Below are positions 1 through 64,000 of a stretch of 64,000 bases of DNA, in pieces (the stretch's first letter is position 1; each line of letters opens with the position of its first letter). The position numbers and the translations under genes are program-made. Under the pieces are notes generated by a model. That model was not told the DNA's origin, made no database searches, and was given only the letters and a program-made list of their open reading frames with translations. This stretch comes from Nitrospinae bacterium bin107 (GTDB lineage Bacteria; UBA8248). The stretch lies in assembly GCA_002238965.1 (NCBI GenBank), contig MPNJ01000017.1, positions 1 to 64,000 on the forward strand, given 5' to 3'.

Positions 1-372
1 GGGCGCGCAGACGTTGTAATGAATCCGCTTTCGGCTTGATTACAGATTCCGCCGGGCCGATCCGGAATCGGTGCGGGACCGGTTCGTGGGCAGTCCGAAA
101 AAAGATTAAACTGCAACAATATCAACTAAATAGTGGATTTTTTCAGGGAAGGGAAAAAGGCGAGAAAGGCTCGACATCCAAGGGTTTCTGGATATATCGA
201 TAAATTCACGGGGTTTTTCGATAAATTCCTGAAAATCATGTCTGCTGTAATTGGTTTTAATACAAAGAGTTATCATATAAATCTGAGCGTGATACACACA
301 GATTCAGCGGCAAAAAAAGTTTTTCGCCTCCCGCGCATTTGCCCGCAACTGCCCGCATCTGGGCGCGGCCCC
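1..372. other. Left-edge intergenic region
   Basis: No gene is supported here; reading frames over it are extensions or antisense of gpsA. About 100-300 is AT-rich and holds the motif at 199-227 that recurs inverted near 8.15 kb. It lies downstream of gpsA on the minus strand. I see no convincing terminator. Confidence 0.6.
199..227 (+). repeat. AT-rich repeat copy 1 (inverted partner at 8136-8164)
   Basis: A 29-base motif, GATAAATTCACGGGGTT followed by T and TTCGATAAATT, matches the reverse complement of 8136-8164 with one mismatch. The word CGATAAATT occurs twice per copy, 21 bases apart, which is two helical turns. It sits in non-coding DNA. Its function is unknown; it could be a protein-binding site or the remnant of a small element. 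Confidence 0.7.
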
Positions 373-1392
373 CTAGGGGAGCTCGGCCCGGAGCGGACGC
401 GCCATGAGGTCCCGTACGGCATCCCCGGGGTTCCGGCCCTCGAACAACACGGCGTGCACCTCGCGGCATATGGGCATCTCCACGCCGTACTCATCCGCGA
501 GCCCCACGGCCGCAGGTGCTGTGGATACGCCCTCGGCCACGGCCGTCATGGATTCGAGTATCTTCTGCAAGGGCTCGCCCTGGCCCAGCCGCACGCCCAC
601 CGTCCTGTTCCGGCTCAGGTCGCCCGTGCAGGTGAGCACCAGATCGCCCATGCCCGCCAGGCCCGCGAAGGTCTCCGCCCGGCCGCCCATCGCCACCCCG
701 AGCCGCGCGATTTCCGCCAGCCCGCGCACGATGAGCGCCGCCCGCGCGTTCAGCCCAAGTTCCATGCCGTCGGCGACTCCCGCCGCCAGGGCGATGACGT
801 TCTTGAGCGCACCGCCGAGCTGCGCGCCGACCGGATCGGCGCCCGTGTATATCCTGAAATTGGGGGCCGAGAGCATCTCTTGAATCGCGTTCGCCACTTC
901 GGGATCTTCGGACGCCGCCGTGATGGCCGTGGGTTTTCTCTCCGCAAGCTCGCGGGCGAACGTCGGCCCCGAGAGGCAAGCGAGGGCGCGCTCGGCGCCG
1001 ACCGCCGCACCGATACATTCGGTGATAATCCGGCTGGGCAGGAGCAGAGTTTTCTCTTCCACCCCCTTCGTGGCGCTTGCGACGAGCGTTTCCTCGTGAA
1101 CCCAGGCCGCCAGCTTCGTCCACACCGCCCGGACGACGTGGCTCGGCATCACGCTCACGAGAACGTCCTGGCCCGCCGAGGCGGCTTCGGCCAGATCGGA
1201 GGTGAATCGCAAATTCTCATGCAGGGCGATTCCGGGGAGATACAGGTCGTTTTCACCGTGGGACGCCATGCGGGCGCAAAGGTCGGTCTCGAAAACCCAG
1301 AGCATCACCTCGTGGCCGGTTTCTGCGAACGAATCCGCCAGGGCCGTCCCCCAGGCGCCGGCGCCGATTACGGCGATTCGCTGCGGCGTCAT
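373..1392 (-). CDS. gpsA: Glycerol-3-phosphate dehydrogenase [NAD(P)+]
   Basis: This cytosolic enzyme reduces dihydroxyacetone phosphate to sn-glycerol 3-phosphate, the backbone of phospholipids. The 339-residue length is normal for GpsA. A Rossmann GxGxWGT motif (GAGAWGTALA, about residues 10-19) binds the nucleotide. The family signatures ATKGVE, LSGPTFA and KNVIALAAG follow, the last carrying the catalytic lysine. The C-terminal half contains AGMGDLVLTC and the GVRLGQG region. It begins four bases after the cupin gene, so the two are probably co-transcribed. The assignment is secure from motif content and length. Confidence 0.96.
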   Translation of the reverse strand: MTPQRIAVIGAGAWGTALADSFAETGHEVMLWVFETDLCARMASHGENDLYLPGIALHENLRFTSDLAEAASAGQDVLVSVMPSHVVRAVWTKLAAWVHEETLVASATKGVEEKTLLLPSRIITECIGAAVGAERALACLSGPTFARELAERKPTAITAASEDPEVANAIQEMLSAPNFRIYTGADPVGAQLGGALKNVIALAAGVADGMELGLNARAALIVRGLAEIARLGVAMGGRAETFAGLAGMGDLVLTCTGDLSRNRTVGVRLGQGEPLQKILESMTAVAEGVSTAPAAVGLADEYGVEMPICREVHAVLFEGRNPGDAVRDLMARPLRAELP

Positions 1393-1396
1393 CTTA

Positions 1397-1960
1397 TCAT
1401 CCCGAGCGACGCGTCTTTCGCTTCGCCTTGGACTTCGCGGCCGTTCTTTTTTCGGCCAACGCCTGCTTTCTCGCCGTATCGCCCTCGGCGGCGGCTTTTT
1501 TGCCGGCGGCCGACCTCGCTTCCCATTTCAGTTTGTGCTTGAGATGCTTTTCTTCTTCCCAGACATGCTGCGTGCCTTCGCCCATGAAAACGACGAAAAC
1601 CTCACAGCCGTCAGGGTATTCATACGGACCGTGCGGCAAATCCCACCCGAAAACGTAATCGCCCGGCCTCAGATCCTTGCCCGCCACGCACATCCTGCCA
1701 CGAGTCACCAGAATGGAATGCCAGCTCTTGTGCGTGTGGCGAGGCTCCACGTAGCCTTTCGGGAACTTCACCTTCATGTCGATACGCTTCATCACCGGGT
1801 CATGGGCGAAAATCTTCACCTTCACCCCTGGCGGCAGCGTCAGCAACTCGTTGCTCACATCCTCCTGCCATTCGACATCCTTGTTGTAGATGGCGCGGAA
1901 GCGGTGGTCGAAATCCTGTTTGGCGGCCTTTTTCCTGGTGGTCTGTTTCCTGGCAGGCAT
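1397..1960 (-). CDS. Cupin-domain protein with lysine-rich tail
   Basis: A 187-residue cytosolic protein with a small beta-barrel cupin domain at about residues 45-130. The motif PRHTHKSWHSIL resembles cupin motif 1 and supplies probable metal-binding histidines. A GxxxLRPGDYVFG stretch resembles the turn before motif 2. Both termini are basic; the last 50 residues or so are rich in Lys, Ala and Arg and are probably disordered. It lies directly upstream of gpsA. Substrate and reaction cannot be told from the sequence; cupins of this size include dioxygenases, isomerases and sensors. Confidence 0.8.
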   Translation of the reverse strand: MPARKQTTRKKAAKQDFDHRFRAIYNKDVEWQEDVSNELLTLPPGVKVKIFAHDPVMKRIDMKVKFPKGYVEPRHTHKSWHSILVTRGRMCVAGKDLRPGDYVFGWDLPHGPYEYPDGCEVFVVFMGEGTQHVWEEEKHLKHKLKWEARSAAGKKAAAEGDTARKQALAEKRTAAKSKAKRKTRRSG

Positions 1961-2004
1961 GTCTTCTCCTAGTGAAAATGCTTGAGAGCTTTTGGATGGT
2001 GGTT

Positions 2005-2676
2005 TTATTCATTCAGCGCGAAAATTCGAGAGGCGATATCACGGCCCAGCGTATGTCTGTTTCCGTCGACCAATAACGTTACCGTGCCGGCGAGAGGCGA
2101 TTGCTCGATCACCTCAATGGGCATTTCCGGGAAAAATCCAAGTTCTCCCAAATACCGCAAGATATTCGGGTCATCCTGTAATACACGGGTGATTTTCGTC
2201 ACCCTTCCTGCCTCGAGCGAGAGGAGACCGATTTCTTTCGTATCAACCATGGTGCCGTCTTTGGCGGGAATCGGGTCCCCGTGGGGATCCAGGGTGGGAT
2301 AGCCGAGTTCCTTGTCCAAAACGGCTTCGAGTTCCTCGCTCAAGACATGCTCCAATTCTTCCGCCTCGACATCCACCTTGTCCCACTCAATTCCCATCTT
2401 CTGGTTCAGGTACAACTCGAGCAACCGGTGGTGCCGAATAATCTCTAATGCGACTTTCTCCCCCTTCGAGCTTAAAACGACCCCTTTATACGGCTTATAT
2501 GTAAGCAATCCCTGATGATCGAGTTTCTTGACCATGCTCGTCACCGACGCAGCCGAGATTTCCATACAATCCGCTATCGCGCTCGTGGTGACAGGGGACG
2601 ATTCCTGCTGAAGCTTGAAGATGTTCTTCAGATAATCTTCAATTTGCTTGCTTAGACGTGGCAATGATTCGGACAA
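2005..2676 (-). CDS. DtxR/MntR-family metal-dependent regulator
   Basis: A metal-responsive DNA-binding repressor of the DtxR/MntR/IdeR family, about 223 residues. The N-terminal winged helix (IEDYLKNIF to SVTSMVKKLDHQGLL, residues 10-60) is followed by a dimerisation/metal domain with ILRHHRLLE-like sequence (IIRHHRLLELYL) and the ELEHVLSEELE helix. A FeoA-like SH3 domain closes the protein. I place the start at the TTG at 2676: it has an AGGGGA ribosome-binding site six bases upstream and lies downstream of a strong predicted promoter (2717-2745), which excludes longer starts. It lies just downstream of the TonB-like gene, which suggests control of iron or manganese uptake. Confidence 0.88.
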   Translation of the reverse strand: MSESLPRLSKQIEDYLKNIFKLQQESSPVTTSAIADCMEISAASVTSMVKKLDHQGLLTYKPYKGVVLSSKGEKVALEIIRHHRLLELYLNQKMGIEWDKVDVEAEELEHVLSEELEAVLDKELGYPTLDPHGDPIPAKDGTMVDTKEIGLLSLEAGRVTKITRVLQDDPNILRYLGELGFFPEMPIEVIEQSPLAGTVTLLVDGNRHTLGRDIASRIFALNE

Positions 2677-2716
2677 AGAGTAATCCCCTGATTGGCAGTG
2701 AATCACCGAAAAAATC

Positions 2717-2745
2717 ATCCTAGAATCAGCACTTGATGGTGTCAA
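2717..2745 (-). promoter_or_regulatory. Predicted sigma-70 promoter of the DtxR/MntR-type gene
   Basis: On the minus strand, TTGACA (2740-2745) and TAGGAT (2717-2722) are separated by exactly 17 bases. The predicted transcription start falls near 2710, just upstream of the TTG chosen as translation start. Confidence 0.7.
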
Positions 2746-2790
2746 CCAAATAGACCACCACAAGATTTGGAAATGATACCCACGCTTGGC

Positions 2791-4476
2791 TCAGTCATAC
2801 ACGAATGTGGCTGTAATCGACTTGCGTTCAAGGCCTTCCGGAAACGGATTGAACGGCGCCGCTTTGGTGACGGCGGCCATCGCCAAATCATCGAGAATTC
2901 GAACCCCTGCGGATTTGACTAGACGAACTTCTTCCAAGGCACCATTTTTTTTCAGTTTAAAGCGCAACAACAGCTTACCCCTGTTTTTTTGCGCCTCCAA
3001 AGGCCATATCCAGGCATTCTGGATTCTTCTCTTAATATGAGCGAAATAAGAAGCGTAGCGAAAATCACGCGTATCAAGCGAAATGGTCTCCCCCTCTTCT
3101 TTTTCCAGGTCTTCGTCCGATAAGCTCTTTTTCGCGATTCTGTCTGCTATCTCGTCCGAGAGATCAAACTGAGGGAGATTGGGTTTGCCTTTGGGTTTTG
3201 GCTTCACTCGAAATAGCGCCAAAGGGTCCTTTACTTGAGGCCGCTTTGGAACTGGCCGCTTCGGTCGAAAAACCGGTTTCAACGCGGCCAATTCAACCTT
3301 CTCCTTCGTCTGTTTCTTCGCATCGACTTTCTTGTTCTTTTTGGGAAGCTTTTTCTTTACAACCTTCTTTACTGCTTTTTTCTCGACCACCGGATTGGGC
3401 TTGTCCTTATCCCTCGGAGACTCTTTGGATTCTATTCTCTTCTTTTCCGGCATTTTATCCACTACTTTTGGTTGTATCTCTTCCTGCTTGGTAGCGGACG
3501 ATTGGGACTTGTCAGAAGGCTCGGGTGTCGGCGCGATACTTGTCGTTTCGATGGGCTTGATCGTTTTCTTTATTTCCGGAATATCAGGAGATTCTCTCAC
3601 CGGTATTTTTTTCACCTTTTGGGGCTGAGTTTTCGGTGTTACGTCCACCGGAGGGTTTCGCCTTACGGGTTTGGGGGCTTGAACTTGAGCCTTCGGTTTT
3701 GGAGCCGGGGGCAATGCAGCCATTTTCAGCTTTTTTGAATTTTTTCCCTTCGCCTCGATTTTCTGGCTCTCCTCCCGAGGCTTTTTCTTTACCACTTTCC
3801 TTACCGTTTTTTTCTCGACCACCGGCCTGGATTTGCTCTCGATCTTCGGAATCGCTTTGGCCGCTTTTTTTTCTCTCTCTGGCTTTTTATCCGCAGTCGG
3901 CTTTGCCTTTGGTTGTATCTTGTCTTGAATCGCGAGCGGCGGGGTCTTGACCGAAGGCTCTGGTTTCGGCGCAAGGCTCGCCGTCTCTGTCGGCTGTGGC
4001 GTTTCTGTTATCTCCGAAGTTTCAGGAGATTTCTTTTCCCGCTTTTTTTCCTCCCTTTCAGGCTCAGGCTTTGGTTTTACGACTGCTGGAGACGTTGGCG
4101 GCCGGGTCGGAGAGACGGAAAGAGCCGGAACCCTCGATTCCGGCGCAGGCGATAGTGACGCCGTTTCAGGGCCGACTCCTCCTCGGCGAGATGGAATCAA
4201 GTCTCTATCTTCGCGCCTCAAGCGCGGGGTCTTGCCGGGTTTGCCGGAACCACTTTCTTTTCGGTTGGCATTCGATAAAAACTGACTTTGCGGGTTCAGG
4301 GGGAGTTTTTCTTCGGGTTTCTCGACGGATAAGACTCGAAATTTGATAGGGCTGCTTTTCTTCGAGCGTTCTCTCCAAACGTATTCATGGCTTGAGGCCG
4401 CGAATACGAGCAGGTGCAATGATAACGATACCAGGAAAAGGGTGAAAGGAAGTCTTTTCGGTTTTTCTCTCGCCAT
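2791..4476 (-). CDS. TonB-family energy transducer with long duplicated Pro/Lys linker
   Basis: TonB-type proteins span the periplasm and pass proton-motive-force energy to outer-membrane receptors. This one has about 561 residues, roughly twice the usual length. It has one N-terminal membrane helix (residues 10-28) and a very long Pro/Lys/Glu linker (45-410). The C-terminal TonB domain (YASYFAHIKRRIQNAW onward, about 475-561) is complete. The linker holds an imperfect internal duplication of about 145 residues: APKPEPS, PVVEKK and KVVKKK recur in the same order. The start at 4476 has a GAGGGA site five bases upstream. No exbBD or receptor gene is nearby. It could instead be a TolA-like or gliding-associated TonB homologue. 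Confidence 0.85.
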   Translation of the reverse strand: MAREKPKRLPFTLFLVSLSLHLLVFAASSHEYVWRERSKKSSPIKFRVLSVEKPEEKLPLNPQSQFLSNANRKESGSGKPGKTPRLRREDRDLIPSRRGGVGPETASLSPAPESRVPALSVSPTRPPTSPAVVKPKPEPEREEKKREKKSPETSEITETPQPTETASLAPKPEPSVKTPPLAIQDKIQPKAKPTADKKPEREKKAAKAIPKIESKSRPVVEKKTVRKVVKKKPREESQKIEAKGKNSKKLKMAALPPAPKPKAQVQAPKPVRRNPPVDVTPKTQPQKVKKIPVRESPDIPEIKKTIKPIETTSIAPTPEPSDKSQSSATKQEEIQPKVVDKMPEKKRIESKESPRDKDKPNPVVEKKAVKKVVKKKLPKKNKKVDAKKQTKEKVELAALKPVFRPKRPVPKRPQVKDPLALFRVKPKPKGKPNLPQFDLSDEIADRIAKKSLSDEDLEKEEGETISLDTRDFRYASYFAHIKRRIQNAWIWPLEAQKNRGKLLLRFKLKKNGALEEVRLVKSAGVRILDDLAMAAVTKAAPFNPFPEGLERKSITATFVYD

Positions 4477-4616
4477 ACATCCCTCTCTGTTCAAACTAAA
4501 TCATCGCTTGAATCCGTGCGAGAAGGCAAACCAGCGGAATTATACGGTGAAGATACATCATGCTTTAATCTTGCGGGATGAATTACTGCTCCTCAAAACA
4601 CCCAGCAGCTATTCTC

Positions 4617-4649
4617 CACAAAAAAAGGGGGCCCCGAGAGGCCCCCTTT
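4617..4649 (-). terminator. Rho-independent terminator after groEL
   Basis: A perfect 10-bp stem (4624-4633 with 4640-4649, six-base loop) is followed on the minus strand by a run of seven T. It lies 19 bases past the groEL stop and separates groESL from the TonB-like gene. Confidence 0.9.
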
Positions 4650-4667
4650 GAACATCGAAACAATAAC

Positions 4668-6646
<1,979 letters not shown>

Positions 6647-6777
6647 CACTTCCTCCTTGCAAAATAAAGAAATGTTGCTTTTAATCGGGACACCCAACTG
6701 AAAATGATCTCTATCGTCCGCAAGCCGTCATTCGGGCGAAACGACTTCTGAACTCTCACCTCATTCCTTCTGAGCGA

Positions 6778-6806
6778 GGTATAGGGAAAAAGATACCACT
6801 TGTCAA
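6778..6806 (-). promoter_or_regulatory. Sigma-70 promoter of groESL
   Basis: On the minus strand, a perfect -35 TTGACA (6801-6806) and TATACC (6778-6783) lie 17 bases apart. The predicted start is about 130 bases upstream of groES. The adjoining CIRCE element ends seven bases before the -35 box. Confidence 0.85.
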
Positions 6807-6812
6807 GCGCTG

Positions 6813-6839
6813 TTAGCACTCAAGACGCCAGACTGCTAA
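6813..6839. promoter_or_regulatory. CIRCE operator (HrcA binding site) of groESL
   Basis: TTAGCACTC, nine bases, then GACTGCTAA: the CIRCE inverted repeat with a single mismatch to the consensus right arm GAGTGCTAA. It lies just upstream of the -35 box. HrcA encoded at 43234-44286 is the expected ligand. Confidence 0.93.
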
Positions 6840-7058
6840 CAACGCGGCTGCTTCAATTAAATATCTGATTTCTATTTACTTATCGGCACATTCAGAAATG
6901 GCGGCGGGTCCAGCATGAAAAGATTCCTGGAATTTTCGCTAAATTCAGCCTTTCGTCCATCTCGGGATCGGGTGACGTATTCCGCGTCATGGGCTATCTT
7001 CTCGTTGAATGATGGAGAATTTCATATACAAGCATCAACGCAGAAGGAGTTCGACGAA

Positions 7059-7835
<777 letters not shown>

Positions 7836-8135
7836 GCGAAATCAACTTCTTATGTCGTCACGTTCTCGGACGCGGCGCACGGAACAGGCGGTGGCGTGCG
7901 CCTTTCAGGGCCGGGCGAACACCCTCCTGATGCGACGGGCGGCCGCCCTGATCAGAGGCGCAGTTCCCCGCAATTCCGCGCATCTGCCGTTATCTTGAGA
8001 TGCACGGGCCATGGCAGAATTCACCTGCGCCCCGGTGCGGCGGCGGAATCCGGCCGTCGGAACCGGTTTTCGCGCACGGGTTCGGACCCCGCAAGTCCCC
8101 ACATTTTCACGCATTTCCCCTCGAAAATTTATGGA

Positions 8136-8164
8136 AATTTATCGAATAACCCCGTGAATTTATC
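8136..8164 (-). repeat. AT-rich repeat copy 2 (inverted relative to 199-227)
   Basis: On the minus strand this reads GATAAATTCACGGGGTT, one base, TTCGATAAATT, one mismatch from copy 1. Flanking bases add a further related word (ATAAATTTTCG), extending the 21-base periodicity. The pair brackets 0.2-8.16 kb. Confidence 0.7.
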
Positions 8165-8465
8165 TATATTTACGGAAATGATTATTTGCATTTCGCATGT
8201 TCCCCGCTTCGACTGATCGACGGCCCGGCTCCTGCGATCCGCGCCCCTTCCGCCCCCTGAAAAAAGAAAGCCGACGGGCGGCCTTTCGAGCATACCCCAT
8301 CCCCCCGAAAATTCCGTAACGGCGAATGCGGGTAATTGCGGCCCGTGAAAATGGATGACGAGCCCGACCGATGAGGGAGGAATTGACCGACCGGGGGGAA
8401 GGTTCGCGGCCTTCGGTCGACATTCCGGCGCATGCCCGGGGCCGGTTCCACCGATTTTCAGACAA

Positions 8466-8494
8466 TTGCAAATCATTCCGGTTTCCCGTATACA
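8466..8494 (+). promoter_or_regulatory. Predicted promoter of the ABC importer operon
   Basis: TTGCAA (8466-8471), 17 bases, TATACA (8489-8494). The predicted start is about 140 bases before the ATPase gene. The same -35 hexamer and spacing occur before the redox cluster at 13644. Confidence 0.65.
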
Positions 8495-8639
8495 CGAACA
8501 ATATAGAGAACGACAAAAGGAAGCTCTCGAACTCGTGGTCCGCACATGTGCGGGGGCATGCGACGGCCGACGATGAGCGACGCGACAGGGTTCGTCATCA
8601 TGGGGAAATCGGGGTCGCCGCAGCCGGAAAAGGAGAGTC

Positions 8640-9767
8640 ATGGCTGCCGTTGATCTCATCGACGTGACGAAGAGATTCGGCCGGGTCACCGTCATCACCG
8701 ATCTGAACCTGCAGATCGAAGAAGGCGAATTCGTGGTGCTGGTCGGCCCCTCGGGCTGCGGCAAGTCCACGACGCTTCGCATGATCGCCGGTCTCGAGGA
8801 AGTCTCGGCGGGCCGCATCATGATCGCCGGAAACGACGTCACCCATGCGCCTCCCAAGGCCCGTGACATCACCATGGTCTTCCAGTCCTACGCGCTCTAT
8901 CCGCACATGGACGTGGCGGGCAACATGTCGTTCTCGCTTCGCCTCGCCAAGTTCCCCAAGGCGGAGATCGCCGCGCGGGTGGCGCGCGCCGCGGAAATGC
9001 TCGGCCTGAGCGAACTGCTGCACCGCCAGCCGAGGGAGCTTTCGGGCGGACAGCGCCAGCGCGTCGCCATGGGACGCGCCATCGTGCGCGACGCCTATTG
9101 CTTCCTGTTCGACGAACCCCTCTCGAACCTCGACGCCAAGCTCCGCGCCCAGATGCGCACCGAGCTGGCCCTTCTGCACAAGCAGCTCGACCGCACAATG
9201 ATCTACGTGACCCACGACCAGATCGAGGCCATGACGATGGCCGACCGCATCGTGATCATGGACGAGGGTGTCATTCAGCAGATCGGCACGCCGCCCGAGG
9301 TCTACAATCACCCCGTCAACCGGTTTGTCGCCGGCTTCATCGGCTCGCCGGCCATGAACATGCTCGACGGGGAGATCAAGGGGGAAGGTTCGGAATACGT
9401 GATTTCAGGAGACGGCTTCGAACTGCCGGTTCCCAGGGCCTTCCACGAGAGCCTCGCCGGCGCCGGTTCCCGGAAAGTCGTCGCGGGCCTGCGTCCCGAG
9501 CATTTCTCCTCGACGGGAGCGAGGTATTCGGGCGGCGCCACGGCCCCGGTGCAGCTCGCGGTCGACGTCGCCGAGTATGTCGGCTCCAACCAGTTTCTCG
9601 CCGCGCGCATCGGCGAGCAAAGGATTTCCGTTTCCGTGGAAGCCGGCCCGGAGCACGGGCGGATGGAATCCGGCACTTATTATTTCGAAACGGAGAGGCT
9701 CTACCTGTTCGACAGGGAGACCGGTCTCGCGCTCAAGCCGGCCGCCCGGGCCGGTACGGTTTCATAA
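8640..9767 (+). CDS. Carbohydrate-type ABC importer, ATP-binding subunit (MalK/UgpC family)
   Basis: The cytosolic motor of a binding-protein-dependent importer. It has 375 residues. Walker A GPSGCGKST (36-44), the Q-loop FQSYALYPHM, signature LSGGQ (134-138), Walker B CFLFDEP (154-160) and switch His in VTHDQ are all intact. A C-terminal OB-type regulatory domain typical of MalK/UgpC follows (about 240-375). An AGGAGA-like site precedes the ATG. It opens the importer locus; the binding protein and both permeases follow, with a repeat-bearing gap of 329 bases before the binding protein. Confidence 0.94.
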   Translation: MAAVDLIDVTKRFGRVTVITDLNLQIEEGEFVVLVGPSGCGKSTTLRMIAGLEEVSAGRIMIAGNDVTHAPPKARDITMVFQSYALYPHMDVAGNMSFSLRLAKFPKAEIAARVARAAEMLGLSELLHRQPRELSGGQRQRVAMGRAIVRDAYCFLFDEPLSNLDAKLRAQMRTELALLHKQLDRTMIYVTHDQIEAMTMADRIVIMDEGVIQQIGTPPEVYNHPVNRFVAGFIGSPAMNMLDGEIKGEGSEYVISGDGFELPVPRAFHESLAGAGSRKVVAGLRPEHFSSTGARYSGGATAPVQLAVDVAEYVGSNQFLAARIGEQRISVSVEAGPEHGRMESGTYYFETERLYLFDRETGLALKPAARAGTVS

Positions 9768-9778
9768 GGGATGGTTTT

Positions 9779-9855
9779 GTAGGGACAGGCCCCCGTGCCT
9801 GTCCAGACGAAGAACAACCACGGAGGGCAGGACAGGCACGGGGGCCTGTCCCTAC
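9779..9855. repeat. Inverted repeat of the GTAGGGACAGG family
   Basis: Bases 9779-9804, starting GTAGGGACAGGCCCCCGTGC, are exactly the reverse complement of 9830-9855. A 25-base spacer separates the arms, so the whole can fold as one long hairpin. Related copies lie at 13363, 27264, 31746, 31857 and 33035. Confidence 0.9.
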
Positions 9856-9895
9856 GGTCGCTATTCGAGGGTGATGTGTAGGGTCAGACATATTT

Positions 9896-9915
9896 GTCGG
9901 ACATATATGTCCGAC
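9896..9915. repeat. 20-bp perfect palindrome (GTCGGACATATATGTCCGAC)
   Basis: A perfect palindrome preceded by a degraded copy (GGTCAGACATATTTGTCGG) and followed by CTAC. A half copy, GTAGGTCAGACATATAGG, lies at 13530-13547. It may be a mobile short palindrome or a dimeric protein-binding site. Confidence 0.8.
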
Positions 9916-10096
9916 CTACAACAGAAACAGCGATGACGCCGGAATGACGGCAGTGGTTCATTCCGAACGAGGGAATGGTTCGGGAGAGGGAATGATGAAT
10001 CGGGCTGCTGGATTCTTTATGAATGGACCACTCAGGAGAAGTTGTCGATTCAAGTGTATGATTCCATTTCATTACTAACCTGATAAGGAGGAAATC

Positions 10097-11452
10097 ATGA
10101 AATCGAAATTCCGGATCACAGGGCTGGTCGCGCTTGCGGCGGCCCTGGCCCTGACGTTCAGCGCCACGACGCTGATGGCCAATCCCTACGAGAAGTACAA
10201 GGGCAAGACGCTGGTGGTCAGCTGGCCCTCGAATTCGCACTTCAAGAAGGCCAAGCAACTGGTCGCCGAGTTCACAAAGGAGACGGGGATCAAGGTCGAG
10301 ATCGACTACTCCCAGTACCTCAAGATGCGGAATCGCCAGCTTCTGGAGATGAGCAAGAAAGACGGCGACTTCGACGTCGTCGCATGGGTGGTGATGTGGA
10401 AGGGCGAGTACGTGGCGAAGGGCCTGCTGACGCCCCTGTCGCAGTTCTTCACCAGCCCCGCGTTCGTCGACCCGAACTACGACATCGATGACATCGCCGA
10501 CGCCTACATCCAGAACGGCGGCATCGTCGGCGGCAAGAAGGGCTATCTGCCCGGCAAGTCGGGCGCGCTCTACGGCCTGCCGTTCGGCGCCGAGACCTCG
10601 ATACTGGCCTACCGCAAGGACGTGTTCAAGAAGCTGGGCCTCGCCGTGCCGAAGACCTACGCCGACGTCCGCAAGGCGGCGAAGACCATCAAGGAGAAGA
10701 CGGGGATGGGCGGCCTCACCATGCGCGGCAAGACCGGACACCAGGTCACGGCAGCCTGGCTGTTCCATGCCGCGCCCATGGGCGCCCGCGTATTCGACGA
10801 CAAGTGGCAGCCCGTCTTCAACAGCCCCGCCGGCGTGAAGACCGCGGAGTTCCTGCGCGAGACGGTGAAGTACGGCCCCCGGGGCATTCCCTCCTACAGC
10901 TACGGCGAGGCGTCCAAGGCGTTCCTGCACGGCGACGCCGCCATGTACATCGACTCGCTGAAGATCGCCGCCAGGGCCCGCGACCCGAAGCAATCGAAGG
11001 TCGTCGGCAAGGTTGGCTACGCGCTCCATCCGACCGACGTCCAGTGCGGCTCCGAGACGGGCGGTTTCGCCATGGGCATACCGGCCAACTCGAAGAACAA
11101 GGAGGCGGCGTTCCTGTTCATCCAGTGGTTGACCTCGAAGAAGGCCGACCGGCGGATCGTCGAGCTCGGCGGCGACCCGATCCGCATCTCCACGCTCACC
11201 GATCCGGTGTTCTCCAAAAAATTCCCGGAATATCCGGTGATCGCGGAACAGCTCAAATGCGCCGACCCGGACTGGCGGCCGCTGATCCCCGAGTGGAACG
11301 AGTTGAACATCAAGGTGCTCGGCATCGCGCTGCACCAGGTCCTGACCTCCGACAAGCCCATCAAGCCGATTCTGGACAAGGCGGCGGTAAAGGCGCGCGC
11401 CGTCATGAAACGCGAGGGCTACTATCGGTGGCAGTCGAAATCTTCCAAGTAG
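10097..11452 (+). CDS. ABC importer extracellular solute-binding protein
   Basis: A periplasmic receptor that captures substrate and delivers it to the permeases. It has 451 residues with a signal peptide (hydrophobic residues 9-30, cleavage probably after LMA). The fold is a family 1 (maltose-type) binding protein: LVVSWPSNSHFKKAKQLV near the mature start, the DFDVVAW core strand, YGLPFGAET and a late GGFAMGIPANSKNKEAA segment. An excellent AAGGAGG ribosome-binding site precedes the ATG. Sugar or polyol is the usual substrate class; the actual one cannot be read from sequence. A strong hairpin follows the gene, which often raises expression of the receptor relative to the permeases. Confidence 0.92.
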   Translation: MKSKFRITGLVALAAALALTFSATTLMANPYEKYKGKTLVVSWPSNSHFKKAKQLVAEFTKETGIKVEIDYSQYLKMRNRQLLEMSKKDGDFDVVAWVVMWKGEYVAKGLLTPLSQFFTSPAFVDPNYDIDDIADAYIQNGGIVGGKKGYLPGKSGALYGLPFGAETSILAYRKDVFKKLGLAVPKTYADVRKAAKTIKEKTGMGGLTMRGKTGHQVTAAWLFHAAPMGARVFDDKWQPVFNSPAGVKTAEFLRETVKYGPRGIPSYSYGEASKAFLHGDAAMYIDSLKIAARARDPKQSKVVGKVGYALHPTDVQCGSETGGFAMGIPANSKNKEAAFLFIQWLTSKKADRRIVELGGDPIRISTLTDPVFSKKFPEYPVIAEQLKCADPDWRPLIPEWNELNIKVLGIALHQVLTSDKPIKPILDKAAVKARAVMKREGYYRWQSKSSK

Positions 11453-11465
11453 CCGAAACCCCTGA

Positions 11466-11500
11466 AAGCGCCTCCCCCGGCCCCGCCGGGGGAGGCGCTT
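11466..11500 (+). promoter_or_regulatory. Intercistronic hairpin after the binding-protein gene
   Basis: A perfect 15-bp stem (11466-11480 with 11486-11500) with a five-base loop and no following T run. It lies 13 bases past the binding-protein stop and 34 before the permease. I read it as an mRNA-stabilising or attenuating element giving more receptor than permease, not a full terminator. Confidence 0.8.
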
Positions 11501-11534
11501 CGCCCGCAGGCAGCCGGTTCCCGGAACGCTCGCC

Positions 11535-12446
11535 ATGAGCGACCCGTCCCCTCCGGTCGCAACGGGCATGCGGCGGTGGATCGTCGGGTACCTGTTCGTC
11601 GCGCCCGCCGTCCTGCTCATGGGCGCCGGCCTCATCTATCCGGTCGTCCAGGGGCTTTTGCTCAGCATGCAGGACTGGGGGGTCGGCACGCCGATGTCGA
11701 CGGCGGAGTTCATCGGCGCAGACAACTATCTGCGCATGCTACGCGACGAGAACGTCCAGGAATCCATGTGGGTGACGTTCAAGTTCGGCTTCTTCACGAT
11801 CACCATCGAGATGACGCTGGGGGTCGCGCTGGCCCTGCTGCTGGAGAAACCGATTCGCGGCGCGTCCATCTTCCGGACGATCTTCATCATGCCGCTCATG
11901 ATTTCGCCCGTTGTGGTCGGGTTGGTATGGCGCTACCTGTTCGACGCCCGGGCGGGCTGGATCAACCATTACATGGAACTCGCCGGCTTCGAGCCGCTGA
12001 TCTGGCTGGGGGAGCCGCATCTCGCGTTTTTCGCCATCGTGTTCACGGACATCTGGCAGTGGACGCCGTTCGTCTTCATCATCGTGATCGCAGGCCTTCA
12101 GGCGCTGCCTTCGGAGGTGCTCGAAGCGTCGCGCATCGACGGCGCGAATACGTGGCAGCAGATCTTCCTGGTGAAGCTGCCGATGATCAAGTCGATCCTG
12201 ATCATCGCTCTCCTGCTCCGGCTCATCGACGTCTTCAAGGGGCTGGAGGTCATGCTGATCCTGACGGAAGGCGGTCCGGGGCTGGCGACGGAACTGCTCT
12301 CGCTGCACGTCTACAAGACCGCTTTCGACGCCCAGCAACTCGGCTATGCGGCGGCCATCTCCGTCCTCCTGCTGCTGATCGTCTTCGCCCTCAGCCTGGC
12401 GATCCTGCTGGTCAGCAACCCCATGAAAACCCGCGCCGACGTGTGA
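11535..12446 (+). CDS. ABC importer permease (MalF/UgpA type)
   Basis: One of two inner-membrane channel subunits. It has 303 residues with six hydrophobic helices; the first is about residues 15-38. The EAA loop that contacts the ATPase is visible as LEASRIDGANTWQQIFLVKLPMI (near 195-217), close to the family consensus EAA---G-------I-LP. It belongs to the binding-protein-dependent transport inner-membrane family, MalF-like branch. It is followed by the second permease 10 bases later. Confidence 0.93.
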   Translation: MSDPSPPVATGMRRWIVGYLFVAPAVLLMGAGLIYPVVQGLLLSMQDWGVGTPMSTAEFIGADNYLRMLRDENVQESMWVTFKFGFFTITIEMTLGVALALLLEKPIRGASIFRTIFIMPLMISPVVVGLVWRYLFDARAGWINHYMELAGFEPLIWLGEPHLAFFAIVFTDIWQWTPFVFIIVIAGLQALPSEVLEASRIDGANTWQQIFLVKLPMIKSILIIALLLRLIDVFKGLEVMLILTEGGPGLATELLSLHVYKTAFDAQQLGYAAAISVLLLLIVFALSLAILLVSNPMKTRADV

Positions 12447-12456
12447 GGTGAAGGCG

Positions 12457-13290
12457 ATGCGTTTCGAACCGGCCAAACCGAGAATGATCTTCCACTACGC
12501 GGGGCTCATCCTGTTGTCGATCATATGCCTGACGCCCATCTACATCATGATCAGCACTTCCTTCAAGAACGAGGTGCTGATCTTCGACGGGAATCCCGTG
12601 TGGTTTTTCTTCTTCCCCACCCTACAGAACTACGTCGACATCATCGGCGATGCGCACTTCGACCGGTATCTGCTGAATTCCGTCATCGTGGGCGTTTCGA
12701 CGACCCTGATCACGCTGACGACCGGCGGCATGGCGGCCTACGCGCTGGCCCGCATGCAGTTCCCGGGCCGCCAGTCCATCGCCAACGGGGCGCTCCTGGT
12801 CCGCATGATACCGCCGGCGGTGCTGGCGATCCCGGCCTTCGCGGTCTCCATCGTGCTGGGGATTGCGAACCAGCTTTCGGGCCTCGTCTTCTTCTACACG
12901 GCGCTCAACCTGCCCTTCTCCATCTGGCTGCTCTACGGCTTCGTGAAGCAGGTTCCGGTCGAGCTCGAGGAAGCCGCCATCGTGGACGGAGCCACGCCCT
13001 GGCAGGTGTTCACCCGCGTCCTCTTCCCGGTGATGAAGGCCGGTTACGCGGTGACCGGAATCTTCGTATTCCGGATCGCATGGAACGAGTTCATCCTGGC
13101 CCTGCTGCTGACGGACAGGACCACGCGCACGCTGCCGGTCGCCACCAGCCTGTTCCTGACGGACTCGGGCCCCGAGTGGGGGCGCATCATGGCCATGGGC
13201 ACGCTCATCGTCATCCCGCCGCTCATCTTCACCTTCTTCTCGGCACGTCAGATCATCGCAGGCATGACGGCCGGCGCGGTGAAGGGGTAG
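12457..13290 (+). CDS. ABC importer permease (MalG/UgpE type)
   Basis: The second channel subunit, about 277 residues, six membrane helices. The EAA loop LEEAAIVDGATPWQVFTRVLFP is well conserved. I prefer the ATG at 12457 over the GTG at 12448 because GAGGTGA (12445-12451) then sits at the right distance as ribosome-binding site, overlapping the stop of the first permease. The C-terminus ends in the typical ARQIIAGMTAGAVKG of this family. It closes the importer operon. Confidence 0.93.
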   Translation: MRFEPAKPRMIFHYAGLILLSIICLTPIYIMISTSFKNEVLIFDGNPVWFFFFPTLQNYVDIIGDAHFDRYLLNSVIVGVSTTLITLTTGGMAAYALARMQFPGRQSIANGALLVRMIPPAVLAIPAFAVSIVLGIANQLSGLVFFYTALNLPFSIWLLYGFVKQVPVELEEAAIVDGATPWQVFTRVLFPVMKAGYAVTGIFVFRIAWNEFILALLLTDRTTRTLPVATSLFLTDSGPEWGRIMAMGTLIVIPPLIFTFFSARQIIAGMTAGAVKG

Positions 13291-13362
13291 CCCGCAAAAT
13301 AAAACACCTTGTCCGGGAGGGAATATGCGGCACCCCCCCTCCTCGGGGTGGTTGAAAATGCC

Positions 13363-13414
13363 GTAGGGACAGGTCGCGACCTGTGGGACAGCCCCGAGGA
13401 GGGGCTGTCACTAC
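13363..13414. repeat. Compound palindromic repeat (GTAGGGACAGG family)
   Basis: GTAGGGACAGGTCGCGACCTGT (13363-13384) is a near-complete palindrome. It runs directly into a second hairpin, GGGACAGCCCC with GGGGCTGTCACTAC, ending at 13414. A degraded relative of the second half is near 26366-26398. Confidence 0.8.
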
Positions 13415-13436
13415 AAGAGGCGGTGCGGTTTTGCTC

Positions 13437-13475
13437 GTCATTCCGGCGAAAGCCGGAATCCATTTTGATTTTGCC
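13437..13475. repeat. GTCATTCCGGCGAAAGCCGGAATCC repeat
   Basis: An inverted repeat (TTCCGGC / GCCGGAA) extended by shared flanks. With about 15 flanking bases it nearly matches the reverse complement of 53526-53580, including the TTTTGCC and GGTTTTGC edges. Shorter copies lie near 9932, 25605, 26260 and 53425. Confidence 0.8.
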
Positions 13476-13643
13476 TTTTCGTCTCTTTCACACCCTCATC
13501 CCGCACGTCGTTTTGGTCGTGAGCCTGGTGTAGGTCAGACATATAGGTGTGGGGCGCTCCCGGGGAAGGAGGGAGCGTTCGCCGCCCTGGCAACGGCCCT
13601 TGCAACGCCCCGCCCATCGGGGAAAAACCGGACTTCCATTTTG

Positions 13644-13672
13644 TTGCAACATTCGAGCGTTGTCCTTATATT
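13644..13672 (+). promoter_or_regulatory. Predicted promoter of the redox (Idr-like) cluster
   Basis: TTGCAA (13644-13649), 17 bases, TATATT (13667-13672). The predicted start near 13680 gives a leader of about 230 bases before the first large gene, long enough for leader control. Confidence 0.7.
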
Positions 13673-13710
13673 GAAAACAGGAACAAGCTTATAAAGAGCG
13701 CGCGGCACTC

Positions 13711-13875
13711 ATGGATTTCGGGCTGGATATCCGTAGCGTTTCAGGGGTGTCGATACCGCTTCTCACCCGCTCGGACGGGACCGGAAACGCAAGGAAGTTC
13801 GCGTTCCGCGCCGACACTCCGCTGATGAGGAGGATGGATTACGACTCGGATTCACAGATGACAGGGTTGCCGTGA
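13711..13875 (+). CDS. Possible 54-residue leader peptide
   Basis: An open frame beginning MDFGLDIRSVSGV lies wholly inside the leader of the redox operon and stops 33 bases before the cupredoxin gene. It has no good ribosome-binding site, no recognisable domain and no signal peptide. It may be chance. I list it because the leader is unusually long and otherwise empty. Confidence 0.2.
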   Translation: MDFGLDIRSVSGVSIPLLTRSDGTGNARKFAFRADTPLMRRMDYDSDSQMTGLP

Positions 13876-13908
13876 GCCAATGCAGGATTTCGTGGGGGAG
13901 CTTTCGCA

Positions 13909-14652
13909 ATGATTCGTAAATTTTTCTTGCCTTTCCTTTTGTCCCTGCCTTTTCTCTTTTTTCCAGACGCTTCCCTGGCGAAGTACAAAGTCGTATCCAT
14001 CACAGGCGGCGGCGCCGTCACCGGCAAGGTGAGCTTCAAGGGCACGCCTCCCAAGCCCGTTAAATACATCATCACCAAGGACCAGCACGCCTGCGGGGAG
14101 GGCCAGGTCACCCGCCAGGAGGTGGACGCGAAGGACGGCGCCCTCAGGGGCGTTGTCGTCTATCTCGACAAGGTGAAAAAGGGCAAGGCTTACCCCGAGA
14201 AAATCCAGAGCGCCGTGGTGGACCAGAAGAAGTGCGCCTACGTCCCCTACCTCCAGGTCGTCGCCGAGGGGGGCAAGGTCACCATCCTGAACAGCGACGA
14301 CGCCCACCACAACATCCACACCTACGAGATCATCGGCCGGGCGAAACGCTCCATGTGGAACATCTCCCAGCCCAAGCAGCGGAAGAAAGTCGTCCGCAGG
14401 GCCAAGGTCCGGCGCAGCCCCATCGTCCGTATCGAGTGCGACGTGCACAACTGGATGAAGGGCTTTCTCTTCGTGGCCAGGAATCCCTATTACGCGCTTG
14501 TGAACGATGACGGGAGCTTCGAGATCAACGACGTTCCTCCGGGGAAATACTCCCTGCGGGCGTGGCACCCGGCCCTGGGGGTCAAGAAGAAGAAGATCAC
14601 CATAACCGCCGGGGGGAAGAAGACCGCCGCCTTCACGTTCTCTTCGAAATAA
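13909..14652 (+). CDS. Exported cupredoxin-like protein
   Basis: A periplasmic protein of 247 residues with a signal peptide (1-24, ending SLA). A beta-sandwich region contains a probable type-1 copper site: histidines in DAHHNIH (131-137) and the C177-X2-H180-X2-M183 trio in CDVHNWM. The C-terminal part (about 195-247, NDDGSFEINDVPPGKYSLRAW) resembles the carboxypeptidase regulatory-like fold. Proteins of this build are often labelled methylamine-utilisation or plastocyanin-like. As first gene of the redox cluster it is a candidate soluble electron carrier. GGGGGAG nine bases upstream sets the start. Copper binding is inferred from spacing only. Confidence 0.72.
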   Translation: MIRKFFLPFLLSLPFLFFPDASLAKYKVVSITGGGAVTGKVSFKGTPPKPVKYIITKDQHACGEGQVTRQEVDAKDGALRGVVVYLDKVKKGKAYPEKIQSAVVDQKKCAYVPYLQVVAEGGKVTILNSDDAHHNIHTYEIIGRAKRSMWNISQPKQRKKVVRRAKVRRSPIVRIECDVHNWMKGFLFVARNPYYALVNDDGSFEINDVPPGKYSLRAWHPALGVKKKKITITAGGKKTAAFTFSSK

Positions 14653-14724
14653 GGCCGTATTTCCAGCATATACGGGACGGATGTCTTACAGGAGATAGAA
14701 CAGCCAGCTTGGGAGGAGGGAAGA

Positions 14725-15831
14725 ATGGATTTAGTTCGCGCCATCCGGCGCCGGATACTCTGCGGAATCCTGCTGAGCGCCTGGGTCTTGCTCCCTGCAA
14801 CGGGGTGGGGGGCATCTCTCGAACCCCTGCCGGCGCCCAGGGCCCAGAAGCCCGCCCAGACCGAACTGGGCCGGCATCTGTTCTTCGACCCCCGGATGTC
14901 GGGGGACGGAGGCATCAGCTGCGCCACCTGCCATCAACCCGCCAGGGGATGGGGTGACGGGCAGAGCCTCTCTACGGGCTATCCCGGCAGCAAGTATTTC
15001 AGAAACGCCCAGACATTACTTAACGCCGCCTACAACAAGCGGGTCTTCTGGGACGGTCGCCTGAGCGGGGCCGACCTGCCCACCCTCGTCCGGGACCACC
15101 TGACGGAAGCCCATTTCATGCTGGTGGACGGCCGCCTGTTCCCCGAGCGGCTCAAGCAGGTTCCCGCCTACGTCAAGATGTTCAAGGAGGCCTATGGCGG
15201 GGAGCCTTCCTTCGGCGGCTCGCTCAAGGCCATCTCGGCGTTCCTGCACACCATCACCTCCCGGAACGTGCCTTTCGATGCGTACCTCAAGGGCGACAAA
15301 AAGGCCCTTTCCGCCGAGGCGCAGAAGGGTCTCGCCCTCTTCCGGGGGAAGGCCGGATGCGCCGGGTGCCATAACGGCGCGCTCTTGAGCGACGGCGGAT
15401 TCCACGCGCTCGGCGTGCCCGAAAACGAACAGATATTCAAGGACCCGCTGCGCCACATCACGTTCCGCCGCTTCAACAAGGTCATCGGCGTCCCGAACTT
15501 CATGAATCTGAGGGCCGACCCGGGCCTCTACGTCGTGACCAAAGAGGAGCGCGACCGGGGCAAGTTCCGCACGCCGACCCTGCGCGAAGTCGCCCGGACG
15601 GCTCCCTACATGCACAACGGCGCGCTCGCCACGCTGGAGGACGTCGTCGCCTTCTATAACAAGGGCGGCGGGAGCGGCCCCAACAAGAGTCCAAAGCTCA
15701 AGCCGCTGGGACTCGATGCGGGTGAGCAAAAGGCCCTGGTGGAGTTCATGAAGAGCCTCTCGGGCGAGGCGGTTTCCGCGAAAGAACCGAAAATTCCCGA
15801 TTATGAACTCCGCAAACTCGGCGATAATTGA
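14725..15831 (+). CDS. Di-haem cytochrome c peroxidase, IdrP1/P2-like
   Basis: A periplasmic di-haem peroxidase of the CCP/MauG family that reduces H2O2 to water with electrons from cytochrome c. It has 368 residues with a signal peptide (hydrophobic 12-30). Haem sites are CATCH (66-70) and CAGCH (212-216); the distal methionine lies in APYMHNGA (M296) after RTPTLREV. Two such peroxidases accompany the AioA/AioB-type enzyme in known iodate reductase clusters (IdrP1 and IdrP2), and here both sit directly upstream. GGAGGAGGGAAGA precedes the start. A role in removing peroxide made during oxyanion reduction is inferred from that precedent. Confidence 0.88.
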   Translation: MDLVRAIRRRILCGILLSAWVLLPATGWGASLEPLPAPRAQKPAQTELGRHLFFDPRMSGDGGISCATCHQPARGWGDGQSLSTGYPGSKYFRNAQTLLNAAYNKRVFWDGRLSGADLPTLVRDHLTEAHFMLVDGRLFPERLKQVPAYVKMFKEAYGGEPSFGGSLKAISAFLHTITSRNVPFDAYLKGDKKALSAEAQKGLALFRGKAGCAGCHNGALLSDGGFHALGVPENEQIFKDPLRHITFRRFNKVIGVPNFMNLRADPGLYVVTKEERDRGKFRTPTLREVARTAPYMHNGALATLEDVVAFYNKGGGSGPNKSPKLKPLGLDAGEQKALVEFMKSLSGEAVSAKEPKIPDYELRKLGDN

Positions 15832-15841
15832 GGAGACGGCC

Positions 15842-16981
15842 ATGAACGCGCGAATGAAAAACTGCTTCCTGGGTTCCACGATGGCCGTCTGCTTCATCGC
15901 CGCCCTTCTGGTGGGAGGAGCGGACGCGGCCGAGAAGGGGAAATTCCCTCCGCTGGGGCCCTTGCCGCCTGTTCCGGTGCCTGCGGACAACCCCATGTCA
16001 CCCGCCAAGGTGGCGTTGGGCAAGCTGCTCTTTTTCGACGCCCGCCTGTCGGGGGACGCCAGCACGTCGTGCGCCTCCTGCCACAGCCCCGAGAGCGGCT
16101 GGGGAGACGGCGGGGACCTGAGCCGGGGCTATCCGGGCACGCAGCACTGGCGGAACTCCCAGACAATCCTCAACTCCGCCTATTACGCAAAACTGTTCTG
16201 GGCCGGCGAGGTCCCGAGCCTAGAAGCCCAGGCCAAGAGCGCCGCCACGGGCAACGTGGCCGGAAACGGCGACACCATGATGATGGAGGAGCGCCTGCGC
16301 CAGATTCCCGAATACGTCAAGCGCTTCCGCGAGGTGTTCGGATCCCCCTGGCCGACCATCGACGACGCATGGCGGGCCATCTCGGCCTTCGAGCGCACCA
16401 TAGTTTCGAATGCGAAGGACGTGCCGTTCGACCGCTTCATGAAAGGGGACAAGAAAGCGCTCTCGGAAAGCGCTGAGCGCGGGCTGGCTCTTTTTCAAGG
16501 AAAGGCGGGGTGCGTCCAGTGCCACAACGGCCCCCTCCTATCGGATGAGGACTATCACAACGTCGGCGTGCCGAAGAACCCCGCGTTCGAGGAAGACCCT
16601 TTAAGGCAGATAACGCTTCGCTTCCAGCACGTGATCAGAGGCGTTCCCGAATCCGTCTACCGGAAGGCGGACCGGGACCTGGGGCTCTACTACACCACCA
16701 AGCGGGAGGCTGATACGGGGAGGTTCCGTACCCCCAGCCTCAGGGAGCTGAAATACACGGCGCCCTTTATGCACAACGGCGCATTTTTCGAACTCGATGA
16801 GGTCATTGACTTTTATGACGAAGGAGGGGGAGAGGACGCGAACAAGAGTCCGCTTCTCAAGAAACTGGGGCTTTCTGACGAGGAGAAGGAAGACCTGCTC
16901 GCCTTCCTGGAATCGTTATCGAGCGATGAGCCATTGCTCATGAAGCCCCCCGAACTGCCGCCGTACGCGGCCATGCAGTAA
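15842..16981 (+). CDS. Second di-haem cytochrome c peroxidase, IdrP1/P2-like
   Basis: A second CCP/MauG-family di-haem peroxidase, 379 residues from the ATG at 15842, chosen because GAGGAGA lies just upstream. A signal peptide is seen (about 1-30, ending GADAA). Haem motifs are CASCH (77-81) and CVQCH (224-228), with the distal methionine in APFMHNGAFF (M310). It is clearly related to, but not a recent copy of, the gene before it: between the haems it carries an unrelated insert-like stretch (about 130-150). It starts 10 bases after the first peroxidase and ends 10 bases before the Rieske gene, so translation is probably coupled. Confidence 0.88.
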   Translation: MNARMKNCFLGSTMAVCFIAALLVGGADAAEKGKFPPLGPLPPVPVPADNPMSPAKVALGKLLFFDARLSGDASTSCASCHSPESGWGDGGDLSRGYPGTQHWRNSQTILNSAYYAKLFWAGEVPSLEAQAKSAATGNVAGNGDTMMMEERLRQIPEYVKRFREVFGSPWPTIDDAWRAISAFERTIVSNAKDVPFDRFMKGDKKALSESAERGLALFQGKAGCVQCHNGPLLSDEDYHNVGVPKNPAFEEDPLRQITLRFQHVIRGVPESVYRKADRDLGLYYTTKREADTGRFRTPSLRELKYTAPFMHNGAFFELDEVIDFYDEGGGEDANKSPLLKKLGLSDEEKEDLLAFLESLSSDEPLLMKPPELPPYAAMQ

Positions 16982-16991
16982 GGAGGAATCC

Positions 16992-17534
16992 ATGACTCAG
17001 GAAGCCAAGGAAACCCGGCCTTGCGTCTCGCGGCGCGCCTTTCTCCTGGCTGGCGGAACCGCCATGAGCATCGTGCTGGTCGAGGGCATCCCCGGCCTGG
17101 CCGGAGCGGCCCTGCAGAGGGCTGAGTATCCCCGCCGTAAAATCGGCAAGCTAAGCGCCCTCAAAGTCGATACCCCCCAGTTCTTCCAGTATCCGTGGAA
17201 GGACGTCTTCTCGGGGTGCATGCTGGTCAAGCTGGGCGTCGCCGCAGGCGGCGGCGTCGGCCCCAGGAGAGACGTCGTGGCGTTCAGCACCCTGTGCACC
17301 CACATGGGCGGTCCCCTCCAGGGCACATACAACGCGCAGCACAAGGCCATCGGCCCGTGCCCGTTCCATCTGACGACCTTCGATCTGATGAAGCACGGCA
17401 TGGTCGGGGCCGGGCAAGCCACGGAAAGCCTCCCCCAGGTCGTTCTGGAGACCCGCGGGGACGACATCTACGCGATCGGGATGATGGGGCTGCTATACGG
17501 TTACCACTCGAATCTTGCGCCGGTACAGCGCTGA
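16992..17534 (+). CDS. Rieske small subunit of an AioA/IdrA-type oxidoreductase (IdrB/AioB-like)
   Basis: The [2Fe-2S] small subunit that passes electrons between a periplasmic carrier and the molybdenum subunit. It has 180 residues. A twin-arginine signal (SRRAFLLAGG, 13-22) predicts folded export by Tat, carrying the signal-less large subunit along. Cluster ligands are C102 and H104 in CTHMGG and C123 and H126 in CPFH. The two extra cysteines that form a disulphide in bc1-type Rieske proteins are replaced by Gly107 and Phe125. That pattern marks AioB/IdrB-like rather than bc-complex Rieske proteins. It precedes the large subunit by 12 bases. Confidence 0.9.
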   Translation: MTQEAKETRPCVSRRAFLLAGGTAMSIVLVEGIPGLAGAALQRAEYPRRKIGKLSALKVDTPQFFQYPWKDVFSGCMLVKLGVAAGGGVGPRRDVVAFSTLCTHMGGPLQGTYNAQHKAIGPCPFHLTTFDLMKHGMVGAGQATESLPQVVLETRGDDIYAIGMMGLLYGYHSNLAPVQR

Positions 17535-17546
17535 GGAGGACGCATC

Positions 17547-20213
17547 ATGGCAGGAAAGGTAACGAACTACTACCTTGCGGAAGACAGTGTCCCCCTCCCC
17601 CCGCGAAACGCGGAGGTTTTCACCACGGCGTGCGATTACTGCATCGTGGGCTGCGGGTACAAGGTCTACCGCTGGCCGATCGGGCGCGAGGGCGGGCCCA
17701 GGGCCAACCAGAACGCGCTGGGCGTCGATTTTCCCACCGGCATCATGAGCGGCGGCTGGGTCAGCCCGAACATGCACAACATCATCATGGTGAACGGCCG
17801 CCCACACCACGTCATCGTCATGCCGGACAAGGATGCGAAGGTCGTGAACGTCGGGGGAAACCACTCCATCCGGGGCGGCGTCCTGGCCAAAAAACTCTAC
17901 AATCCCAACGAACCCTCGCAGGACCGTCTGCGCCAGCCGATGATGCGCGTTCGCGGAACCTTGCAGGAGGTCTCGTGGGATACGGCCATGGGCGTCATGG
18001 CGGGAATCTCGAAACACGTGCTCGACAAGTTCGGCGAACACGCCTGGGCCATGAAGACGTATTCCTATCAGTATTTCGAAAACACCTACGCCATCTCCAA
18101 GCTCGCCTTCCGGGCCATCGGAACGCCGGCGTATGCCCCGCACGACAAGCCGGGTCCCGGTCCGGACACGCCGGGGATCGATTTTTCAGGCATCAATCCC
18201 TTCAGCGCCTCCTATGACGACTGGGGAGAGGCCGAGGTTATTTTCTTCTCGGGCGTCGACCCGTGGGAGACCAAGTCGGTGTTGTTCACCTCGTGGATCA
18301 TGGGCGGAAAAACGCCGAACAAGAAGCTGGTCTTCGCCCTTCCGCGCAAGACTTCGGGCGTGGCCTACGGCGAGAAGCAGGGAGGCCTCTTCCTCCCCGT
18401 GATTCCGGGAACGGATACGGTTCTCCAACTGGCCATTATCCGCCTGATCCTCGAGAACGGCTGGGAGGACAAGGAGTTTATCGCGAGAAAGGTGTCGAAC
18501 AAGTGGGAGATCGGCTCCGGCATGGGACGCGGCACCCGCAACACGCCGTGGCAGTGGGTCACGACCTGGGGCAAGTACGGGACCGACTTCGAGGGCTACA
18601 GGAAGTGGATACTGAGCTATCCCTACGCCGAACTGGAGCGAGCCGCGAAGATCACGGGCGTGCCGGCGGCGGACATTCGAAAGACAGCCGAAATCCTCGC
18701 CAAGCCCAAGCCCGACGGGACGCGCAAAAAGACCTCGTTCATGCTCGAGAAGGGAAACTACTGGTGCAACAGCTTCGGGAACACGGCTTCCTTCGCGGCG
18801 CTGGGGCTGGTCTGCGGCGCCGGGTCGCGGCCGGGCCGTGTTATCTCCCGGGGCGGTGGGCATCAGCGGGGCTGGATGGGCGCGGCCGGTTACCCGAGGG
18901 CCTTATCTCCGGAGAAGGCGCCGGGGCGCCGCAAGAAGGAGATCGATCTCGACCGCTGGGTCGTGGACGGCCACGTTCGCTTCGCATGGGTCATCGGCAC
19001 CACCTGGTGCCAGGCCATGGCGGCGTCACAGGAACTGATGGACGTCTTCCAGCGATTGACTCGACACAACCCCCACCAGATCGAGAGCTTCGACGTCGAT
19101 TCGGCGGTGAGTTCGCTCAAGCGGCGCGTGGACGCCGGCGGCATGGTCGTGGCCCACCAGGACATCTACCCGGTTGCTCCCATCGGAACCGAGTATTCGG
19201 ATCTGATTCTTCCGGCCGCCACCTGGGGCGAGGAAGACTTCACCCGCTGTAACGGCGAGCGCCGCCTCAGGCTCTACAGCAAGTTCGCCGACCCGCCCGG
19301 CGAAGCCCGGCCCGACTGGTGGATCATCGCCGCTTTCGCGAGGAAGATGGGCTTCAAGGGCTTCGACTGGAAGGACAGCAACCAGATATTCGAGGAGGCG
19401 GCCCGCTTCGGACGCAAGGGAGTGCTCAACTACCATCCGCTCGTCGTGAAGGCCAAGCGCGAGGGGAAACGGGGCCACGAACTGCTCCGCGAATACGGGA
19501 CCGGCGGCATCCAGACCCCCATCCGCATGGTCAAGGGCGAACTCGTCGGGACGAAGCGGCTCCACGACGAAACCCTCGAACTGGGAACCCCCGAAGGCCC
19601 CACCATGCACAGGAAGTGGCTCACCTCATTCGGGACCCAGAGCGGCAAGGCGGTTTTGCTGAAGAGCTACTGGGAGGACTTCAAGGATTTCTACGAGCGG
19701 GTCACCCCGCAGGGAGACGAGTTGTGGGTGACGAACGGGCGGATCAACGAGCTCTGGCAATCGGGCTACGACGACAAGCGTCGGCCCTACATCATGCAGC
19801 GCTGGCCCCAGCAGTTCCTGGAGATTCACCCCAAAGACGCCGGCGCCCGGGGCATCGAATCAGGAGACCTGGTGGCCATCGAGAACGACGACCTGCTCGT
19901 GCAGACGGGCGGATACATCGGTGTCGACGGCAAGGAGCAGACCTTCACCGAGCTCATGAAGGCCGGGCGGATCAAGAAGAGCAAGGGGAGCTTCACCGCC
20001 GTGGCCATGGTCACCGACGCGGTTCGGGAAGGCGTCACCTTCGCCTATTTCGGCTTTCCCGAAAACCCGGCCAATTCGGTGGTTCACCGGGTGCCGGACC
20101 CCCTGACCAACCGCTACCGCTACAAGCTGGGCAAGGGGAAGTTGAAGAAGATAGGAGAGTCTCCGCACAAGCATTCGCTGACGAGCTTGAGCTTCGTTCC
20201 CCGGACGCTTTAA
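17547..20213 (+). CDS. Molybdopterin large subunit, IdrA/AioA family (putative iodate reductase)
   Basis: A DMSO-reductase-superfamily catalytic subunit, 888 residues. The N-terminal motif C29-X2-C32-X3-C36-X70-S107 is exactly the [3Fe-4S] ligand spacing described for arsenite oxidase AioA. CDYCIVGCGY, SIRGG, NPHQIESFD-type cofactor loops and FENT are also AioA-like. By ungapped comparison from memory with the Alcaligenes enzyme, Glu203, Arg419 and His423 are kept (E178, R435, H439), but His195 becomes K170. There is no signal peptide; export would ride on the Tat-tagged Rieske subunit. Two di-haem peroxidases upstream match iodate reductase (idrABP1P2) rather than arsenite oxidase loci. The substrate remains inferred: iodate first, arsenite or another oxyanion as alternatives. 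Confidence 0.85.
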   Translation: MAGKVTNYYLAEDSVPLPPRNAEVFTTACDYCIVGCGYKVYRWPIGREGGPRANQNALGVDFPTGIMSGGWVSPNMHNIIMVNGRPHHVIVMPDKDAKVVNVGGNHSIRGGVLAKKLYNPNEPSQDRLRQPMMRVRGTLQEVSWDTAMGVMAGISKHVLDKFGEHAWAMKTYSYQYFENTYAISKLAFRAIGTPAYAPHDKPGPGPDTPGIDFSGINPFSASYDDWGEAEVIFFSGVDPWETKSVLFTSWIMGGKTPNKKLVFALPRKTSGVAYGEKQGGLFLPVIPGTDTVLQLAIIRLILENGWEDKEFIARKVSNKWEIGSGMGRGTRNTPWQWVTTWGKYGTDFEGYRKWILSYPYAELERAAKITGVPAADIRKTAEILAKPKPDGTRKKTSFMLEKGNYWCNSFGNTASFAALGLVCGAGSRPGRVISRGGGHQRGWMGAAGYPRALSPEKAPGRRKKEIDLDRWVVDGHVRFAWVIGTTWCQAMAASQELMDVFQRLTRHNPHQIESFDVDSAVSSLKRRVDAGGMVVAHQDIYPVAPIGTEYSDLILPAATWGEEDFTRCNGERRLRLYSKFADPPGEARPDWWIIAAFARKMGFKGFDWKDSNQIFEEAARFGRKGVLNYHPLVVKAKREGKRGHELLREYGTGGIQTPIRMVKGELVGTKRLHDETLELGTPEGPTMHRKWLTSFGTQSGKAVLLKSYWEDFKDFYERVTPQGDELWVTNGRINELWQSGYDDKRRPYIMQRWPQQFLEIHPKDAGARGIESGDLVAIENDDLLVQTGGYIGVDGKEQTFTELMKAGRIKKSKGSFTAVAMVTDAVREGVTFAYFGFPENPANSVVHRVPDPLTNRYRYKLGKGKLKKIGESPHKHSLTSLSFVPRTL

Positions 20214-20260
20214 CGGAGGTGGAAGTTTACACAAGCCCGCAGATCCGCGAGGGAGGTTGA

Positions 20261-20647
20261 ATGCGAATGTCTCGATCGAGAAGATTTATCATCTGCGCAG
20301 GCCCGGTGCTCGCTATGGCGCTCTTTTTCTCGTCCGCAGGTGACGGCGCTGCTCAGCAGAAAGGCGACGTGGCGGCCGGCAAGGTCAAATACCAGCAGCT
20401 TTGCGCCTCCTGCCACGGTGTAACGGGCAAGGGAGACGGCGTCGCAGCCAAGGCGCTCAACCCGAAGCCGCGAAACCATACGGACGCCAAATACATGAAG
20501 ACCATAACGGACGAGTATATCGCCAAGATCACCAAGCTGGGCGGGGTCGCGGTAGGGAAATCGCCGTTGATGCCACCCTGGGGCGGTGTTCTTTCGGACG
20601 CCGACCTCCAGAACCTGGTCGCATTCATGCGCTCGCTGGCGAAATAG
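20261..20647 (+). CDS. Mono-haem cytochrome c
   Basis: A small periplasmic class I cytochrome c, 128 residues with a signal peptide (to about 31). The haem site is CASCH (48-52), and M104 in SPLMPPWGG is the likely axial ligand. It lies 47 bases after the large subunit and 10 before the flavoprotein. It is the natural shuttle between the downstream Rieske/cytochrome b complex and the Rieske subunit of the molybdoenzyme. Either ATG at 20261 or 20267 could start it; GGGAGG precedes both. Confidence 0.9.
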   Translation: MRMSRSRRFIICAGPVLAMALFFSSAGDGAAQQKGDVAAGKVKYQQLCASCHGVTGKGDGVAAKALNPKPRNHTDAKYMKTITDEYIAKITKLGGVAVGKSPLMPPWGGVLSDADLQNLVAFMRSLAK

Positions 20648-20657
20648 GATCGCGGGC

Positions 20658-22703
20658 ATGGACTCAGCGAATCGGGACGCATTCCCACCCGGGCGCTCCT
20701 TTCGGGTCGAGTTGCCCGGCCACGACCACTGGCGGAAAACGATTTGCTGTCAGGATGCGTGTCCCGTCCATACCGACGCGCGGGGTTACGTGACCGCCAT
20801 CTCAGAGGAGGACTTCGAGCGCGCGTACATCATCGCCCGGGGCCCCAACCCCTTCGCGTCGGTTTGCGGGCGCGTCTGTGCTGCGCCGTGCGAAGCCGCC
20901 TGCCGCCGCGGCAACATCGATTCGCCGGTGGCCATCCGTGCGCTCAAGCGATTCGTGACGGAGCGCTACGGGGTGGAGGCCGATCTGGCGTCCGGGAAGG
21001 GGGAATCCGCCTTCTCGCACCGGAGCCTCAGAAGTATGCGCGACCTCCGCTTTCAGCCATCCACGCGTACCATCAACGATTTTTCGGTGCTGGAAGCGGC
21101 ACGCCGCAAGCCCGGAGGGGTGGAGACGGCGGGGCGAAAGGTGGCCGTCGTCGGCTCGGGCGTGGCGGGGTTGACCTGTGCGCACGATCTCGCCCTGCTC
21201 GGCTATGACGTAAGCGTGTTTGAAAAACAGGGCGTCCCCGGAGGCATGCTGATGCTCGGGGTTCCCGAATACCGCCTTCCGCGCGATCTCGTTCAGGCCG
21301 AGATTCAGGCCATCTTAAGCCTGGGCGTGGACCTTCGGGTGAACAAGGCCATCGGGCGGGACTTCAACCTCTCCACCCTTCGCGAGGAAGGCTTCGAGGC
21401 GGTGTTCATCGCCATCGGCGCGCATGTGAGCCGCTCTCTTCCCATGGAGGGCCAGGATGCGGACGGCGTTTTCCGGGCCGTCGAATTCCTGCTGAACGTG
21501 AATCTGAACTTCCGCGTCGAACTGGGCGAGCGCGTCGTCGTGATCGGCGGGGGAAACGTGGCCATGGACGCCGCCCGAGTCGCCGCCCGGGTGGCCGGCG
21601 AGGCGGATGCCTCCCCGAGCGCGGCCGATGAAACGGAAGACGCCGTTCTCATGCGCGAGATGATGGACGTGGCCCGCGAGGCGATGCGCGTGGGGGCGAG
21701 GAACGTCCACGTCATCTGCCTGGAATCCCGCGACGAGATGCCGGCGGCGGACTTCGAGATCGAAGAGGCGCTCGAAGAGGGGATCGATCTCGAGCCCCGG
21801 GTGGGACCCCTTCGCATCGTGGAGAAAGATGGCCGGGTGGTCGGGCTGGAAGTCCAGACGTGCACCCGCGTCTTCGACGAGGAGGGCCGCTTCAGCCCGC
21901 AGTTCGAACCGGACACCAGGCGCGTGATTCCGTGCGATTCGGTGATCGTGGCCGTCGGCCAGGCTTCCGACCTTTCCTGGATCAGCGAGGAGGACGGTGT
22001 CGAGACGACGCCGCGCGGGACCATTCGCGTCGACTCCGAAACCCTGGCCACGACCGCTCCGGGCGTGTACGCGGGCGGGGACGTCGCCATGGGGCCCCGT
22101 ATCTTCATCGAGGGCGTGGAAAACGGCCACCGGGCCGCCCGCTCCATTCACACCTATCTCTCGGGTGGTCAGGCAGGCGTCCAGACAAATCTTCAGTGGG
22201 CTTCTGTCGAGCCCTTGCAGCAGGCGCTGCTGCAGGAGCCGGGGGACGGGTTTTCCCTTCCCATCGTCAACCCCGGATACCAGAAAGTGTCTCGGCGAAA
22301 TCCCGACGCCCTGCCCATCGAGCGCAGAATCGGCGTCGCCGAGGTGGAACTGGGCTATTCGCCCGGGGAAGCGGTCGATCAGGGACTTCGGTGTCTGCGC
22401 TGCAGCGCGAACCCGATCTTCGACGGCGCCAAGTGCATCCTCTGCGGCGGCTGTGTGGACGTCTGCCCGTCGCGCTGCCTGAGAATGGTTCCCCTCGAAG
22501 CCCTGCAGGGAGGAGAGGACCTGGCGGCTCTGGTCCAGGCCCGCTTTGGAACGTCCGCCGGGGGCGCCGTAGAGAGGGGCGCGGCCATGATCATGGACCC
22601 GGACAAGTGTATCCGTTGTTCGCTCTGCGCCCAGCGCTGTCCCACGGGCGCCGTCACCATCGAGAATTTTTCTTTCCAGGAAGAATGGGTGGAGCTTGGA
22701 TGA
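20658..22703 (+). CDS. GltD-like FAD/NAD(P) oxidoreductase with ferredoxin clusters
   Basis: A 681-residue cytosolic flavoprotein related to the glutamate synthase small subunit and NfnB. The N-terminal cysteine-rich region (C30-C35 and C70-X3-C74-X3-C78-X3-C82) should hold [4Fe-4S] clusters. The FAD motif VAVVGSGVAGL (162-172) and NAD(P) motif VVVIGGGNVAMDAA (293-306) follow. The C-terminus carries two ferredoxin motifs, C593-X2-C-X2-C-X3-C and C651-X2-C-X2-C-X3-C. No large glutamate synthase gene is present. Its place immediately before the Rieske/cytochrome b genes suggests it links NAD(P)(H) to the quinone complex; similar flavoproteins accompany some Rieske/cytochrome b complexes, for instance in anammox bacteria. 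Reaction direction is unknown. Confidence 0.87.
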   Translation: MDSANRDAFPPGRSFRVELPGHDHWRKTICCQDACPVHTDARGYVTAISEEDFERAYIIARGPNPFASVCGRVCAAPCEAACRRGNIDSPVAIRALKRFVTERYGVEADLASGKGESAFSHRSLRSMRDLRFQPSTRTINDFSVLEAARRKPGGVETAGRKVAVVGSGVAGLTCAHDLALLGYDVSVFEKQGVPGGMLMLGVPEYRLPRDLVQAEIQAILSLGVDLRVNKAIGRDFNLSTLREEGFEAVFIAIGAHVSRSLPMEGQDADGVFRAVEFLLNVNLNFRVELGERVVVIGGGNVAMDAARVAARVAGEADASPSAADETEDAVLMREMMDVAREAMRVGARNVHVICLESRDEMPAADFEIEEALEEGIDLEPRVGPLRIVEKDGRVVGLEVQTCTRVFDEEGRFSPQFEPDTRRVIPCDSVIVAVGQASDLSWISEEDGVETTPRGTIRVDSETLATTAPGVYAGGDVAMGPRIFIEGVENGHRAARSIHTYLSGGQAGVQTNLQWASVEPLQQALLQEPGDGFSLPIVNPGYQKVSRRNPDALPIERRIGVAEVELGYSPGEAVDQGLRCLRCSANPIFDGAKCILCGGCVDVCPSRCLRMVPLEALQGGEDLAALVQARFGTSAGGAVERGAAMIMDPDKCIRCSLCAQRCPTGAVTIENFSFQEEWVELG

Positions 22704-22704
22704 C

Positions 22705-23196
22705 ATGAGCGCGGGCATGGATGAACTGACCCCCCGGCGACGTATGCTTCTGGGCCTCGGCTGGGTTTCCTTTCTGATTTCCCTGCTGGGCCCGGTCCTC
22801 GCCAACGTCCGGTTCCTGTTCCCCAACGTCGTTTATGAGGGCGAGTCGGTTCTGAAACTCGACGCCCTGGAGAAATACACCGTGGGGTCCATCACGTTTT
22901 TCGCCGACAAGAAAATCGTTCTGTTTCGTGAAAAGGACGGGTTCCGGGCCTGCACCGCCGTCTGTCCCCATCTTCGCTGCGTGATTACCCCCTTCGTCGG
23001 GGCGCCGGGGGCGTCTCCGGATATTTTGAGGGCCAGGTGTCCATGCCACGGCAGCACTTTCGACGGGCGGGGACAGGTGCTCGGGGGGCCTGCGCCTCGG
23101 GGGCTCGACTTCTTCCACATAACGAAATCGCCGGATGGCCGCGTCGTGGTCGATACGCGCAAAGTCGTCGCCCCGTCCGAACATTTCAAGATCTGA
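22705..23196 (+). CDS. Rieske iron-sulfur subunit of a cytochrome bc/b6f-type complex
   Basis: A membrane-anchored [2Fe-2S] protein of 163 residues that oxidises quinol at the cytochrome b Qo site. One N-terminal helix (14-38) anchors it. The cluster box is canonical: CPHLRC (C87, H89, C92) and CPCHGS (C112, C114, H115), including both disulphide cysteines, unlike the AioB-like Rieske at 17 kb. The ATG at 22705 lies one base after the flavoprotein stop; a TTG at 22696 and an ATG at 22717 are possible alternatives. Nine bases separate it from the cytochrome b gene. Confidence 0.92.
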   Translation: MSAGMDELTPRRRMLLGLGWVSFLISLLGPVLANVRFLFPNVVYEGESVLKLDALEKYTVGSITFFADKKIVLFREKDGFRACTAVCPHLRCVITPFVGAPGASPDILRARCPCHGSTFDGRGQVLGGPAPRGLDFFHITKSPDGRVVVDTRKVVAPSEHFKI

Positions 23197-23205
23197 GCCG
23201 TCATC

Positions 23206-24702
23206 ATGGCCACCGAATCCCCTAAAGAAACAGGGCGCAAAAAAGCCGTATCGTGGCTTACGGACAACCGCGTCGCCCGCTCGATCTTCCGCCGGGGCTA
23301 TCCGGACAACGATCTGGATCGCGCGGCCGTCATGTTCTCGAATTTCTTCTTGCACGTCCTTCCCGCGCGAACGCACGTTCACAGCCTGAAACCCACCTAT
23401 ACCTGGGGACTCGGCATCATCTCCCTGTTCCTCTTCGTGATTCTTCTTGGAACCGGCGCTTTGCTCATGTTCTTCTACGTCCCATCGACCGAGCGCGCCT
23501 ACAGCGACATGAAGGACCTGGAATTCGTCGTCTCCTACGGCGTCGTCCTGCGGAATCTCCATCGCTGGGCCGCTCACGCGATGGTCGCCGTCGTCTTCTT
23601 GCACATGTGCCGTGTGTTCTATACGGCCAGCTACAAGGCGCCCCGCGAGTTCAACTGGGTCATCGGGGTGCTCCTCTGGGGGGCGACCCTGATGATGAGC
23701 TTCACGGGCTACCTCCTCCCCTGGGATCAGCTCGCCTTTTGGGCCATCACCGTCGGGTCGAGCATCGCCAGCTATCCGCCGCTGGTCGGAGAATACATCC
23801 GCACGCTGATGCTCGGGGGCGATACGGTGGGGCAGAATGCGCTGATCCGGTTCTATGTCATGCACGTCATGCTCCTGCCGGGAATCATGATGATTCTCAT
23901 GGGCGTCCATTTCTGGCGGATACGCAAGGACGGGGGCCTCTCCCGGCCGCCCGCGCCACTCTCGTCGCCCGCCCCGGGCGAGGCGGCGGCTTTTTCGCCG
24001 CACAAGACGTACATGCTCGTGGAACTTGCCGAGGGTAGAACACCCATGGTCGACTCCCAGGCGCCGGAAGAAGAGGTCATGAGCTGGCCTCACACGGTTT
24101 TCCGGATGCTGGTCGTCTTCGTGGGAGTGGTGGCCGTCCTCTCCGTCGTTGCCTACTTTTTCGACGCGCCTCTGGAGGAGCTGGCCAACCCGGATCATCC
24201 GCCCAACCCCGCCAAGGCGCCCTGGTACTTTCTCGGGCTTCAGGAAATCGTGAGCTATTCCGCCCTGGCGGGAGGCGTCATCGTTCCCGCCGCCGCGATT
24301 ATCGGGCTCATGACCATCCCCTACATCGACCGCAACCCCGAGGGCCAGGGAACCTGGTTCACCTCGGGCCAGGGCCGGCGGATCACGCTCTGGTCGATAC
24401 TGGTCATCATTCCGGTCGTAATCGTCCTGACCTATCTGAACGAACACTACGCGGTGCGGAAGCTGGTTCCGGGCGCTTCGCAAATCTGGGTCGACCTCCT
24501 GAATCCGGGGACCATACTGATCGTCCTCTTCGCGGTCGGTTCGCTCTACATCTGGCGGCGGACGGGGTCGAGCCGGATGGGGGCCCTGGCCCTGTATTCT
24601 TATTTTCTGACGTCTTATCTGATTTACACGTTCATCGGGCTTTATTTCCGCGGCGCCAACTGGGCCTGGATATGGCCGTGGCAGGCAACGGGTCTGCACT
24701 GA
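23206..24702 (+). CDS. Cytochrome b subunit, b6 type with fused subunit-IV-like part
   Basis: The quinol-oxidising membrane core, 498 residues. Haem ligands pair as H119-X13-H133 and H220-X14-H235; the 14-residue second spacing is the mark of cytochrome b6 rather than bc1. The first four helices (about 68-240) are b6-like. A linker (240-300) leads to a C-terminal half resembling subunit IV, fused in one chain. The usual PEWY motif at the Qo site reads [11 protein letters not shown], so the expected glutamate is displaced or replaced. It sits between its Rieske and cytochrome c partners in one operon. Confidence 0.93.
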
Positions 24703-24714
24703 GGCGGATGACGA

Positions 24715-25533
24715 ATGTCGAATTCAAATCACAACGATTCCCATGTGCCGTTCGGCTGGGTGGTCGCCTTCGCCGCCCTGAGCGTGTGCGCGGCATTGTT
24801 TTTTCTGCTGTCCGTCTGGAAGGACTACGACCGCGAATGGCGGGGCTACCAGCGGACGTTCCGCGAATTGCTCGTCGAAAGAGCCGGAACCGAGGAGGAG
24901 CGCAAGGCCGCCCTGTCAAGCGGGGATCAGTTCGAGCAGATCATCGTGGCCGGAGGCGAGCGCGTGGACAGGTGCGTCATGTGCCACCGGGGGGTCGAGC
25001 ACCCGGCTTTCAAGGACGCCGATCAGCCTTTCGCCAGGCATCCCACCATCCCGCTGCACCCCTTCGAGCAGTTCGGCTGCACCGTGTGCCACCAGGGTCA
25101 GGGGCGGGCGACGAGTGTTCAGGACGCTCACGGAGAAGTGCCGTTCTGGGAGGAGCCGCTGCTGCGGGGCGGGTTCATCCAGGCCAGTTGCGGCCCGTGT
25201 CATGCAGGCGCCCTGAAAGACGCCCCCCTCATCCAGAGGGGAAAGCTGCTTTATCTGATGAACGGCTGTCTCGCCTGCCACAAGATCAGGGGCGCCGGCG
25301 GGGTCGTCGGGCCCGACCTCACGTTTGCGGGGGAGCGCCGGAAGGACCCCAAGTGGCACATCGAACACTTCAAGTTTCCGCAGAAGGTTTCGCCCGGTTC
25401 CGCCATGCCCGCCTACGGCCATTTGAAGCCGGAGGATCTCGAAGCGCTCACGGTCTACATGCTGAGCCTCCGCAGGGCGCCTTCCGCCCTGGCGCTGGCC
25501 GCGCCCAGACCGGCCGCCACCGGAAAAAAATAG
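24715..25533 (+). CDS. Membrane-anchored tetrahaem cytochrome c of the bc-type complex
   Basis: The third subunit of the complex, 272 residues. An uncleaved N-terminal helix (14-34) anchors it, with the haem domain in the periplasm. Four haem sites are seen: CVMCH (87-91), CTVCH (122-126), CGPCH (159-163) and CLACH (185-189). The last quarter (175-250) resembles a class I cytochrome c domain, with a candidate Met ligand in SAMPAYGHL. It takes the place of cytochrome c1 or f and should receive electrons from the Rieske protein. It ends the operon; a truncated repeat, not a clear terminator, follows. Confidence 0.9.
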   Translation: MSNSNHNDSHVPFGWVVAFAALSVCAALFFLLSVWKDYDREWRGYQRTFRELLVERAGTEEERKAALSSGDQFEQIIVAGGERVDRCVMCHRGVEHPAFKDADQPFARHPTIPLHPFEQFGCTVCHQGQGRATSVQDAHGEVPFWEEPLLRGGFIQASCGPCHAGALKDAPLIQRGKLLYLMNGCLACHKIRGAGGVVGPDLTFAGERRKDPKWHIEHFKFPQKVSPGSAMPAYGHLKPEDLEALTVYMLSLRRAPSALALAAPRPAATGKK

Positions 25534-25604
25534 GGAATTACGTACCAGGGCCTGCAGGGACAGGTCGCGAACCGCCCGCGCCGTTCTTGCGCGGGGGCAG
25601 TTTC

Positions 25605-25625
25605 GTCATTCCGGCGAAAGCAGGA
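25605..25625. repeat. Truncated GTCATTCCGG repeat
   Basis: GTCATTCCGGCGAAAGCAGG matches the first two thirds of the copy at 13437. Just upstream, 25554-25571 (GCAGGGACAGGTCGCGA) is a truncated GTAGGGACAGG-family copy, so two repeat families are again side by side. Confidence 0.65.
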
Positions 25626-25712
25626 CCGCTCAAGACTGCGGCGCGCGCTTGAGGCTGGACGAGAACAGCGGGCGCGGGCCGGAACGCCCACGCCCGCTCC
25701 CTCGGTTTGCGC

Positions 25713-26006
25713 TTACTCCTCCGGCTCGTCATAGGAGATGAACGTGATGTCCACCGCCTCGTTGCGTCCGGGGATCAGGGCCTGGTAGCCGTCCGAGTAA
25801 TACCATTTCTCCACCGCCTCCTGGTCGGGGAACTTCAGGAGGACGAACATCTGCCTGTCGTGCTCGCCGGTGAGCACCTTCACGAGCTGTCCGCTCGCCG
25901 CCACCTCGCCCCCGACGGAGGCGACGATTGCGAGCCCCTGCTCGGCGTAGTTGTTGAACCCCTCTTCGTCCTTGACGGTGATGTGTCCGACCACGTATGC
26001 GCCCAT
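25713..26006 (-). CDS. DUF1330/YciI-like small dimeric protein
   Basis: A 97-residue protein beginning MGAYVVGHITVKDEEGFNNY. The pattern VVGHITV, a central GGEV-ASG segment, VLLKFPDQEAVEKWYYSDGYQAL and a C-terminal acidic end is typical of DUF1330, a ferredoxin-like dimeric alpha/beta barrel. The ATG at 26006 has AAAGGAG at the right distance; the longer upstream frame has no such signal. No function is established for the family. It is convergent with the redox cluster and not evidently part of it. Confidence 0.8.
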   Translation of the reverse strand: MGAYVVGHITVKDEEGFNNYAEQGLAIVASVGGEVAASGQLVKVLTGEHDRQMFVLLKFPDQEAVEKWYYSDGYQALIPGRNEAVDITFISYDEPEE

Positions 26007-26637
26007 GTCCGCTCCTTTCGCAAATGGGGCCGCCCGCCCGGCGGCAAATGAAATAAGGATTCCGCGCCGCGAACCTCGCGGCGACTCTCGTGTCTCCTCG
26101 TCAACCGGCCCGCGCCGGAATTGAAACCAGGACTCCATGAATCCCTCGGGAGTTTCCAAGGTTTCATAAATGGCCTTCGGGATCAATGCCCGCCCGGAGG
26201 GTGGGGGATGTGGGCGATCTTCGATTCAGGTTTCGTAGGGGCGGACCCGTGTGTCCGCCCGCCTTTCGCCGGAATGAAAGTAATAACCACGATATCTCAT
26301 TCAATAACATTTCGGGCGGACACGCAGGTCCGCCCCTACGGTACAAGGCAACAGGGATTGCAGTGAGAGGTCACGACCTGTGAGGCAGCCCCGAGGCGGA
26401 AGAGTTTGCGTATTATTGTTTCCTGGTCCGCAGCAATCGCTCCTTCATCAGTCGCGATTGACCCCCATTTCCAGGACTGGCCGCCGGGTCTCTTTTGGGC
26501 TAATATGAGGCCATACAAGGTGAAGTGGCGCAAACCACCGCCCATGGTTGATTTACACGCGCGCTGGCGCAAGAGGGTTCCATTCAGTTCCGCCTGATCG
26601 TCTTTTTCGTTTCTGATTTAGTGGGGGAAATCCGGTC
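26007..26637. other. Intergenic region with long inverted repeat
   Basis: Non-coding apart from regulatory sequence. Bases 26235-26339 hold a long imperfect hairpin and 26366-26398 a degraded GTAGGGACAGG-family relic. 26400-26637 is the leader of the haem lipoprotein; I found no promoter there with confident spacing. Confidence 0.6.
26235..26339. repeat. Inverted repeat, GTAGGGGCGGACC type
   Basis: Arms 26235-26261 (GTAGGGGCGGACCCGTGTGT onward) and 26313-26339 are inverted copies differing at two of 27 positions. The centre includes a fragment of the CGCCGGAATGA repeat (26267-26277). The layout mirrors the 9779-9855 element with a different core, suggesting a related palindrome family. Confidence 0.85.
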
Positions 26638-27183
26638 ATGAAAAAACAAAACGCATTCATAAGCCTGGCCGTCCTGGCCTTGGCGGGCGCGCTTGTCGCA
26701 GGTTGCGCCGGCGACGAGATGATGGGCAAGAAAGCCGACAAGATGGCCATGAAAAAGAAGAAAATGGCCATGAAGGACAAGAAGATGATGAAGGGCGACG
26801 AGGCCGCCGTGAAGGCGCGCAAGAAACTCATGCGCGGCATCGGCGCCGACATGAAGCGCCTGAGAGCCGCGATGAAGCAAGGCAGCGGCTGGGTGGTCGA
26901 GGAGCAGGTGCGCCAGGCCGCAGGCGACATGTACAAGAAGGCGAGCAAGATCAAAAAGGCTTTCAAAAAGAACACCCTGGCGGGCAAGACGACATCGACC
27001 GCCGCCATCTGGAAGGACAAGGCGAAATTCGGACTCATCGCGGACGGCCTGGCCGCGAACGCCGCCGTCCTGGCGCAAATCCACTACAAGGGCGGCCCCG
27101 GGGCCATCAAGAAGGCGGTGGGCCTCATCGGCAGGCAATGCGGCGCATGCCACCAGTCGTTCCGGAAGAAGAAGAAAAGATAG
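26638..27183 (+). CDS. Haem-binding lipoprotein, cytochrome c'/c-556 type, with Lys/Met-rich linker
   Basis: A 181-residue lipoprotein. The signal ends in a lipobox (LVAGC, Cys23). Residues 28-55 are almost entirely Lys, Met, Asp and Gly (MAMKKKKMAMKDKK), a flexible and possibly metal-binding tether. Residues 56-181 form a helical domain with a single haem motif CGACH (168-172) near the C-terminus, the position seen in class II cytochromes c' and c-556. It sits 1.1 kb after the redox operon, so a link is plausible but unproven. A clear terminator follows. Confidence 0.8.
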   Translation: MKKQNAFISLAVLALAGALVAGCAGDEMMGKKADKMAMKKKKMAMKDKKMMKGDEAAVKARKKLMRGIGADMKRLRAAMKQGSGWVVEEQVRQAAGDMYKKASKIKKAFKKNTLAGKTTSTAAIWKDKAKFGLIADGLAANAAVLAQIHYKGGPGAIKKAVGLIGRQCGACHQSFRKKKKR

Positions 27184-27207
27184 CGACGCATAAGAGATAC
27201 AGGGAAG

Positions 27208-27237
27208 CCCCGGCGCAATCCGCCGGGGTTTTCTTTT
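27208..27237 (+). terminator. Rho-independent terminator after the haem lipoprotein
   Basis: CCCCGGCG (27208-27215), loop CAATC, CGCCGGGG (27221-27228), then TTTTCTTTT. It follows the stop by 24 bases. Confidence 0.92.
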
Positions 27238-27263
27238 GCACGAAGGCAATGATTTTCTCGTCC

Positions 27264-27322
27264 GTAGGGACAACCCCCTGTGGTTGTCCCTCGTCAGGAC
27301 AGGCACGGGGGCCTGTCCCTAC
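27264..27322. repeat. GTAGGGACAGG-family hairpins
   Basis: 27264-27290 is a hairpin with core ACAACCCCCTGTGGTTGT. 27297-27322 is identical to the right arm of the 9779-9855 element. Together they look like two half-elements joined, in the gap between the lipoprotein terminator and the lhr stop. Confidence 0.8.
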
Positions 27323-27337
27323 AATTGATTATCTACT

Positions 27338-30300
27338 TCACCCCCCGCCCGTAAGCGATTCGTTCCGCATCCGGCTCCGCACCTCGCCGAGGGGGCCGCT
27401 GTCGGCCACGAGGCCGTCGCGGTAGAGGATGACGTCGCGCGACCTGGCCGAAATCTTGGGTCCCGGCGTGATGACGCCCGTCAAATTCATGGGGTCGCTC
27501 GCATGGACGATGGTGGGCTTGCCCCGCGCCGGAATCTTGCGGACGGCGCGCAGGGCTTCCACCGCTTCTGGCAGGGCGAACTGCTCGCCCATGAAGCCCG
27601 ATACGAAACGCCCGCCCCGAATCTCGCCCCTGGCTTCCAGGCGTCTGAACACCCGCACCATTTCGCGCCAGCGCGGAGCGACGGCCTCGCGCACGGCCAG
27701 TTCACGCAGCACGACGCCGTATCTTTTAAGCAACTGCCGCGCATGGGCCTCGCGGTGCGCCTCCTCATCGAGCGCGTCGTCTGTGCTCCCCCACAGCGAC
27801 CAGCGGCCCACGGGCATGAACCGGTTTTTCGCCTCGCGCGATATGGCCCTTCCCCCCGGCAGGGCGCGCAGCCTGCGTTCTCCCTTTTTCTTCTCTTTGG
27901 CGCCCGCTATCAGCGCCCTTAATCCCGCCACGCCGTCGCCCGTCACCAGACCGCGCGCGACCAGTTCCCAGAGCGCCTCTTCAGCCTCGGTCCTGAGCCT
28001 GCCCGTCGCCACCGCGATGTCGGCGAGGAATGACGCTCCTCTTTCCTTCAGGAAATCGAGTATTTCGAGAGCGACCCTGGAGAGATTCCCCCGCCAGGCC
28101 TCTTCCGCTTCGCGGGGTTTCAGGAACAGTCCCACCTCCTCTCGCATCAGGAAGGCCAGGAGCGCGCGGCGCGAAGGCTGCGCCTTCTGGGTCGCCCGGG
28201 ATCGGCTCCCGTTCGCCGTTTCGACTTCCGGCTCGGGCGGAGCGCCGGGGCGCAGGCGCCCCCACGCAACGAGGCCCGAGAGGCAAAGCGCCTCCAGATC
28301 GGCTGCGTCGTAGTTCTTGATGCGCGCCGGGAGAATCTGCTCCTCCCAGGCGGGCGCGGGAAGCTCCAGCCCCTGTAGCTGGCGGATCACCTCGAGCACG
28401 CCGTCGCGCCCGTGCAGCATGGCGTCCTCGTGCACGTGCTGCCACCTCAGCAGGTAGCGGACGAAATCCGCCGCCGTCACCGGTTCTATCTCACGCCTCA
28501 GCTTGCCCAGCGTCATGCGGTGGATGCGGGCGAGCAACACGCGGTCGCACCATTCGATTTCGGCCTCGGGCGCAAGGCGGGCGAAGCGGCCCCGCAGAAC
28601 CGCTCCCTCTCCCTCGAGGGCGGCCAGGGCGATCTCGACGTCCGAGCGCGCGAGACCGACCCGCGAGGCGAGTTCACCCGCCGTCACAGGGCCCGACGCC
28701 TCGGTCCAGCCTCTGACGATGGCGAGCGCCGCCTCATCCTGCGCGGGCGGTTGTCCGTCATCCCCCTGGAAGGGAATCGCCTCGGGCGTGAGCCTGACCC
28801 CCGGAATCGCCGCGCGAGCGAGCGCCATTCTCTCCGCAGGAACCCAGCCTTCGCGTTCAACGCCATCCGCCGCCCATACCGCCTTCGCCACGCGGTTGCG
28901 AGTGATAAGTTCATCCATCCAGGCCGACCACTCACCGGCTTCCTCCACCGGCAGGGCGCACAGGGAGAGCAGCGCGTCGTGCAGTTCGTCCGCGTCGCGC
29001 GGAGCCGGCCATGCCTGTTCGCACACCTCTTCGATGACGGCAGGATCCAACCGGGCGCTCTCCGCGTCATCCGGCAGGGCGCGCCTCAGCGGCACAGCGC
29101 GCGAGCGGCGCTCCTCCAGCGGCGCGTCGTCGATGAAGGCGTAGGGGTTCGCGTTCAGTATCTCGTGCGACATGGGCGAGGGCGAGGGCGTCTCCACGCC
29201 ATAAGTCTTGATCTTTCCGCTCTCCACGTCGGCGATGAGCGCCCTTAAGCTCTCGATGTCCATCGCCTCGGTCAGGCAGTTCTCCACCGTCTCGTTCACG
29301 AGGGGATGGTCGGGCGGCTCGATGGGGCCGTGGTGGTTGTCCTGACACGCGAGCTGGGCCGGGAAGACGGCGGCGAGCAGATCCTCGGCCCGCATGCGCT
29401 GGATCGCGACGGGCACCTTCTTGCCCCCGCTGTGCCGGGGCAGCGCGAGTGCGCGCGTGGCGTTCCAGCGCCAGCGGTTGGCGAACATGGGCGATTGCAG
29501 GGCGGACTGGAGCATGTCCTTTTTGAGGGAAGCCAGGCGCGCGAAGCCGAAGATCGATTCGAGCGGAAAGCTGTGCTGCGAGGAGAGCGATAACACGATG
29601 CCGTCGTCCGTCGCGGCGGCCTGGAGTTCGAAATCGAACGTGAGGCAAAAGCGCTTCCTGAGCGTGTGGCCCCACGCGCGGTTGATGCGGCCCCCGAAGG
29701 GCGAGTGAATCACGAGCTGCATCCCGCCCGCCTCGTCGAAGAACCGCTCGGCTATTATTTCACCCTGCGTAGGAACGCGCCCCAGCACCCGCACCGTCTC
29801 GCGCACGTAATCGAGAATCTGCGACGCGCCCTGTGCGCATAGCCCGCACTCCTCGCGCATCCAGCGCATCGCCTCGGCAGTCTCGGTGAGACGTTCCGCC
29901 AGTTCGGCACGGAGCGCCGAGACGGCTTCCGAGAGTTCCGCCGTGCGCGAGGGCGCCTCGCCCAGCCAGAAGGGGATGTTCGGCGGAAGGCCCTCGGCGT
30001 CTTTCACGCGCACCTTGCCGCGCTCCACGCGCTTGACGCGCCAGGAGTGGTTGCCGAGCAGGAAGATGTCGCCCGCGTTCGACTCGATGGCGAAATCCTC
30101 GTTCACCTTGCCCACGAAGGTCTCCGCCGCTCCCTCGATAACGTCGTAATCCGCCGTATCGGGAATCGCGCCGCCCGACGTAATGGCGCAAAGACGCGCC
30201 CCGCGCCTCGGCTTAAGGAGCGCGTTCACGCGATCCCTGTGCAGGTAGGCGGTGCGCCTCCCCCGGCTGGTCGCGATGCCCTCGGTAAGCATCTCGAGCA

Positions 30301-31663
30301 CATCCTCGAAAACGCTCCGATCGATCTCCCCGTAAGGCTGCGCGCGTTTGATGAGCGACCAGAGCGCCTCTTCTTCCACCTCTTCCTGCGCGGCGGCCTC
30401 GGCCACCATCTGCTGGGCGAGGATGTCGAGCGGCGCTTCCGGGAAGATGATCCTATCGAGCGCGCCTCCTCTCACCGAGCGGATGGCGGCGGCGCTCTGC
30501 AGGAGTTCGTCCCGCGTCATGGGGAAGACGATGCCCTTGGGGATAGCGCCCTTCCAGTGGCCCGAGCGCCCCACGCGCTGCAGCAGGGAGGCGAGCGTTC
30601 TCGGTGCGCCCAGGTGGCAGACGAGGTCGACGTGGCCGATGTCGATGCCAAGTTCGAGCGACGCCGTGGCGACGATGGCGGAGAGCGCGCCCGATTTCAG
30701 CCTCTCCTCGGCGTCCAGCCTGATCTTCCGCGACAGGGAGCCGTGGTGCGCGGCCACGCGGCCCTCGCCGAGTCTCTCCGTGAGCCGGTGGGAGACGCGC
30801 TCCGCCAGCCGCCGCGTGTGAACGAACACGATGGTCGTGCGGTGGCTCTCGATGTGGGCGGCGATGCGGTCGAACACCTCGGCCCAGTATTCGTGCGAGG
30901 CGATGGGGCCGATATCCTGATCGGCCACCTCGACGGTGAGCGCCATCTCGCGCTTGTGGCCCACGTCCACGATAGCGCAATCGGGAGCGCCGTCCTCATT
31001 TCGCCTCTCAGCGCCGACGAGCAGGCGCGCTATCTCGTCAATCGGCTTCTGCGTGGCGCTGAGTCCGATGCGCTGTATCCGCTCACCACAAAGCGCGTCC
31101 AGCCGCTCAAGAGAAAGTGCTAAGTGCGCGCCGCGCTTATCCCCCGCCACCGCGTGTATCTCATCCACGATGACGGCGCGCGCTGTCTCCAATACTTTCC
31201 GGCTGCGCTCTGCCGTCAGGAGAATATAGAGCGACTCCGGCGTGGTGATGAGGATGTGGGGGCGTTTTTTGAGCATGAGCCTGCGCTCGCGCGCGGGTGT
31301 ATCGCCGGAGCGCACCGCCACGCGGATTTCGGGCAGCTCCATGCCCTCTTTTTTGGCGAGCGCGCGGATTTCGCTCAGTGGCTCCTGCAGGTTCTTCTGG
31401 ATGTCGTTGCCCAGCGCCTTGAGCGGAGAGATGTAGACGACGCGGCAGGCGTCTTCGAGTTCGCCCGAGAGCGCGTCCCGAACCAGGCCGTCGAGCGACC
31501 ACAGAAAGGCGGCCAGCGTCTTGCCCGTTCCCGTGGGGGCGGCGATGAGCGTGTCGCGCCCGGTGGCGATCTCGGGCCAGCCGGCATCCTGCGGGGCGCT
31601 CGGCTCCGCGAATTTCTCACGGAACCAGCGCGCGATCAGCGGATGAAAGGAGTGTTTTTCCAT
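27338..31663 (-). CDS. lhr: Large ATP-dependent helicase Lhr
   Basis: A superfamily 2 helicase acting on nucleic acids during repair or RNA metabolism. It has 1441 residues, close to full-length Lhr. The N-terminal core shows Walker A APTGTGKT (about 39-46), the family hallmark VDEIHAVAGDKRGAHLALSLERL, then FVHTRRLAERVSHRL and the QRVGRSGH arginine motif (near 360-370). After the winged helix and beta-barrel (about 500-850) comes a long Lhr-CTD region ending near 1441. It stands alone between the lipoprotein and the patatin, with no recognisable nuclease partner beside it. Confidence 0.96.
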   Translation of the reverse strand: MEKHSFHPLIARWFREKFAEPSAPQDAGWPEIATGRDTLIAAPTGTGKTLAAFLWSLDGLVRDALSGELEDACRVVYISPLKALGNDIQKNLQEPLSEIRALAKKEGMELPEIRVAVRSGDTPARERRLMLKKRPHILITTPESLYILLTAERSRKVLETARAVIVDEIHAVAGDKRGAHLALSLERLDALCGERIQRIGLSATQKPIDEIARLLVGAERRNEDGAPDCAIVDVGHKREMALTVEVADQDIGPIASHEYWAEVFDRIAAHIESHRTTIVFVHTRRLAERVSHRLTERLGEGRVAAHHGSLSRKIRLDAEERLKSGALSAIVATASLELGIDIGHVDLVCHLGAPRTLASLLQRVGRSGHWKGAIPKGIVFPMTRDELLQSAAAIRSVRGGALDRIIFPEAPLDILAQQMVAEAAAQEEVEEEALWSLIKRAQPYGEIDRSVFEDVLEMLTEGIATSRGRRTAYLHRDRVNALLKPRRGARLCAITSGGAIPDTADYDVIEGAAETFVGKVNEDFAIESNAGDIFLLGNHSWRVKRVERGKVRVKDAEGLPPNIPFWLGEAPSRTAELSEAVSALRAELAERLTETAEAMRWMREECGLCAQGASQILDYVRETVRVLGRVPTQGEIIAERFFDEAGGMQLVIHSPFGGRINRAWGHTLRKRFCLTFDFELQAAATDDGIVLSLSSQHSFPLESIFGFARLASLKKDMLQSALQSPMFANRWRWNATRALALPRHSGGKKVPVAIQRMRAEDLLAAVFPAQLACQDNHHGPIEPPDHPLVNETVENCLTEAMDIESLRALIADVESGKIKTYGVETPSPSPMSHEILNANPYAFIDDAPLEERRSRAVPLRRALPDDAESARLDPAVIEEVCEQAWPAPRDADELHDALLSLCALPVEEAGEWSAWMDELITRNRVAKAVWAADGVEREGWVPAERMALARAAIPGVRLTPEAIPFQGDDGQPPAQDEAALAIVRGWTEASGPVTAGELASRVGLARSDVEIALAALEGEGAVLRGRFARLAPEAEIEWCDRVLLARIHRMTLGKLRREIEPVTAADFVRYLLRWQHVHEDAMLHGRDGVLEVIRQLQGLELPAPAWEEQILPARIKNYDAADLEALCLSGLVAWGRLRPGAPPEPEVETANGSRSRATQKAQPSRRALLAFLMREEVGLFLKPREAEEAWRGNLSRVALEILDFLKERGASFLADIAVATGRLRTEAEEALWELVARGLVTGDGVAGLRALIAGAKEKKKGERRLRALPGGRAISREAKNRFMPVGRWSLWGSTDDALDEEAHREAHARQLLKRYGVVLRELAVREAVAPRWREMVRVFRRLEARGEIRGGRFVSGFMGEQFALPEAVEALRAVRKIPARGKPTIVHASDPMNLTGVITPGPKISARSRDVILYRDGLVADSGPLGEVRSRMRNESLTGGG

Positions 31664-31745
31664 AGCAAGGGCATTCTACCCCAAAAAGCACGGGATGGAA
31701 GGGTGGCCGTAAAGGTGTGTTGCCCATCAGCCAAGAACGATTCTC

Positions 31746-31773
31746 GTAGGGACAGGCCGCGACCTGTCCCTAC
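31746..31773. repeat. 28-bp palindrome, GTAGGGACAGG family
   Basis: GTAGGGACAGGCCGCGACC and the following TGTCCCTAC form an almost perfect palindrome with one central mismatch. It is the most compact version of the family. Confidence 0.88.
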
Positions 31774-31856
31774 AAAGCGGTTCCGCCCCTTCTTGAACGG
31801 AAATGACCCACGGATACAAACCACAGTCATTCCAGCCCTTCCGGGGTTCACAAATC

Positions 31857-31934
31857 GTAGGGACAGGCCCCCGTGCCTGTCCTGGCGAAGGGACAACCAC
31901 AGGGGGCAGGACAGCCCAGAAGGGTTGTTCCTAC
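31857..31934. repeat. Compound repeat, GTAGGGACAGG family
   Basis: 31857-31882 is identical to 9779-9804. It is followed by GGGACAACCACAGGGGGCAGG and a degraded right end ending in TTCCTAC at 31934. The structure matches the two-armed element at 9779-9855 with an altered right arm. Confidence 0.8.
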
Positions 31935-31957
31935 AACGTCAAACCCTCTCCACCCCC

Positions 31958-32887
31958 TCACCCACGCAAATCCTCAAAAAATTCCCGCACTTGCGCCTCG
32001 GCGCTTTCAAAGGATTTACGCCCGAGCCCGAATATGGCCCTGAGCTTGCGCGGGTCGTGCTCCATGAAGTCCGTCTCATAGCCGCGGTCTGCGAACGAGT
32101 CGTTGATGCGCAGGGTTCGGACGTCCGGGAAGAACAGCTCGCGCAGCGTATCGACGGTGTTCGAACTCGTTCGCGAGAGCGTCATGTAGGTCTTGAGCGG
32201 CCGGATGCCTGCGATTACCCGCCGCGTCCATTTGCGCGAATCGGGGTAACTCCCCGTCCCGACGCTCAGTATCCGGATATCCTCGCGGGCGACGCCGAGC
32301 GGCCCGGTGGCGTCCGCGATGGCGAAAAGGGTGGGGTTGTTCGCCGTGAACCCGCCGTCGAGTGCGGTGCGCTCTTCGAGTTGCGGGGTGGCGATGCGCT
32401 TTTGCTTCAGGAAGGGATGCGCGGCGCACGACGCCAGGATAGCATCCGATATCTTGAGGCCCTCCCCCGACAGGAAACTTTCAGGGCCAATATGCGGTTG
32501 ATTCAACTTCCTCTTGAACACCATGGGGCGGTCATGTTCCGCGTGGGTGACGAGGATTCCCACGTCCAGCTTGAATTCCTCAAACGTCTTATCGCCATAG
32601 ATTCTTTGGGAGTGCCGCTCCAGCGCGTTTGTCTTCGAGCGTGCGAGCAAAGGCCCCAGCACGTCGGGCGCAAGCTCGAAGTAGCGCTCCGCAATCGTCG
32701 GATCTACCGGGTCACCCAGCGCGATCATCGTGGCGATGATGGAGCCCGTGCTGACGCCGTAGACGAGGTCGAATACCTCGTGCAGGGGTCGTTCCAAAGT
32801 GCGCTCAATTCCTGCCAGGACCCCCAGGGTGTAGACCCCCAGCGACCCCCCGCCGTCGAGCGAGAGGATGTAGAAGGGCTTGCTCAT
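31958..32887 (-). CDS. Patatin-like phospholipase
   Basis: A lipid acyl hydrolase with a Ser-Asp dyad, 309 residues. The oxyanion motif DGGGSLG (about 10-16), nucleophile elbow GVSTG (44-48) and DGGFTANNP with the catalytic Asp (near 196) are all present. It has no signal peptide, so it acts in the cytosol or at the inner membrane. The fold resembles patatins such as the CBASS effector CapV, but no nucleotide cyclase or other defence gene is next to it. A housekeeping lipid-turnover role is equally likely. Confidence 0.9.
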   Translation of the reverse strand: MSKPFYILSLDGGGSLGVYTLGVLAGIERTLERPLHEVFDLVYGVSTGSIIATMIALGDPVDPTIAERYFELAPDVLGPLLARSKTNALERHSQRIYGDKTFEEFKLDVGILVTHAEHDRPMVFKRKLNQPHIGPESFLSGEGLKISDAILASCAAHPFLKQKRIATPQLEERTALDGGFTANNPTLFAIADATGPLGVAREDIRILSVGTGSYPDSRKWTRRVIAGIRPLKTYMTLSRTSSNTVDTLRELFFPDVRTLRINDSFADRGYETDFMEHDPRKLRAIFGLGRKSFESAEAQVREFFEDLRG

Positions 32888-33034
32888 CGGGGGCTGATCC
32901 TTGGGGTGATGTGCGGATTCGGCTGAAAGGGCCTCGTAAATTTTACCGGGGGATATCGGTTATTCATGGGGTCATTTTAGCGCAAATGGGCGGGGTTGTT
33001 CAGTGGGTCGTATAGACAATTCATGCAGGCCCCC

Positions 33035-33062
33035 GTAGAGACAGGTCGCGACCTGTCCCTAC
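33035..33062. repeat. 28-bp palindrome, GTAGGGACAGG family
   Basis: GTAGAGACAGGTCGCGACC followed by TGTCCCTAC: palindromic except for one base near the left end. It lies between the patatin start and the TatD-fusion stop. Confidence 0.88.
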
Positions 33063-33095
33063 CTTTGCGGCGGCGACCAACCTGTCACGATTGTC

Positions 33096-34826
33096 CTAAT
33101 CCATCTGCACGTATTCATGCGCGCGGAAGGGCACGCCCAGCTCATCGGTCGCCACCTTCTCGCACGCCTCGATGTCGATGAGGCCGTTCATCTTGACGGC
33201 CGTCACCTCCACCTCGGGGATGTAGTTCTTGGACCACCTCACGAACTCCTTGACCAGCGGGTAGGGTTCTTCGATGTTTTTGGTCTTGCAGACCTTCGCA
33301 TAGGCTTCCGGGCTTTCCGCCTGCATGCTGATGGATATCGCGTCCACGAGGCCGCCAAGCTCGGGGAGGATGTTTCTCTCGTGCGTCTTGTTCGCGAGCC
33401 CGTTCGTCACGAGGCGGATCCGCTTGGCGCCGCGGCGCTTGAGTTCGCCGGCCACCTCCTTCACCACGTCGAGGCGGAGCGTCGGCTCGCCGAATCCGCT
33501 GAAGACGACTTCCTCGAAGTGGGTCGGGTCGCCGGCGGCGGCGAGTACCTCCGCCGCGTCGGGGTCACTTTCGAGAGCCAGATTGTGGCCCTTGTAGACG
33601 CAATCGCTCAGCAGGCCGCAGAAAAAACACGAATTCTGGCAATCGTTCGTAATGTTGAGGTAGAGCGTCTCGCCGATCGGGTAGGCGACGCTGCCCTCCA
33701 CGCGCGCAGGCCCTACCCCGAACAGGCGGCGCACGTTCTCCGTGGTGAGGCGCGTTACTTCTTCGGTCGCCATCCCGTGGAGTTCACCCAAAGTCTCCGC
33801 CACGCGCGCGACGTAGGCCGGCTCGTTTCGCTTGCCCCGGTGCGGCGGCGGGGCGAGATAGGGGCTGTCCGTCTCGAGCAGCACGCGCTCGATGGGGATT
33901 CGCTCGAAGACTTCGCGGAGTTCTTCCGAGCGCGAAAAGGTGATGGCCCCGCCCGCGCCCAGATGAAAATCGATGTCCAGGAATTTCCGGGCCTGTTCGT
34001 CATCGCCCGTGAAACAGTGGATGACGCCGCCCGCGCGCCACGCCCTTTCTTTTTCCAATATCTCATAGACGTCATCCGCCGAGTCCCTGCAGTGGACGAC
34101 GATGGGCTTTTTCACCTCGACGGCCAGCCGGATCTGCTCCCGGAACCACTTGCGCTGGGTCTTGCGCGGGACGCCCTCGCGGTAGTAGTCCAGCCCGATC
34201 TCGCCGATGGCCACCGCTTGGGGATCTTCCGCGAGTTTTGCGATATCCCTGATGGTTCGCTCGTTCACGTCCTTTACGTCGCTCGGATGCACGCCGACCG
34301 CCGCGTAGACGCCCGCGTAGGACATCGCGAGGTCGAGGGTCTGTCGGCTCGACTCCAGACAGGTGCCCATCGAGATGATGTAGTGCACCCCCTCCTCGAT
34401 GGCGCGCTCCACCGCCCCCTGGCGGTCCGGATCGAACGCTTTGTCGATGAGATGCGCGTGGGTGTCCACCAGTACGGGCAGGCCGTTCGTTCCGGGCAAT
34501 TCGGCAATGATGACCTGGGGTTTGGGCCTCTGCCTCCGCTCACCGCGCGGGCGGCTCTTGCCCCTGCGCCCGCCTCGCCTGCGCCTCGAATCGGGGTCGC
34601 GCGCACCTCCGTTTTCAGGGCGCTGGGCGGCTTTCTCTCCGTTTTGAGCGTGTGCGGCGGGCTCGGCTTTCGCGGATGTATTCTGGCTTTCTTTGTGTTC
34701 CGGGCGTTTTCCGCCCCTCCGGCCGCGTCTTCTTCTGCGACGCTGGGAGCGTCCCCTTCTGTCCTTACCCGCGAATGAGTCCTTATCGCCGGATGAATCC
34801 GGCCCGGATTCCATGGGTTCGTTCAC
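33096..34826 (-). CDS. TatD-family hydrolase fused to a radical SAM domain, with basic N-terminal tail
   Basis: A 576-residue three-part protein. Residues 1-110 are a disordered, Arg/Lys/Gly-rich tail with RRGRRGG-type repeats, as in RNA-binding proteins. Residues 118-372 are a TatD metal-dependent hydrolase (DTHAHL at 121-126, GEIGLDY, VVHCRDS, ETDSPYLAPPP). Residues 385-576 are a radical SAM domain with C396-X3-C400-X2-C403 followed by VFSGFGEPTLRLD. TatD/radical-SAM fusions occur in some deltaproteobacterial genomes; the basic tail is unusual. It starts 38 bases after metG. The joint reaction is unknown. Confidence 0.9.
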   Translation of the reverse strand: MNEPMESGPDSSGDKDSFAGKDRRGRSQRRRRRRGRRGGKRPEHKESQNTSAKAEPAAHAQNGEKAAQRPENGGARDPDSRRRRGGRRGKSRPRGERRQRPKPQVIIAELPGTNGLPVLVDTHAHLIDKAFDPDRQGAVERAIEEGVHYIISMGTCLESSRQTLDLAMSYAGVYAAVGVHPSDVKDVNERTIRDIAKLAEDPQAVAIGEIGLDYYREGVPRKTQRKWFREQIRLAVEVKKPIVVHCRDSADDVYEILEKERAWRAGGVIHCFTGDDEQARKFLDIDFHLGAGGAITFSRSEELREVFERIPIERVLLETDSPYLAPPPHRGKRNEPAYVARVAETLGELHGMATEEVTRLTTENVRRLFGVGPARVEGSVAYPIGETLYLNITNDCQNSCFFCGLLSDCVYKGHNLALESDPDAAEVLAAAGDPTHFEEVVFSGFGEPTLRLDVVKEVAGELKRRGAKRIRLVTNGLANKTHERNILPELGGLVDAISISMQAESPEAYAKVCKTKNIEEPYPLVKEFVRWSKNYIPEVEVTAVKMNGLIDIEACEKVATDELGVPFRAHEYVQMD

Positions 34827-34864
34827 TCCAATAACTCCAATCTCCCGGGCGGGGCGTCTTGTCT

Positions 34865-36817
34865 CTACCGGATCGGCGCGCCCGGAGTCACCGTCTCGTC
34901 CACGCCCAAGAGCAGGAGATTCTCGCCGTCTTCGGCTGCGAGAACCATGCCCTGGGATTCCACGCCCATGAGCTTCGCGGGCGCGAGGTTGGCCACCAGT
35001 ATCACCTTGCGGCCCGGCAAATCCTCTGGCGCATAGTGCTTGGCGATGCCCGCCACGACGGTTCGGGTTTCCTCACCTAAGGAAACGGTTAGCTTGAGCA
35101 GGTTCTTCGACTTGGGTATGCGCTCGGCCTCTATTACCTGAGCGGCGCGCAAATCCATTTTCTGAAATTCATCGAAGGATATCTGTTCCTTCTCATCCTC
35201 TGCGGGCGCGGCCTCTTTTTCACCGCCCGCGATGCGCCGGGCCACCTTCTCCTGAATGGCCTCTTTCACCTCATCCTCGATGCGCGGGAACAGGGGAGCG
35301 CCGAGGTTGGTGGCCAGATCCTCCGGCAGCCCGCGCATGTCCATCAATTCCGCGTAGGGCGCGCCCGTCCAGTCTTCGTCCAGCCCGATCTGCGCCCCTA
35401 TTTTCTGCGCGGAAGCGGGCATGATGGGCGAAATCATGGCCGCGACCACGCGAATCGCCGCCACGGCGTGCCAGAGCACCGAACAAAGGCGGGCCTCATC
35501 GCCCTCTTTCGCAAGCGTCCAGGGTGCGTTCGTGTCGATATATTTGTTCGCGCAGGAAATCACCTCCCAGGCGGCCCTCAGGCCGTGCTGGAAGTGGGTG
35601 GCCGACATGCCGCGCTCGTATTTCTCGGCCGCCTCGGCGACGAAGTCGCAAAACGCGCCCTCCGCCTCGGTATCGCCCGCTGCGGAGCGTTCGAGACGGC
35701 CCTCTCTGTAGCGCTTCACCATGTTCAGGGTGCGGTGGAGCAGGTTGCCGAGATCGTTCGCCAGATCGCTGTTGATGCGGTCGATCAGCGCGCCATGGGA
35801 GAAATCCCCGTCCAGCCCGAAGGGGATTTCCTTGAGCAGGAAGTAGCGGATGGCGTCCACGCCGTATTCCTCGATCAGCCAGTGCGGGTCGACCGCGTTG
35901 CCCAGGCTCTTGGACATCTTCTGGCCCTCGATCGTCCACCACCCGTGGCTGAAGACCTGCCCCGGCAGGGGGACTCCGGCGGAGAGCAGGAAGGCGGGCC
36001 AGTAGACCGCGTGGAACCGCAGGATGTCCTTGCCGATGAAGTGCTGATCCGTCGGCCAGGGGCTTCCCTCGCGGACCCCGTCCTCATCGAAGCCCGGCGC
36101 GGTCAGGTAGTTGCTCAGCGCGTCGAACCACACGTAGATGACGTGCTTCTCATCCCCCGGCACGGGGATTCCCCACTGAAAGCTCGTGCGCGAGAGGGAG
36201 AGATCCTTGAGGCCGCCGCGCACGAAGCTCATCACCTCGTTCCTCCGGCTCTCAGGCTGAACGAACTGTGGGTATTTCTCATAATGATCGAGGAGCGGCT
36301 CGGCGTACTTGCTCAGGCGGAAGAAATAGCTCGGCTCCTCCACCCATTCGACCTCGGCGCCCGTCGGCCCGATCTTTTTACCGTCCGGACCATCGGTAAG
36401 TTCGCTCTCGGTATAAAACGCCTCGTCGCGCACGGCGTACCAGCCGGCGTAAGCGCCCAGGTAGATGTCGCCCGCCGCCTCCACGCGCCGCCAGAGCTCC
36501 TGCACGCCGCGAATGTGGCGCTCCTCGGTCGTGCGGATGTAATCGTCATAGGAGATGTCGAGCTTCTCCCAGAGTTCTCGGAACTTCGCGCTGTTCATGT
36601 CACAGAACGCCAGGGGGTCCATGCCGGCCTCTCGGGCCGCGCGCTCCAGCTTCTGGCCATGCTCGTCGGTTCCGGTGAGAAACTGCGTCGGCTCGCCGCG
36701 CAGTCTGTGGAAGCGGGCCTTGGCGTCGCACGCTACCGTCGTGTAGGCATGACCGAGGTGCGGCTTGTCGTTGACGTAGTAAATCGGCGTGGAGACGTAA
36801 AATGGTTTTTGGCTCAT
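34865..36817 (-). CDS. metG: Methionyl-tRNA synthetase
   Basis: Charges tRNA-Met with methionine. It has 650 residues. The class I signatures HLGH (in NDKPHLGHAYTT) and KMSKS (in GQKMSKSLGN) are intact. No Cys zinc knot is visible in the insertion domain, so it belongs to the zinc-free type. A C-terminal EMAP-II/Trbp111-like tRNA-binding domain (about 545-650, from FQKMDLRAAQVIEAERI) is fused. Its ATG overlaps the stop of the upstream PSP1 gene by four bases (ATGA), indicating translational coupling. Confidence 0.97.
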   Translation of the reverse strand: MSQKPFYVSTPIYYVNDKPHLGHAYTTVACDAKARFHRLRGEPTQFLTGTDEHGQKLERAAREAGMDPLAFCDMNSAKFRELWEKLDISYDDYIRTTEERHIRGVQELWRRVEAAGDIYLGAYAGWYAVRDEAFYTESELTDGPDGKKIGPTGAEVEWVEEPSYFFRLSKYAEPLLDHYEKYPQFVQPESRRNEVMSFVRGGLKDLSLSRTSFQWGIPVPGDEKHVIYVWFDALSNYLTAPGFDEDGVREGSPWPTDQHFIGKDILRFHAVYWPAFLLSAGVPLPGQVFSHGWWTIEGQKMSKSLGNAVDPHWLIEEYGVDAIRYFLLKEIPFGLDGDFSHGALIDRINSDLANDLGNLLHRTLNMVKRYREGRLERSAAGDTEAEGAFCDFVAEAAEKYERGMSATHFQHGLRAAWEVISCANKYIDTNAPWTLAKEGDEARLCSVLWHAVAAIRVVAAMISPIMPASAQKIGAQIGLDEDWTGAPYAELMDMRGLPEDLATNLGAPLFPRIEDEVKEAIQEKVARRIAGGEKEAAPAEDEKEQISFDEFQKMDLRAAQVIEAERIPKSKNLLKLTVSLGEETRTVVAGIAKHYAPEDLPGRKVILVANLAPAKLMGVESQGMVLAAEDGENLLLLGVDETVTPGAPIR

Positions 36818-37752
36818 CGTTTGGGGCCGTTTTCCTTTGGCAAGACGTTGAGGGGCGTATCGTTCTGGACGCCGGTTTTAAGAGAAAACTGGCCCGTGGG
36901 CAAGCGCATCAAGTCCTCCGCGCCCACCGTCATGAAGTCACCGGTTTCGAGAGCGAGGGTCACCTCTTCCTTGAGCAGGTCCTGGCGTACGACGGTCGCG
37001 CCGCAGTCGCAGCCGCCCACCTTCTTCTTGCACGCGGGCAATTTCTTCTTCACCGACACGTAGTGGGAATGCTCGAAGCGGAGGCAGCACTTGAGCCGGC
37101 CGCAGCCGCCGGAGAGCTTGACGGGATTCAGGCTCAGATTCTGATCCTTCGCCATACGGACGGAAATGGGGTCGAACGACTTGAGAAAGGAACTGCAGCA
37201 ATAGGTGCGCCCGCAATCCCCGCAGCCGCCCTTCATGCCCGCCTCGTCGCGCACGCCGATCTGGCGCATCTCCACGCGAACCGAAAGGCGCTCGGTGAGT
37301 ATCCGCACCAGCTTGCGGAAATCCACGCGTCCGTCGGAGGAGAAATAAAACGTCGCCTTCTTGTTCGAGTGAATGTAGCGAACCTCGATGAGGCGCATGG
37401 GAAGTTTGAGCTCGGATATCTTCATCCGGCAAAAATCATAGGCGCTCTTCTCGTTCGCCTCGGAGCGGGCCACCTTTTTCTCGTCATCCTCGGTGGCTAT
37501 CTGCACCACCTCGGGGAGGTCCTCGGGATAATAGCGCGCATCCATGATCCGGGGGTTTTCGGATATCTCGCCGAACTCCCTATCCTCGTCCTTTTTCTTG
37601 ATCATGACCTTCATGCCGACACGAAGGCGCAGATCCCCATAGGTGTGATGTACCGGTTTCGCGCCGAAACGCGTCTTGACCCCGACCACGCCGATCTTGC
37701 ACGTTTCGGGCGTCGCTTCGACGGCGACGCCGCCATTGCCTGTTTCACTCAT
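36814..37752 (-). CDS. ricT: PSP1-domain protein (RicT/YaaT-like)
   Basis: A 312-residue cytosolic protein of the PSP1 family. The conserved cysteine core is clear: GGCGDCGRTYCCSSFLK and GGCGRLKCCLRFE (about 178-230), with TFYFSSDGRVDFRKLV before it. In Bacillus, YaaT/RicT is part of an Fe-S-containing RNA-maturation regulator, and the gene is often next to holB, as here. N-terminal residues 1-100 form a less conserved extension. The symbol is by family and neighbourhood; function in this lineage is not established. Confidence 0.85.
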   Translation of the reverse strand: MSETGNGGVAVEATPETCKIGVVGVKTRFGAKPVHHTYGDLRLRVGMKVMIKKKDEDREFGEISENPRIMDARYYPEDLPEVVQIATEDDEKKVARSEANEKSAYDFCRMKISELKLPMRLIEVRYIHSNKKATFYFSSDGRVDFRKLVRILTERLSVRVEMRQIGVRDEAGMKGGCGDCGRTYCCSSFLKSFDPISVRMAKDQNLSLNPVKLSGGCGRLKCCLRFEHSHYVSVKKKLPACKKKVGGCDCGATVVRQDLLKEEVTLALETGDFMTVGAEDLMRLPTGQFSLKTGVQNDTPLNVLPKENGPKR

Positions 37753-37761
37753 TCGATCACC

Positions 37762-38787
37762 TCAAACCCCGGCGGGAACCGTCTCCCGCAGGGAATATAC
37801 CAGAGTCTCGAGCGTCAGGGACGGGTTGGTATTCCCGCCGCCCACGTCGCGCATGGCCTCTCCCACCCTCTCGAGGGCCTTGGTGAGACCTGCGCTTCCC
37901 CAGCGCTCTCCCATGGCGGCCAACGCCGCCCGAATGTCCGTGTGCCACAATTCAATCGCCTCGGGCGCTTCCTGGGTGATGAGTATATCGCGAAGCAGCC
38001 CGCGAAGCATTTCCAAAAAGAGAATCGTCTCGTTTCTGCCCGCAGCCCCGCTCCCCGCCCGCTCCGAGGCGAGCGTGATGAGGGCCACCTCGTCCGCCCG
38101 GCCCGCCGGCGCGCTCAACTCCTCCAGGAACCGCATCGCCTCGTCCCGGCGCTCGGCGAGGGCCTCGACGTCGGAAGACATGGCGACGCCCAACCTGCCC
38201 ATGCTGAGGGAGACGAGCTTTTCCACGTCCGCGCCCTCCTCCCCGATGTGCTCATCGAGAATGGCGGCAATATCCGCGCGCGCCAGGGCCTGGAACCTGA
38301 GCCTCCTGCAGCGCGAGATGATCGTCGGCAATAATGTGTGGAGATTCGGCGTCACCAGAATCAATATCGTGGCTGCGTTCGGCTCCTCCAGCGTCTTGAG
38401 AAGGACGTTCTGGCTCACACGCGTGAGCAGATGGGCGTCATCGATGATGAAAACCTGCCGCATCCCCTCGTTGGGACGCTGATGGGCGCGCCGGATGACC
38501 TCCTCTCTGATTTCCTCCGCCTTGATGGAACGAGACCCCGCGGGCGGGCCGATGAAGACGAGGTCGGGGTGCGCGTTCGCCAGCATTTTCTCGCACGCTG
38601 CACATCGCCCGCACGGCGGCGCATCGCCCGTGCATTGCAGGGCCTGGGCGAAAAGGCGCGCAACGCTCGCCTTGCCGACCCCGTCGGGGCCATAAAACAG
38701 ATAAGCGCCCGCTAGTTGCCCGGAGGATAAATCCCTTCGCAGCAGGTCTAGGGCCGCGTCCTGGCCGCGGATGGATTCCCAGCCCAT
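37762..38787 (-). CDS. holB: DNA polymerase III clamp-loader subunit delta-prime
   Basis: A clamp-loader AAA+ subunit, 341 residues. The P-loop GPDGVGKAS is followed by a zinc module (CGRCAACEKM) and HPDLVFI. VFIIDDAHLLTRVSQNVLLKTLEEP is the Walker B/sensor stretch with the delta-prime-like LLKTLEEP. Position between tmk and ricT matches many bacteria. Its 5' end overlaps the tmk 3' end by 40 bases, an unusually long overlap that implies tight coupling. Confidence 0.93.
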   Translation of the reverse strand: MGWESIRGQDAALDLLRRDLSSGQLAGAYLFYGPDGVGKASVARLFAQALQCTGDAPPCGRCAACEKMLANAHPDLVFIGPPAGSRSIKAEEIREEVIRRAHQRPNEGMRQVFIIDDAHLLTRVSQNVLLKTLEEPNAATILILVTPNLHTLLPTIISRCRRLRFQALARADIAAILDEHIGEEGADVEKLVSLSMGRLGVAMSSDVEALAERRDEAMRFLEELSAPAGRADEVALITLASERAGSGAAGRNETILFLEMLRGLLRDILITQEAPEAIELWHTDIRAALAAMGERWGSAGLTKALERVGEAMRDVGGGNTNPSLTLETLVYSLRETVPAGV

Positions 38788-39401
38788 TCGAACCTTTCCT
38801 TCACGATAGCCACCACCTCTTCGTGCACCTGCTCAATCGCGCCCTCGTCCAGGGCGTGGAACCGCCCGGGCTCGCGATTCGCCAGCACCATGAAGCCCGC
38901 TTGCACCCGGCGGTGAAACGCCAGACTCTCGCCTTCGAGCCGGTCGCCACTACTCCCGCCGCGCGCGCGATTGAGGCCTTCTTCAAGCAATACGGAGAAC
39001 AATAGCGTCAAGTCGGGAACGAGTCCCCCGCTCGCCATACGATTCAACTCCAGCACCATCTCCTCGTCCAGCCCCCGTCCGAATGCCTGGTACGCCGTCG
39101 TGGAGTCGAAGAACCGATCGCAAAGAACGTGCGTGCCGGCCTCCAGGGCCGGGCGAATCACCTCGCTCACGTGCTGCGCCCTGTCCGCCTCGTAGAGCAG
39201 GAGTTCCGTGGCGGCGTCGAGACCTTCCTCACGCGGGGTGAGAAGCAACTCGCGAATGCCCTCCCCAACCTTCGTGCCGCCGGGCTCGCGCGTGGCGAGA
39301 ACCGGGAGGCCCGCTTCTTCCATCCAATCCCGCAGATGCGCCAACTGGGTCGACTTGCCGCAACCCTCCACACCTTCGAACGTGATGAAACGGCCCCGCA
39401 T
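38748..39401 (-). CDS. tmk: Thymidylate kinase
   Basis: Phosphorylates dTMP to dTDP. About 217 residues from the ATG at 39401, which has GGGAG seven bases upstream (a TTG two codons earlier is less likely). P-loop FEGVEGCGKSTQ, the REPGGTKVGE motif and LCDRFFDSTTAYQAFGRGLD (DRF/S motif) are intact. It heads the tmk-holB-ricT-metG run, 73 bases after the response regulator. Confidence 0.96.
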   Translation of the reverse strand: MRGRFITFEGVEGCGKSTQLAHLRDWMEEAGLPVLATREPGGTKVGEGIRELLLTPREEGLDAATELLLYEADRAQHVSEVIRPALEAGTHVLCDRFFDSTTAYQAFGRGLDEEMVLELNRMASGGLVPDLTLLFSVLLEEGLNRARGGSSGDRLEGESLAFHRRVQAGFMVLANREPGRFHALDEGAIEQVHEEVVAIVKERFEWAGNPSAARTRP

Positions 39402-39474
39402 CGGCAAACTCCCAGAAAATTCACGCGCAACACCTTACCACAACCCGCTCATGAAACGAGCGATGCGCGAGCGA

Positions 39475-40854
39475 TCAGCTTCCGTCCAGTTTCCGATAAA
39501 TGGTGCGCGTGGCGATTCCCAGAAGGCGTGCGGCGGCGCTCTTGTCACCGCCCGTATGCCGGAGTGTTTCCAGAATGACCCGCCGCTCGACTTCCGCGAG
39601 CGGGGTGCCGACTTCCAGGTTGATGAGCGGCAAGTCCGACGCCACGGACTGCTCCCCGTTTACGGGCTCGCCCCGGGCAATTTGCGCAGGCAGGTCATCC
39701 ACCGAGAGAATCTCTCCGCGGCTCAGCACCACGGCGCGCTCCACCATGTTTTCGAGTTCGCGCACATTTCCCGGCCAATGGTAATTCGACATCGCATCGA
39801 GCGCCTCGCGCGAAAATGCGAGAACGGGCCGGTTGTTTTTCGCGGCCAGGCGCTGGAGGAAATGCTCGGCGAGTAGTGGAATGTCGCTTCGCCGATCCCT
39901 CAGGGCGGGCATGTGTATGGTGATCACGTTCAGGCGATAATATAAATCCTCGCGAAACCTCTTCTCGGCCACGGCGGTTTGCAATTCCGCGTTCGTGGAG
40001 GCCACGATTCGCGCATCTACCTTCAAAGTCTCCGTTCCGCCGACGCGCTCGAATTCTCCTTCCTGCAAAACACGGAGAATCTTCGGCTGAAGGACGAGAG
40101 GCATGTCCCCGATTTCATCGAGAAACAGCGTGCCCTCGTGCGCGATCTTGAAGCGGCCCTCCTTTCGGCCTACCGCGCCCGTAAACGCCCCGCGCTCGTA
40201 ACCGAACAGTTCGCTCTCAAGGAGCGTTTCAGGCAACGCGGCGCAGTTCACCTTCACCATCGCCTTGCCCGACCTCTCGCTCCCCTCGTGGATGGCATTC
40301 GCCACCAGTTCCTTGCCGGTACCGCTCTCGCCCAGAATCAGGACCGTGGCGGAGGTGGGCGCGACCTGGCGGACCATGTCCTTCACCCGGCGAATCGAGG
40401 GGTGATCCCCCATCATGCCCGATGTGTCTCTCAGGCTCTGGAGCTGCGCCCTCAAGTCCGCGTTCTCGCGCATAAGGGCTTGTTTTTCAAGCGCCTTGTC
40501 TATCGCCTTGAGAACAACCAGGCGCTCCAGAGGCTTGGTCAGAAAATCATACGCCCCCTCGCGCATCGCCTCGACGGCCGACTCGATGCTCCCGGCGCCC
40601 GAGATCAGAATCACTTCCGTTTCCGGACTGAGGCGCTTCACTTCTTTCAGCAAACCGATGCCGTCCATCCCGGGCATTCTGAGATCAGTGATCACCAGAT
40701 TTGCGGGCTCTGCGCCGAACATCCCGGCGGCGGTCTCCGCGTCGTGGGCCATCGTGACGTCGAACCCTTCCTTGGCGATCATCTTCTGGAGAGCTTCGCG
40801 GCTGCCGCGCTTATCGTCCACAACCAGCACGCGCGCTCCGGCGTGGTCGTTCAT
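39475..40854 (-). CDS. Sigma-54-dependent response regulator (NtrC family)
   Basis: A 459-residue transcription activator. Receiver domain (1-125) has the phospho-acceptor Asp in VITDLRMPGMDG. AAA+ domain (about 145-370) has Walker A GESGTGKE and the GAFTGA loop that contacts sigma-54. A Fis-type helix-turn-helix closes it (GDKSAAARLLGIATRTIYRKL). Start and stop overlap the kinase gene by four bases (ATGA), so the two are a cognate pair. Targets are unknown; genes it controls should carry sigma-54 promoters. Confidence 0.95.
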   Translation of the reverse strand: MNDHAGARVLVVDDKRGSREALQKMIAKEGFDVTMAHDAETAAGMFGAEPANLVITDLRMPGMDGIGLLKEVKRLSPETEVILISGAGSIESAVEAMREGAYDFLTKPLERLVVLKAIDKALEKQALMRENADLRAQLQSLRDTSGMMGDHPSIRRVKDMVRQVAPTSATVLILGESGTGKELVANAIHEGSERSGKAMVKVNCAALPETLLESELFGYERGAFTGAVGRKEGRFKIAHEGTLFLDEIGDMPLVLQPKILRVLQEGEFERVGGTETLKVDARIVASTNAELQTAVAEKRFREDLYYRLNVITIHMPALRDRRSDIPLLAEHFLQRLAAKNNRPVLAFSREALDAMSNYHWPGNVRELENMVERAVVLSRGEILSVDDLPAQIARGEPVNGEQSVASDLPLINLEVGTPLAEVERRVILETLRHTGGDKSAAARLLGIATRTIYRKLDGS

Positions 40855-43079
40855 GTCTTCGCCTCCAGCGCAACCGGGAGCGGGAGTTCGACGATGAAAG
40901 TGGCGCCCTCCCCCTCCTCGCTCTCGAAGTGGATGCTCCCCCCGTGCTCGGTGATGATTTGGCGGCTCAAAACGAGGCCGAGGCCGGTTCCGTCCACTTT
41001 GGTCGTGAAAAACGGCGTGAACAACGATGCTTGCTCCTCGTGGCAGATGCCTTCTCCGCTGTCCGATATCCGGATGGCGAGATGCTGGTTTTCCAGTTCG
41101 GTCTTCACCAGGAGGCGACCGCCGTCGGGCATCGCGTCGAAGCCGTTCGAGATGAGGTTCTGAATCGCGACGCGCATCTGCGTTTCATCCAGGATCACCT
41201 CGGGAATGTCCCGTTCAAGTTGCTTTTCAATGTGGATCTTTCTGCTCGCCGCCACTTCCGCGTGCAGGTCCAGTAAATCCTCTATCATCTCGTTACAGTC
41301 TAAAGACGTTCTCTCCAGACTGGGCATTCGCACGAATTTGAGATAATCGGCCGTCACCTGCCTGAGGATATCCACTTCCGCCCGTACGGATTTGAGCAGC
41401 GTCCAAGCCTCGGAGGTGTCCGCCTCCTTGAATTGCGACAACTCATCACCGAGCAATTCCGCGTTCAGGTTGATGGCCGAGAGCGGATTGCGTATGGAAT
41501 GCGCCACCTGCTCGCTCATCTTGCCCACAACCGAGAGCCTCTCGCTTTGGAGAACCTCGTTTTCGAGCGCCTTGCGCTCGGTCACGTCCTTCAAATACAA
41601 AATCACCTGGAGCGTCGCCCCCGAGGCGTCGAGAATCGGATAGGTATAGTATTCCATATCCATCCGGCGGTTATCCTCCCACGATATCGACTTTTCGAAA
41701 AATCCCGGTTCGCCGGTATCGAACGTCTCGATCACGAGGGATCGCTCGACGAAAGACTCCGGCACTGTGGTGAGCGGCGAATCCTCCCATTTCTGATCCA
41801 GCAAATCGGATACATCGCGTCCGAAGAGCCTGCCCATCGAGCGGTTGAGCATCCGGATGCGGAAGTCCTTGTCCAGAATGCCGATGGCGTCCGTGATACC
41901 GTCGAACAGCGCCTGGAGACGCCTGTTGCTCTCCAGCACCTGCTCGGACCAGTGGATTCTGTCCTCGGCCCGTATGCGTCTGCGCTCGCGGTCGAGTATC
42001 AAGAGAGCGGCCAGAACCAGGGCGACGAACCCGAAAGCCGTCAGGAGCAGACCTTTTCGGAACAAGCGTCCGATCAAGCCGACGAACTCGGTGGAGGGCG
42101 CCGTGAGGGCGAAAGTCCATTTCTCCTCCCCGACCGGGAAGTTGCTGAAAGCCGTCAGGTATCGCAAACGCTTTTCTTTCTCCCCGGATCTCAAGTCGAG
42201 GTGCCAATCGAAACCATTCACTTCTTTCTGCATGCGCCCGGCGAGTTTTTCGAGTCTCCCATCCCCCAGTTCAAGCGCAAGGGTGGACAATTTTACGCCC
42301 TCCAGCCGGGGAATCCCCGGAGGGAGGATAATTCTCCCCTCCGCGTCCACGAGCCACGCCCGCTCGCGGCCCCCCGATTGAACGGGTTCGACGAAAGCGC
42401 GCACCAGGTCCGCCATGGAAATTCGCGCGTAGAGCCAGTCGCGTATCCGCTGCGCCCCGGATTCTTCGGTTCCATCCCTTTTGGACGCCACCGGCACCGC
42501 CGCGAACAGAGAGGCAACCTTTTGGGCTTCGTCCCGAATCACGAGGATGCAGGCGCCCTGCGACAAGGGGCAGTTCGCCAGTTTTTCGAGGTATTCCTTC
42601 GGTATCGCGTCGCCTGGCGCGTGGCCGCCCTGCAGGTAGCCCAACTCGCTCACGCGAAACCTCCCGCCCAGCCTTTCGTAGAGTCCCATCATCACCGCCA
42701 TACGCCCTGGATGATCGGGTTCGATGGTGCGCAGAAACCCCGCGCTGTAGCGCAAAGTCGCCGTGAGCGCCTCGAGGAAGGAGGCGATCCGGTCGCCGGC
42801 CTGCTCCACGAGAAGGAGTTGCCGGCGGTTGGATCTTTCCTCTATCTCGACCTTGGTGTCCACGTAGATCCGGTAAGAGAGAAAACTCAATACCACTATC
42901 AGAACGAACGTAGCGCCTATCGTGCAGTACTGGAACTTCCGGTTCGCACGGCGCGACTGGGCGATACGCGAGCGCGCCGAACCCCCGGTTTCATGCACAG
43001 GCCCTGAGCGCGGCGGCGGAGGCCGCCCTGGCAATCGCCTGAATATCGTCCGTAAGGCTCTCGTCCATGCGTTCGGCAT
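40851..43079 (-). CDS. Membrane sensor histidine kinase with PAS domain
   Basis: The partner kinase, about 742 residues. Two membrane helices (about 52-72 and 345-365) flank a periplasmic sensor domain of some 270 residues, which I could not assign but which has Cache-like length. A PAS domain follows (LQALFDGITDAIGILDKDFRI). The phospho-acceptor helix reads HSIRNPLSAI, then ATP-site boxes NLISNGFDA, DSGEGI and GTGLGL. I chose the ATG at 43079, which has GAGGTAA upstream. Longer readings would run into hrcA and its promoter. Confidence 0.92.
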   Translation of the reverse strand: MPNAWTRALRTIFRRLPGRPPPPRSGPVHETGGSARSRIAQSRRANRKFQYCTIGATFVLIVVLSFLSYRIYVDTKVEIEERSNRRQLLLVEQAGDRIASFLEALTATLRYSAGFLRTIEPDHPGRMAVMMGLYERLGGRFRVSELGYLQGGHAPGDAIPKEYLEKLANCPLSQGACILVIRDEAQKVASLFAAVPVASKRDGTEESGAQRIRDWLYARISMADLVRAFVEPVQSGGRERAWLVDAEGRIILPPGIPRLEGVKLSTLALELGDGRLEKLAGRMQKEVNGFDWHLDLRSGEKEKRLRYLTAFSNFPVGEEKWTFALTAPSTEFVGLIGRLFRKGLLLTAFGFVALVLAALLILDRERRRIRAEDRIHWSEQVLESNRRLQALFDGITDAIGILDKDFRIRMLNRSMGRLFGRDVSDLLDQKWEDSPLTTVPESFVERSLVIETFDTGEPGFFEKSISWEDNRRMDMEYYTYPILDASGATLQVILYLKDVTERKALENEVLQSERLSVVGKMSEQVAHSIRNPLSAINLNAELLGDELSQFKEADTSEAWTLLKSVRAEVDILRQVTADYLKFVRMPSLERTSLDCNEMIEDLLDLHAEVAASRKIHIEKQLERDIPEVILDETQMRVAIQNLISNGFDAMPDGGRLLVKTELENQHLAIRISDSGEGICHEEQASLFTPFFTTKVDGTGLGLVLSRQIITEHGGSIHFESEEGEGATFIVELPLPVALEAKT

Positions 43080-43125
43080 CGGCTTACCTCGGTAAAATAC
43101 TACCCCTGCCCCAGGCATCACCCGC

Positions 43126-43154
43126 TTGACAGGGGGGAAATCCCTCCATATCTT
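43126..43154 (+). promoter_or_regulatory. Predicted sigma-70 promoter of hrcA
   Basis: TTGACA (43126-43131), 17 bases, TATCTT (43149-43154). The CIRCE operator begins eight bases after the -10 box, over the likely transcription start, an arrangement suited to autorepression. Confidence 0.85.
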
Positions 43155-43161
43155 GCATAAA

Positions 43162-43188
43162 TTAGCACTCCGTACGCCGGAGTGCCAC
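43162..43188. promoter_or_regulatory. CIRCE operator of hrcA
   Basis: TTAGCACTC, nine bases (CGTACGCCG), GAGTGCCAC. The left arm is perfect; the right arm differs from GAGTGCTAA at two positions. It implies that HrcA represses its own gene. Confidence 0.9.
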
Positions 43189-43233
43189 ACCAAAATTCGC
43201 GCGACGAAGACGCCGCGCCGGGAGACTCGCGAT

Positions 43234-44286
43234 ATGGACGCCCTGGAGCTTGCCCAGAGAAATCGCGAAATCCTGCGCGCCATCATCAACATTTTCGTGG
43301 ATACGGGCGAACCCGTGGGGAGCCGCACGCTCTCGAAGCACTCGGACCTCGCCCTGAGCCCCGCCACCATCCGCAACATCATGAGCGACCTGGCCGATGC
43401 GGGCTTCCTCACCAAACCCCACATCTCCTCCGGCAGGCTCCCCACCGACCTGGGGTACCGCATCTTCGTCGACGACCTGATGGATTCCCACACCCTCACG
43501 AGCGAGGAGCAGGAATCCATGCGCCTGGACGCTTCCGCGCAGGCCGCTCAAATCGAACAGGTGCTCGCGCAGGCGACGCGCGTGCTCTCGGAACTCACCA
43601 ACACGGCGGGGCTCGTACTCCTGCCCGCGGGGGAGCAGCTCCACTTCAAGCACATCAACTTCGTAAAGATGTCGGAAGAAAAAACACTGGCCGTCATCGT
43701 GTCGATGAGCGGGGTGGTGCAAAACCGCGTCATCCCGATGGAGACTCCCGTGAGCCAGGACGAGTTGAACCGAATCTCGAACATGCTGAACGATGAGTTC
43801 AGCGGCCTCGCCCTTAAAGAAGTGCGCGAGAAGATCATCCAGAAGATGTCCCTTGCGCGGGACAACCTCGACACCCTCTATCAGCAGGCCCTCAAGCTCA
43901 GTAACGATGCGCTCTCGGAGAACGAAGCCGTGCAGGAATCCCTCTTCGTGGAAGGGGCCTCACGCGTGTTCTCACAGCCGGACTTCGCCACCAACGCCGA
44001 GAAACTCCAGACCCTCTACCGCACGTTCGAGGAGCGGGAGAAGCTCGTGCGCCTGCTGGACAAGTGCCTCGGCTCCGAGGACATCACCATACTCATCGGT
44101 TCGGAAAACGATTTCGAGGAGATGAAGGACTGCAGCGTCGTCGCCCAGCGCTACTATATGGACGACCGCCCGCTGGGCAGCATCGGCATTATCGGCCCCA
44201 AGCGCATGCGCTACGATCGCGCCGTCTCGCTTGTGGAATGGACGGCGGATTCGGTGTCGAAATTCCTCTCCTCCGGTAAGCGATAG
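43234..44286 (+). CDS. hrcA: Heat-shock repressor HrcA
   Basis: The repressor that binds CIRCE and is kept active by GroEL. About 350 residues from the ATG at 43234, chosen because GGGAGA lies upstream and CIRCE/promoter sequence occupies the region before it. The N-terminal winged helix is clear (LRAIINIFVDTGEPVGSRTL and LSPATIRNIMSDL). A GAF-like core follows, and the C-terminus has GSIGIIGPKRMRYDRAVSLVEW. It heads a run with the dnaJ-like gene, but groESL lies 37 kb away. Confidence 0.97.
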   Translation: MDALELAQRNREILRAIINIFVDTGEPVGSRTLSKHSDLALSPATIRNIMSDLADAGFLTKPHISSGRLPTDLGYRIFVDDLMDSHTLTSEEQESMRLDASAQAAQIEQVLAQATRVLSELTNTAGLVLLPAGEQLHFKHINFVKMSEEKTLAVIVSMSGVVQNRVIPMETPVSQDELNRISNMLNDEFSGLALKEVREKIIQKMSLARDNLDTLYQQALKLSNDALSENEAVQESLFVEGASRVFSQPDFATNAEKLQTLYRTFEEREKLVRLLDKCLGSEDITILIGSENDFEEMKDCSVVAQRYYMDDRPLGSIGIIGPKRMRYDRAVSLVEWTADSVSKFLSSGKR

Positions 44287-44335
44287 GCGAAACTGCGCTT
44301 TCATCCCCGGCTTCCCCGGCGGAGGTCATGATCTC

Positions 44336-45421
44336 TTGAACATCGCCGACGCCCTCAAGATTCTGGGTCTGGACAAAAACCCCTCTTCCTCCCAACTCAA
44401 AAGCGCCTACAAGAAGCTGGCACTGGAATATCATCCGGACAGAAACCCGGGCGACCCGGAGGCGGAAAATCGCTTCAAGCAGGTCGTCATCGCCCACGAA
44501 ACCCTCCAGAACCCGAAACGCCCGGACTCCCGCGGGGCGCCTCGCGCGCGGAAATCTTCGCGTAAAAGAGGCGAGTACGAGGAAAAATGGGAGGACATCT
44601 TCTCCCATATCTTCAAGAACGCGCGCGAACCGGCGGATGAGAAAAAAAGCGCATCGCGGGACCTGCACGCCCACGTCGAGGTGACGCTCGAGGAATTGAC
44701 GCGAGACTCGGAAAAAGAGATCGCCGCATCACGCCGCGTTCGCTGCGCCTCATGCGCGGGGCGCGGCGCTGAGGCGGGCGCGCGGATGAGCGCCTGCCCG
44801 GCGTGCAAGGGCGCGGGCGAGGTACGCTACAAACAGGGCCTCGCTGAGTTGCGCATCCCCTGCTCCGCTTGTGACGGCAGCGGCGAACACACGGGTCTTG
44901 CCTGCCGGGACTGCGGGGGAGAGGGCGTCACGAGCAGCCGGGAGAATCTGGGGGTGGCGATTCCCGCCGCGACCAAAGAGGGCGCACAAATCAAAATAAA
45001 GGGCAAAGGCGATGAGGACGCGCGTTCGGGCGAGGCGGGAGACCTCATCGTCACGGTGCGCGCGAAACCCCACCCCCTGTTCCGAAGAGAGGGCAACGAC
45101 ATTCTCTTCGACCTGCCGGTGAGCATCTCCCAGGCCGCCCTCGGCCACGAAGCCCCCGTGCCCACCCTCCAGGGCGCGCGGAGTATCAAGATTCCCGCGG
45201 GAACCCAGTCGGGCCGGGTCTTTCGCCTGAAAGGAGAGGGCCTCTCGCCTGCGGGCGGACGGGGCGCGGGCGATCTGCAGGTCCGCGTGGTCATCGAAAC
45301 GCCCACCAAGCTCAGCGAGCGCCAGCGCGAGATTCTGGCCGAATTCGAGAGTATCTCCTCGCCGTCCAACCATCCGCGAACCCGGACGTTTCTCGATAAA
45401 ATGAAATCCCTTCTCGAATGA
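44336..45421 (+). CDS. DnaJ-type co-chaperone with zinc-finger domain
   Basis: About 361 residues, Hsp40 class. J-domain residues 1-65 carry the essential HPD in YHPDRNPGD. Four CxxCxGxG-like repeats follow: CASCAGRG, CPACKGAG, CSACDGSG and CRDCGGEG. The substrate-binding domains run to the C-terminus (KGKGDED, AALGHEAPVPT, GTQSGRVFRLKGEG). The Gly/Phe linker is short and poor. The start is a TTG at 44336 with GGAGGT nine bases before it; the nearby ATG is out of frame. No dnaK or grpE is seen in the window. Confidence 0.9.
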   Translation: MNIADALKILGLDKNPSSSQLKSAYKKLALEYHPDRNPGDPEAENRFKQVVIAHETLQNPKRPDSRGAPRARKSSRKRGEYEEKWEDIFSHIFKNAREPADEKKSASRDLHAHVEVTLEELTRDSEKEIAASRRVRCASCAGRGAEAGARMSACPACKGAGEVRYKQGLAELRIPCSACDGSGEHTGLACRDCGGEGVTSSRENLGVAIPAATKEGAQIKIKGKGDEDARSGEAGDLIVTVRAKPHPLFRREGNDILFDLPVSISQAALGHEAPVPTLQGARSIKIPAGTQSGRVFRLKGEGLSPAGGRGAGDLQVRVVIETPTKLSERQREILAEFESISSPSNHPRTRTFLDKMKSLLE

Positions 45422-45529
45422 GGTGGCGCGGGCCGCCTTGTTGCACCCGGCTTTTCCTGCTACATAACTTTTCCGAAAACATACACCAGCCGATATATCC
45501 ACGAACAACAGACACAGGAGCATCCAACA

Positions 45530-46615
45530 TTGTCGAATCAAGCGCACATCGATGAGTTCATCGAAAAAACACAAGCACTGAACGGCCGGCCCGTGCGCGA
45601 GCGCGAGGCATGGAACAACGAGGCGAGCGCCGACGCCATCCGCCACTTCGCATACGGCATCGACGACGACAACCCGCTCTGGCTGGACGCCGAATACGCA
45701 TCCGCCTCATCACACGGGAACATTATGGCGCCGCCCGCGTTTCTGGTGTCGGTCCTCTACCCGATCCTCCACGGAGCGCCCATGGAAGCGCCCCTCTCCT
45801 CCCTCATCGGCGGCGTGGAATTCGAGTGGGAAAAACCCATCCCCCAGGGAACCAAACTGCGCGCGGAGTCGGTCCAGAAGGATTCCTTCGTCAAGACGAA
45901 CAAGGCGGGCCGCCAGCTCATCTTCATCATCTCGGAATGCACCTACTGGAACGAGGCGGATGAGGTCGTCGCCAGGGGCACCGGCACGATGATCCGCACC
46001 TTACAGGAGGGAAACACGCTCCTCTACGAGAGGCCCGTCAAGAAGTACGAGGAGGCGGAATTCGCAGAAATCGAAAACGCCTATCAAGCGGAAGAAAGAC
46101 AGGGCGGCGAGAAGCGCCGCTTCGCGGACGTGTCCGTCGGCGATGAACTCCCGCCCATGCTCCGCGGCCCCCTCACCATCGGCGACATGGTGGCCTGGAA
46201 CGCAGGCAACGGGCCCTCCTACAAGGCGGGCAGGCGCGGTTATCTCGACCTCAAGAAAGCACCGCACAACGCCGTCCTGATCCCCCAGATCGGGATCAAG
46301 GTCAAAAACTCCCAGCAGCACGAGGACTTCAACCTCGCCTCGGGGCGCGGGATGCCCGGGCCGTTCGACAACGGCGTCATGCGCTTCGCATGGGTGAGCC
46401 CCTACATCACGAACTGGATGGGGGACGACGCGTTCTTGAAGAACCTCTACGTCCAGGTGCGCCGCCCCATGATCTACGGCGACACCATCTGGCACAAGGG
46501 GGAGGTGGTCGAGAAAAACGACGCCAATCGCACCGTGAAGGTCGAGATCACCGGAACGAACCAGGAAGGCGAGCTGGCGACGGCAGGCTCGGCCGTGGTT
46601 CGGCTGCCGGAGTAA
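45530..46615 (+). CDS. MaoC/FAS1-like double-hotdog dehydratase family protein
   Basis: A 361-residue protein with two hotdog-like halves. The N-terminal half (about 20-165: FAYGIDDDNPLW, ASSHGNIMAPPAFL, GVEFEWEKPI) resembles the MaoC N-terminal dehydratase domain. The C-terminal half has HNAVLIPQIG and VRRPMIYGDTIWHKG. Such proteins hydrate or dehydrate CoA thioesters. The start is a TTG with CAGGAG nine bases upstream. It lies 108 bases after the dnaJ-like gene and 13 before prmA. Substrate unknown. Confidence 0.82.
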   Translation: MSNQAHIDEFIEKTQALNGRPVREREAWNNEASADAIRHFAYGIDDDNPLWLDAEYASASSHGNIMAPPAFLVSVLYPILHGAPMEAPLSSLIGGVEFEWEKPIPQGTKLRAESVQKDSFVKTNKAGRQLIFIISECTYWNEADEVVARGTGTMIRTLQEGNTLLYERPVKKYEEAEFAEIENAYQAEERQGGEKRRFADVSVGDELPPMLRGPLTIGDMVAWNAGNGPSYKAGRRGYLDLKKAPHNAVLIPQIGIKVKNSQQHEDFNLASGRGMPGPFDNGVMRFAWVSPYITNWMGDDAFLKNLYVQVRRPMIYGDTIWHKGEVVEKNDANRTVKVEITGTNQEGELATAGSAVVRLPE

Positions 46616-46628
46616 AACGCGAGAGCCT

Positions 46629-47507
46629 GTGACGAAAAAATGGCTCGAACTCATCATCGAGGTTCGTGAGGCTCTGGCCGAAGACACCGCCGCCCGCATA
46701 CTGGATGTGGGCGCGTCCGCCGTTGAGGAGCGAGAAGGTGTGGAGGGCGCATCGCTGCTCATCACGCACATCGCTCTTGAAGACGGCGCGACCGGAAAAC
46801 TCCGCGCGATAGAGGCGCTCCTCGCCACACTGGGCGTCGAGAAGAGCGCCATCACCCTCAGGAACATCGAGGACCAGGACTGGATCGCCCAGTCGCGCGG
46901 TCATTTCAAGGGCGAAGCCTACGGCGAGAAACTCTGGGTGAAGCCCCCCTGGGATGAAGGCGGGACGCCCGAGGGGCGCGTTGCGTTGACACTCGAACCA
47001 GGCCTCGCCTTCGGCACCGGCAGGCACCCCTCCACCCGCCTGGTACTGCTCGCGATTGAGAGCCAATGCGGCGGAAAACCCCCCGGGCGCATGGTGGACT
47101 TAGGATCCGGTACGGGCATCCTGGGCGTCGCGGCCCTGCTCCATGGTGCAGAACACGTTGTCGCGCTCGACCTGGACCCCAAGGCCGTGGAGGAGACCAA
47201 AACGCTTGCGGAACGAAACGGGGTGAGTGACCGCATGACGACGCGAAACACGTCGCTTTCGGCAGGCGCACTCAAAGACTGGTGGGGCCGGGTCGATTTC
47301 ATCGCGGCGAACATTTTTCTGGACACCCTCAGGGAACTCGCGCCGCTGGTTCACGGGGCGCTCGCCCCGGGGGGCCGGGCCGTTCTCTCCGGCATCGGCT
47401 ACGAGCAGGTTGAGACTCTCGCTCGTATCTATAAAGAGGCCGGTTTCACCCTCGATAGAACGAACCGAATCGAGGAATGGTCCAGCGTCGAGGTGGCGAA
47501 GCCATGA
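46629..47507 (+). CDS. prmA: Ribosomal protein L11 methyltransferase
   Basis: Trimethylates ribosomal protein L11. 292 residues, normal length, GTG start. The SAM-binding motif VDLGSGTGILGVAALLHGA and acidic ALDLDP are clear, as is FGTGRHPSTRL, a PrmA hallmark. The catalytic-loop asparagine region reads AANIFLDTL. Its stop overlaps the rsmE start (ATGA). Confidence 0.95.
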   Translation: MTKKWLELIIEVREALAEDTAARILDVGASAVEEREGVEGASLLITHIALEDGATGKLRAIEALLATLGVEKSAITLRNIEDQDWIAQSRGHFKGEAYGEKLWVKPPWDEGGTPEGRVALTLEPGLAFGTGRHPSTRLVLLAIESQCGGKPPGRMVDLGSGTGILGVAALLHGAEHVVALDLDPKAVEETKTLAERNGVSDRMTTRNTSLSAGALKDWWGRVDFIAANIFLDTLRELAPLVHGALAPGGRAVLSGIGYEQVETLARIYKEAGFTLDRTNRIEEWSSVEVAKP

Positions 47508-48274
47508 CGCGCGACGGACTGCGGCTTTTCTACGTTCCCCCGGACGCGGTTCAGGGCGAGCAGGTCATCCTGGGAGCGGAGGTATCCGCGCACATCCGCC
47601 GCGTCTTAAAGATGGGGGCGGGCGCGATCTGCCGCGTCGCGACTGAGGATGGACGTGAATACAAGGTGGAGCTAACGGAAATAACCGCCGGTGAGAGCAC
47701 CGCCCGAATCATCGAGCACCTGCCGATGAGACCGCCCTCTCCCACATCAATCGCCTTGGGCGTCCCCCTGCTCAAAGGGGAGCGCTTCGAGTGGGTTCTC
47801 CAGAAAGGCTGCGAACTGGGCGCCGATGCGTTCCATCCGCTTACGCTCGAACGGTGCGAAGTGAGGATTCAGGAAAAAAGAAGCGCCGATCGTCACAACC
47901 GATGGCGGCGCATCGTCCTGGAAGCCGCCAAGCAGTGCGACCGCATCCCTCCGCCCGTGACGCATCCACCCGGCGGGCTGGCGGAATATCTCGCAGAGAC
48001 GGATGGTTTCGACCTCAAGTTGATGGGGTATCTGGGAGAAGACGCTATCCCCGCAAAAGAAGCGCTATCTCGCGTGGGTGAGGCCGGCGCAGGCGCGCCG
48101 CTTCGCGTCGCCATCCTCACGGGCCCTGAGGGCGATCTCACGGACGAGGAAGCGAAAGAGGCGATGGATTGCGGTTTCCTGCCGGTGTCTCTGGGTCCCA
48201 GAATCCTGCGTGCAGACACCGCGCCCGTATCGCTCCTCACCATCGCCCAGCACGCGCTGGGCGATATTGGCTGA
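47504..48274 (+). CDS. rsmE: 16S rRNA m3U1498 methyltransferase
   Basis: A SPOUT-class knot methyltransferase that methylates uridine 1498 of 16S rRNA. About 256 residues from the ATG overlapping the prmA stop. The PUA-like N-terminus ends near 75. Then come the family motifs ALGVPLLKGERFEWVLQKGCELG, EAAKQCDR, ILTGPEGDLTDEE and the knot SLGPRILRADTA. The prmA-rsmE pairing is very common. Confidence 0.95.
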   Translation: MTRDGLRLFYVPPDAVQGEQVILGAEVSAHIRRVLKMGAGAICRVATEDGREYKVELTEITAGESTARIIEHLPMRPPSPTSIALGVPLLKGERFEWVLQKGCELGADAFHPLTLERCEVRIQEKRSADRHNRWRRIVLEAAKQCDRIPPPVTHPPGGLAEYLAETDGFDLKLMGYLGEDAIPAKEALSRVGEAGAGAPLRVAILTGPEGDLTDEEAKEAMDCGFLPVSLGPRILRADTAPVSLLTIAQHALGDIG

Positions 48275-48288
48275 TGCGTCCGGATCGT

Positions 48289-48317
48289 TTGACACCATTT
48301 TCGCTCCGCCTTAGGTT
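48289..48317 (+). promoter_or_regulatory. Predicted sigma-70 promoter of purD
   Basis: TTGACA (48289-48294), 17 bases, TAGGTT (48312-48317), about 34 bases before the purD ATG. It gives purD its own start, separate from the prmA-rsmE run. Confidence 0.65.
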
Positions 48318-48350
48318 GTGGACATCACCACTCACTAACGGGAACTTCCG

Positions 48351-49631
48351 ATGAAGGTCATCATTATCGGCGGGGGCGGACGCGAGCACACTCTGGCCTG
48401 GAAACTCAGCCAAAGCCCCGACGTGGAGGAAGTCGTCTGCGCTCCCGGTAACGCGGGCACAGCTCGTGTCGGGCGGAATGCGCCCGTCAGCGCCGAGGAC
48501 ATCGCGAACCTCCTTTCTCTGGCGAAAGAGGAAAAACCGGGTCTGGTCGTCGTCGGCCCCGAAGCCCCCTTGGCCCTGGGGCTGGTAGACGAACTGGAAG
48601 CGCTCGGAATCCCGGCGTTCGGGCCTTCGGCCGAAGCCGCCCGCATCGAGGCGAGCAAGGCGTTCTCAAAAGCCCTGATGGACGAGGCGGGTATCCCCAC
48701 CGCCGCCTACGGCGTTTTCGAAGACGCAGGCGCGGCGAAGGATTTCGTATCGGAGCGCGGCGGCGCGTGGGCGGTCAAGGCGGACGGCCTCGCCGCCGGT
48801 AAGGGTGTGCTGCTTTGCCCAGACGTCCCGAGCACGCATGCGGCCATATCCCAAATCATGGAGGAAAGAGCGTTCGGCGAGGCGGGCGACAAATGCGTGG
48901 TGGAGGAATTTTTAGAGGGCGAGGAAGCGAGTTTTCTCGCGTTCGCAGACGGGGAAACCGCGCTTCCCATGGCCTCCGCGCAGGATCACAAGGCCATCGG
49001 CGAGGGCGACACCGGCCCCAACACGGGCGGCATGGGCGCGTATTCGCCTGCGCCCGTGCTCTCGGGCGTTTTAGAGGAACGCGCGCTCGAAACCGTCATC
49101 AAGCCCGCCATCCGCGCCATGGCGAGGCGTGGCACTCCCTATAAGGGGATTCTCTACGCCGGCCTCATGGTGCAGGGTGATGAGCTCAAAGTGCTGGAAT
49201 TCAACTGCCGCTTCGGCGACCCCGAATGTCAGCCGTTGCTCACCCGAATGGAGGGGGATCTGCTGCCCATCCTCATGGCGTGCGTCGAGGGGCGGCTGCA
49301 TGAGACGACGATACGCTACTCGCAAGACGCCGCCGTCTGCGTCGTCATGGCGGCGGGCGGCTACCCGGACGCCTACCGCAAAGGCGATACGATTCACGGG
49401 ATCGAGGATGCCGACGCCATGCCCGGCGTTCACGTCTTCCACGCCGGGACGGCCCTGAACGACGAAGACGCTATAGTAACCGCCGGAGGCCGCGTGATCG
49501 GCGTCACCGCGAGGGGAATGGACATCCGCGCCGCCATCGCGCGCGCCTATGAGGCGAGCGACCTGATTTACTGGGAAGACGCGTATTTGAGAAAAGACAT
49601 CGGCGCCAAGGCTTTAAGGCGTTTGGGCTGA
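48351..49631 (+). CDS. purD: Phosphoribosylamine-glycine ligase (GARS)
   Basis: The second step of purine synthesis: ATP-dependent joining of glycine to phosphoribosylamine. 426 residues, standard. GGGGREHTLAWKL opens the protein. The ATP-grasp region has VKADGLAAGKGV, and GDTGPNTGGMGAYSPAP, LEFNCRFGDPECQ and a C-terminal hinge domain complete it. No other purine gene is in the window. Confidence 0.98.
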   Translation: MKVIIIGGGGREHTLAWKLSQSPDVEEVVCAPGNAGTARVGRNAPVSAEDIANLLSLAKEEKPGLVVVGPEAPLALGLVDELEALGIPAFGPSAEAARIEASKAFSKALMDEAGIPTAAYGVFEDAGAAKDFVSERGGAWAVKADGLAAGKGVLLCPDVPSTHAAISQIMEERAFGEAGDKCVVEEFLEGEEASFLAFADGETALPMASAQDHKAIGEGDTGPNTGGMGAYSPAPVLSGVLEERALETVIKPAIRAMARRGTPYKGILYAGLMVQGDELKVLEFNCRFGDPECQPLLTRMEGDLLPILMACVEGRLHETTIRYSQDAAVCVVMAAGGYPDAYRKGDTIHGIEDADAMPGVHVFHAGTALNDEDAIVTAGGRVIGVTARGMDIRAAIARAYEASDLIYWEDAYLRKDIGAKALRRLG

Positions 49632-49652
49632 ATTCCCGGCCGCCGATCCAGA

Positions 49653-50762
49653 ATGCGCGCACTCATCATTCTGATCGACGGCGGCGACCCCGCCTATTTC
49701 GAGGCATCCCCCACGCCGAATCTCGATAGAATCGCGAGCGAAGGCGCGCGATTCACCGTTTCGTGCCAGATGCCCTCGGTCACCAACGTGAACAACGTCT
49801 CGATGATCTGCGGCGCGCCCCCCGCCACGCACGGCATTACGGCCAACTATTTCCTGAACACTGACACGGGCGAAGAAGTCTACATGGAATCGGGGGGATT
49901 CGTCCTCGCGCCCACCCTCATGGAGATGGGCAGTTCTGCGGGGTTTAAGACCGCCGTCCTGGCCTCCAAGCAAAAACTCTGCGACATGATCGGCAAGGGG
50001 GCGGAGACGGTCGTGACCGCAGAAGACCCGCCGGGTTGGCTCACCCGAATAGCAGGCGCAAAGGAGGATATCTACAGCGGCGCCGTGAACCTATGGCTCC
50101 TGCGGGCGGCGCGCGCGGTGCTGGAAGCGCAAATGCCGGACCTCCTCTACGTCACCACCACGGACTACCTGCAGCACAAATACGGCCCAGAGCACACAGA
50201 AGCGCAGGCGCACCACGCCGCGCTCGATGCGGAAATCGGAAAGCTGGTCGATAGCTGGATGAGCGCGCACCAAGATGGCGCGGTCTTCATCACGGCCGAC
50301 CACGGTATGCTTGACAAGACGCGGGCGTTGGACCCGGGCGTCATACTGAGAAACTTTGGACTGGCTGCAGAGGCTGTGCCCATCATCAAGGACCGCTACG
50401 TCGTCCACCACGGGAACCAGGGCGGCGCCGCCTACGTTCACCTGCAAAACGGGGATACTCTCGCCGAGGCTATCGATATCCTCAAAGCCCGCCCTGGCAT
50501 CGAGGATGCGCTTTCGCGGCAAGAGGCCGCCGCGCGCTTTCAGCTAATGGCCGAGCGGGTGGGGGACATCATGGTGCTCGCGGATGGGGAAACCGTTTTC
50601 GGCGTGATGGACGAGGCCGAGCGCGAGGTTCACTTGAGAAGTCACGGCTCAGTCCACGAAAGCGTCGTGCCGTTATGGGCCTTGAATGCGCCAGATTTCA
50701 CACCAAGCGATGCGCCGCGTCACTTCGAGTGCGTCCGCTACGTGATGGAAAGACTTTCATAG
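49653..50762 (+). CDS. Alkaline-phosphatase-superfamily hydrolase, phosphonoacetate-hydrolase-like
   Basis: A 369-residue metal-dependent hydrolase. The N-terminal metal/nucleophile region reads IDGGDPAYFEA and MPSVTNVNNVSMICGAPPATHGITANYF, closely following phosphonoacetate hydrolase PhnA, where Thr in SVTNVNN is the nucleophile. TTTDYLQHKYGP and ITADHGM supply further zinc ligands. PhnA cleaves phosphonoacetate to acetate and phosphate. No other phosphonate gene is nearby, so the substrate could be a different phosphonate or phosphodiester. It begins 21 bases after purD. Confidence 0.82.
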   Translation: MRALIILIDGGDPAYFEASPTPNLDRIASEGARFTVSCQMPSVTNVNNVSMICGAPPATHGITANYFLNTDTGEEVYMESGGFVLAPTLMEMGSSAGFKTAVLASKQKLCDMIGKGAETVVTAEDPPGWLTRIAGAKEDIYSGAVNLWLLRAARAVLEAQMPDLLYVTTTDYLQHKYGPEHTEAQAHHAALDAEIGKLVDSWMSAHQDGAVFITADHGMLDKTRALDPGVILRNFGLAAEAVPIIKDRYVVHHGNQGGAAYVHLQNGDTLAEAIDILKARPGIEDALSRQEAAARFQLMAERVGDIMVLADGETVFGVMDEAEREVHLRSHGSVHESVVPLWALNAPDFTPSDAPRHFECVRYVMERLS

Positions 50763-50797
50763 CGGATACTCGGTGGCCACTCAAATCGGATGCGCCC

Positions 50798-51181
50798 TCA
50801 GGGGTTGCGCTTCACCCAGGGAAATTTCTCGTCGATTCCCGGCCAGATTTCCCGGATGGAGAAAAAACATATCGCTATCCAGATGGCGAGGCCCATGTCG
50901 AAACCCTCGAGCACCCGCACCATCCAGATAAAATCGAACACGCCCAGCACCAGGGCCGAGAGATAACAGCACCACGCGAACCCCCGCAGGGTCGCCAGTC
51001 CGAAAAGACCCAAGGCCGCCCCTCCGGCCAGCGTCGCCCAGCCGTAGCCCACCCTGCCCGGCTGGTTCGTATACATCGCCGACGCGGTGAAGATAACGAG
51101 CAGCACGCCGACCAGCAGCGTGGTCTTCGCCGCGCGATTCGCGTCGAACGTTCTTTCCTCGGTAACGGGAGGTTTATTCAT
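50798..51181 (-). CDS. Small integral membrane protein, unknown function
   Basis: A 127-residue protein starting MNKPPVTEERTFDANRAAKT. Three or four hydrophobic helices span about residues 20-110 (LLVGVLLVIFTASAMY, WATLAGGAALGLFGLA, CCYLSALVLGVFDFIWMV, LAIWIAICFFSI). The N-terminus is polar and the C-terminus basic. I recognise no family. It converges with the phosphonoacetate-hydrolase-like gene and diverges from the alcohol dehydrogenase. Confidence 0.7.
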   Translation of the reverse strand: MNKPPVTEERTFDANRAAKTTLLVGVLLVIFTASAMYTNQPGRVGYGWATLAGGAALGLFGLATLRGFAWCCYLSALVLGVFDFIWMVRVLEGFDMGLAIWIAICFFSIREIWPGIDEKFPWVKRNP

Positions 51182-51314
51182 CGTGCTTTCGCTTTCTGTT
51201 GTTTGATGCCGACCGACCGAGGGTACGTCATCCGCCCCTCGTTGCCTAGCCGCGCGCCTATGTGCTGTAATCGAGCCTTCGAAATTCCATTCCATTTTAC
51301 GAGGAGGACGCCCT

Positions 51315-52355
51315 TTGAAGGCGATGGTGCTGAGAGAACCGGGAAAACCCTTTGTCGAGGAAGAATATCCAGACCCCGTGCCGGGTCCGGGAGAAGCGGT
51401 CGCGAAGGTGCTGGCCTGCGGAGCCGGGCTGACGATCCACCACGCCCGCATGGGCCGGGTGCCCGGGGTGGATTATCCCCTCATCATCGGGCACGAGATC
51501 ACCGCCGTCATCACCGCCCTGGGCGAGGGCGTGGAAGGCCTGCAGGAGGGCGACGCGGTGACCGCCCATTTCTACGTCACCTGCGGGAGGTGCAAGTGGT
51601 GTCTCATCAACCGCGAGACGCTGTGCGAGAATTTCACGGGCTACATCGGCCGCCAGGTGCAGGGCGCCTATGCCGAGTACATCAAGCTGCCCGCGCGGAA
51701 TTTCATCAAAATCCCCGCCGGGCTCGACTATGAGAACAACGCGGCGGAAGTCTCCGTCATCTGCGACGCGATAGCCACCCCGTATAAAGTAACGAAGCGC
51801 GCGCGCATCGCGCCGCTTGAGAACGTGGCCGTCATCGGCGCGGGCGGCGGCGTGGGAATCCACATGGTGATGATGGCCAAGTGGGCGCACGCCAGGGTCA
51901 TCGCCGTGGACGTGGCGGCTAACAAGCTCGGCAAGTGCCGCGACGTGGGCGCGGACGAGGCCGTCGACGCTTCCCAGGAAGACATCGCAGGCGCGCTCAT
52001 GGACTTGACGAACGGCAAGGGCGTGGACGTGGTGGTCGATTTCGTCTCCTCCGCCTCCACGATGGAAGCGGGTTTTCAGGCCTTAGGCATCGGCGGACGC
52101 CTCGTGACGCTGGGCGGTACGGGGCAGCCGTTTCAGGCCGCGTCGCGCAATATGGTGAACAAAGAACTCGAACTCATGGGCAGCCGCTACTGTTCGAAAC
52201 AGGAACTCAAGGAATCGCTCGACCTCGTGGCGCGGGGCGACGCCTGGCCCGTGGTGACGGAGACCTACTCGTTCAACGTCGATGAGGTGGAAAAGGTACA
52301 CGAACGGCTGGAAGTGGCGGCCGTTACGGGCCGCGCGGTCATCGTGATGGATTAG
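51315..52355 (+). CDS. Zinc-dependent alcohol dehydrogenase (MDR superfamily)
   Basis: A 346-residue medium-chain dehydrogenase. GHEITAVITALGEGV carries the His-Glu of the catalytic zinc site. Structural zinc cysteines are CGRCKWCLINRETLC. The nucleotide motif AVIGAGGGVGIH is of GxGxxG type. The segment around the first zinc ligand reads ACGAGLTIHH rather than the usual CGICGSD-H, so the substrate pocket is atypical. A TTG start at 51315 is preferred, with GAGGAG eight bases upstream; the ATG at 51324 is too far from it. Confidence 0.9.
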   Translation: MKAMVLREPGKPFVEEEYPDPVPGPGEAVAKVLACGAGLTIHHARMGRVPGVDYPLIIGHEITAVITALGEGVEGLQEGDAVTAHFYVTCGRCKWCLINRETLCENFTGYIGRQVQGAYAEYIKLPARNFIKIPAGLDYENNAAEVSVICDAIATPYKVTKRARIAPLENVAVIGAGGGVGIHMVMMAKWAHARVIAVDVAANKLGKCRDVGADEAVDASQEDIAGALMDLTNGKGVDVVVDFVSSASTMEAGFQALGIGGRLVTLGGTGQPFQAASRNMVNKELELMGSRYCSKQELKESLDLVARGDAWPVVTETYSFNVDEVEKVHERLEVAAVTGRAVIVMD

Positions 52356-52373
52356 GTTTCAGGCGTCGGCTGC

Positions 52374-53126
52374 CTAGTTGGCGATCTTCCACTGCCCGTC
52401 GGGTTGCCTGCAGGCGGTGCCGTAGGCGCTCTGCTTTTTACCGTCGATGACAATCGTCTGCTGGAACTCCCGGCAATACTGGTCGAGTTCGTTCTTGAAT
52501 GCCGGCCTGGGAACCACGACGCCGCACACCCGCCTGTCGGGGTTGTCCCACACGGTGCGCGTGCCCGATCGCTGGTTCTCGAGCGCGTACTGCGTAGTGC
52601 TCGCGAGCTTGAGGCGCTCGGCTTCGTCGAGGTCGCGTCCAATCTGCCCGCCGACGACGCTGCCGAGCAGCACGCCCGCGAAGGTGGCCAGCGCCTGTCC
52701 GCTGCCCCTGCCGACCTGATGGCCGATGACGCCGCCGCCGATCGCGCCGATTACCGAGCCGAGAACCTCGTTGTCGTTACCCGCGACATAGGATGCGCAG
52801 CCATAATCCGGGGAGCTGTAAACATAACGCTCACGTGGGTAGGAACGGTAAATAACGCGCGGGCCAGTGTAGACCGGATAGCCGTACCAGACCGGAGAGA
52901 CGTAGCTGGGGCCGATCCAGAAGTTATGGCGAACGATAGTGCGGGGACGACGGTGACGGCGATGCCATTTGCGATGCTGGCGCGCCCTGTGGTGTCGCTG
53001 CGATTTATATTTATGATGCCGTTGAATCCCGTGGCGCCGGCCTTGGCGCTTATCCGCCGCCGCGTCATTCACCAGAAAAACAACCGCCAAAATACTCAAT
53101 GCGATGGAGAATCCTAAACGCCTCAT
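52374..53126 (-). CDS. Exported glycine-zipper (2TM) envelope protein
   Basis: A 250-residue exported protein. Signal peptide at 1-24 (ending DAAA). A His/Arg-rich stretch (28-65) and a Tyr/Pro-rich stretch (68-100) precede a glycine-zipper membrane hairpin (GSVIGAIGGGVIGHQVG to GVLLGSVVGGQIG, about 115-160), as in Rickettsia 17-kDa-antigen-like proteins. The C-terminal domain (170-250) contains two Cys. Such proteins sit at the outer membrane. An upstream in-frame start adds ten untypical residues and is not preferred. Confidence 0.85.
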   Translation of the reverse strand: MRRLGFSIALSILAVVFLVNDAAADKRQGRRHGIQRHHKYKSQRHHRARQHRKWHRRHRRPRTIVRHNFWIGPSYVSPVWYGYPVYTGPRVIYRSYPRERYVYSSPDYGCASYVAGNDNEVLGSVIGAIGGGVIGHQVGRGSGQALATFAGVLLGSVVGGQIGRDLDEAERLKLASTTQYALENQRSGTRTVWDNPDRRVCGVVVPRPAFKNELDQYCREFQQTIVIDGKKQSAYGTACRQPDGQWKIAN

Positions 53127-53685
53127 CTGGCCATCCCCCTCTTGAACTTTTCCCACCTGCCGGTAAAGAGTCTACCGGCGACTTGCCAATTATAACATTT
53201 TGACGATGCCGGGTTCCAACCTTGTTATGTTATTGATATCTTGACGATTATTCTATTTTCAACCAAAAGCGTCTCTCCGTCTTCTCCTGATAGCCCATTA
53301 CGGGACAGTTGAATATATCCCCCACAAACAGGGAATGGATTTCTCAATAGACATACATTAATGAAATGATTCCCCCCTTGAAGGTTGTTGAAAAACCTCT
53401 CCTCGCTCGGAATTGACCACTGCCGTCATTCCGGTGAAAACCGGAATCCATTCTCAAGTAGAATGACAATACTCCGGCCTTTCATCTCCCCGTCATTGGC
53501 GGGAATCAATCAGAAAAGAAAAAACAAAGGCAAAACAAATGGATTCCGGCTTTCGCCGGAATGACGAACAAAACTGCACCACCACCTACGGCAGGAGATC
53601 CCCCGCGAACTTTGAAGATTTCCGCCCCCGCCTGTAGAATCGCCTCCCTCGGAATCACTCATCCATTCAGGAGGTTTCAGGTTTC
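53127..53685. other. Intergenic region with inverted repeats
   Basis: Holds an AT-rich leader, a fragment shared with 56356 (CCCCCCTTGAAGG then TGTTGAAAAA, 53372-53395) and the repeat pair 53425-53565. No gene is seen. CAGGAGG near 53670 is the ribosome-binding site of the next gene. Confidence 0.65.
53425..53565. repeat. Inverted pair of GTCATTCCGG repeats
   Basis: GTCATTCCGGTGAAAACCGG (53425 on) and its inverted partner GGATTCCGGCTTTCGCCGGA ending in ATGAC at 53565 flank about 90 bases. With flanks, the right copy (53526-53580) nearly matches the reverse complement of the copy at 13.4 kb over some 50 bases, 40 kb away. Confidence 0.85.
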
Positions 53686-54141
53686 ATGAGCGAAGGCGTT
53701 GCGTTCGAAAAATGGGAAGTCGGGAGCAAATTCACCACTCGGGGCAGGACCATCACTGAGACCGACGTGGTGAACTACGTCAACCTCGTGGGCTATACGG
53801 AAAGCCTGTTTCTCGACATGGAGTTTTTGAAGGATAAGGGCCATGAAAGGCGCATGGCGCCCGCCCTTTTCACCTGCGGCATCGCGGATACCCTCATCGT
53901 CCAGACGGGCGTCCTGCACGATTACGCCGTCGCACTCCTGGGCGTGGACGGCCTCGTGGCGCGTGCGCCTGTCTACGTGGGCGATACGCTCACGGTCGAG
54001 GTCGAGACGACAGACGTGCGGCCCTCCAGGAGCAGGCCTGATCGCGGCGTCGTCTCCACACACCAGAGAGTGCTCAACCAAAAGGGCGAGGTGGTGCTCG
54101 AATACGACGTGAAGCGCATGCTGCTCAGAAGCGACACCTGA
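53686..54141 (+). CDS. MaoC-type hotdog dehydratase
   Basis: A single-hotdog protein of 151 residues. The pattern GRTITETDVVNYVNLVGYTESLFLD followed by MAPALFTCGIADTLI and PVYVGDTLTVEVE is typical of MaoC-like (R)-specific enoyl-CoA hydratases. The catalytic Asp/His pair is not in the usual D-N-x-x-H form, so activity is uncertain. CAGGAGG precedes the ATG. It converges on the amidohydrolase gene, with which it may share an acyl-CoA or aromatic pathway. Confidence 0.85.
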   Translation: MSEGVAFEKWEVGSKFTTRGRTITETDVVNYVNLVGYTESLFLDMEFLKDKGHERRMAPALFTCGIADTLIVQTGVLHDYAVALLGVDGLVARAPVYVGDTLTVEVETTDVRPSRSRPDRGVVSTHQRVLNQKGEVVLEYDVKRMLLRSDT

Positions 54142-54150
54142 AGCGACGCT

Positions 54151-55128
54151 CTACAGCCCGAAAAACGCTTTCGCCGTACCGCTCCAGATTCGCTCCGCGT
54201 CTTCCGCAGAAATATCGAGCGCGTCCATCATGTCGGCGTGGCGCTTCACGGGCACCCATGGGGCGTCGCTCGCGAACATCATGCGAGATGCGCCCATCTC
54301 CTGTAAGGAGAACTCGAGCGCCGTCTGGGAGTGAACCACCGTGTCCGTGTAGAAGCGCGCGAAGTATTCGCTCGGGTCGCGCGTGATGAGGTCCTGATCG
54401 TCGCGGTAGCGCGAACTCAAGTTATCCACCCGCCCGATGAACAGCGGAAGCGACGCGCCCCCGTGCGGCAGGAGCACCTTGAGGTTCGGGTGGCGCTCCA
54501 ACACGCCGCTTAGAATGAGCCTCAGCGCCGCCAGACACTCATCGAACATGAAGCCGATCATCGGCCCCAGCCAGTGATCTTCATAATGCGGCCCGGAGGG
54601 AGATGGACCCGGATGCAGCACGAGCGGTATGCCGCGCTCGGCCAGAAGTCCCCACAGGGGTTCATGAGCAGCATCGTCGATGTAGCGTTCGCCGCCGATG
54701 TAGGCGAAGACCTGAAGGCCCACGAAACCGAGATCGTCCACGCAGCGCTCGAGTTCGCGGCAGGTCGCGTCCATATCGCCGAAACCGAGCGAGGCCACCC
54801 CACGGATGCGCCCGGGGTGGCGCGCCGCCGCCTCGGCCAGGCCGTCGTTCCCGATTCTCGCGAGTTCGTCCGCGTCTTCGGGGCTTTTGGCGAGGTCCGG
54901 GCCTGGAATGTTGATGCTGATTAGGGCAATATCGATTTCCTGCTCATCCATCTCGGCGAGCTTGATATCGATGTCCAGGGCGGGAAGCCGCATCGGGAGT
55001 TTTTGTTCCGGGCTCGCCCACGCCCACCAGAAATCCCCCGCCTTCTCGTAGCGCGGGAAATCGGAGCGGGCGGCGAGCGCCCGGACGTAGGCTTGTGGTA
55101 CATGATGGGTCTGAACATCGATGCGCAT
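54151..55128 (-). CDS. Amidohydrolase-family decarboxylase (ACMSD-like)
   Basis: A 325-residue TIM-barrel enzyme of the amidohydrolase-2 family, which includes aminocarboxymuconate-semialdehyde decarboxylase. The family's opening DxHxH motif here reads D4-V-Q6-T-H8, so the first metal-ligand His is replaced by Gln. Later ligands appear present: VLHPGPSPSGPHY, LPHGGASLPLFIGR and FASDAPW with the catalytic Asp. It diverges from the Gfo/Idh/MocA gene. Decarboxylation or hydrolysis of an aromatic or dicarboxylic substrate is likely. Confidence 0.86.
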   Translation of the reverse strand: MRIDVQTHHVPQAYVRALAARSDFPRYEKAGDFWWAWASPEQKLPMRLPALDIDIKLAEMDEQEIDIALISINIPGPDLAKSPEDADELARIGNDGLAEAAARHPGRIRGVASLGFGDMDATCRELERCVDDLGFVGLQVFAYIGGERYIDDAAHEPLWGLLAERGIPLVLHPGPSPSGPHYEDHWLGPMIGFMFDECLAALRLILSGVLERHPNLKVLLPHGGASLPLFIGRVDNLSSRYRDDQDLITRDPSEYFARFYTDTVVHSQTALEFSLQEMGASRMMFASDAPWVPVKRHADMMDALDISAEDAERIWSGTAKAFFGL

Positions 55129-55172
55129 GGAAATCTCCAGATGTATGGTGGCAACGTATATGGGACACGGGG

Positions 55173-55201
55173 ATTATTCCCCCAGAATGAACCGGATGCA
55201 A
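55173..55201 (-). promoter_or_regulatory. Possible promoter of the amidohydrolase gene
   Basis: Minus strand TTGCAT (55196-55201), 17 bases, AATAAT (55173-55178), 45 bases before the ATG. The -10 is good, the -35 weak. Confidence 0.35.
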
Positions 55202-55215
55202 ATTAAAGTGAGGAG

Positions 55216-56280
55216 ATGATTGTGAAAACGACAGGAGTAGCCGTCATCGGCGCAGGCGGCATCGGAACGCTCAGGGCGCATTCTTGCGCGCAGATCCCCC
55301 AGGTGGACTACCTCGCCGTGTGCGACATCGTGCCCGAGAAGCTCGACCGCCTCGCGGAGTCGGTGCGGGCCGACGTGGCGACGGAGAAATACGAGGTGGC
55401 GATACGGGACGAGCGCGTGGGCGCCGTTATCGTTTCATCGGATGAGGAGTTTCACCACGGCCCGGCGGCCCTGGCGGCCGAACTCGGAAAGCCCGTGCTC
55501 ATCGAGAAACCCTTCGTCTTGGACCTCGACGAGGCGGACGACATCCTGACGAAAGCCGGTGAGTCGGGCGCCGAGATTTTCGTGGGCTACACCCAGCGCT
55601 ACAGGAGGCGTTTCCTGCTCGCGAAGCAGGCGGCCTTCGCCGGCCAGCTCGGCGATATCGTGATGGCGCTCGGCAAGATTTACGTGACGCGCGCCGTGGG
55701 CGAGGCAGTGGCGAAGCGCTCGCCCAACACCACGCCCTCCATCAATACGCTCACCTACATGGTCGACCTCATCCTCTGGTACATGGAGGGAAAAAAACCC
55801 GTCGAGGTCTACGCCCGCGCGGCGAGCTTCGTGTTCAAGAAATACAACCGCGACGATTTTCAGTGGATGATCGTCACCTTCGACGACGGGAGCGTGGCCA
55901 CGCTGGGTACGAGCTGGCTCCCGCCCCACCACTGGCCCGCATACACGGCGACGATGGAGGTCGACCTGCAAGGCACCAAAGGCTCGCTGAACGTGGACGA
56001 CGCGCACCGCGACGTAATACTAGCGCCCGAGGATCCGATTCCCTGCCCCTACACGCCCGAACACCAGGTGAACGTCGCCTTCCTGGGCTCCGCCATGCCG
56101 GGAGATTTCGTGATGGGCGAGTTCTTCGGCCCCATGAAGGAGGAGACCGACGCTTTCGTGCGCCACATCCTGGGAATCGGCGGCGTGGGACTCGCCACGG
56201 GCGCGCACGCGAGAGACGTACTCGCCCTCACCATGGCGGCGGACCGCTCGTGCAAGGAGGGCCAACCCGTCTCGCTTTAG
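55216..56280 (+). CDS. Gfo/Idh/MocA-family oxidoreductase
   Basis: A 354-residue NAD(P)-dependent sugar or inositol-type dehydrogenase. Rossmann motif VAVIGAGGIGTLRAH opens the protein. VLIEKPFVLDLDEAD carries the family EKP motif with its catalytic Lys. GYTQRYRRRF is the typical active-site stretch after it. GTSWLPPHHWPAY lies in the substrate domain. GAGGAG overlaps closely with the ATG at 55216. The gene diverges from the amidohydrolase gene. Confidence 0.92.
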   Translation: MIVKTTGVAVIGAGGIGTLRAHSCAQIPQVDYLAVCDIVPEKLDRLAESVRADVATEKYEVAIRDERVGAVIVSSDEEFHHGPAALAAELGKPVLIEKPFVLDLDEADDILTKAGESGAEIFVGYTQRYRRRFLLAKQAAFAGQLGDIVMALGKIYVTRAVGEAVAKRSPNTTPSINTLTYMVDLILWYMEGKKPVEVYARAASFVFKKYNRDDFQWMIVTFDDGSVATLGTSWLPPHHWPAYTATMEVDLQGTKGSLNVDDAHRDVILAPEDPIPCPYTPEHQVNVAFLGSAMPGDFVMGEFFGPMKEETDAFVRHILGIGGVGLATGAHARDVLALTMAADRSCKEGQPVSL

Positions 56281-56669
56281 GCTGTGTGCGGATAATGTGC
56301 GTGTGTTCCTACTGGCGGTTGTTGAGAAAGTCTTGATAAAAATACAAGAAACTCTCCCCCTTGAAGGGCCTGTTGAAAAAGTCACACAGAGGGAGCGCGC
56401 TGAATTTCACTCCCCCCTTGAGGGGGAGTCGAAGAGGCCGAGCGGTTTATGCGAAGACCGATTCGGTGGGGGACATGCCACAGATGAAACTCCCCCCACC
56501 AACTCGCCTGCGGGCTTCGCCCTTGTCTCGTTGACTCCCCCTCAAGGGGGGAGTGGTTCTCACACTTTCATCGGTCGCGTTAAACCCTCGCTTATCGGGG
56601 CAGTAACCCCCTACTCCCTTGTCAGGAGGGCTCTTTCAACAACCACAGCAGGAGTAGCCCGCATTCCCG
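56281..56669. other. Intergenic region with MITE-like element
   Basis: No gene. Dominated by the inverted repeat at 56409-56554 and flanking words (CTCCCCCTTGAAGGG with TGTTGAAAAAGTC at 56354-56382; CTTTCAACAACC at 56632-56643). No terminator is evident. Confidence 0.65.
56409..56554. repeat. MITE-like element with perfect 22-bp terminal inverted repeats
   Basis: The 22 bases at 56409-56430 (core CCCCCCTTGAGGGGG) are the exact reverse complement of 56533-56554. The 102-base centre has no coding signal. The outer words TGTTGAAAAA and its inverse TTTCAACA frame the whole, suggesting an outer inverted repeat from about 56370 to 56640. Confidence 0.8.
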
Positions 56670-58163
56670 CTAGTGCGGCATGAGATTCCTGATTTGCGCC
56701 TCGAGCGGCTCCGTGGTGAGACGCCGGTAGCCCAGGTGGCGGGAGAGGGAATCGCCGTCGTGGCGCTGCCCGTCGCGCCAGATTTCCATCAGGAACCCGC
56801 CACTCTCGCGATTGGCCCACCATCTCTCCCCGAACTTCGTCTTCAGGACCTCGGCCATCTGGGCCTGGAGCATCCACGCCCGAAGATAGTTCGCGCAGTA
56901 GAAAAACGGGTCCACGTCGTCGAGATAGGATATTCGCGGGTATTCCACCCCCGTCGCTGAACTAAGTTTTTCCCGGTAGGCGTCGTCCTTGCCCGTCAGA
57001 TCAGCGCCCTGGTGGAGCGTGAGTTCATAGTCGATTTTCGCCGCATAGCGCCTCAGCATATAGAGTTCAAAAAGCGCATGGTGCGCCAGAAACGCCGCGT
57101 AGTCCGACGCCTCTCCGCCCAGTGCATCCTCCAGCCAGAGCGGCTCGAGCAGCAGGTGATCGAAGAGCATGGCGAACCCCTCCGTCACGGAGTTGTCCCC
57201 CAGGCGCTTCCATTCGAAAGGCGCATCCGCCGCCACGCCTGCGAAATGGAGCGCGTGGCCGAGTTCGTGCCAGAACGCGCTGTAATCGTCATAGCCGCCC
57301 CGGGGCCTGATGACGAGATAGACCTCCTCCGGCACGCGAATCGAGGCGCAAAACGCGCGGGGGCTCTTGAGCGGGCGATCCTCGATGTCGAGGCGCACCC
57401 GGCCCTCCGCCGAGAGATCGAGGCCCATCGAGGCGCACACCTCCCGCGCCGAGGGTTCGATTTTCTCCGCCGGGAAAAGAGCGTCGTACTCGGAACCGCG
57501 AAAACAGAACTGCGCATCGTGGCGCTGCGCGGAAGAAAGCGGAACATCCATCCGGCTCAAGGCCTCTTCCATCGCCTCGGCGTAAAGCGCGCCGGTGCAT
57601 TCCAGAAAACGCTGCATCTCGTCCCTGACCGGCTCAAGCTCATAGCGCTTCAGAGCCGCCATCATCCCCAGGTAGCCCTCGAACTCCAGGTCATCGGCCA
57701 TCCTGTGGGTCGCGCGGTGAATCTGCTCCAGAAATACGTTCTTCTCCGCCAGGGCCTCACAGCGGGCGTTTTCCAGAAAAGTCCGCTTCTCGCGGTTCGA
57801 TTCGTTCAGGAGCGCGACGGCGCTTTGCCGGTATGGGATGGACTCGCCCTCGGGCGTTTCCACCGTCGTCTTGGTCTCGAACAAAAGCGCCCTCTCGCTC
57901 AACTCCCTGGTCGCGTTGCGTATATGGGCCAGGGTCAGGAAGCCGCGCAGTTCGGCCAACCTCAGGGACTCGACTTCATCGTCCGCCGAATCGGCGAGGG
58001 AGGTAAGTGTCTCGATGTTATCGCGGGTGAAAAGGTCGGCGTATTCGGCGAAAATCTCGCTCAGGCGCACATCTTCCTTGAGGCCCGCGCCGACCTCGTA
58101 CCACTCCTTGCGTGACTCTCCGAGGAACTCCTCGGCGCGGGTACGGATGCCAGCCAGGCGCAT
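56670..58163 (-). CDS. M3-like zinc metallopeptidase
   Basis: A 497-residue cytosolic peptidase of the gluzincin clan. The active site reads FWHELGHALHF (HExxH) with the downstream glutamate in NSVTEGFAMLFDHLL, as in oligopeptidases of family M3 and carboxypeptidase-Taq-like relatives. An all-helical N-terminus (1-250) is typical. No signal peptide. It lies five bases after glgC in the same direction. Assignment to a subfamily is uncertain. Confidence 0.85.
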   Translation of the reverse strand: MRLAGIRTRAEEFLGESRKEWYEVGAGLKEDVRLSEIFAEYADLFTRDNIETLTSLADSADDEVESLRLAELRGFLTLAHIRNATRELSERALLFETKTTVETPEGESIPYRQSAVALLNESNREKRTFLENARCEALAEKNVFLEQIHRATHRMADDLEFEGYLGMMAALKRYELEPVRDEMQRFLECTGALYAEAMEEALSRMDVPLSSAQRHDAQFCFRGSEYDALFPAEKIEPSAREVCASMGLDLSAEGRVRLDIEDRPLKSPRAFCASIRVPEEVYLVIRPRGGYDDYSAFWHELGHALHFAGVAADAPFEWKRLGDNSVTEGFAMLFDHLLLEPLWLEDALGGEASDYAAFLAHHALFELYMLRRYAAKIDYELTLHQGADLTGKDDAYREKLSSATGVEYPRISYLDDVDPFFYCANYLRAWMLQAQMAEVLKTKFGERWWANRESGGFLMEIWRDGQRHDGDSLSRHLGYRRLTTEPLEAQIRNLMPH

Positions 58164-58168
58164 GGGAA

Positions 58169-59398
58169 TTATATGACCGGCCGGGTGAACCCGCGCGGCA
58201 AGACGATGATGCCGGAAGTATCGGAGACGGCGCCGGGGTAGGAATCGGCCTCTTCAATCACCACTGATGCGCCCGCTCCGATCTGGTTGAACCTGTCGAC
58301 AATCGCTTTATCAAGCTTCGCCCCGGCTCCGATGCGGGTGTGATCCATGACGATGGAATCGACGACCTCCGCTCCCTTTTCTATGATCACGCCGCGGCCG
58401 ATGACGGAGCGCTCGATCCGCGCCCCCATAATCTGGCATCCTTCTCCGATGAGGGCGTTACCCACCCGGGTGGATACGATGCGGCTGCCCGGCCCCGGGT
58501 AGGCGCTGGTGTGAATCGGCCAGTCGGGGTTGCCCAAATCGAGGCGCGGCGCTTCTCCCAGGAGATCCATCTGCGTCTCCCAGTAGCTCTTGATGGTTCC
58601 CACGTCGCGCCAGTAGCCCCTCTCCTCGGTGGGCCTCACGCCCGGAATATCGTTTTTCATGAAATCATAAGCAAAGAGTTTTTTGCGCTCGCCAAGCAGA
58701 GCGGGGATGATGGTGCGACCGAAGTCGTGCTCCCCCTCGCGCGCCGCATCGCTGATGAGCGCATCCATCAGCACCTGGGAGGAAAACACATAATTCCCCA
58801 TGGAGCATAATGCACGCGAGGGATCGCCCGGCATGGGCCGGGGGTGGACGGGTTTTTCGTCGAAACGCTCCACCCGGCCCGTTTCGTTCACGGCCAGCAC
58901 GCCGAATTCCCGGGCGTCTTCGACCGGCGCGGGCAGGGCCGATATGGTCGCGTCCGCCCCGCTTTCGAGATGGAAGCGAACCATCTGGCTCACGTCCATG
59001 CGGTAGATGTGGTCCGCCCCGAACACCAGGACGATGTCGGGCGCATTGTCGGTCACCAGGTTCCTGTTCTGATGGATGGAATCGGCCGTCCCCTTGAACC
59101 AGAATTCCCCTGCGCGCTGCTGCGGCGGGACGGCCGTTACGAAATTTTTCCCGAGCGTCCCGCTGATGTTCCACGAGCGCCGCAAATGCTCGATCAGCGA
59201 TTGCGCCAGATACTGCACAAGCACATAAATGGACTGATAGCCCGAGTTCACCAGATTGCTCAGCACGAAGTCGATGATGCGGTATTTCGAGCCGAACGGC
59301 ACGGCCGGCTTGCCGCGCGCGACCGTCAGGGGGCGAAGCCTGTTTCCGGCGCCGCCCGCCATGACGAAGGATATGACTCTGGGATCGCGTGAATCCAA
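58169..59398 (-). CDS. glgC: Glucose-1-phosphate adenylyltransferase
   Basis: Makes ADP-glucose, the committed step of glycogen synthesis. 409 residues from the TTG at 59398, chosen because AGGAG lies seven bases upstream; longer frames are antisense noise. MAGGAGNRLRPLTVARGKPAVPFG is the nucleotide/allosteric loop. VLVFGADHIYRMD, FDEKP and the left-handed beta-helix C-terminus (ERSVIGRGVIIEKGAEV) follow. It lies 26 bases after glgA in one operon. Confidence 0.96.
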   Translation of the reverse strand: MDSRDPRVISFVMAGGAGNRLRPLTVARGKPAVPFGSKYRIIDFVLSNLVNSGYQSIYVLVQYLAQSLIEHLRRSWNISGTLGKNFVTAVPPQQRAGEFWFKGTADSIHQNRNLVTDNAPDIVLVFGADHIYRMDVSQMVRFHLESGADATISALPAPVEDAREFGVLAVNETGRVERFDEKPVHPRPMPGDPSRALCSMGNYVFSSQVLMDALISDAAREGEHDFGRTIIPALLGERKKLFAYDFMKNDIPGVRPTEERGYWRDVGTIKSYWETQMDLLGEAPRLDLGNPDWPIHTSAYPGPGSRIVSTRVGNALIGEGCQIMGARIERSVIGRGVIIEKGAEVVDSIVMDHTRIGAGAKLDKAIVDRFNQIGAGASVVIEEADSYPGAVSDTSGIIVLPRGFTRPVI

Positions 59399-59424
59399 GC
59401 TCTGGCTCCTTTGTCCGATTCGTC

Positions 59425-60906
59425 TCAACGCGTCTGCGGGCGCATCGCCTTCTCGTACAACTCGACATAGCGGGGCGCGACGCCGTCCCAGCCGGAATCC
59501 TTCTCCATCGCGTTGCGCATCATCATACGCCAAAGCCCCTGATCCAAAAACACCCGGCAAATTTCCTCCATCCCAGCGAGAAATTCGGCCGGGGCGAACT
59601 GATCGTAATGAAAGCCGGTGTCGGCATCCCGGTCGGGTATGGGTGACGAGGAAACCGAATCCGCAAGCCCCCCGACCCGCCGCACGTAAGGCAGGGCGCC
59701 GTAGCGCATGGCGTATAACTGGTTCAGGCCCGAGGGTTCATAGCGCGAGGGCATGAGCAGGACGTCACCCCCCGCGTACATGCGGTGAGAGAGCGCTTCG
59801 TCGTAGGCGGGCACGAAGGCCATCCGGCCCCGGTGGGACGAGGCGGCCTCGGCGAGTCCTTTTTCCAGCTCCTCCTCCCCGGTTCCCAGGATGGCCAGGC
59901 TTATGCCTGAATCCATCAGCTCATCCATCGTTTCGAGAATCAGGTCGATTCCCTTCTGATGCGCCAGCCGAGAGACGACGACGCACAAGGGCCCCCCCGC
60001 GTCCGGGTCCAGCGCCAACTCCGCCTGAAGCGCCGCCTTGCACTTCGCCTTGCTATCCGGGTGCGCGCTCGAGAACGGCGCCGGAATGTGCGGGTCGGTC
60101 TCCGGGTTCCAGACCGCATCGTCGATGCCGTTCATGATGCCGAACAATGAGTTTTTTCTGAGAGCGACCACCCCTTCGAGCCCCTCTCCCTGCTCTTCCG
60201 TCAGCATCTCCTGCGCATACCGCTCGCTCACAGTGGAGAAGACGTTGCTGAACAAAATGCCGCCCTTCATGAAACTCACGTCGCCGTGAAACTCGAGTCC
60301 CTCCATGCCCATCACCTCATCAGGCAGGCATGTATGCGCAAAATCATCCGGGTGGAACCGGCCCTGATACGCCAGGTTGTGGATGGTGAAAACGGTGGAG
60401 ACTCCGCTCCATTTCTCATCGTCCGCGCGGCGGTATTCCAGCAAGGGCGGAATCAAGGCGCTTTGCCAGTCATGGCAATGGATGAGGGAAGGATAGGCTC
60501 TTTCATGCTCCATGTGGGAGAGCGCGCCCCTTGCGAAGCGGGCGTAGCGCTCCGCATTGTCGGGGAACGGCCCGCGCGCGTCCCCGTAGAATCCGTCCCT
60601 ATCGAACAGGTCATCCGCCGCGACGAGTCTGACCGAAACGCCCTCGTGTTCGAGAGAGAATATCTCGTAGTGAGCATCGGAAAAGACATCTGAGACCTGT
60701 CCGGGAGGCTCAATTTCATATTCCCGAAAAATGGAGCGGTACGCAGGCAGATAGACGCAGACCTTGTGGCCCATCCGCCCCAGGGCCAAAGGCAGCGCGC
60801 CGATGACGTCGCCCAGTCCGCCCGATTTGGCGAAAGGGAACATCTCGCTCGCCACCATAGTGATTTCGATTGGCTTGTCCGTCATTCCGCCTGCCCCTGT
60901 GTTCAT
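59425..60906 (-). CDS. glgA: Glycogen synthase (ADP-glucose type)
   Basis: A GT5-family glucosyltransferase extending alpha-1,4 glucan. About 493 residues. The N-terminal KSGGLGDVIGALP motif binds ADP-glucose. HCHDWQSALIPPLL, FTIHNLAYQGRF, DDAVWNPETD and the C-terminal VSRLAHQKGIDLI and RYEPSGLNQLYAMRYG are all diagnostic. I prefer the ATG at 60906 with GAGGA just upstream; the ATG at 60885 is possible. Followed by glgC. Confidence 0.96.
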   Translation of the reverse strand: MNTGAGGMTDKPIEITMVASEMFPFAKSGGLGDVIGALPLALGRMGHKVCVYLPAYRSIFREYEIEPPGQVSDVFSDAHYEIFSLEHEGVSVRLVAADDLFDRDGFYGDARGPFPDNAERYARFARGALSHMEHERAYPSLIHCHDWQSALIPPLLEYRRADDEKWSGVSTVFTIHNLAYQGRFHPDDFAHTCLPDEVMGMEGLEFHGDVSFMKGGILFSNVFSTVSERYAQEMLTEEQGEGLEGVVALRKNSLFGIMNGIDDAVWNPETDPHIPAPFSSAHPDSKAKCKAALQAELALDPDAGGPLCVVVSRLAHQKGIDLILETMDELMDSGISLAILGTGEEELEKGLAEAASSHRGRMAFVPAYDEALSHRMYAGGDVLLMPSRYEPSGLNQLYAMRYGALPYVRRVGGLADSVSSSPIPDRDADTGFHYDQFAPAEFLAGMEEICRVFLDQGLWRMMMRNAMEKDSGWDGVAPRYVELYEKAMRPQTR

Positions 60907-61026
60907 CCGTTCCTCGCTTTGGCGTTGCACGCCGTCCATACTCGAAGCCTTCGGCAATCTATACATGAATCATAACGCCTATGTTACAATCGAATGAAGG
61001 ATTCATGAAAAACCCATGGAGGTTCC

Positions 61027-61431
61027 ATGCGGTATCTGGTGCGCGGAAAAGTCATCGAGGGCAAAGGCGCGGCTTTGCTAAAAGCCATCGAGTCCGGTGA
61101 ACTCGGGCGCGGCTCCATTGCGCACCAAACTTTCCTGAAGTGCATGAAAAAGGCGCGTCTCACCAAGGAGGGCCAGGTTCGCTGGCTCGAGGTCTGCTAC
61201 TGCCGCGAGGCGTTCGGGCCGGGTTATGAGTTGTATGAGGAACTACCCTACTGGGAGGCGTATTTCGAGGAAATCGACGTGCGCTTCGCCCGGAAACCGG
61301 AGGATTGCGAGGGCTATCCCGTCTGCGGGGATTGCGACTGCACGGCAAAGCTCGAATCGAAACTCGAAAAACTGGGCGGCCCCTTCTTCAAGCACCTGAA
61401 AGAAACCGCCTCCTCTCCATCCTCACCCTGA
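61027..61431 (+). CDS. Conserved hypothetical cysteine-containing protein
   Basis: A 134-residue cytosolic protein starting MRYLVRGKVIEGKGAALLKAI. Cysteines cluster in EVCYCREAFG and PVCGDCDCTAKLE; the latter could bind metal. The tail FFKHLKETASSPSSP is polar. GGAGG precedes the ATG. Its end overlaps the convergent acyltransferase gene by nine bases. I cannot assign a function. Confidence 0.75.
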   Translation: MRYLVRGKVIEGKGAALLKAIESGELGRGSIAHQTFLKCMKKARLTKEGQVRWLEVCYCREAFGPGYELYEELPYWEAYFEEIDVRFARKPEDCEGYPVCGDCDCTAKLESKLEKLGGPFFKHLKETASSPSSP

Positions 61432-62409
61432 ACCGGCCCAGCGCGCACGACCCTGGCTTTTCGTGAGTTTCCACCTGTCATGAATCCACAGGTACTGCTC
61501 CGGACCTTTTCGAATAAAATTTTCCGTCTCCTCGTTCACGGTTTTCGTGAGCCTCTCGATTTCTTTCTTTGCGCTTGGCGCGTTCATGTCGGGCGTTATC
61601 GGCTCGCTCAGCAATATTTCGTAACGGCGGTCATCGCCTTTTCTCAGGCAAGAGATCAGGACGAGGGGCCGGTTGTATAAAACTGCGAGCGCGGCGGGGG
61701 CGGGCGTCGTCCTGGCGGGCTTGCCGAAGAACGGCGCGTCGATTCCGTCGCCGCCCGCGTTCTGATCCGCGAGAATCGCCACCGAGCGGCCCTTGCGCAG
61801 CGCCTCGCGCAGATGGAAGAAAGCGTTTTTCTTGGATAATATCTCCTGCCCGGAGGATGCGCGCATTTCATACAGCGAAGCTTCGAGCTTCCGGTTGTCC
61901 AGGGGACGTACGGGGACTGTGAGCGGAATCCCCGCCAGTGCGCCGGCATGGGCGAGGAATTCCCAGTTCCCCAGATGCGGCACGACGAACACGCAGCCGC
62001 CCGCATCCTCGTGAATTGCCCGCACCTTATCTATTGTCTCTTCTGCGCCGTCCACGATATCGCGCACCGTTTTCTCTGCGCGCCGCAAATCGAAATGGGT
62101 GAGAAACTTCGCTCCCTCCAGACAGGTGAGTATGAACGAACGGCAACTGCGCCTCGCCAGAACCAGGCGCTGCGCCTCGTCGAGTTCGGGAAACGCGATG
62201 CGCAGGTTGGCGCGCGCGATGCGCCTTCTCCTCGGAGCGAACCGGAATATCGCCTCCCCGACTATGACGGAGAACGCACGGCAGACCCCGTAGGGGAGCA
62301 TGCGAATCAGCCTCAAAACCGAGATGATCAGGGCGTATTCCACCCATTGGTGAAATGCGCCCTTGTCTTTGCTGCGCTTTCTCCTGGTGGACTCTGTGGG
62401 TTTGCTCAC
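61423..62409 (-). CDS. LpxL/HtrB-type lysophospholipid acyltransferase
   Basis: An inner-membrane acyltransferase of about 328 residues, the family that adds late acyl chains to lipid A or related lipids. An N-terminal hydrophobic segment (about 25-50) anchors it. The HX4E active site is VPHLGNWEFLA, followed by ADQNAGGDGIDAPFFGKPA. The GTG start at 62409 overlaps the ketosynthase stop (GTGA), showing coupling. The symbol is withheld because the acceptor is unknown. Confidence 0.88.
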   Translation of the reverse strand: MSKPTESTRRKRSKDKGAFHQWVEYALIISVLRLIRMLPYGVCRAFSVIVGEAIFRFAPRRRRIARANLRIAFPELDEAQRLVLARRSCRSFILTCLEGAKFLTHFDLRRAEKTVRDIVDGAEETIDKVRAIHEDAGGCVFVVPHLGNWEFLAHAGALAGIPLTVPVRPLDNRKLEASLYEMRASSGQEILSKKNAFFHLREALRKGRSVAILADQNAGGDGIDAPFFGKPARTTPAPAALAVLYNRPLVLISCLRKGDDRRYEILLSEPITPDMNAPSAKKEIERLTKTVNEETENFIRKGPEQYLWIHDRWKLTKSQGRARWAGSG

Positions 62410-63704
62410 GGCGCGGCGACGATGGTCGCGGAGGATTGCCCGCCGATGCCGTGGCTCAGGGACAAGAACGCGGCCCCCGCGACGGCGCATTCCACGGTGG
62501 GGATGTGGAGGGCATCGAACGCGTCGTCTTTGCGCTCGAAACCGGGCGTGGGCGGAAGGCGGCCGTCTTTCAAGGCGCAGAGCCCCAGCACGATATCGGC
62601 CAAATCGCTGGCTGAGCCCATGTGTCCCGTATAGGGCTTCCAGCCGGCAAGCGGAACCGGGTCCTTCACCTGATCGCTGAATTCCAGCAAGGCGGACAAT
62701 TCACCTGCGTCTCCCCGGGGCGTCGCGCTCCCGTGGGGAAGGATGAAAGCCAGATCATCGGGTTCTATGTCCGCCTCGGCCACCGCCGATTCCACCGAAT
62801 GGCGCACCGCGCCGGTTGGAACGGGAATATAGCGTTCAGTGGAGTATTCCTGGCAATTCGCCGTTCCCATCACGCGGCCCAGGGGCTTTGCGCCACGCGC
62901 TCGGGCGGATTCGGCGCTCTCGAGCACCAGGGCGGCGGCGCCCTCTCCGGGAAAGAATCCATCGCGCCTCTTGTCGAAAGGCCGGAACGACGCCGCGCCC
63001 TCTTTCGCCTGGGAGAGAATACCCAGGCCGTCTAGTTCCAGGAGCACCATGGGGTGCGCCCAGCTACCGCAGCCCACGACCAGGCCGACGTCGGCTTCGC
63101 CAAAGCGGAGCACGCGATCGCAGTTTTCGAGCGCCTGCGCGCCGCAGGAAGAAAGACTGGAAAAACTGCCATTCGGCCCCATAAATTCGTACATGGACGA
63201 TAAATAGCTGAAAAGATTGTTGGGCAGGCCTTCGAGCAGGTAAAAAGGACTTACCCTGTGGAGCGCCGCCTCGTTAAGCAAGGCGGGTTCCGGCGCCTCC
63301 CACGCATCGCCTGCCGTCTCCTTGAGCGCCGCGTAGAAATCCACGTAGCCCACTCTCGTGAAATCGCCTGAACCGACGTAGAGGGATTTTCTCTCAGGCG
63401 ACACCTCGCCCATATCGAGTCCGGCGCAAGCCACCGCCTCGGCGGCGGCGTGAAGCCCCAGGATGGAGCTTCTGTTCAGGAACTTCCGCTGGCTCGCGAG
63501 TTTGGGCGGCACCTCGGGCGGGTCTTCATGGCCGGAAACGACGCCGTGGTAGGCGAAATTACCCGGAAGAGACGCATTCTCCTCGCTCGGATGGTGGTCG
63601 ACCCCGCATTTTCCGGCGCGGAGCGATTTCCAGTTCTCCCCTGCGCTCCCGCCTATGGCGGTCAACAGCCCCACGCCCGTTATCCATACTTCTTCGCCTC
63701 GCAT
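62406..63704 (-). CDS. Beta-ketoacyl-ACP synthase (FabF-like)
   Basis: A 432-residue thiolase-fold condensing enzyme. ITGVGLLTAIG opens it. The nucleophile is in SLSSCGAQALENC; catalytic histidines lie in LPHGSATPRGD and KPYTGHMGSASDL. All three catalytic residues are present, but the motifs diverge from primary-metabolism FabF, and the long N-terminal section (30-110) is atypical. It lies between a hotdog dehydratase and an acyltransferase, which suggests synthesis of a specialised acyl chain. Confidence 0.9.
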   Translation of the reverse strand: MRGEEVWITGVGLLTAIGGSAGENWKSLRAGKCGVDHHPSEENASLPGNFAYHGVVSGHEDPPEVPPKLASQRKFLNRSSILGLHAAAEAVACAGLDMGEVSPERKSLYVGSGDFTRVGYVDFYAALKETAGDAWEAPEPALLNEAALHRVSPFYLLEGLPNNLFSYLSSMYEFMGPNGSFSSLSSCGAQALENCDRVLRFGEADVGLVVGCGSWAHPMVLLELDGLGILSQAKEGAASFRPFDKRRDGFFPGEGAAALVLESAESARARGAKPLGRVMGTANCQEYSTERYIPVPTGAVRHSVESAVAEADIEPDDLAFILPHGSATPRGDAGELSALLEFSDQVKDPVPLAGWKPYTGHMGSASDLADIVLGLCALKDGRLPPTPGFERKDDAFDALHIPTVECAVAGAAFLSLSHGIGGQSSATIVAAP

Positions 63705-63716
63705 CGCTCATTCCGC

Positions 63717-64000
63717 CTAACTCAACCGAACTTCGCGTCTTAAAATACGAAAATGATGGCGCTGCTCCTCGGGGTCTTCATAATCCGCAAGCGGCGCCAC
63801 CTTTCCGGCAAAATCGGCGACCACCCGGCGCTCCCCCTCCACGGTGGCCACTCCCCTGAAATTATTGAGTCCTTCTTCCTCTCCACGCGCCTCCACGTTC
63901 AGGAGAACCTGATCCCCCGGAAAGGCGAATCCATAGTACCTGACGCTCCGGACCTTTTCCAAAAGAATCCACCGGTTGAAATCCGAACCCGCCGCCTCCA
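63717..64000 (-). CDS. FabZ/FabA-like hotdog protein, 5' end beyond the window
   Basis: The open frame runs through the right edge, so only the C-terminal 93 residues or so are seen. RWILLEKVRSVRYYGFAFPGD resembles 3-hydroxyacyl-ACP dehydratase FabZ (LLEKVR then FPGDQ), followed by VLLNVEARGE. The catalytic His would lie outside the window. It stops 12 bases before the ketosynthase start in the same operon. Confidence 0.78.
   Translation of the reverse strand, partial: EAAGSDFNRWILLEKVRSVRYYGFAFPGDQVLLNVEARGEEEGLNNFRGVATVEGERRVVADFAGKVAPLADYEDPEEQRHHFRILRREVRLS

What the first reader, a model, noticed from the sequence alone, without database searches (positions are those of the whole stretch)
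13909..25533. Idr-like (iodate-reductase type) enzyme fused in one operon with its own Rieske/cytochrome b complex
Seen: ten same-strand genes, most gaps 1-12 bases, encode a cupredoxin-like protein, two di-haem peroxidases, an AioB-type Rieske, an AioA-type Mo subunit, cytochrome c, a GltD-like flavoprotein, a bc-type Rieske, b6-type cytochrome b and tetrahaem cytochrome c. Established: AioA/AioB homologues plus two di-haem cytochrome c peroxidases define iodate reductase (idrA, idrB, idrP1, idrP2); arsenite oxidase loci lack the peroxidase pair. Inference: this is a self-contained respiratory module bringing quinol electrons to a periplasmic oxyanion reductase, in the gene order P-P-B-A. I know of no description of idr genes co-operonic with a bc complex and an NAD(P) flavoprotein.
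Basis: partly seen in the sequence, partly recalled or inferred. Interest (0 to 1): 0.93.

Follow-up and report, generated by a model that had tools for sequence, protein, structure and literature searches.

The report
Iodate reductase operon with NAD-linked bc complex
A bacterium carries, in one tightly packed and conserved gene cluster, the enzyme that most likely breathes iodate together with a membrane complex that could feed it electrons and, as a by-product, charge up the cell's own reducing power; we found no earlier description of this pairing.

Summary
Ten same-strand genes (13909-25533) encode a cupredoxin, two di-haem peroxidases, an AioB-type Rieske and an AioA-type Mo protein, then cytochrome c, a GltD-like Fe-S flavoprotein, a Rieske, fused b6/IV cytochrome b and tetrahaem cytochrome c. 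The large subunit is IdrA-like: 61% identical to Denitromonas iodatirespirans IR-12, 31-34% to five AioA, inside the IdrA clade. P-P-B-A is the ordinary idr order. The second set is a widespread complex: its Rieske is closest, among solved structures, to that of an anammox Rieske/cytochrome b complex carrying an NAD(P) oxidoreductase (Kuste4569). In other genomes it lies beside NarG-like, NapA-like or NosZ genes. It adjoins idr in the window's genus, in another genus of the family (other side of idr) and in a proteobacterial MAG: 4 of 80 fetched idr loci, 4 of 41 with enough flank. Gaps from P1 to the last gene are identical in four genomes (the window's included). Best reading: quinol is oxidised, one electron going to iodate, the other toward NAD+. 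The coupling is supported by gene order; bifurcation is inferred from the anammox proposal and untested. New variant of a known kind.

The parts
13909..14652 (+). Secreted cupredoxin with a C-terminal carboxypeptidase-regulatory-like domain; candidate electron carrier to IdrAB
   Evidence: Pfam for the C-terminal domain; AlphaFold model pLDDT 90.5, Foldseek matches to amicyanin, plastocyanin, pseudoazurin; H134, C177, H180, M183 invariant in 18 aligned sequences
14725..15831 (+). Di-haem cytochrome c peroxidase, IdrP1-like (2 CxxCH)
   Evidence: PF03150 144.6 bits; 48% to the IR-12 locus gene (L072)
15803..16981 (+). Di-haem cytochrome c peroxidase, IdrP2-like (2 CxxCH); real start possibly 15842
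   Evidence: PF03150 149.4 bits; 62% to the IR-12 locus gene
16992..17534 (+). IdrB-like Rieske small subunit with a twin-arginine motif near its N-terminus
   Evidence: TIGR02694 123.5 bits, cut-off 95.65; AioB chains are the best solved relatives; 64% to the IR-12 locus gene
17547..20213 (+). IdrA-like molybdopterin catalytic subunit, 888 aa, no signal peptide seen by eye
   Evidence: TIGR02693 456.8 bits, cut-off 359.05; tree; signature columns
20261..20647 (+). Mono-haem cytochrome c, probably of the bc module
   Evidence: PF13442/PF00034; precedes the flavoprotein in L161, L162, L164, where no idr lies beside it
20658..22703 (+). GltD/NfnB-like FAD and NAD(P) binding flavoprotein with N- and C-terminal Fe-S cluster motifs (cytoplasmic)
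   Evidence: PF07992, PF14691, PF12838; nearest solved 9bov/9bp5; motifs; start
22705..23196 (+). Rieske subunit of the cytochrome b complex
   Evidence: PF00355; nearest solved sequence 9rk4 = Kuenenia Kuste4569
23206..24702 (+). Cytochrome b6 fused to subunit IV
   Evidence: PF00033, PF13631, PF00032; b6-type His positions and KAPWY motif
24715..25533 (+). Membrane-anchored tetrahaem cytochrome c
   Evidence: 4 CxxCH, PF02433/PF00034; hydrophobic N-terminal stretch by eye

Best explanation
An iodate-respiration operon in which a periplasmic IdrAB iodate reductase with its two di-haem peroxidases is supplied by its own NAD-linked Rieske/cytochrome b complex. Menaquinol is oxidised at the outer quinol site. 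One electron goes to the Rieske protein, the tetrahaem cytochrome c and then the small cytochrome c or the cupredoxin to IdrB and IdrA, where iodate is reduced; P1 and P2 remove peroxide. The other electron goes over the two b haems and the Fe-S chain of the cytoplasmic flavoprotein to FAD and NAD+, so that the very high potential of iodate pulls electrons uphill into NADH. Shown by sequence: gene identities, clade, conserved order, motifs. Inferred: iodate as substrate (from the clade and two cultured members), physical contact between the two sets, and the direction of electron flow into NAD+.
For: IdrA placement: 61.5% to IR-12, 31.0-34.3% to five AioA; a 60-row clade with SH-aLRT 100 holds the window, D. 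iodatirespirans IR-12 and Notoacmeibacter marinus, species reported to reduce iodate (passages of PMC8692401, and PMC11445184; that L071 is the very strain tested, KCTC 52427T, was not checked). Peroxidase pair next to it. Base-exact spacing P1 to c4 in four genomes, the window's included. Pairing in three settings: window genus (module downstream), L050 (upstream), L100 (upstream, its cytochrome b in another 100/100 clade); on the cytochrome b tree the idr-linked label needs 3 changes and starred branches force 3. Flavoprotein beside cytochrome b in 20 of 20 fetched non-idr loci of 16 family codes; a Rieske frame was picked up in 19 of these 20, not in L176. Glu at the NAD-site position of the flavoprotein in 23 of 24 rows, KAPWY in 23 of 23 cytochrome b rows. 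Rieske nearest to Kuste4569 (9rk4, 58.5 bits; best b6f one 42.2), whose complex is proposed to reduce NAD(P)+ by bifurcation. By motif spacing the window Rieske has the Ser/Phe pair reported for Kustd1480, measured at +335 mV (the two were not aligned). Two MqnA/D-family matches and one haem-copper oxidase in the genome. Eh of iodate/iodide 0.72 V at pH 8.1.
Against: No activity, expression or complex data. Bifurcation to NAD(P)+ is unproven even in Kuenenia, whose authors also name the unsolved problem of keeping quinone from being reduced at the inner site. The window's cytochrome b has no cysteine in the stretch where b6f proteins bind haem c_n (position recalled), while the anammox models have that haem. 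37 of the 41 idr loci with enough flank show no such module, and G012 has idr and the module on separate contigs, though its idr contig ends some 0.6 kb behind idrA, so Idr does not seem to need it. IdrAB in IR-12 is modelled as fed by cytochrome c551 and a bc1 complex. Another Rieske/b6/IV complex lies elsewhere in the genome.
Confidence: 0.45

Rival explanations
1. The flavoprotein is the entry, not the exit: NADH gives electrons through FAD and Fe-S clusters to the b haems or to quinone, and the Rieske arm passes them to cytochromes and iodate. A one-operon NADH:iodate respiratory chain without bifurcation.
For: Same gene set; GltD-like proteins can run in either direction (general knowledge); menaquinone genes in the genome; NADH to iodate is strongly downhill.
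Against: The anammox authors judge NADH oxidation by such a complex wasteful because NADH dehydrogenases conserve that energy (PMC12954380); keeping Rieske and both b haems is not obviously needed for this route.
Confidence: 0.25
2. An ordinary proton-pumping Q-cycle complex feeds IdrAB; the flavoprotein is co-transcribed but not wired to cytochrome b.
For: The IR-12 model uses a bc1 complex and a soluble cytochrome c; the genome's second Rieske/b6/IV complex has no full-length flavoprotein beside it and yet the same KAPWY motif.
Against: Flavoprotein beside cytochrome b in 20 of 20 fetched non-idr module loci, gap of 1 base to the Rieske gene in the window.
Confidence: 0.13
3. The Mo enzyme acts on something other than iodate (arsenite, or another oxyanion), with the same electron route.
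For: NCBIfam names it arsenite-oxidase type; the columns recalled as H195, R419, H423 of AioA are kept; I know of no tested member in the window's 13-row subclade.
Against: The column recalled as AioA Glu203, E in 5 of 5 AioA rows, is D in the window and in 71 of 88 Idr-clade rows; 13 of 13 signature columns are of Idr type; shared SH-aLRT 100 clade with two iodate-reducing species; peroxidase pair.
Confidence: 0.12
4. Two respiratory modules are neighbours without direct electron exchange.
For: The two sets are separable: idr without the module in 37 of 41 well-flanked loci, the module without idr in 20 fetched loci.
Against: Three settings of the pairing and base-exact spacing; the module also lies beside other reductase genes in 8 of 20 fetched loci.
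Confidence: 0.05

Closest known systems
idrABP1P2 iodate reductase clusters (Pseudomonas sp. SCT, Denitromonas iodatirespirans IR-12; PMC8692401)
   Same: IdrA-clade catalytic subunit, Rieske small subunit with Tat motif, two di-haem peroxidases, order P1-P2-B-A as in the IR-12 locus L072
   Different: Near L072 the profiles found no cytochrome b and no bc-type Rieske, only a weak GltD-profile match on the other strand (40 bits against 959 in the window); here five module genes follow idrA. The SCT locus was not fetched
Kuenenia stuttgartiensis NAD(P)-oxidoreductase Rieske/cytochrome b complexes (Kuste4569-4574, Kustd1480-1485; PMC12954380)
   Same: Rieske, b6-like cytochrome b and subunit IV, multihaem c, Nfn/GltD-like NAD(P) oxidoreductase; window Rieske nearest to 9rk4
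   Different: Partner is IdrAB instead of an HAO-like octahaem protein; b6 and IV fused in one chain; no cysteine for haem c_n; tetrahaem instead of hexa- or octahaem c
Rieske/cytochrome b genes beside nitrate or nitrite reductases (Caldithrix nap, haloarchaeal nar, Nitrospira ONR)
   Same: bc-type genes beside an oxyanion reductase
   Different: Other acceptor enzymes; the passages that I read mention no NAD flavoprotein
Arsenite oxidase AioAB
   Same: 3Fe-4S cysteines, Rieske subunit, family models
   Different: 31-34% identity, separate clade, no peroxidase genes in the five AioA loci fetched, different residue at the column recalled as Glu203

Membership tests
Iodate reductase (Idr) | Catalytic subunit in the IdrA clade, not AioA | tested here: met
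   Tree of 93 rows with 5 AioA as outgroup; 13 of 13 signature columns
Iodate reductase (Idr) | Conserved synteny of idrA, idrB, idrP1, idrP2 (criterion of PMC8692401) | tested here: met
Iodate reductase (Idr) | IdrB with Tat signal, IdrP1/P2 with Sec signal, IdrA without signal | tested here: inconclusive
   By eye on the N-termini (SRRAF in B; hydrophobic leaders in P1, P2; none in A); no signal-peptide program was run
Iodate reductase (Idr) | Reduces iodate | not testable with these tools
   Needs an assay
Arsenite oxidase (Aio) | Catalytic subunit in the AioA clade | tested here: not met
NAD(P)-linked Rieske/cytochrome b complex (anammox type) | Rieske, b6/IV cytochrome b, multihaem c and GltD/Nfn-like flavoprotein encoded together | tested here: met
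NAD(P)-linked Rieske/cytochrome b complex (anammox type) | Relationship to the Kuenenia subunits | tested here: inconclusive
   Rieske only: 9rk4 first and 9rk3 third among 71 distinct solved sequences matched, 60 shown. The other Kuenenia subunits were not compared; only their solved neighbour 9bp5 is shared with the flavoprotein
NAD(P)-linked Rieske/cytochrome b complex (anammox type) | Haem c_n bound by a cysteine of b6 | tested here: not met
   No cysteine in the window stretch around TYTWGLG, where L170, L171 and L174 have one; the position of the b6f cysteine is recalled
NAD(P)-linked Rieske/cytochrome b complex (anammox type) | Bifurcation of quinol electrons to NAD(P)+ | not testable with these tools
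   Proposed, not shown, in Kuenenia

The most novel reading that the evidence does not exclude
Iodate respiration directly drives NADH formation: a dedicated quinol-bifurcating Rieske/cytochrome b complex sends one electron to iodate and the other to NAD+, and this NAD-linked complex is a portable unit that evolution has plugged several times into different terminal reductases (Idr, Nar/Nap-like, NosZ, anammox nitrite enzymes).
Probability: 0.35. Interest if true: 0.88.

Novelty: new variant of a known kind. Interest (0 to 1): 0.64.

Why it matters
How electrons reach IdrAB is an open point of iodate respiration; the IR-12 model borrows a generic bc1 complex. Here a candidate donor complex is written into the operon, so the question becomes testable. 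It also takes the anammox-type NAD-linked Rieske/cytochrome b complex out of anammox: relatives were found in 16 family codes and beside several kinds of reductase genes, which makes quinone-based bifurcation to NAD+ a possibly general device that could be tested in organisms easier to grow than anammox bacteria.

Tried and rejected
Arsenite oxidase: rejected on clade, signature columns and peroxidase pair. Special gene order as the novelty: rejected, P-P-B-A in 55 of 57 usable loci. Chance neighbourhood: rejected by three settings and identical spacing; one linkage followed by rearrangement or losses inside the family is not excluded. Promoter scan: one sigma-70-like site at 13644-13672 just upstream of the cupredoxin, but 2.1 were expected by chance, so it carries no weight; terminator-like sites, 20 found against 12.7 expected, likewise. 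Habitat: a search for MAG names listed one unrelated paper, so no habitat is claimed. Searches of the own genome for PF01077 and TIGR01173 (a mistaken accession, it is glmU) were not used. Ten paper searches: judged by their listings, none shows a paper on idr genes next to a Rieske/cytochrome b or GltD-like gene. The library lacks most subscription journals, and figures and supplements (for example Fig. 5 and S1 of PMC8692401, which draw ten genes on each side) could not be seen, so such a neighbourhood may have been drawn there without comment. Papers seen in part: passages of PMC8692401 (and its section 9), PMC11445184, PMC5317091, PMC13053071, PMC10100899, PMC4683180, PMC10746228, PMC5958258, PMC3578206, PMC6606698; passages and the whole discussion of PMC12954380; part 1 of 3 of PMC10989891.
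Full report
What is there. Set one: cupredoxin (13909), di-haem peroxidases P1 (14725) and P2 (15803), AioB-type Rieske (16992), AioA-type Mo subunit (17547). Set two: cytochrome c (20261), GltD-like flavoprotein (start most likely 20658), Rieske (start most likely 22705), fused b6/subunit IV cytochrome b (23206), tetrahaem cytochrome c (24715). Spacing from P1 to the last gene is -29, 10, 12, 47, 10, 1, 9, 12 bases in the window, L044, L045, L129 and L130 alike; L045 and L130 are evidently one contig, so this is four genomes, the window's included. The gap between cupredoxin and P1 is 72 in the window and 404-463 in the others. A further congener, G006, has idrA and the cytochrome b 3.4 kb apart on one contig; in G005 the two lie on different contigs; G004 (79% complete) gave neither at the limits used.

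Is it an iodate reductase? The large subunit passes the NCBIfam model for the arsenite oxidase large subunit (456.8 bits, cut-off 359.05), but so would plain Idr proteins: the Azonexus plasmid copy, in a cluster with order P-P-B-A-c, bears the same name. In the plasmid collection the window protein is 58-59% identical to the Azonexus and Thiothrix proteins, 49% to a Vibrio one and 27-31% to the remaining 33 of 36 records. One scan of genome contigs with an eight-sequence alignment gave 416 relatives, of which the best 80 were kept, among them D. iodatirespirans IR-12 (L072) and Notoacmeibacter marinus XMTR2A4 (L071). A tree of 93 rows, 88 Idr-like and 5 AioA, puts the window in a 13-row clade with Rokubacteria, Methylomirabilota and one MAG labelled Deltaproteobacteria (SH-aLRT 100), inside a 60-row clade (100) that also holds L071 and L072 (quick method, no bootstrap, long AioA branches flagged). 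PMC11445184 (passages) says that an idrA knock-out of IR-12 does not grow with iodate, citing PMC8692401, and itself reports iodate reduction by N. marinus KCTC 52427T; whether L071 is that strain was not checked. Roseovarius azorensis, whose Idr was identified there from an active gel band, was not placed on the tree. In the alignment 13 columns are at least 97% one letter in the 88 Idr-like rows and another letter (or a gap, 4 columns) in all 5 AioA rows; the window, itself one of the 88, has the Idr state in all 13. The column that I recall as Glu203 of AioA is E in 5 of 5 AioA rows, D in the window and in 71 of 88 Idr-like rows; the 3Fe-4S cysteines and the columns recalled as His195, Arg419 and His423 are kept.

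Order and neighbours of idr. Of the 80 loci, 57 reach at least 5.5 kb before idrA; 52 of them read P1-P2-B-A, L063 the same with broken matches, L105 and L107 the same with an extra peroxidase behind, L093 has P1 behind A, and L061 shows no P or B match at all; the other 23 are short upstream and none contradicts the order. PMC8692401 itself notes poor conservation of the genes around idrABP1P2. A cytochrome b of the present type was found by profile in 4 of the 80 loci (L044, L045, L050, L100); 41 of the 80 have at least 5 kb before P1 and 5.5 kb behind A, all four among them. The flavoprotein profile matches the same four at 908-962 bits; elsewhere it gives only weak matches (65 bits in L047, 47 in L084, 40 in L072 and lower), which look like other flavoproteins. 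A cupredoxin gene lies somewhere in the fetched stretch in 29 of 59 loci that reach at least 1.5 kb upstream of P1, and within 800 bases upstream in at least 14.

The second set beside idr. In L050 (same family, genus code g5) flavoprotein-Rieske-cytochrome b-tetrahaem c lies upstream of cupredoxin and idr instead of downstream; there the tetrahaem gene is split over two frames and the middle of idrA reads oddly, perhaps assembly errors. In L100, a MAG labelled Proteobacteria, the module is again upstream, with an eight-haem cytochrome. The cytochrome b of L100 falls in a different 100/100 clade from the window's; the idr-linked label needs 3 changes, and starred branches force 3. That may be three gains, or fewer gains with losses within the family, where G012, G016 and G007 carry the module away from idr (G012's idr contig ends about 0.6 kb behind idrA; G016 and G007 gave no idrA).

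Distribution without idr. A search of 386 genomes with the cytochrome b gave 33 genomes with a match at E up to 1e-90. Outside the genus I fetched the 20 strongest places except the idr-linked G010; they carry 16 family codes, three of the genomes being of the window's own family. All 20 have the flavoprotein beside cytochrome b, and a Rieske frame was picked up in 19, not in L176. Twelve weaker matches of the same list were not fetched with flanks; three of them (L157-L159) and the own second copy (L127) entered the tree only, and L127 has no full-length flavoprotein beside it. Next to the module I could identify NarG-like or type II DMSO reductase-like genes in 5 of 20 (L169, L170, L171, L174, L176), NapA-like in 2 (L173, L177), NosZ in 1 (L172), an MtrC-like decahaem protein in 1 (L165), a cytoplasmic formate dehydrogenase with NuoF about 1 kb away in 1 (L164), a cupredoxin in 1 (L178); in the other 9 I recognised no terminal enzyme (not every neighbour was scanned). 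Names rest on family models; the NarG-like ones could work in another direction.

Kinship with the anammox complexes. The bc-type Rieske matched 71 distinct solved sequences (60 shown); the best is 9rk4 (58.5 bits), the third 9rk3, which are Kuste4569 and Kustd1480. That paper (PMC12954380; passages and the whole discussion read) argues for quinol bifurcation with NAD(P)+ as low-potential acceptor, with Rieske potentials of +303 and +335 mV, and says openly that preventing quinone reduction at the inner side is a problem. By motif spacing the window Rieske has Ser and Phe where Kustd1480 has Ser114 and Phe116; the two were not aligned. The flavoprotein's best solved relative, 9bov/9bp5, is also the structural neighbour that the authors found for their NAD(P) reductase. 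The NAD region reads CLES, with the Glu in 23 of 24 rows (not L175), where I recall Arg-Arg in NADPH-using GltD; this hints at NADH. The b6-type histidines are kept, and PEWY (recalled) is KAPWY in 23 of 23 rows; the window has no cysteine in the stretch where I recall the haem c_n cysteine.

Mechanism. Shown: identities, clade, order, motifs. Inferred: iodate as acceptor; electron path menaquinol, Rieske, tetrahaem c, small c or cupredoxin, IdrB, IdrA; second electron over b haems and Fe-S clusters to NAD+. The genome has two matches to PF02621 (MqnA/MqnD family), so menaquinone is likely, and one haem-copper oxidase subunit I, so iodate is probably not its only acceptor. With iodate/iodide at 0.72 V (pH 8.1), menaquinone at -74 mV and NAD at -320 mV, the downhill step is about three times the uphill one; the pH values differ, so this is only a guide.

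Setting. The named congeners are MAGs labelled Nitrospinota or just bacterium, but by the kinship codes the window's genome shares only the domain with another genome labelled Nitrospinae (G360, the contig of L070).

Verdict. The combination is real and conserved. Both halves are of known kinds; their union in one operon, repeated in other settings, did not appear in the listings of ten paper searches. The coupling is likely, the bifurcation is a testable proposal.

Noticed in passing
window 13440-13459, 25608-25627, 53428-53447, 53543-53562: Copies of a 20-base REP-like palindrome (ATTCCGGCGAAAGCCGGAAT), 4 within 3 mismatches against 0 expected; the first two bracket the operon.
   Followed up: partly
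window 13909-14652 and idr loci of many phyla: A cupredoxin with invariant His, Cys, His, Met positions (18 aligned) occurs in the fetched stretch of 29 of 59 usable idr loci; it may be an unrecognised electron donor of iodate reductases.
   Followed up: partly
L172:153-9332: The NAD-linked Rieske/cytochrome b module precedes two cytochromes with two CxxCH each and a nitrous oxide reductase gene.
   Followed up: no
G000:C17, about 275560-277790 (L127): A second, split Rieske/b6/subunit IV complex without full-length flavoprotein in the same genome.
   Followed up: partly
L164:7872-18446: In a family member without idrA match the module lies near a NuoF/formate dehydrogenase pair, with an Rrf2 regulator between.
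   Followed up: no
L061: A planctomycete idrA-like gene with 10 kb on both sides and no match to P1, P2 or B: a lone idrA.
   Followed up: no
window 8640-13290: Upstream of the operon: ABC uptake genes of sugar type (ATPase with MalK domain, binding protein, two permeases).
   Followed up: no
L047:11383-12768: In a Methylomirabilota idr locus a weaker GltD-like protein (461 aa) follows idrA, without cytochrome b in the fetched stretch.
   Followed up: no
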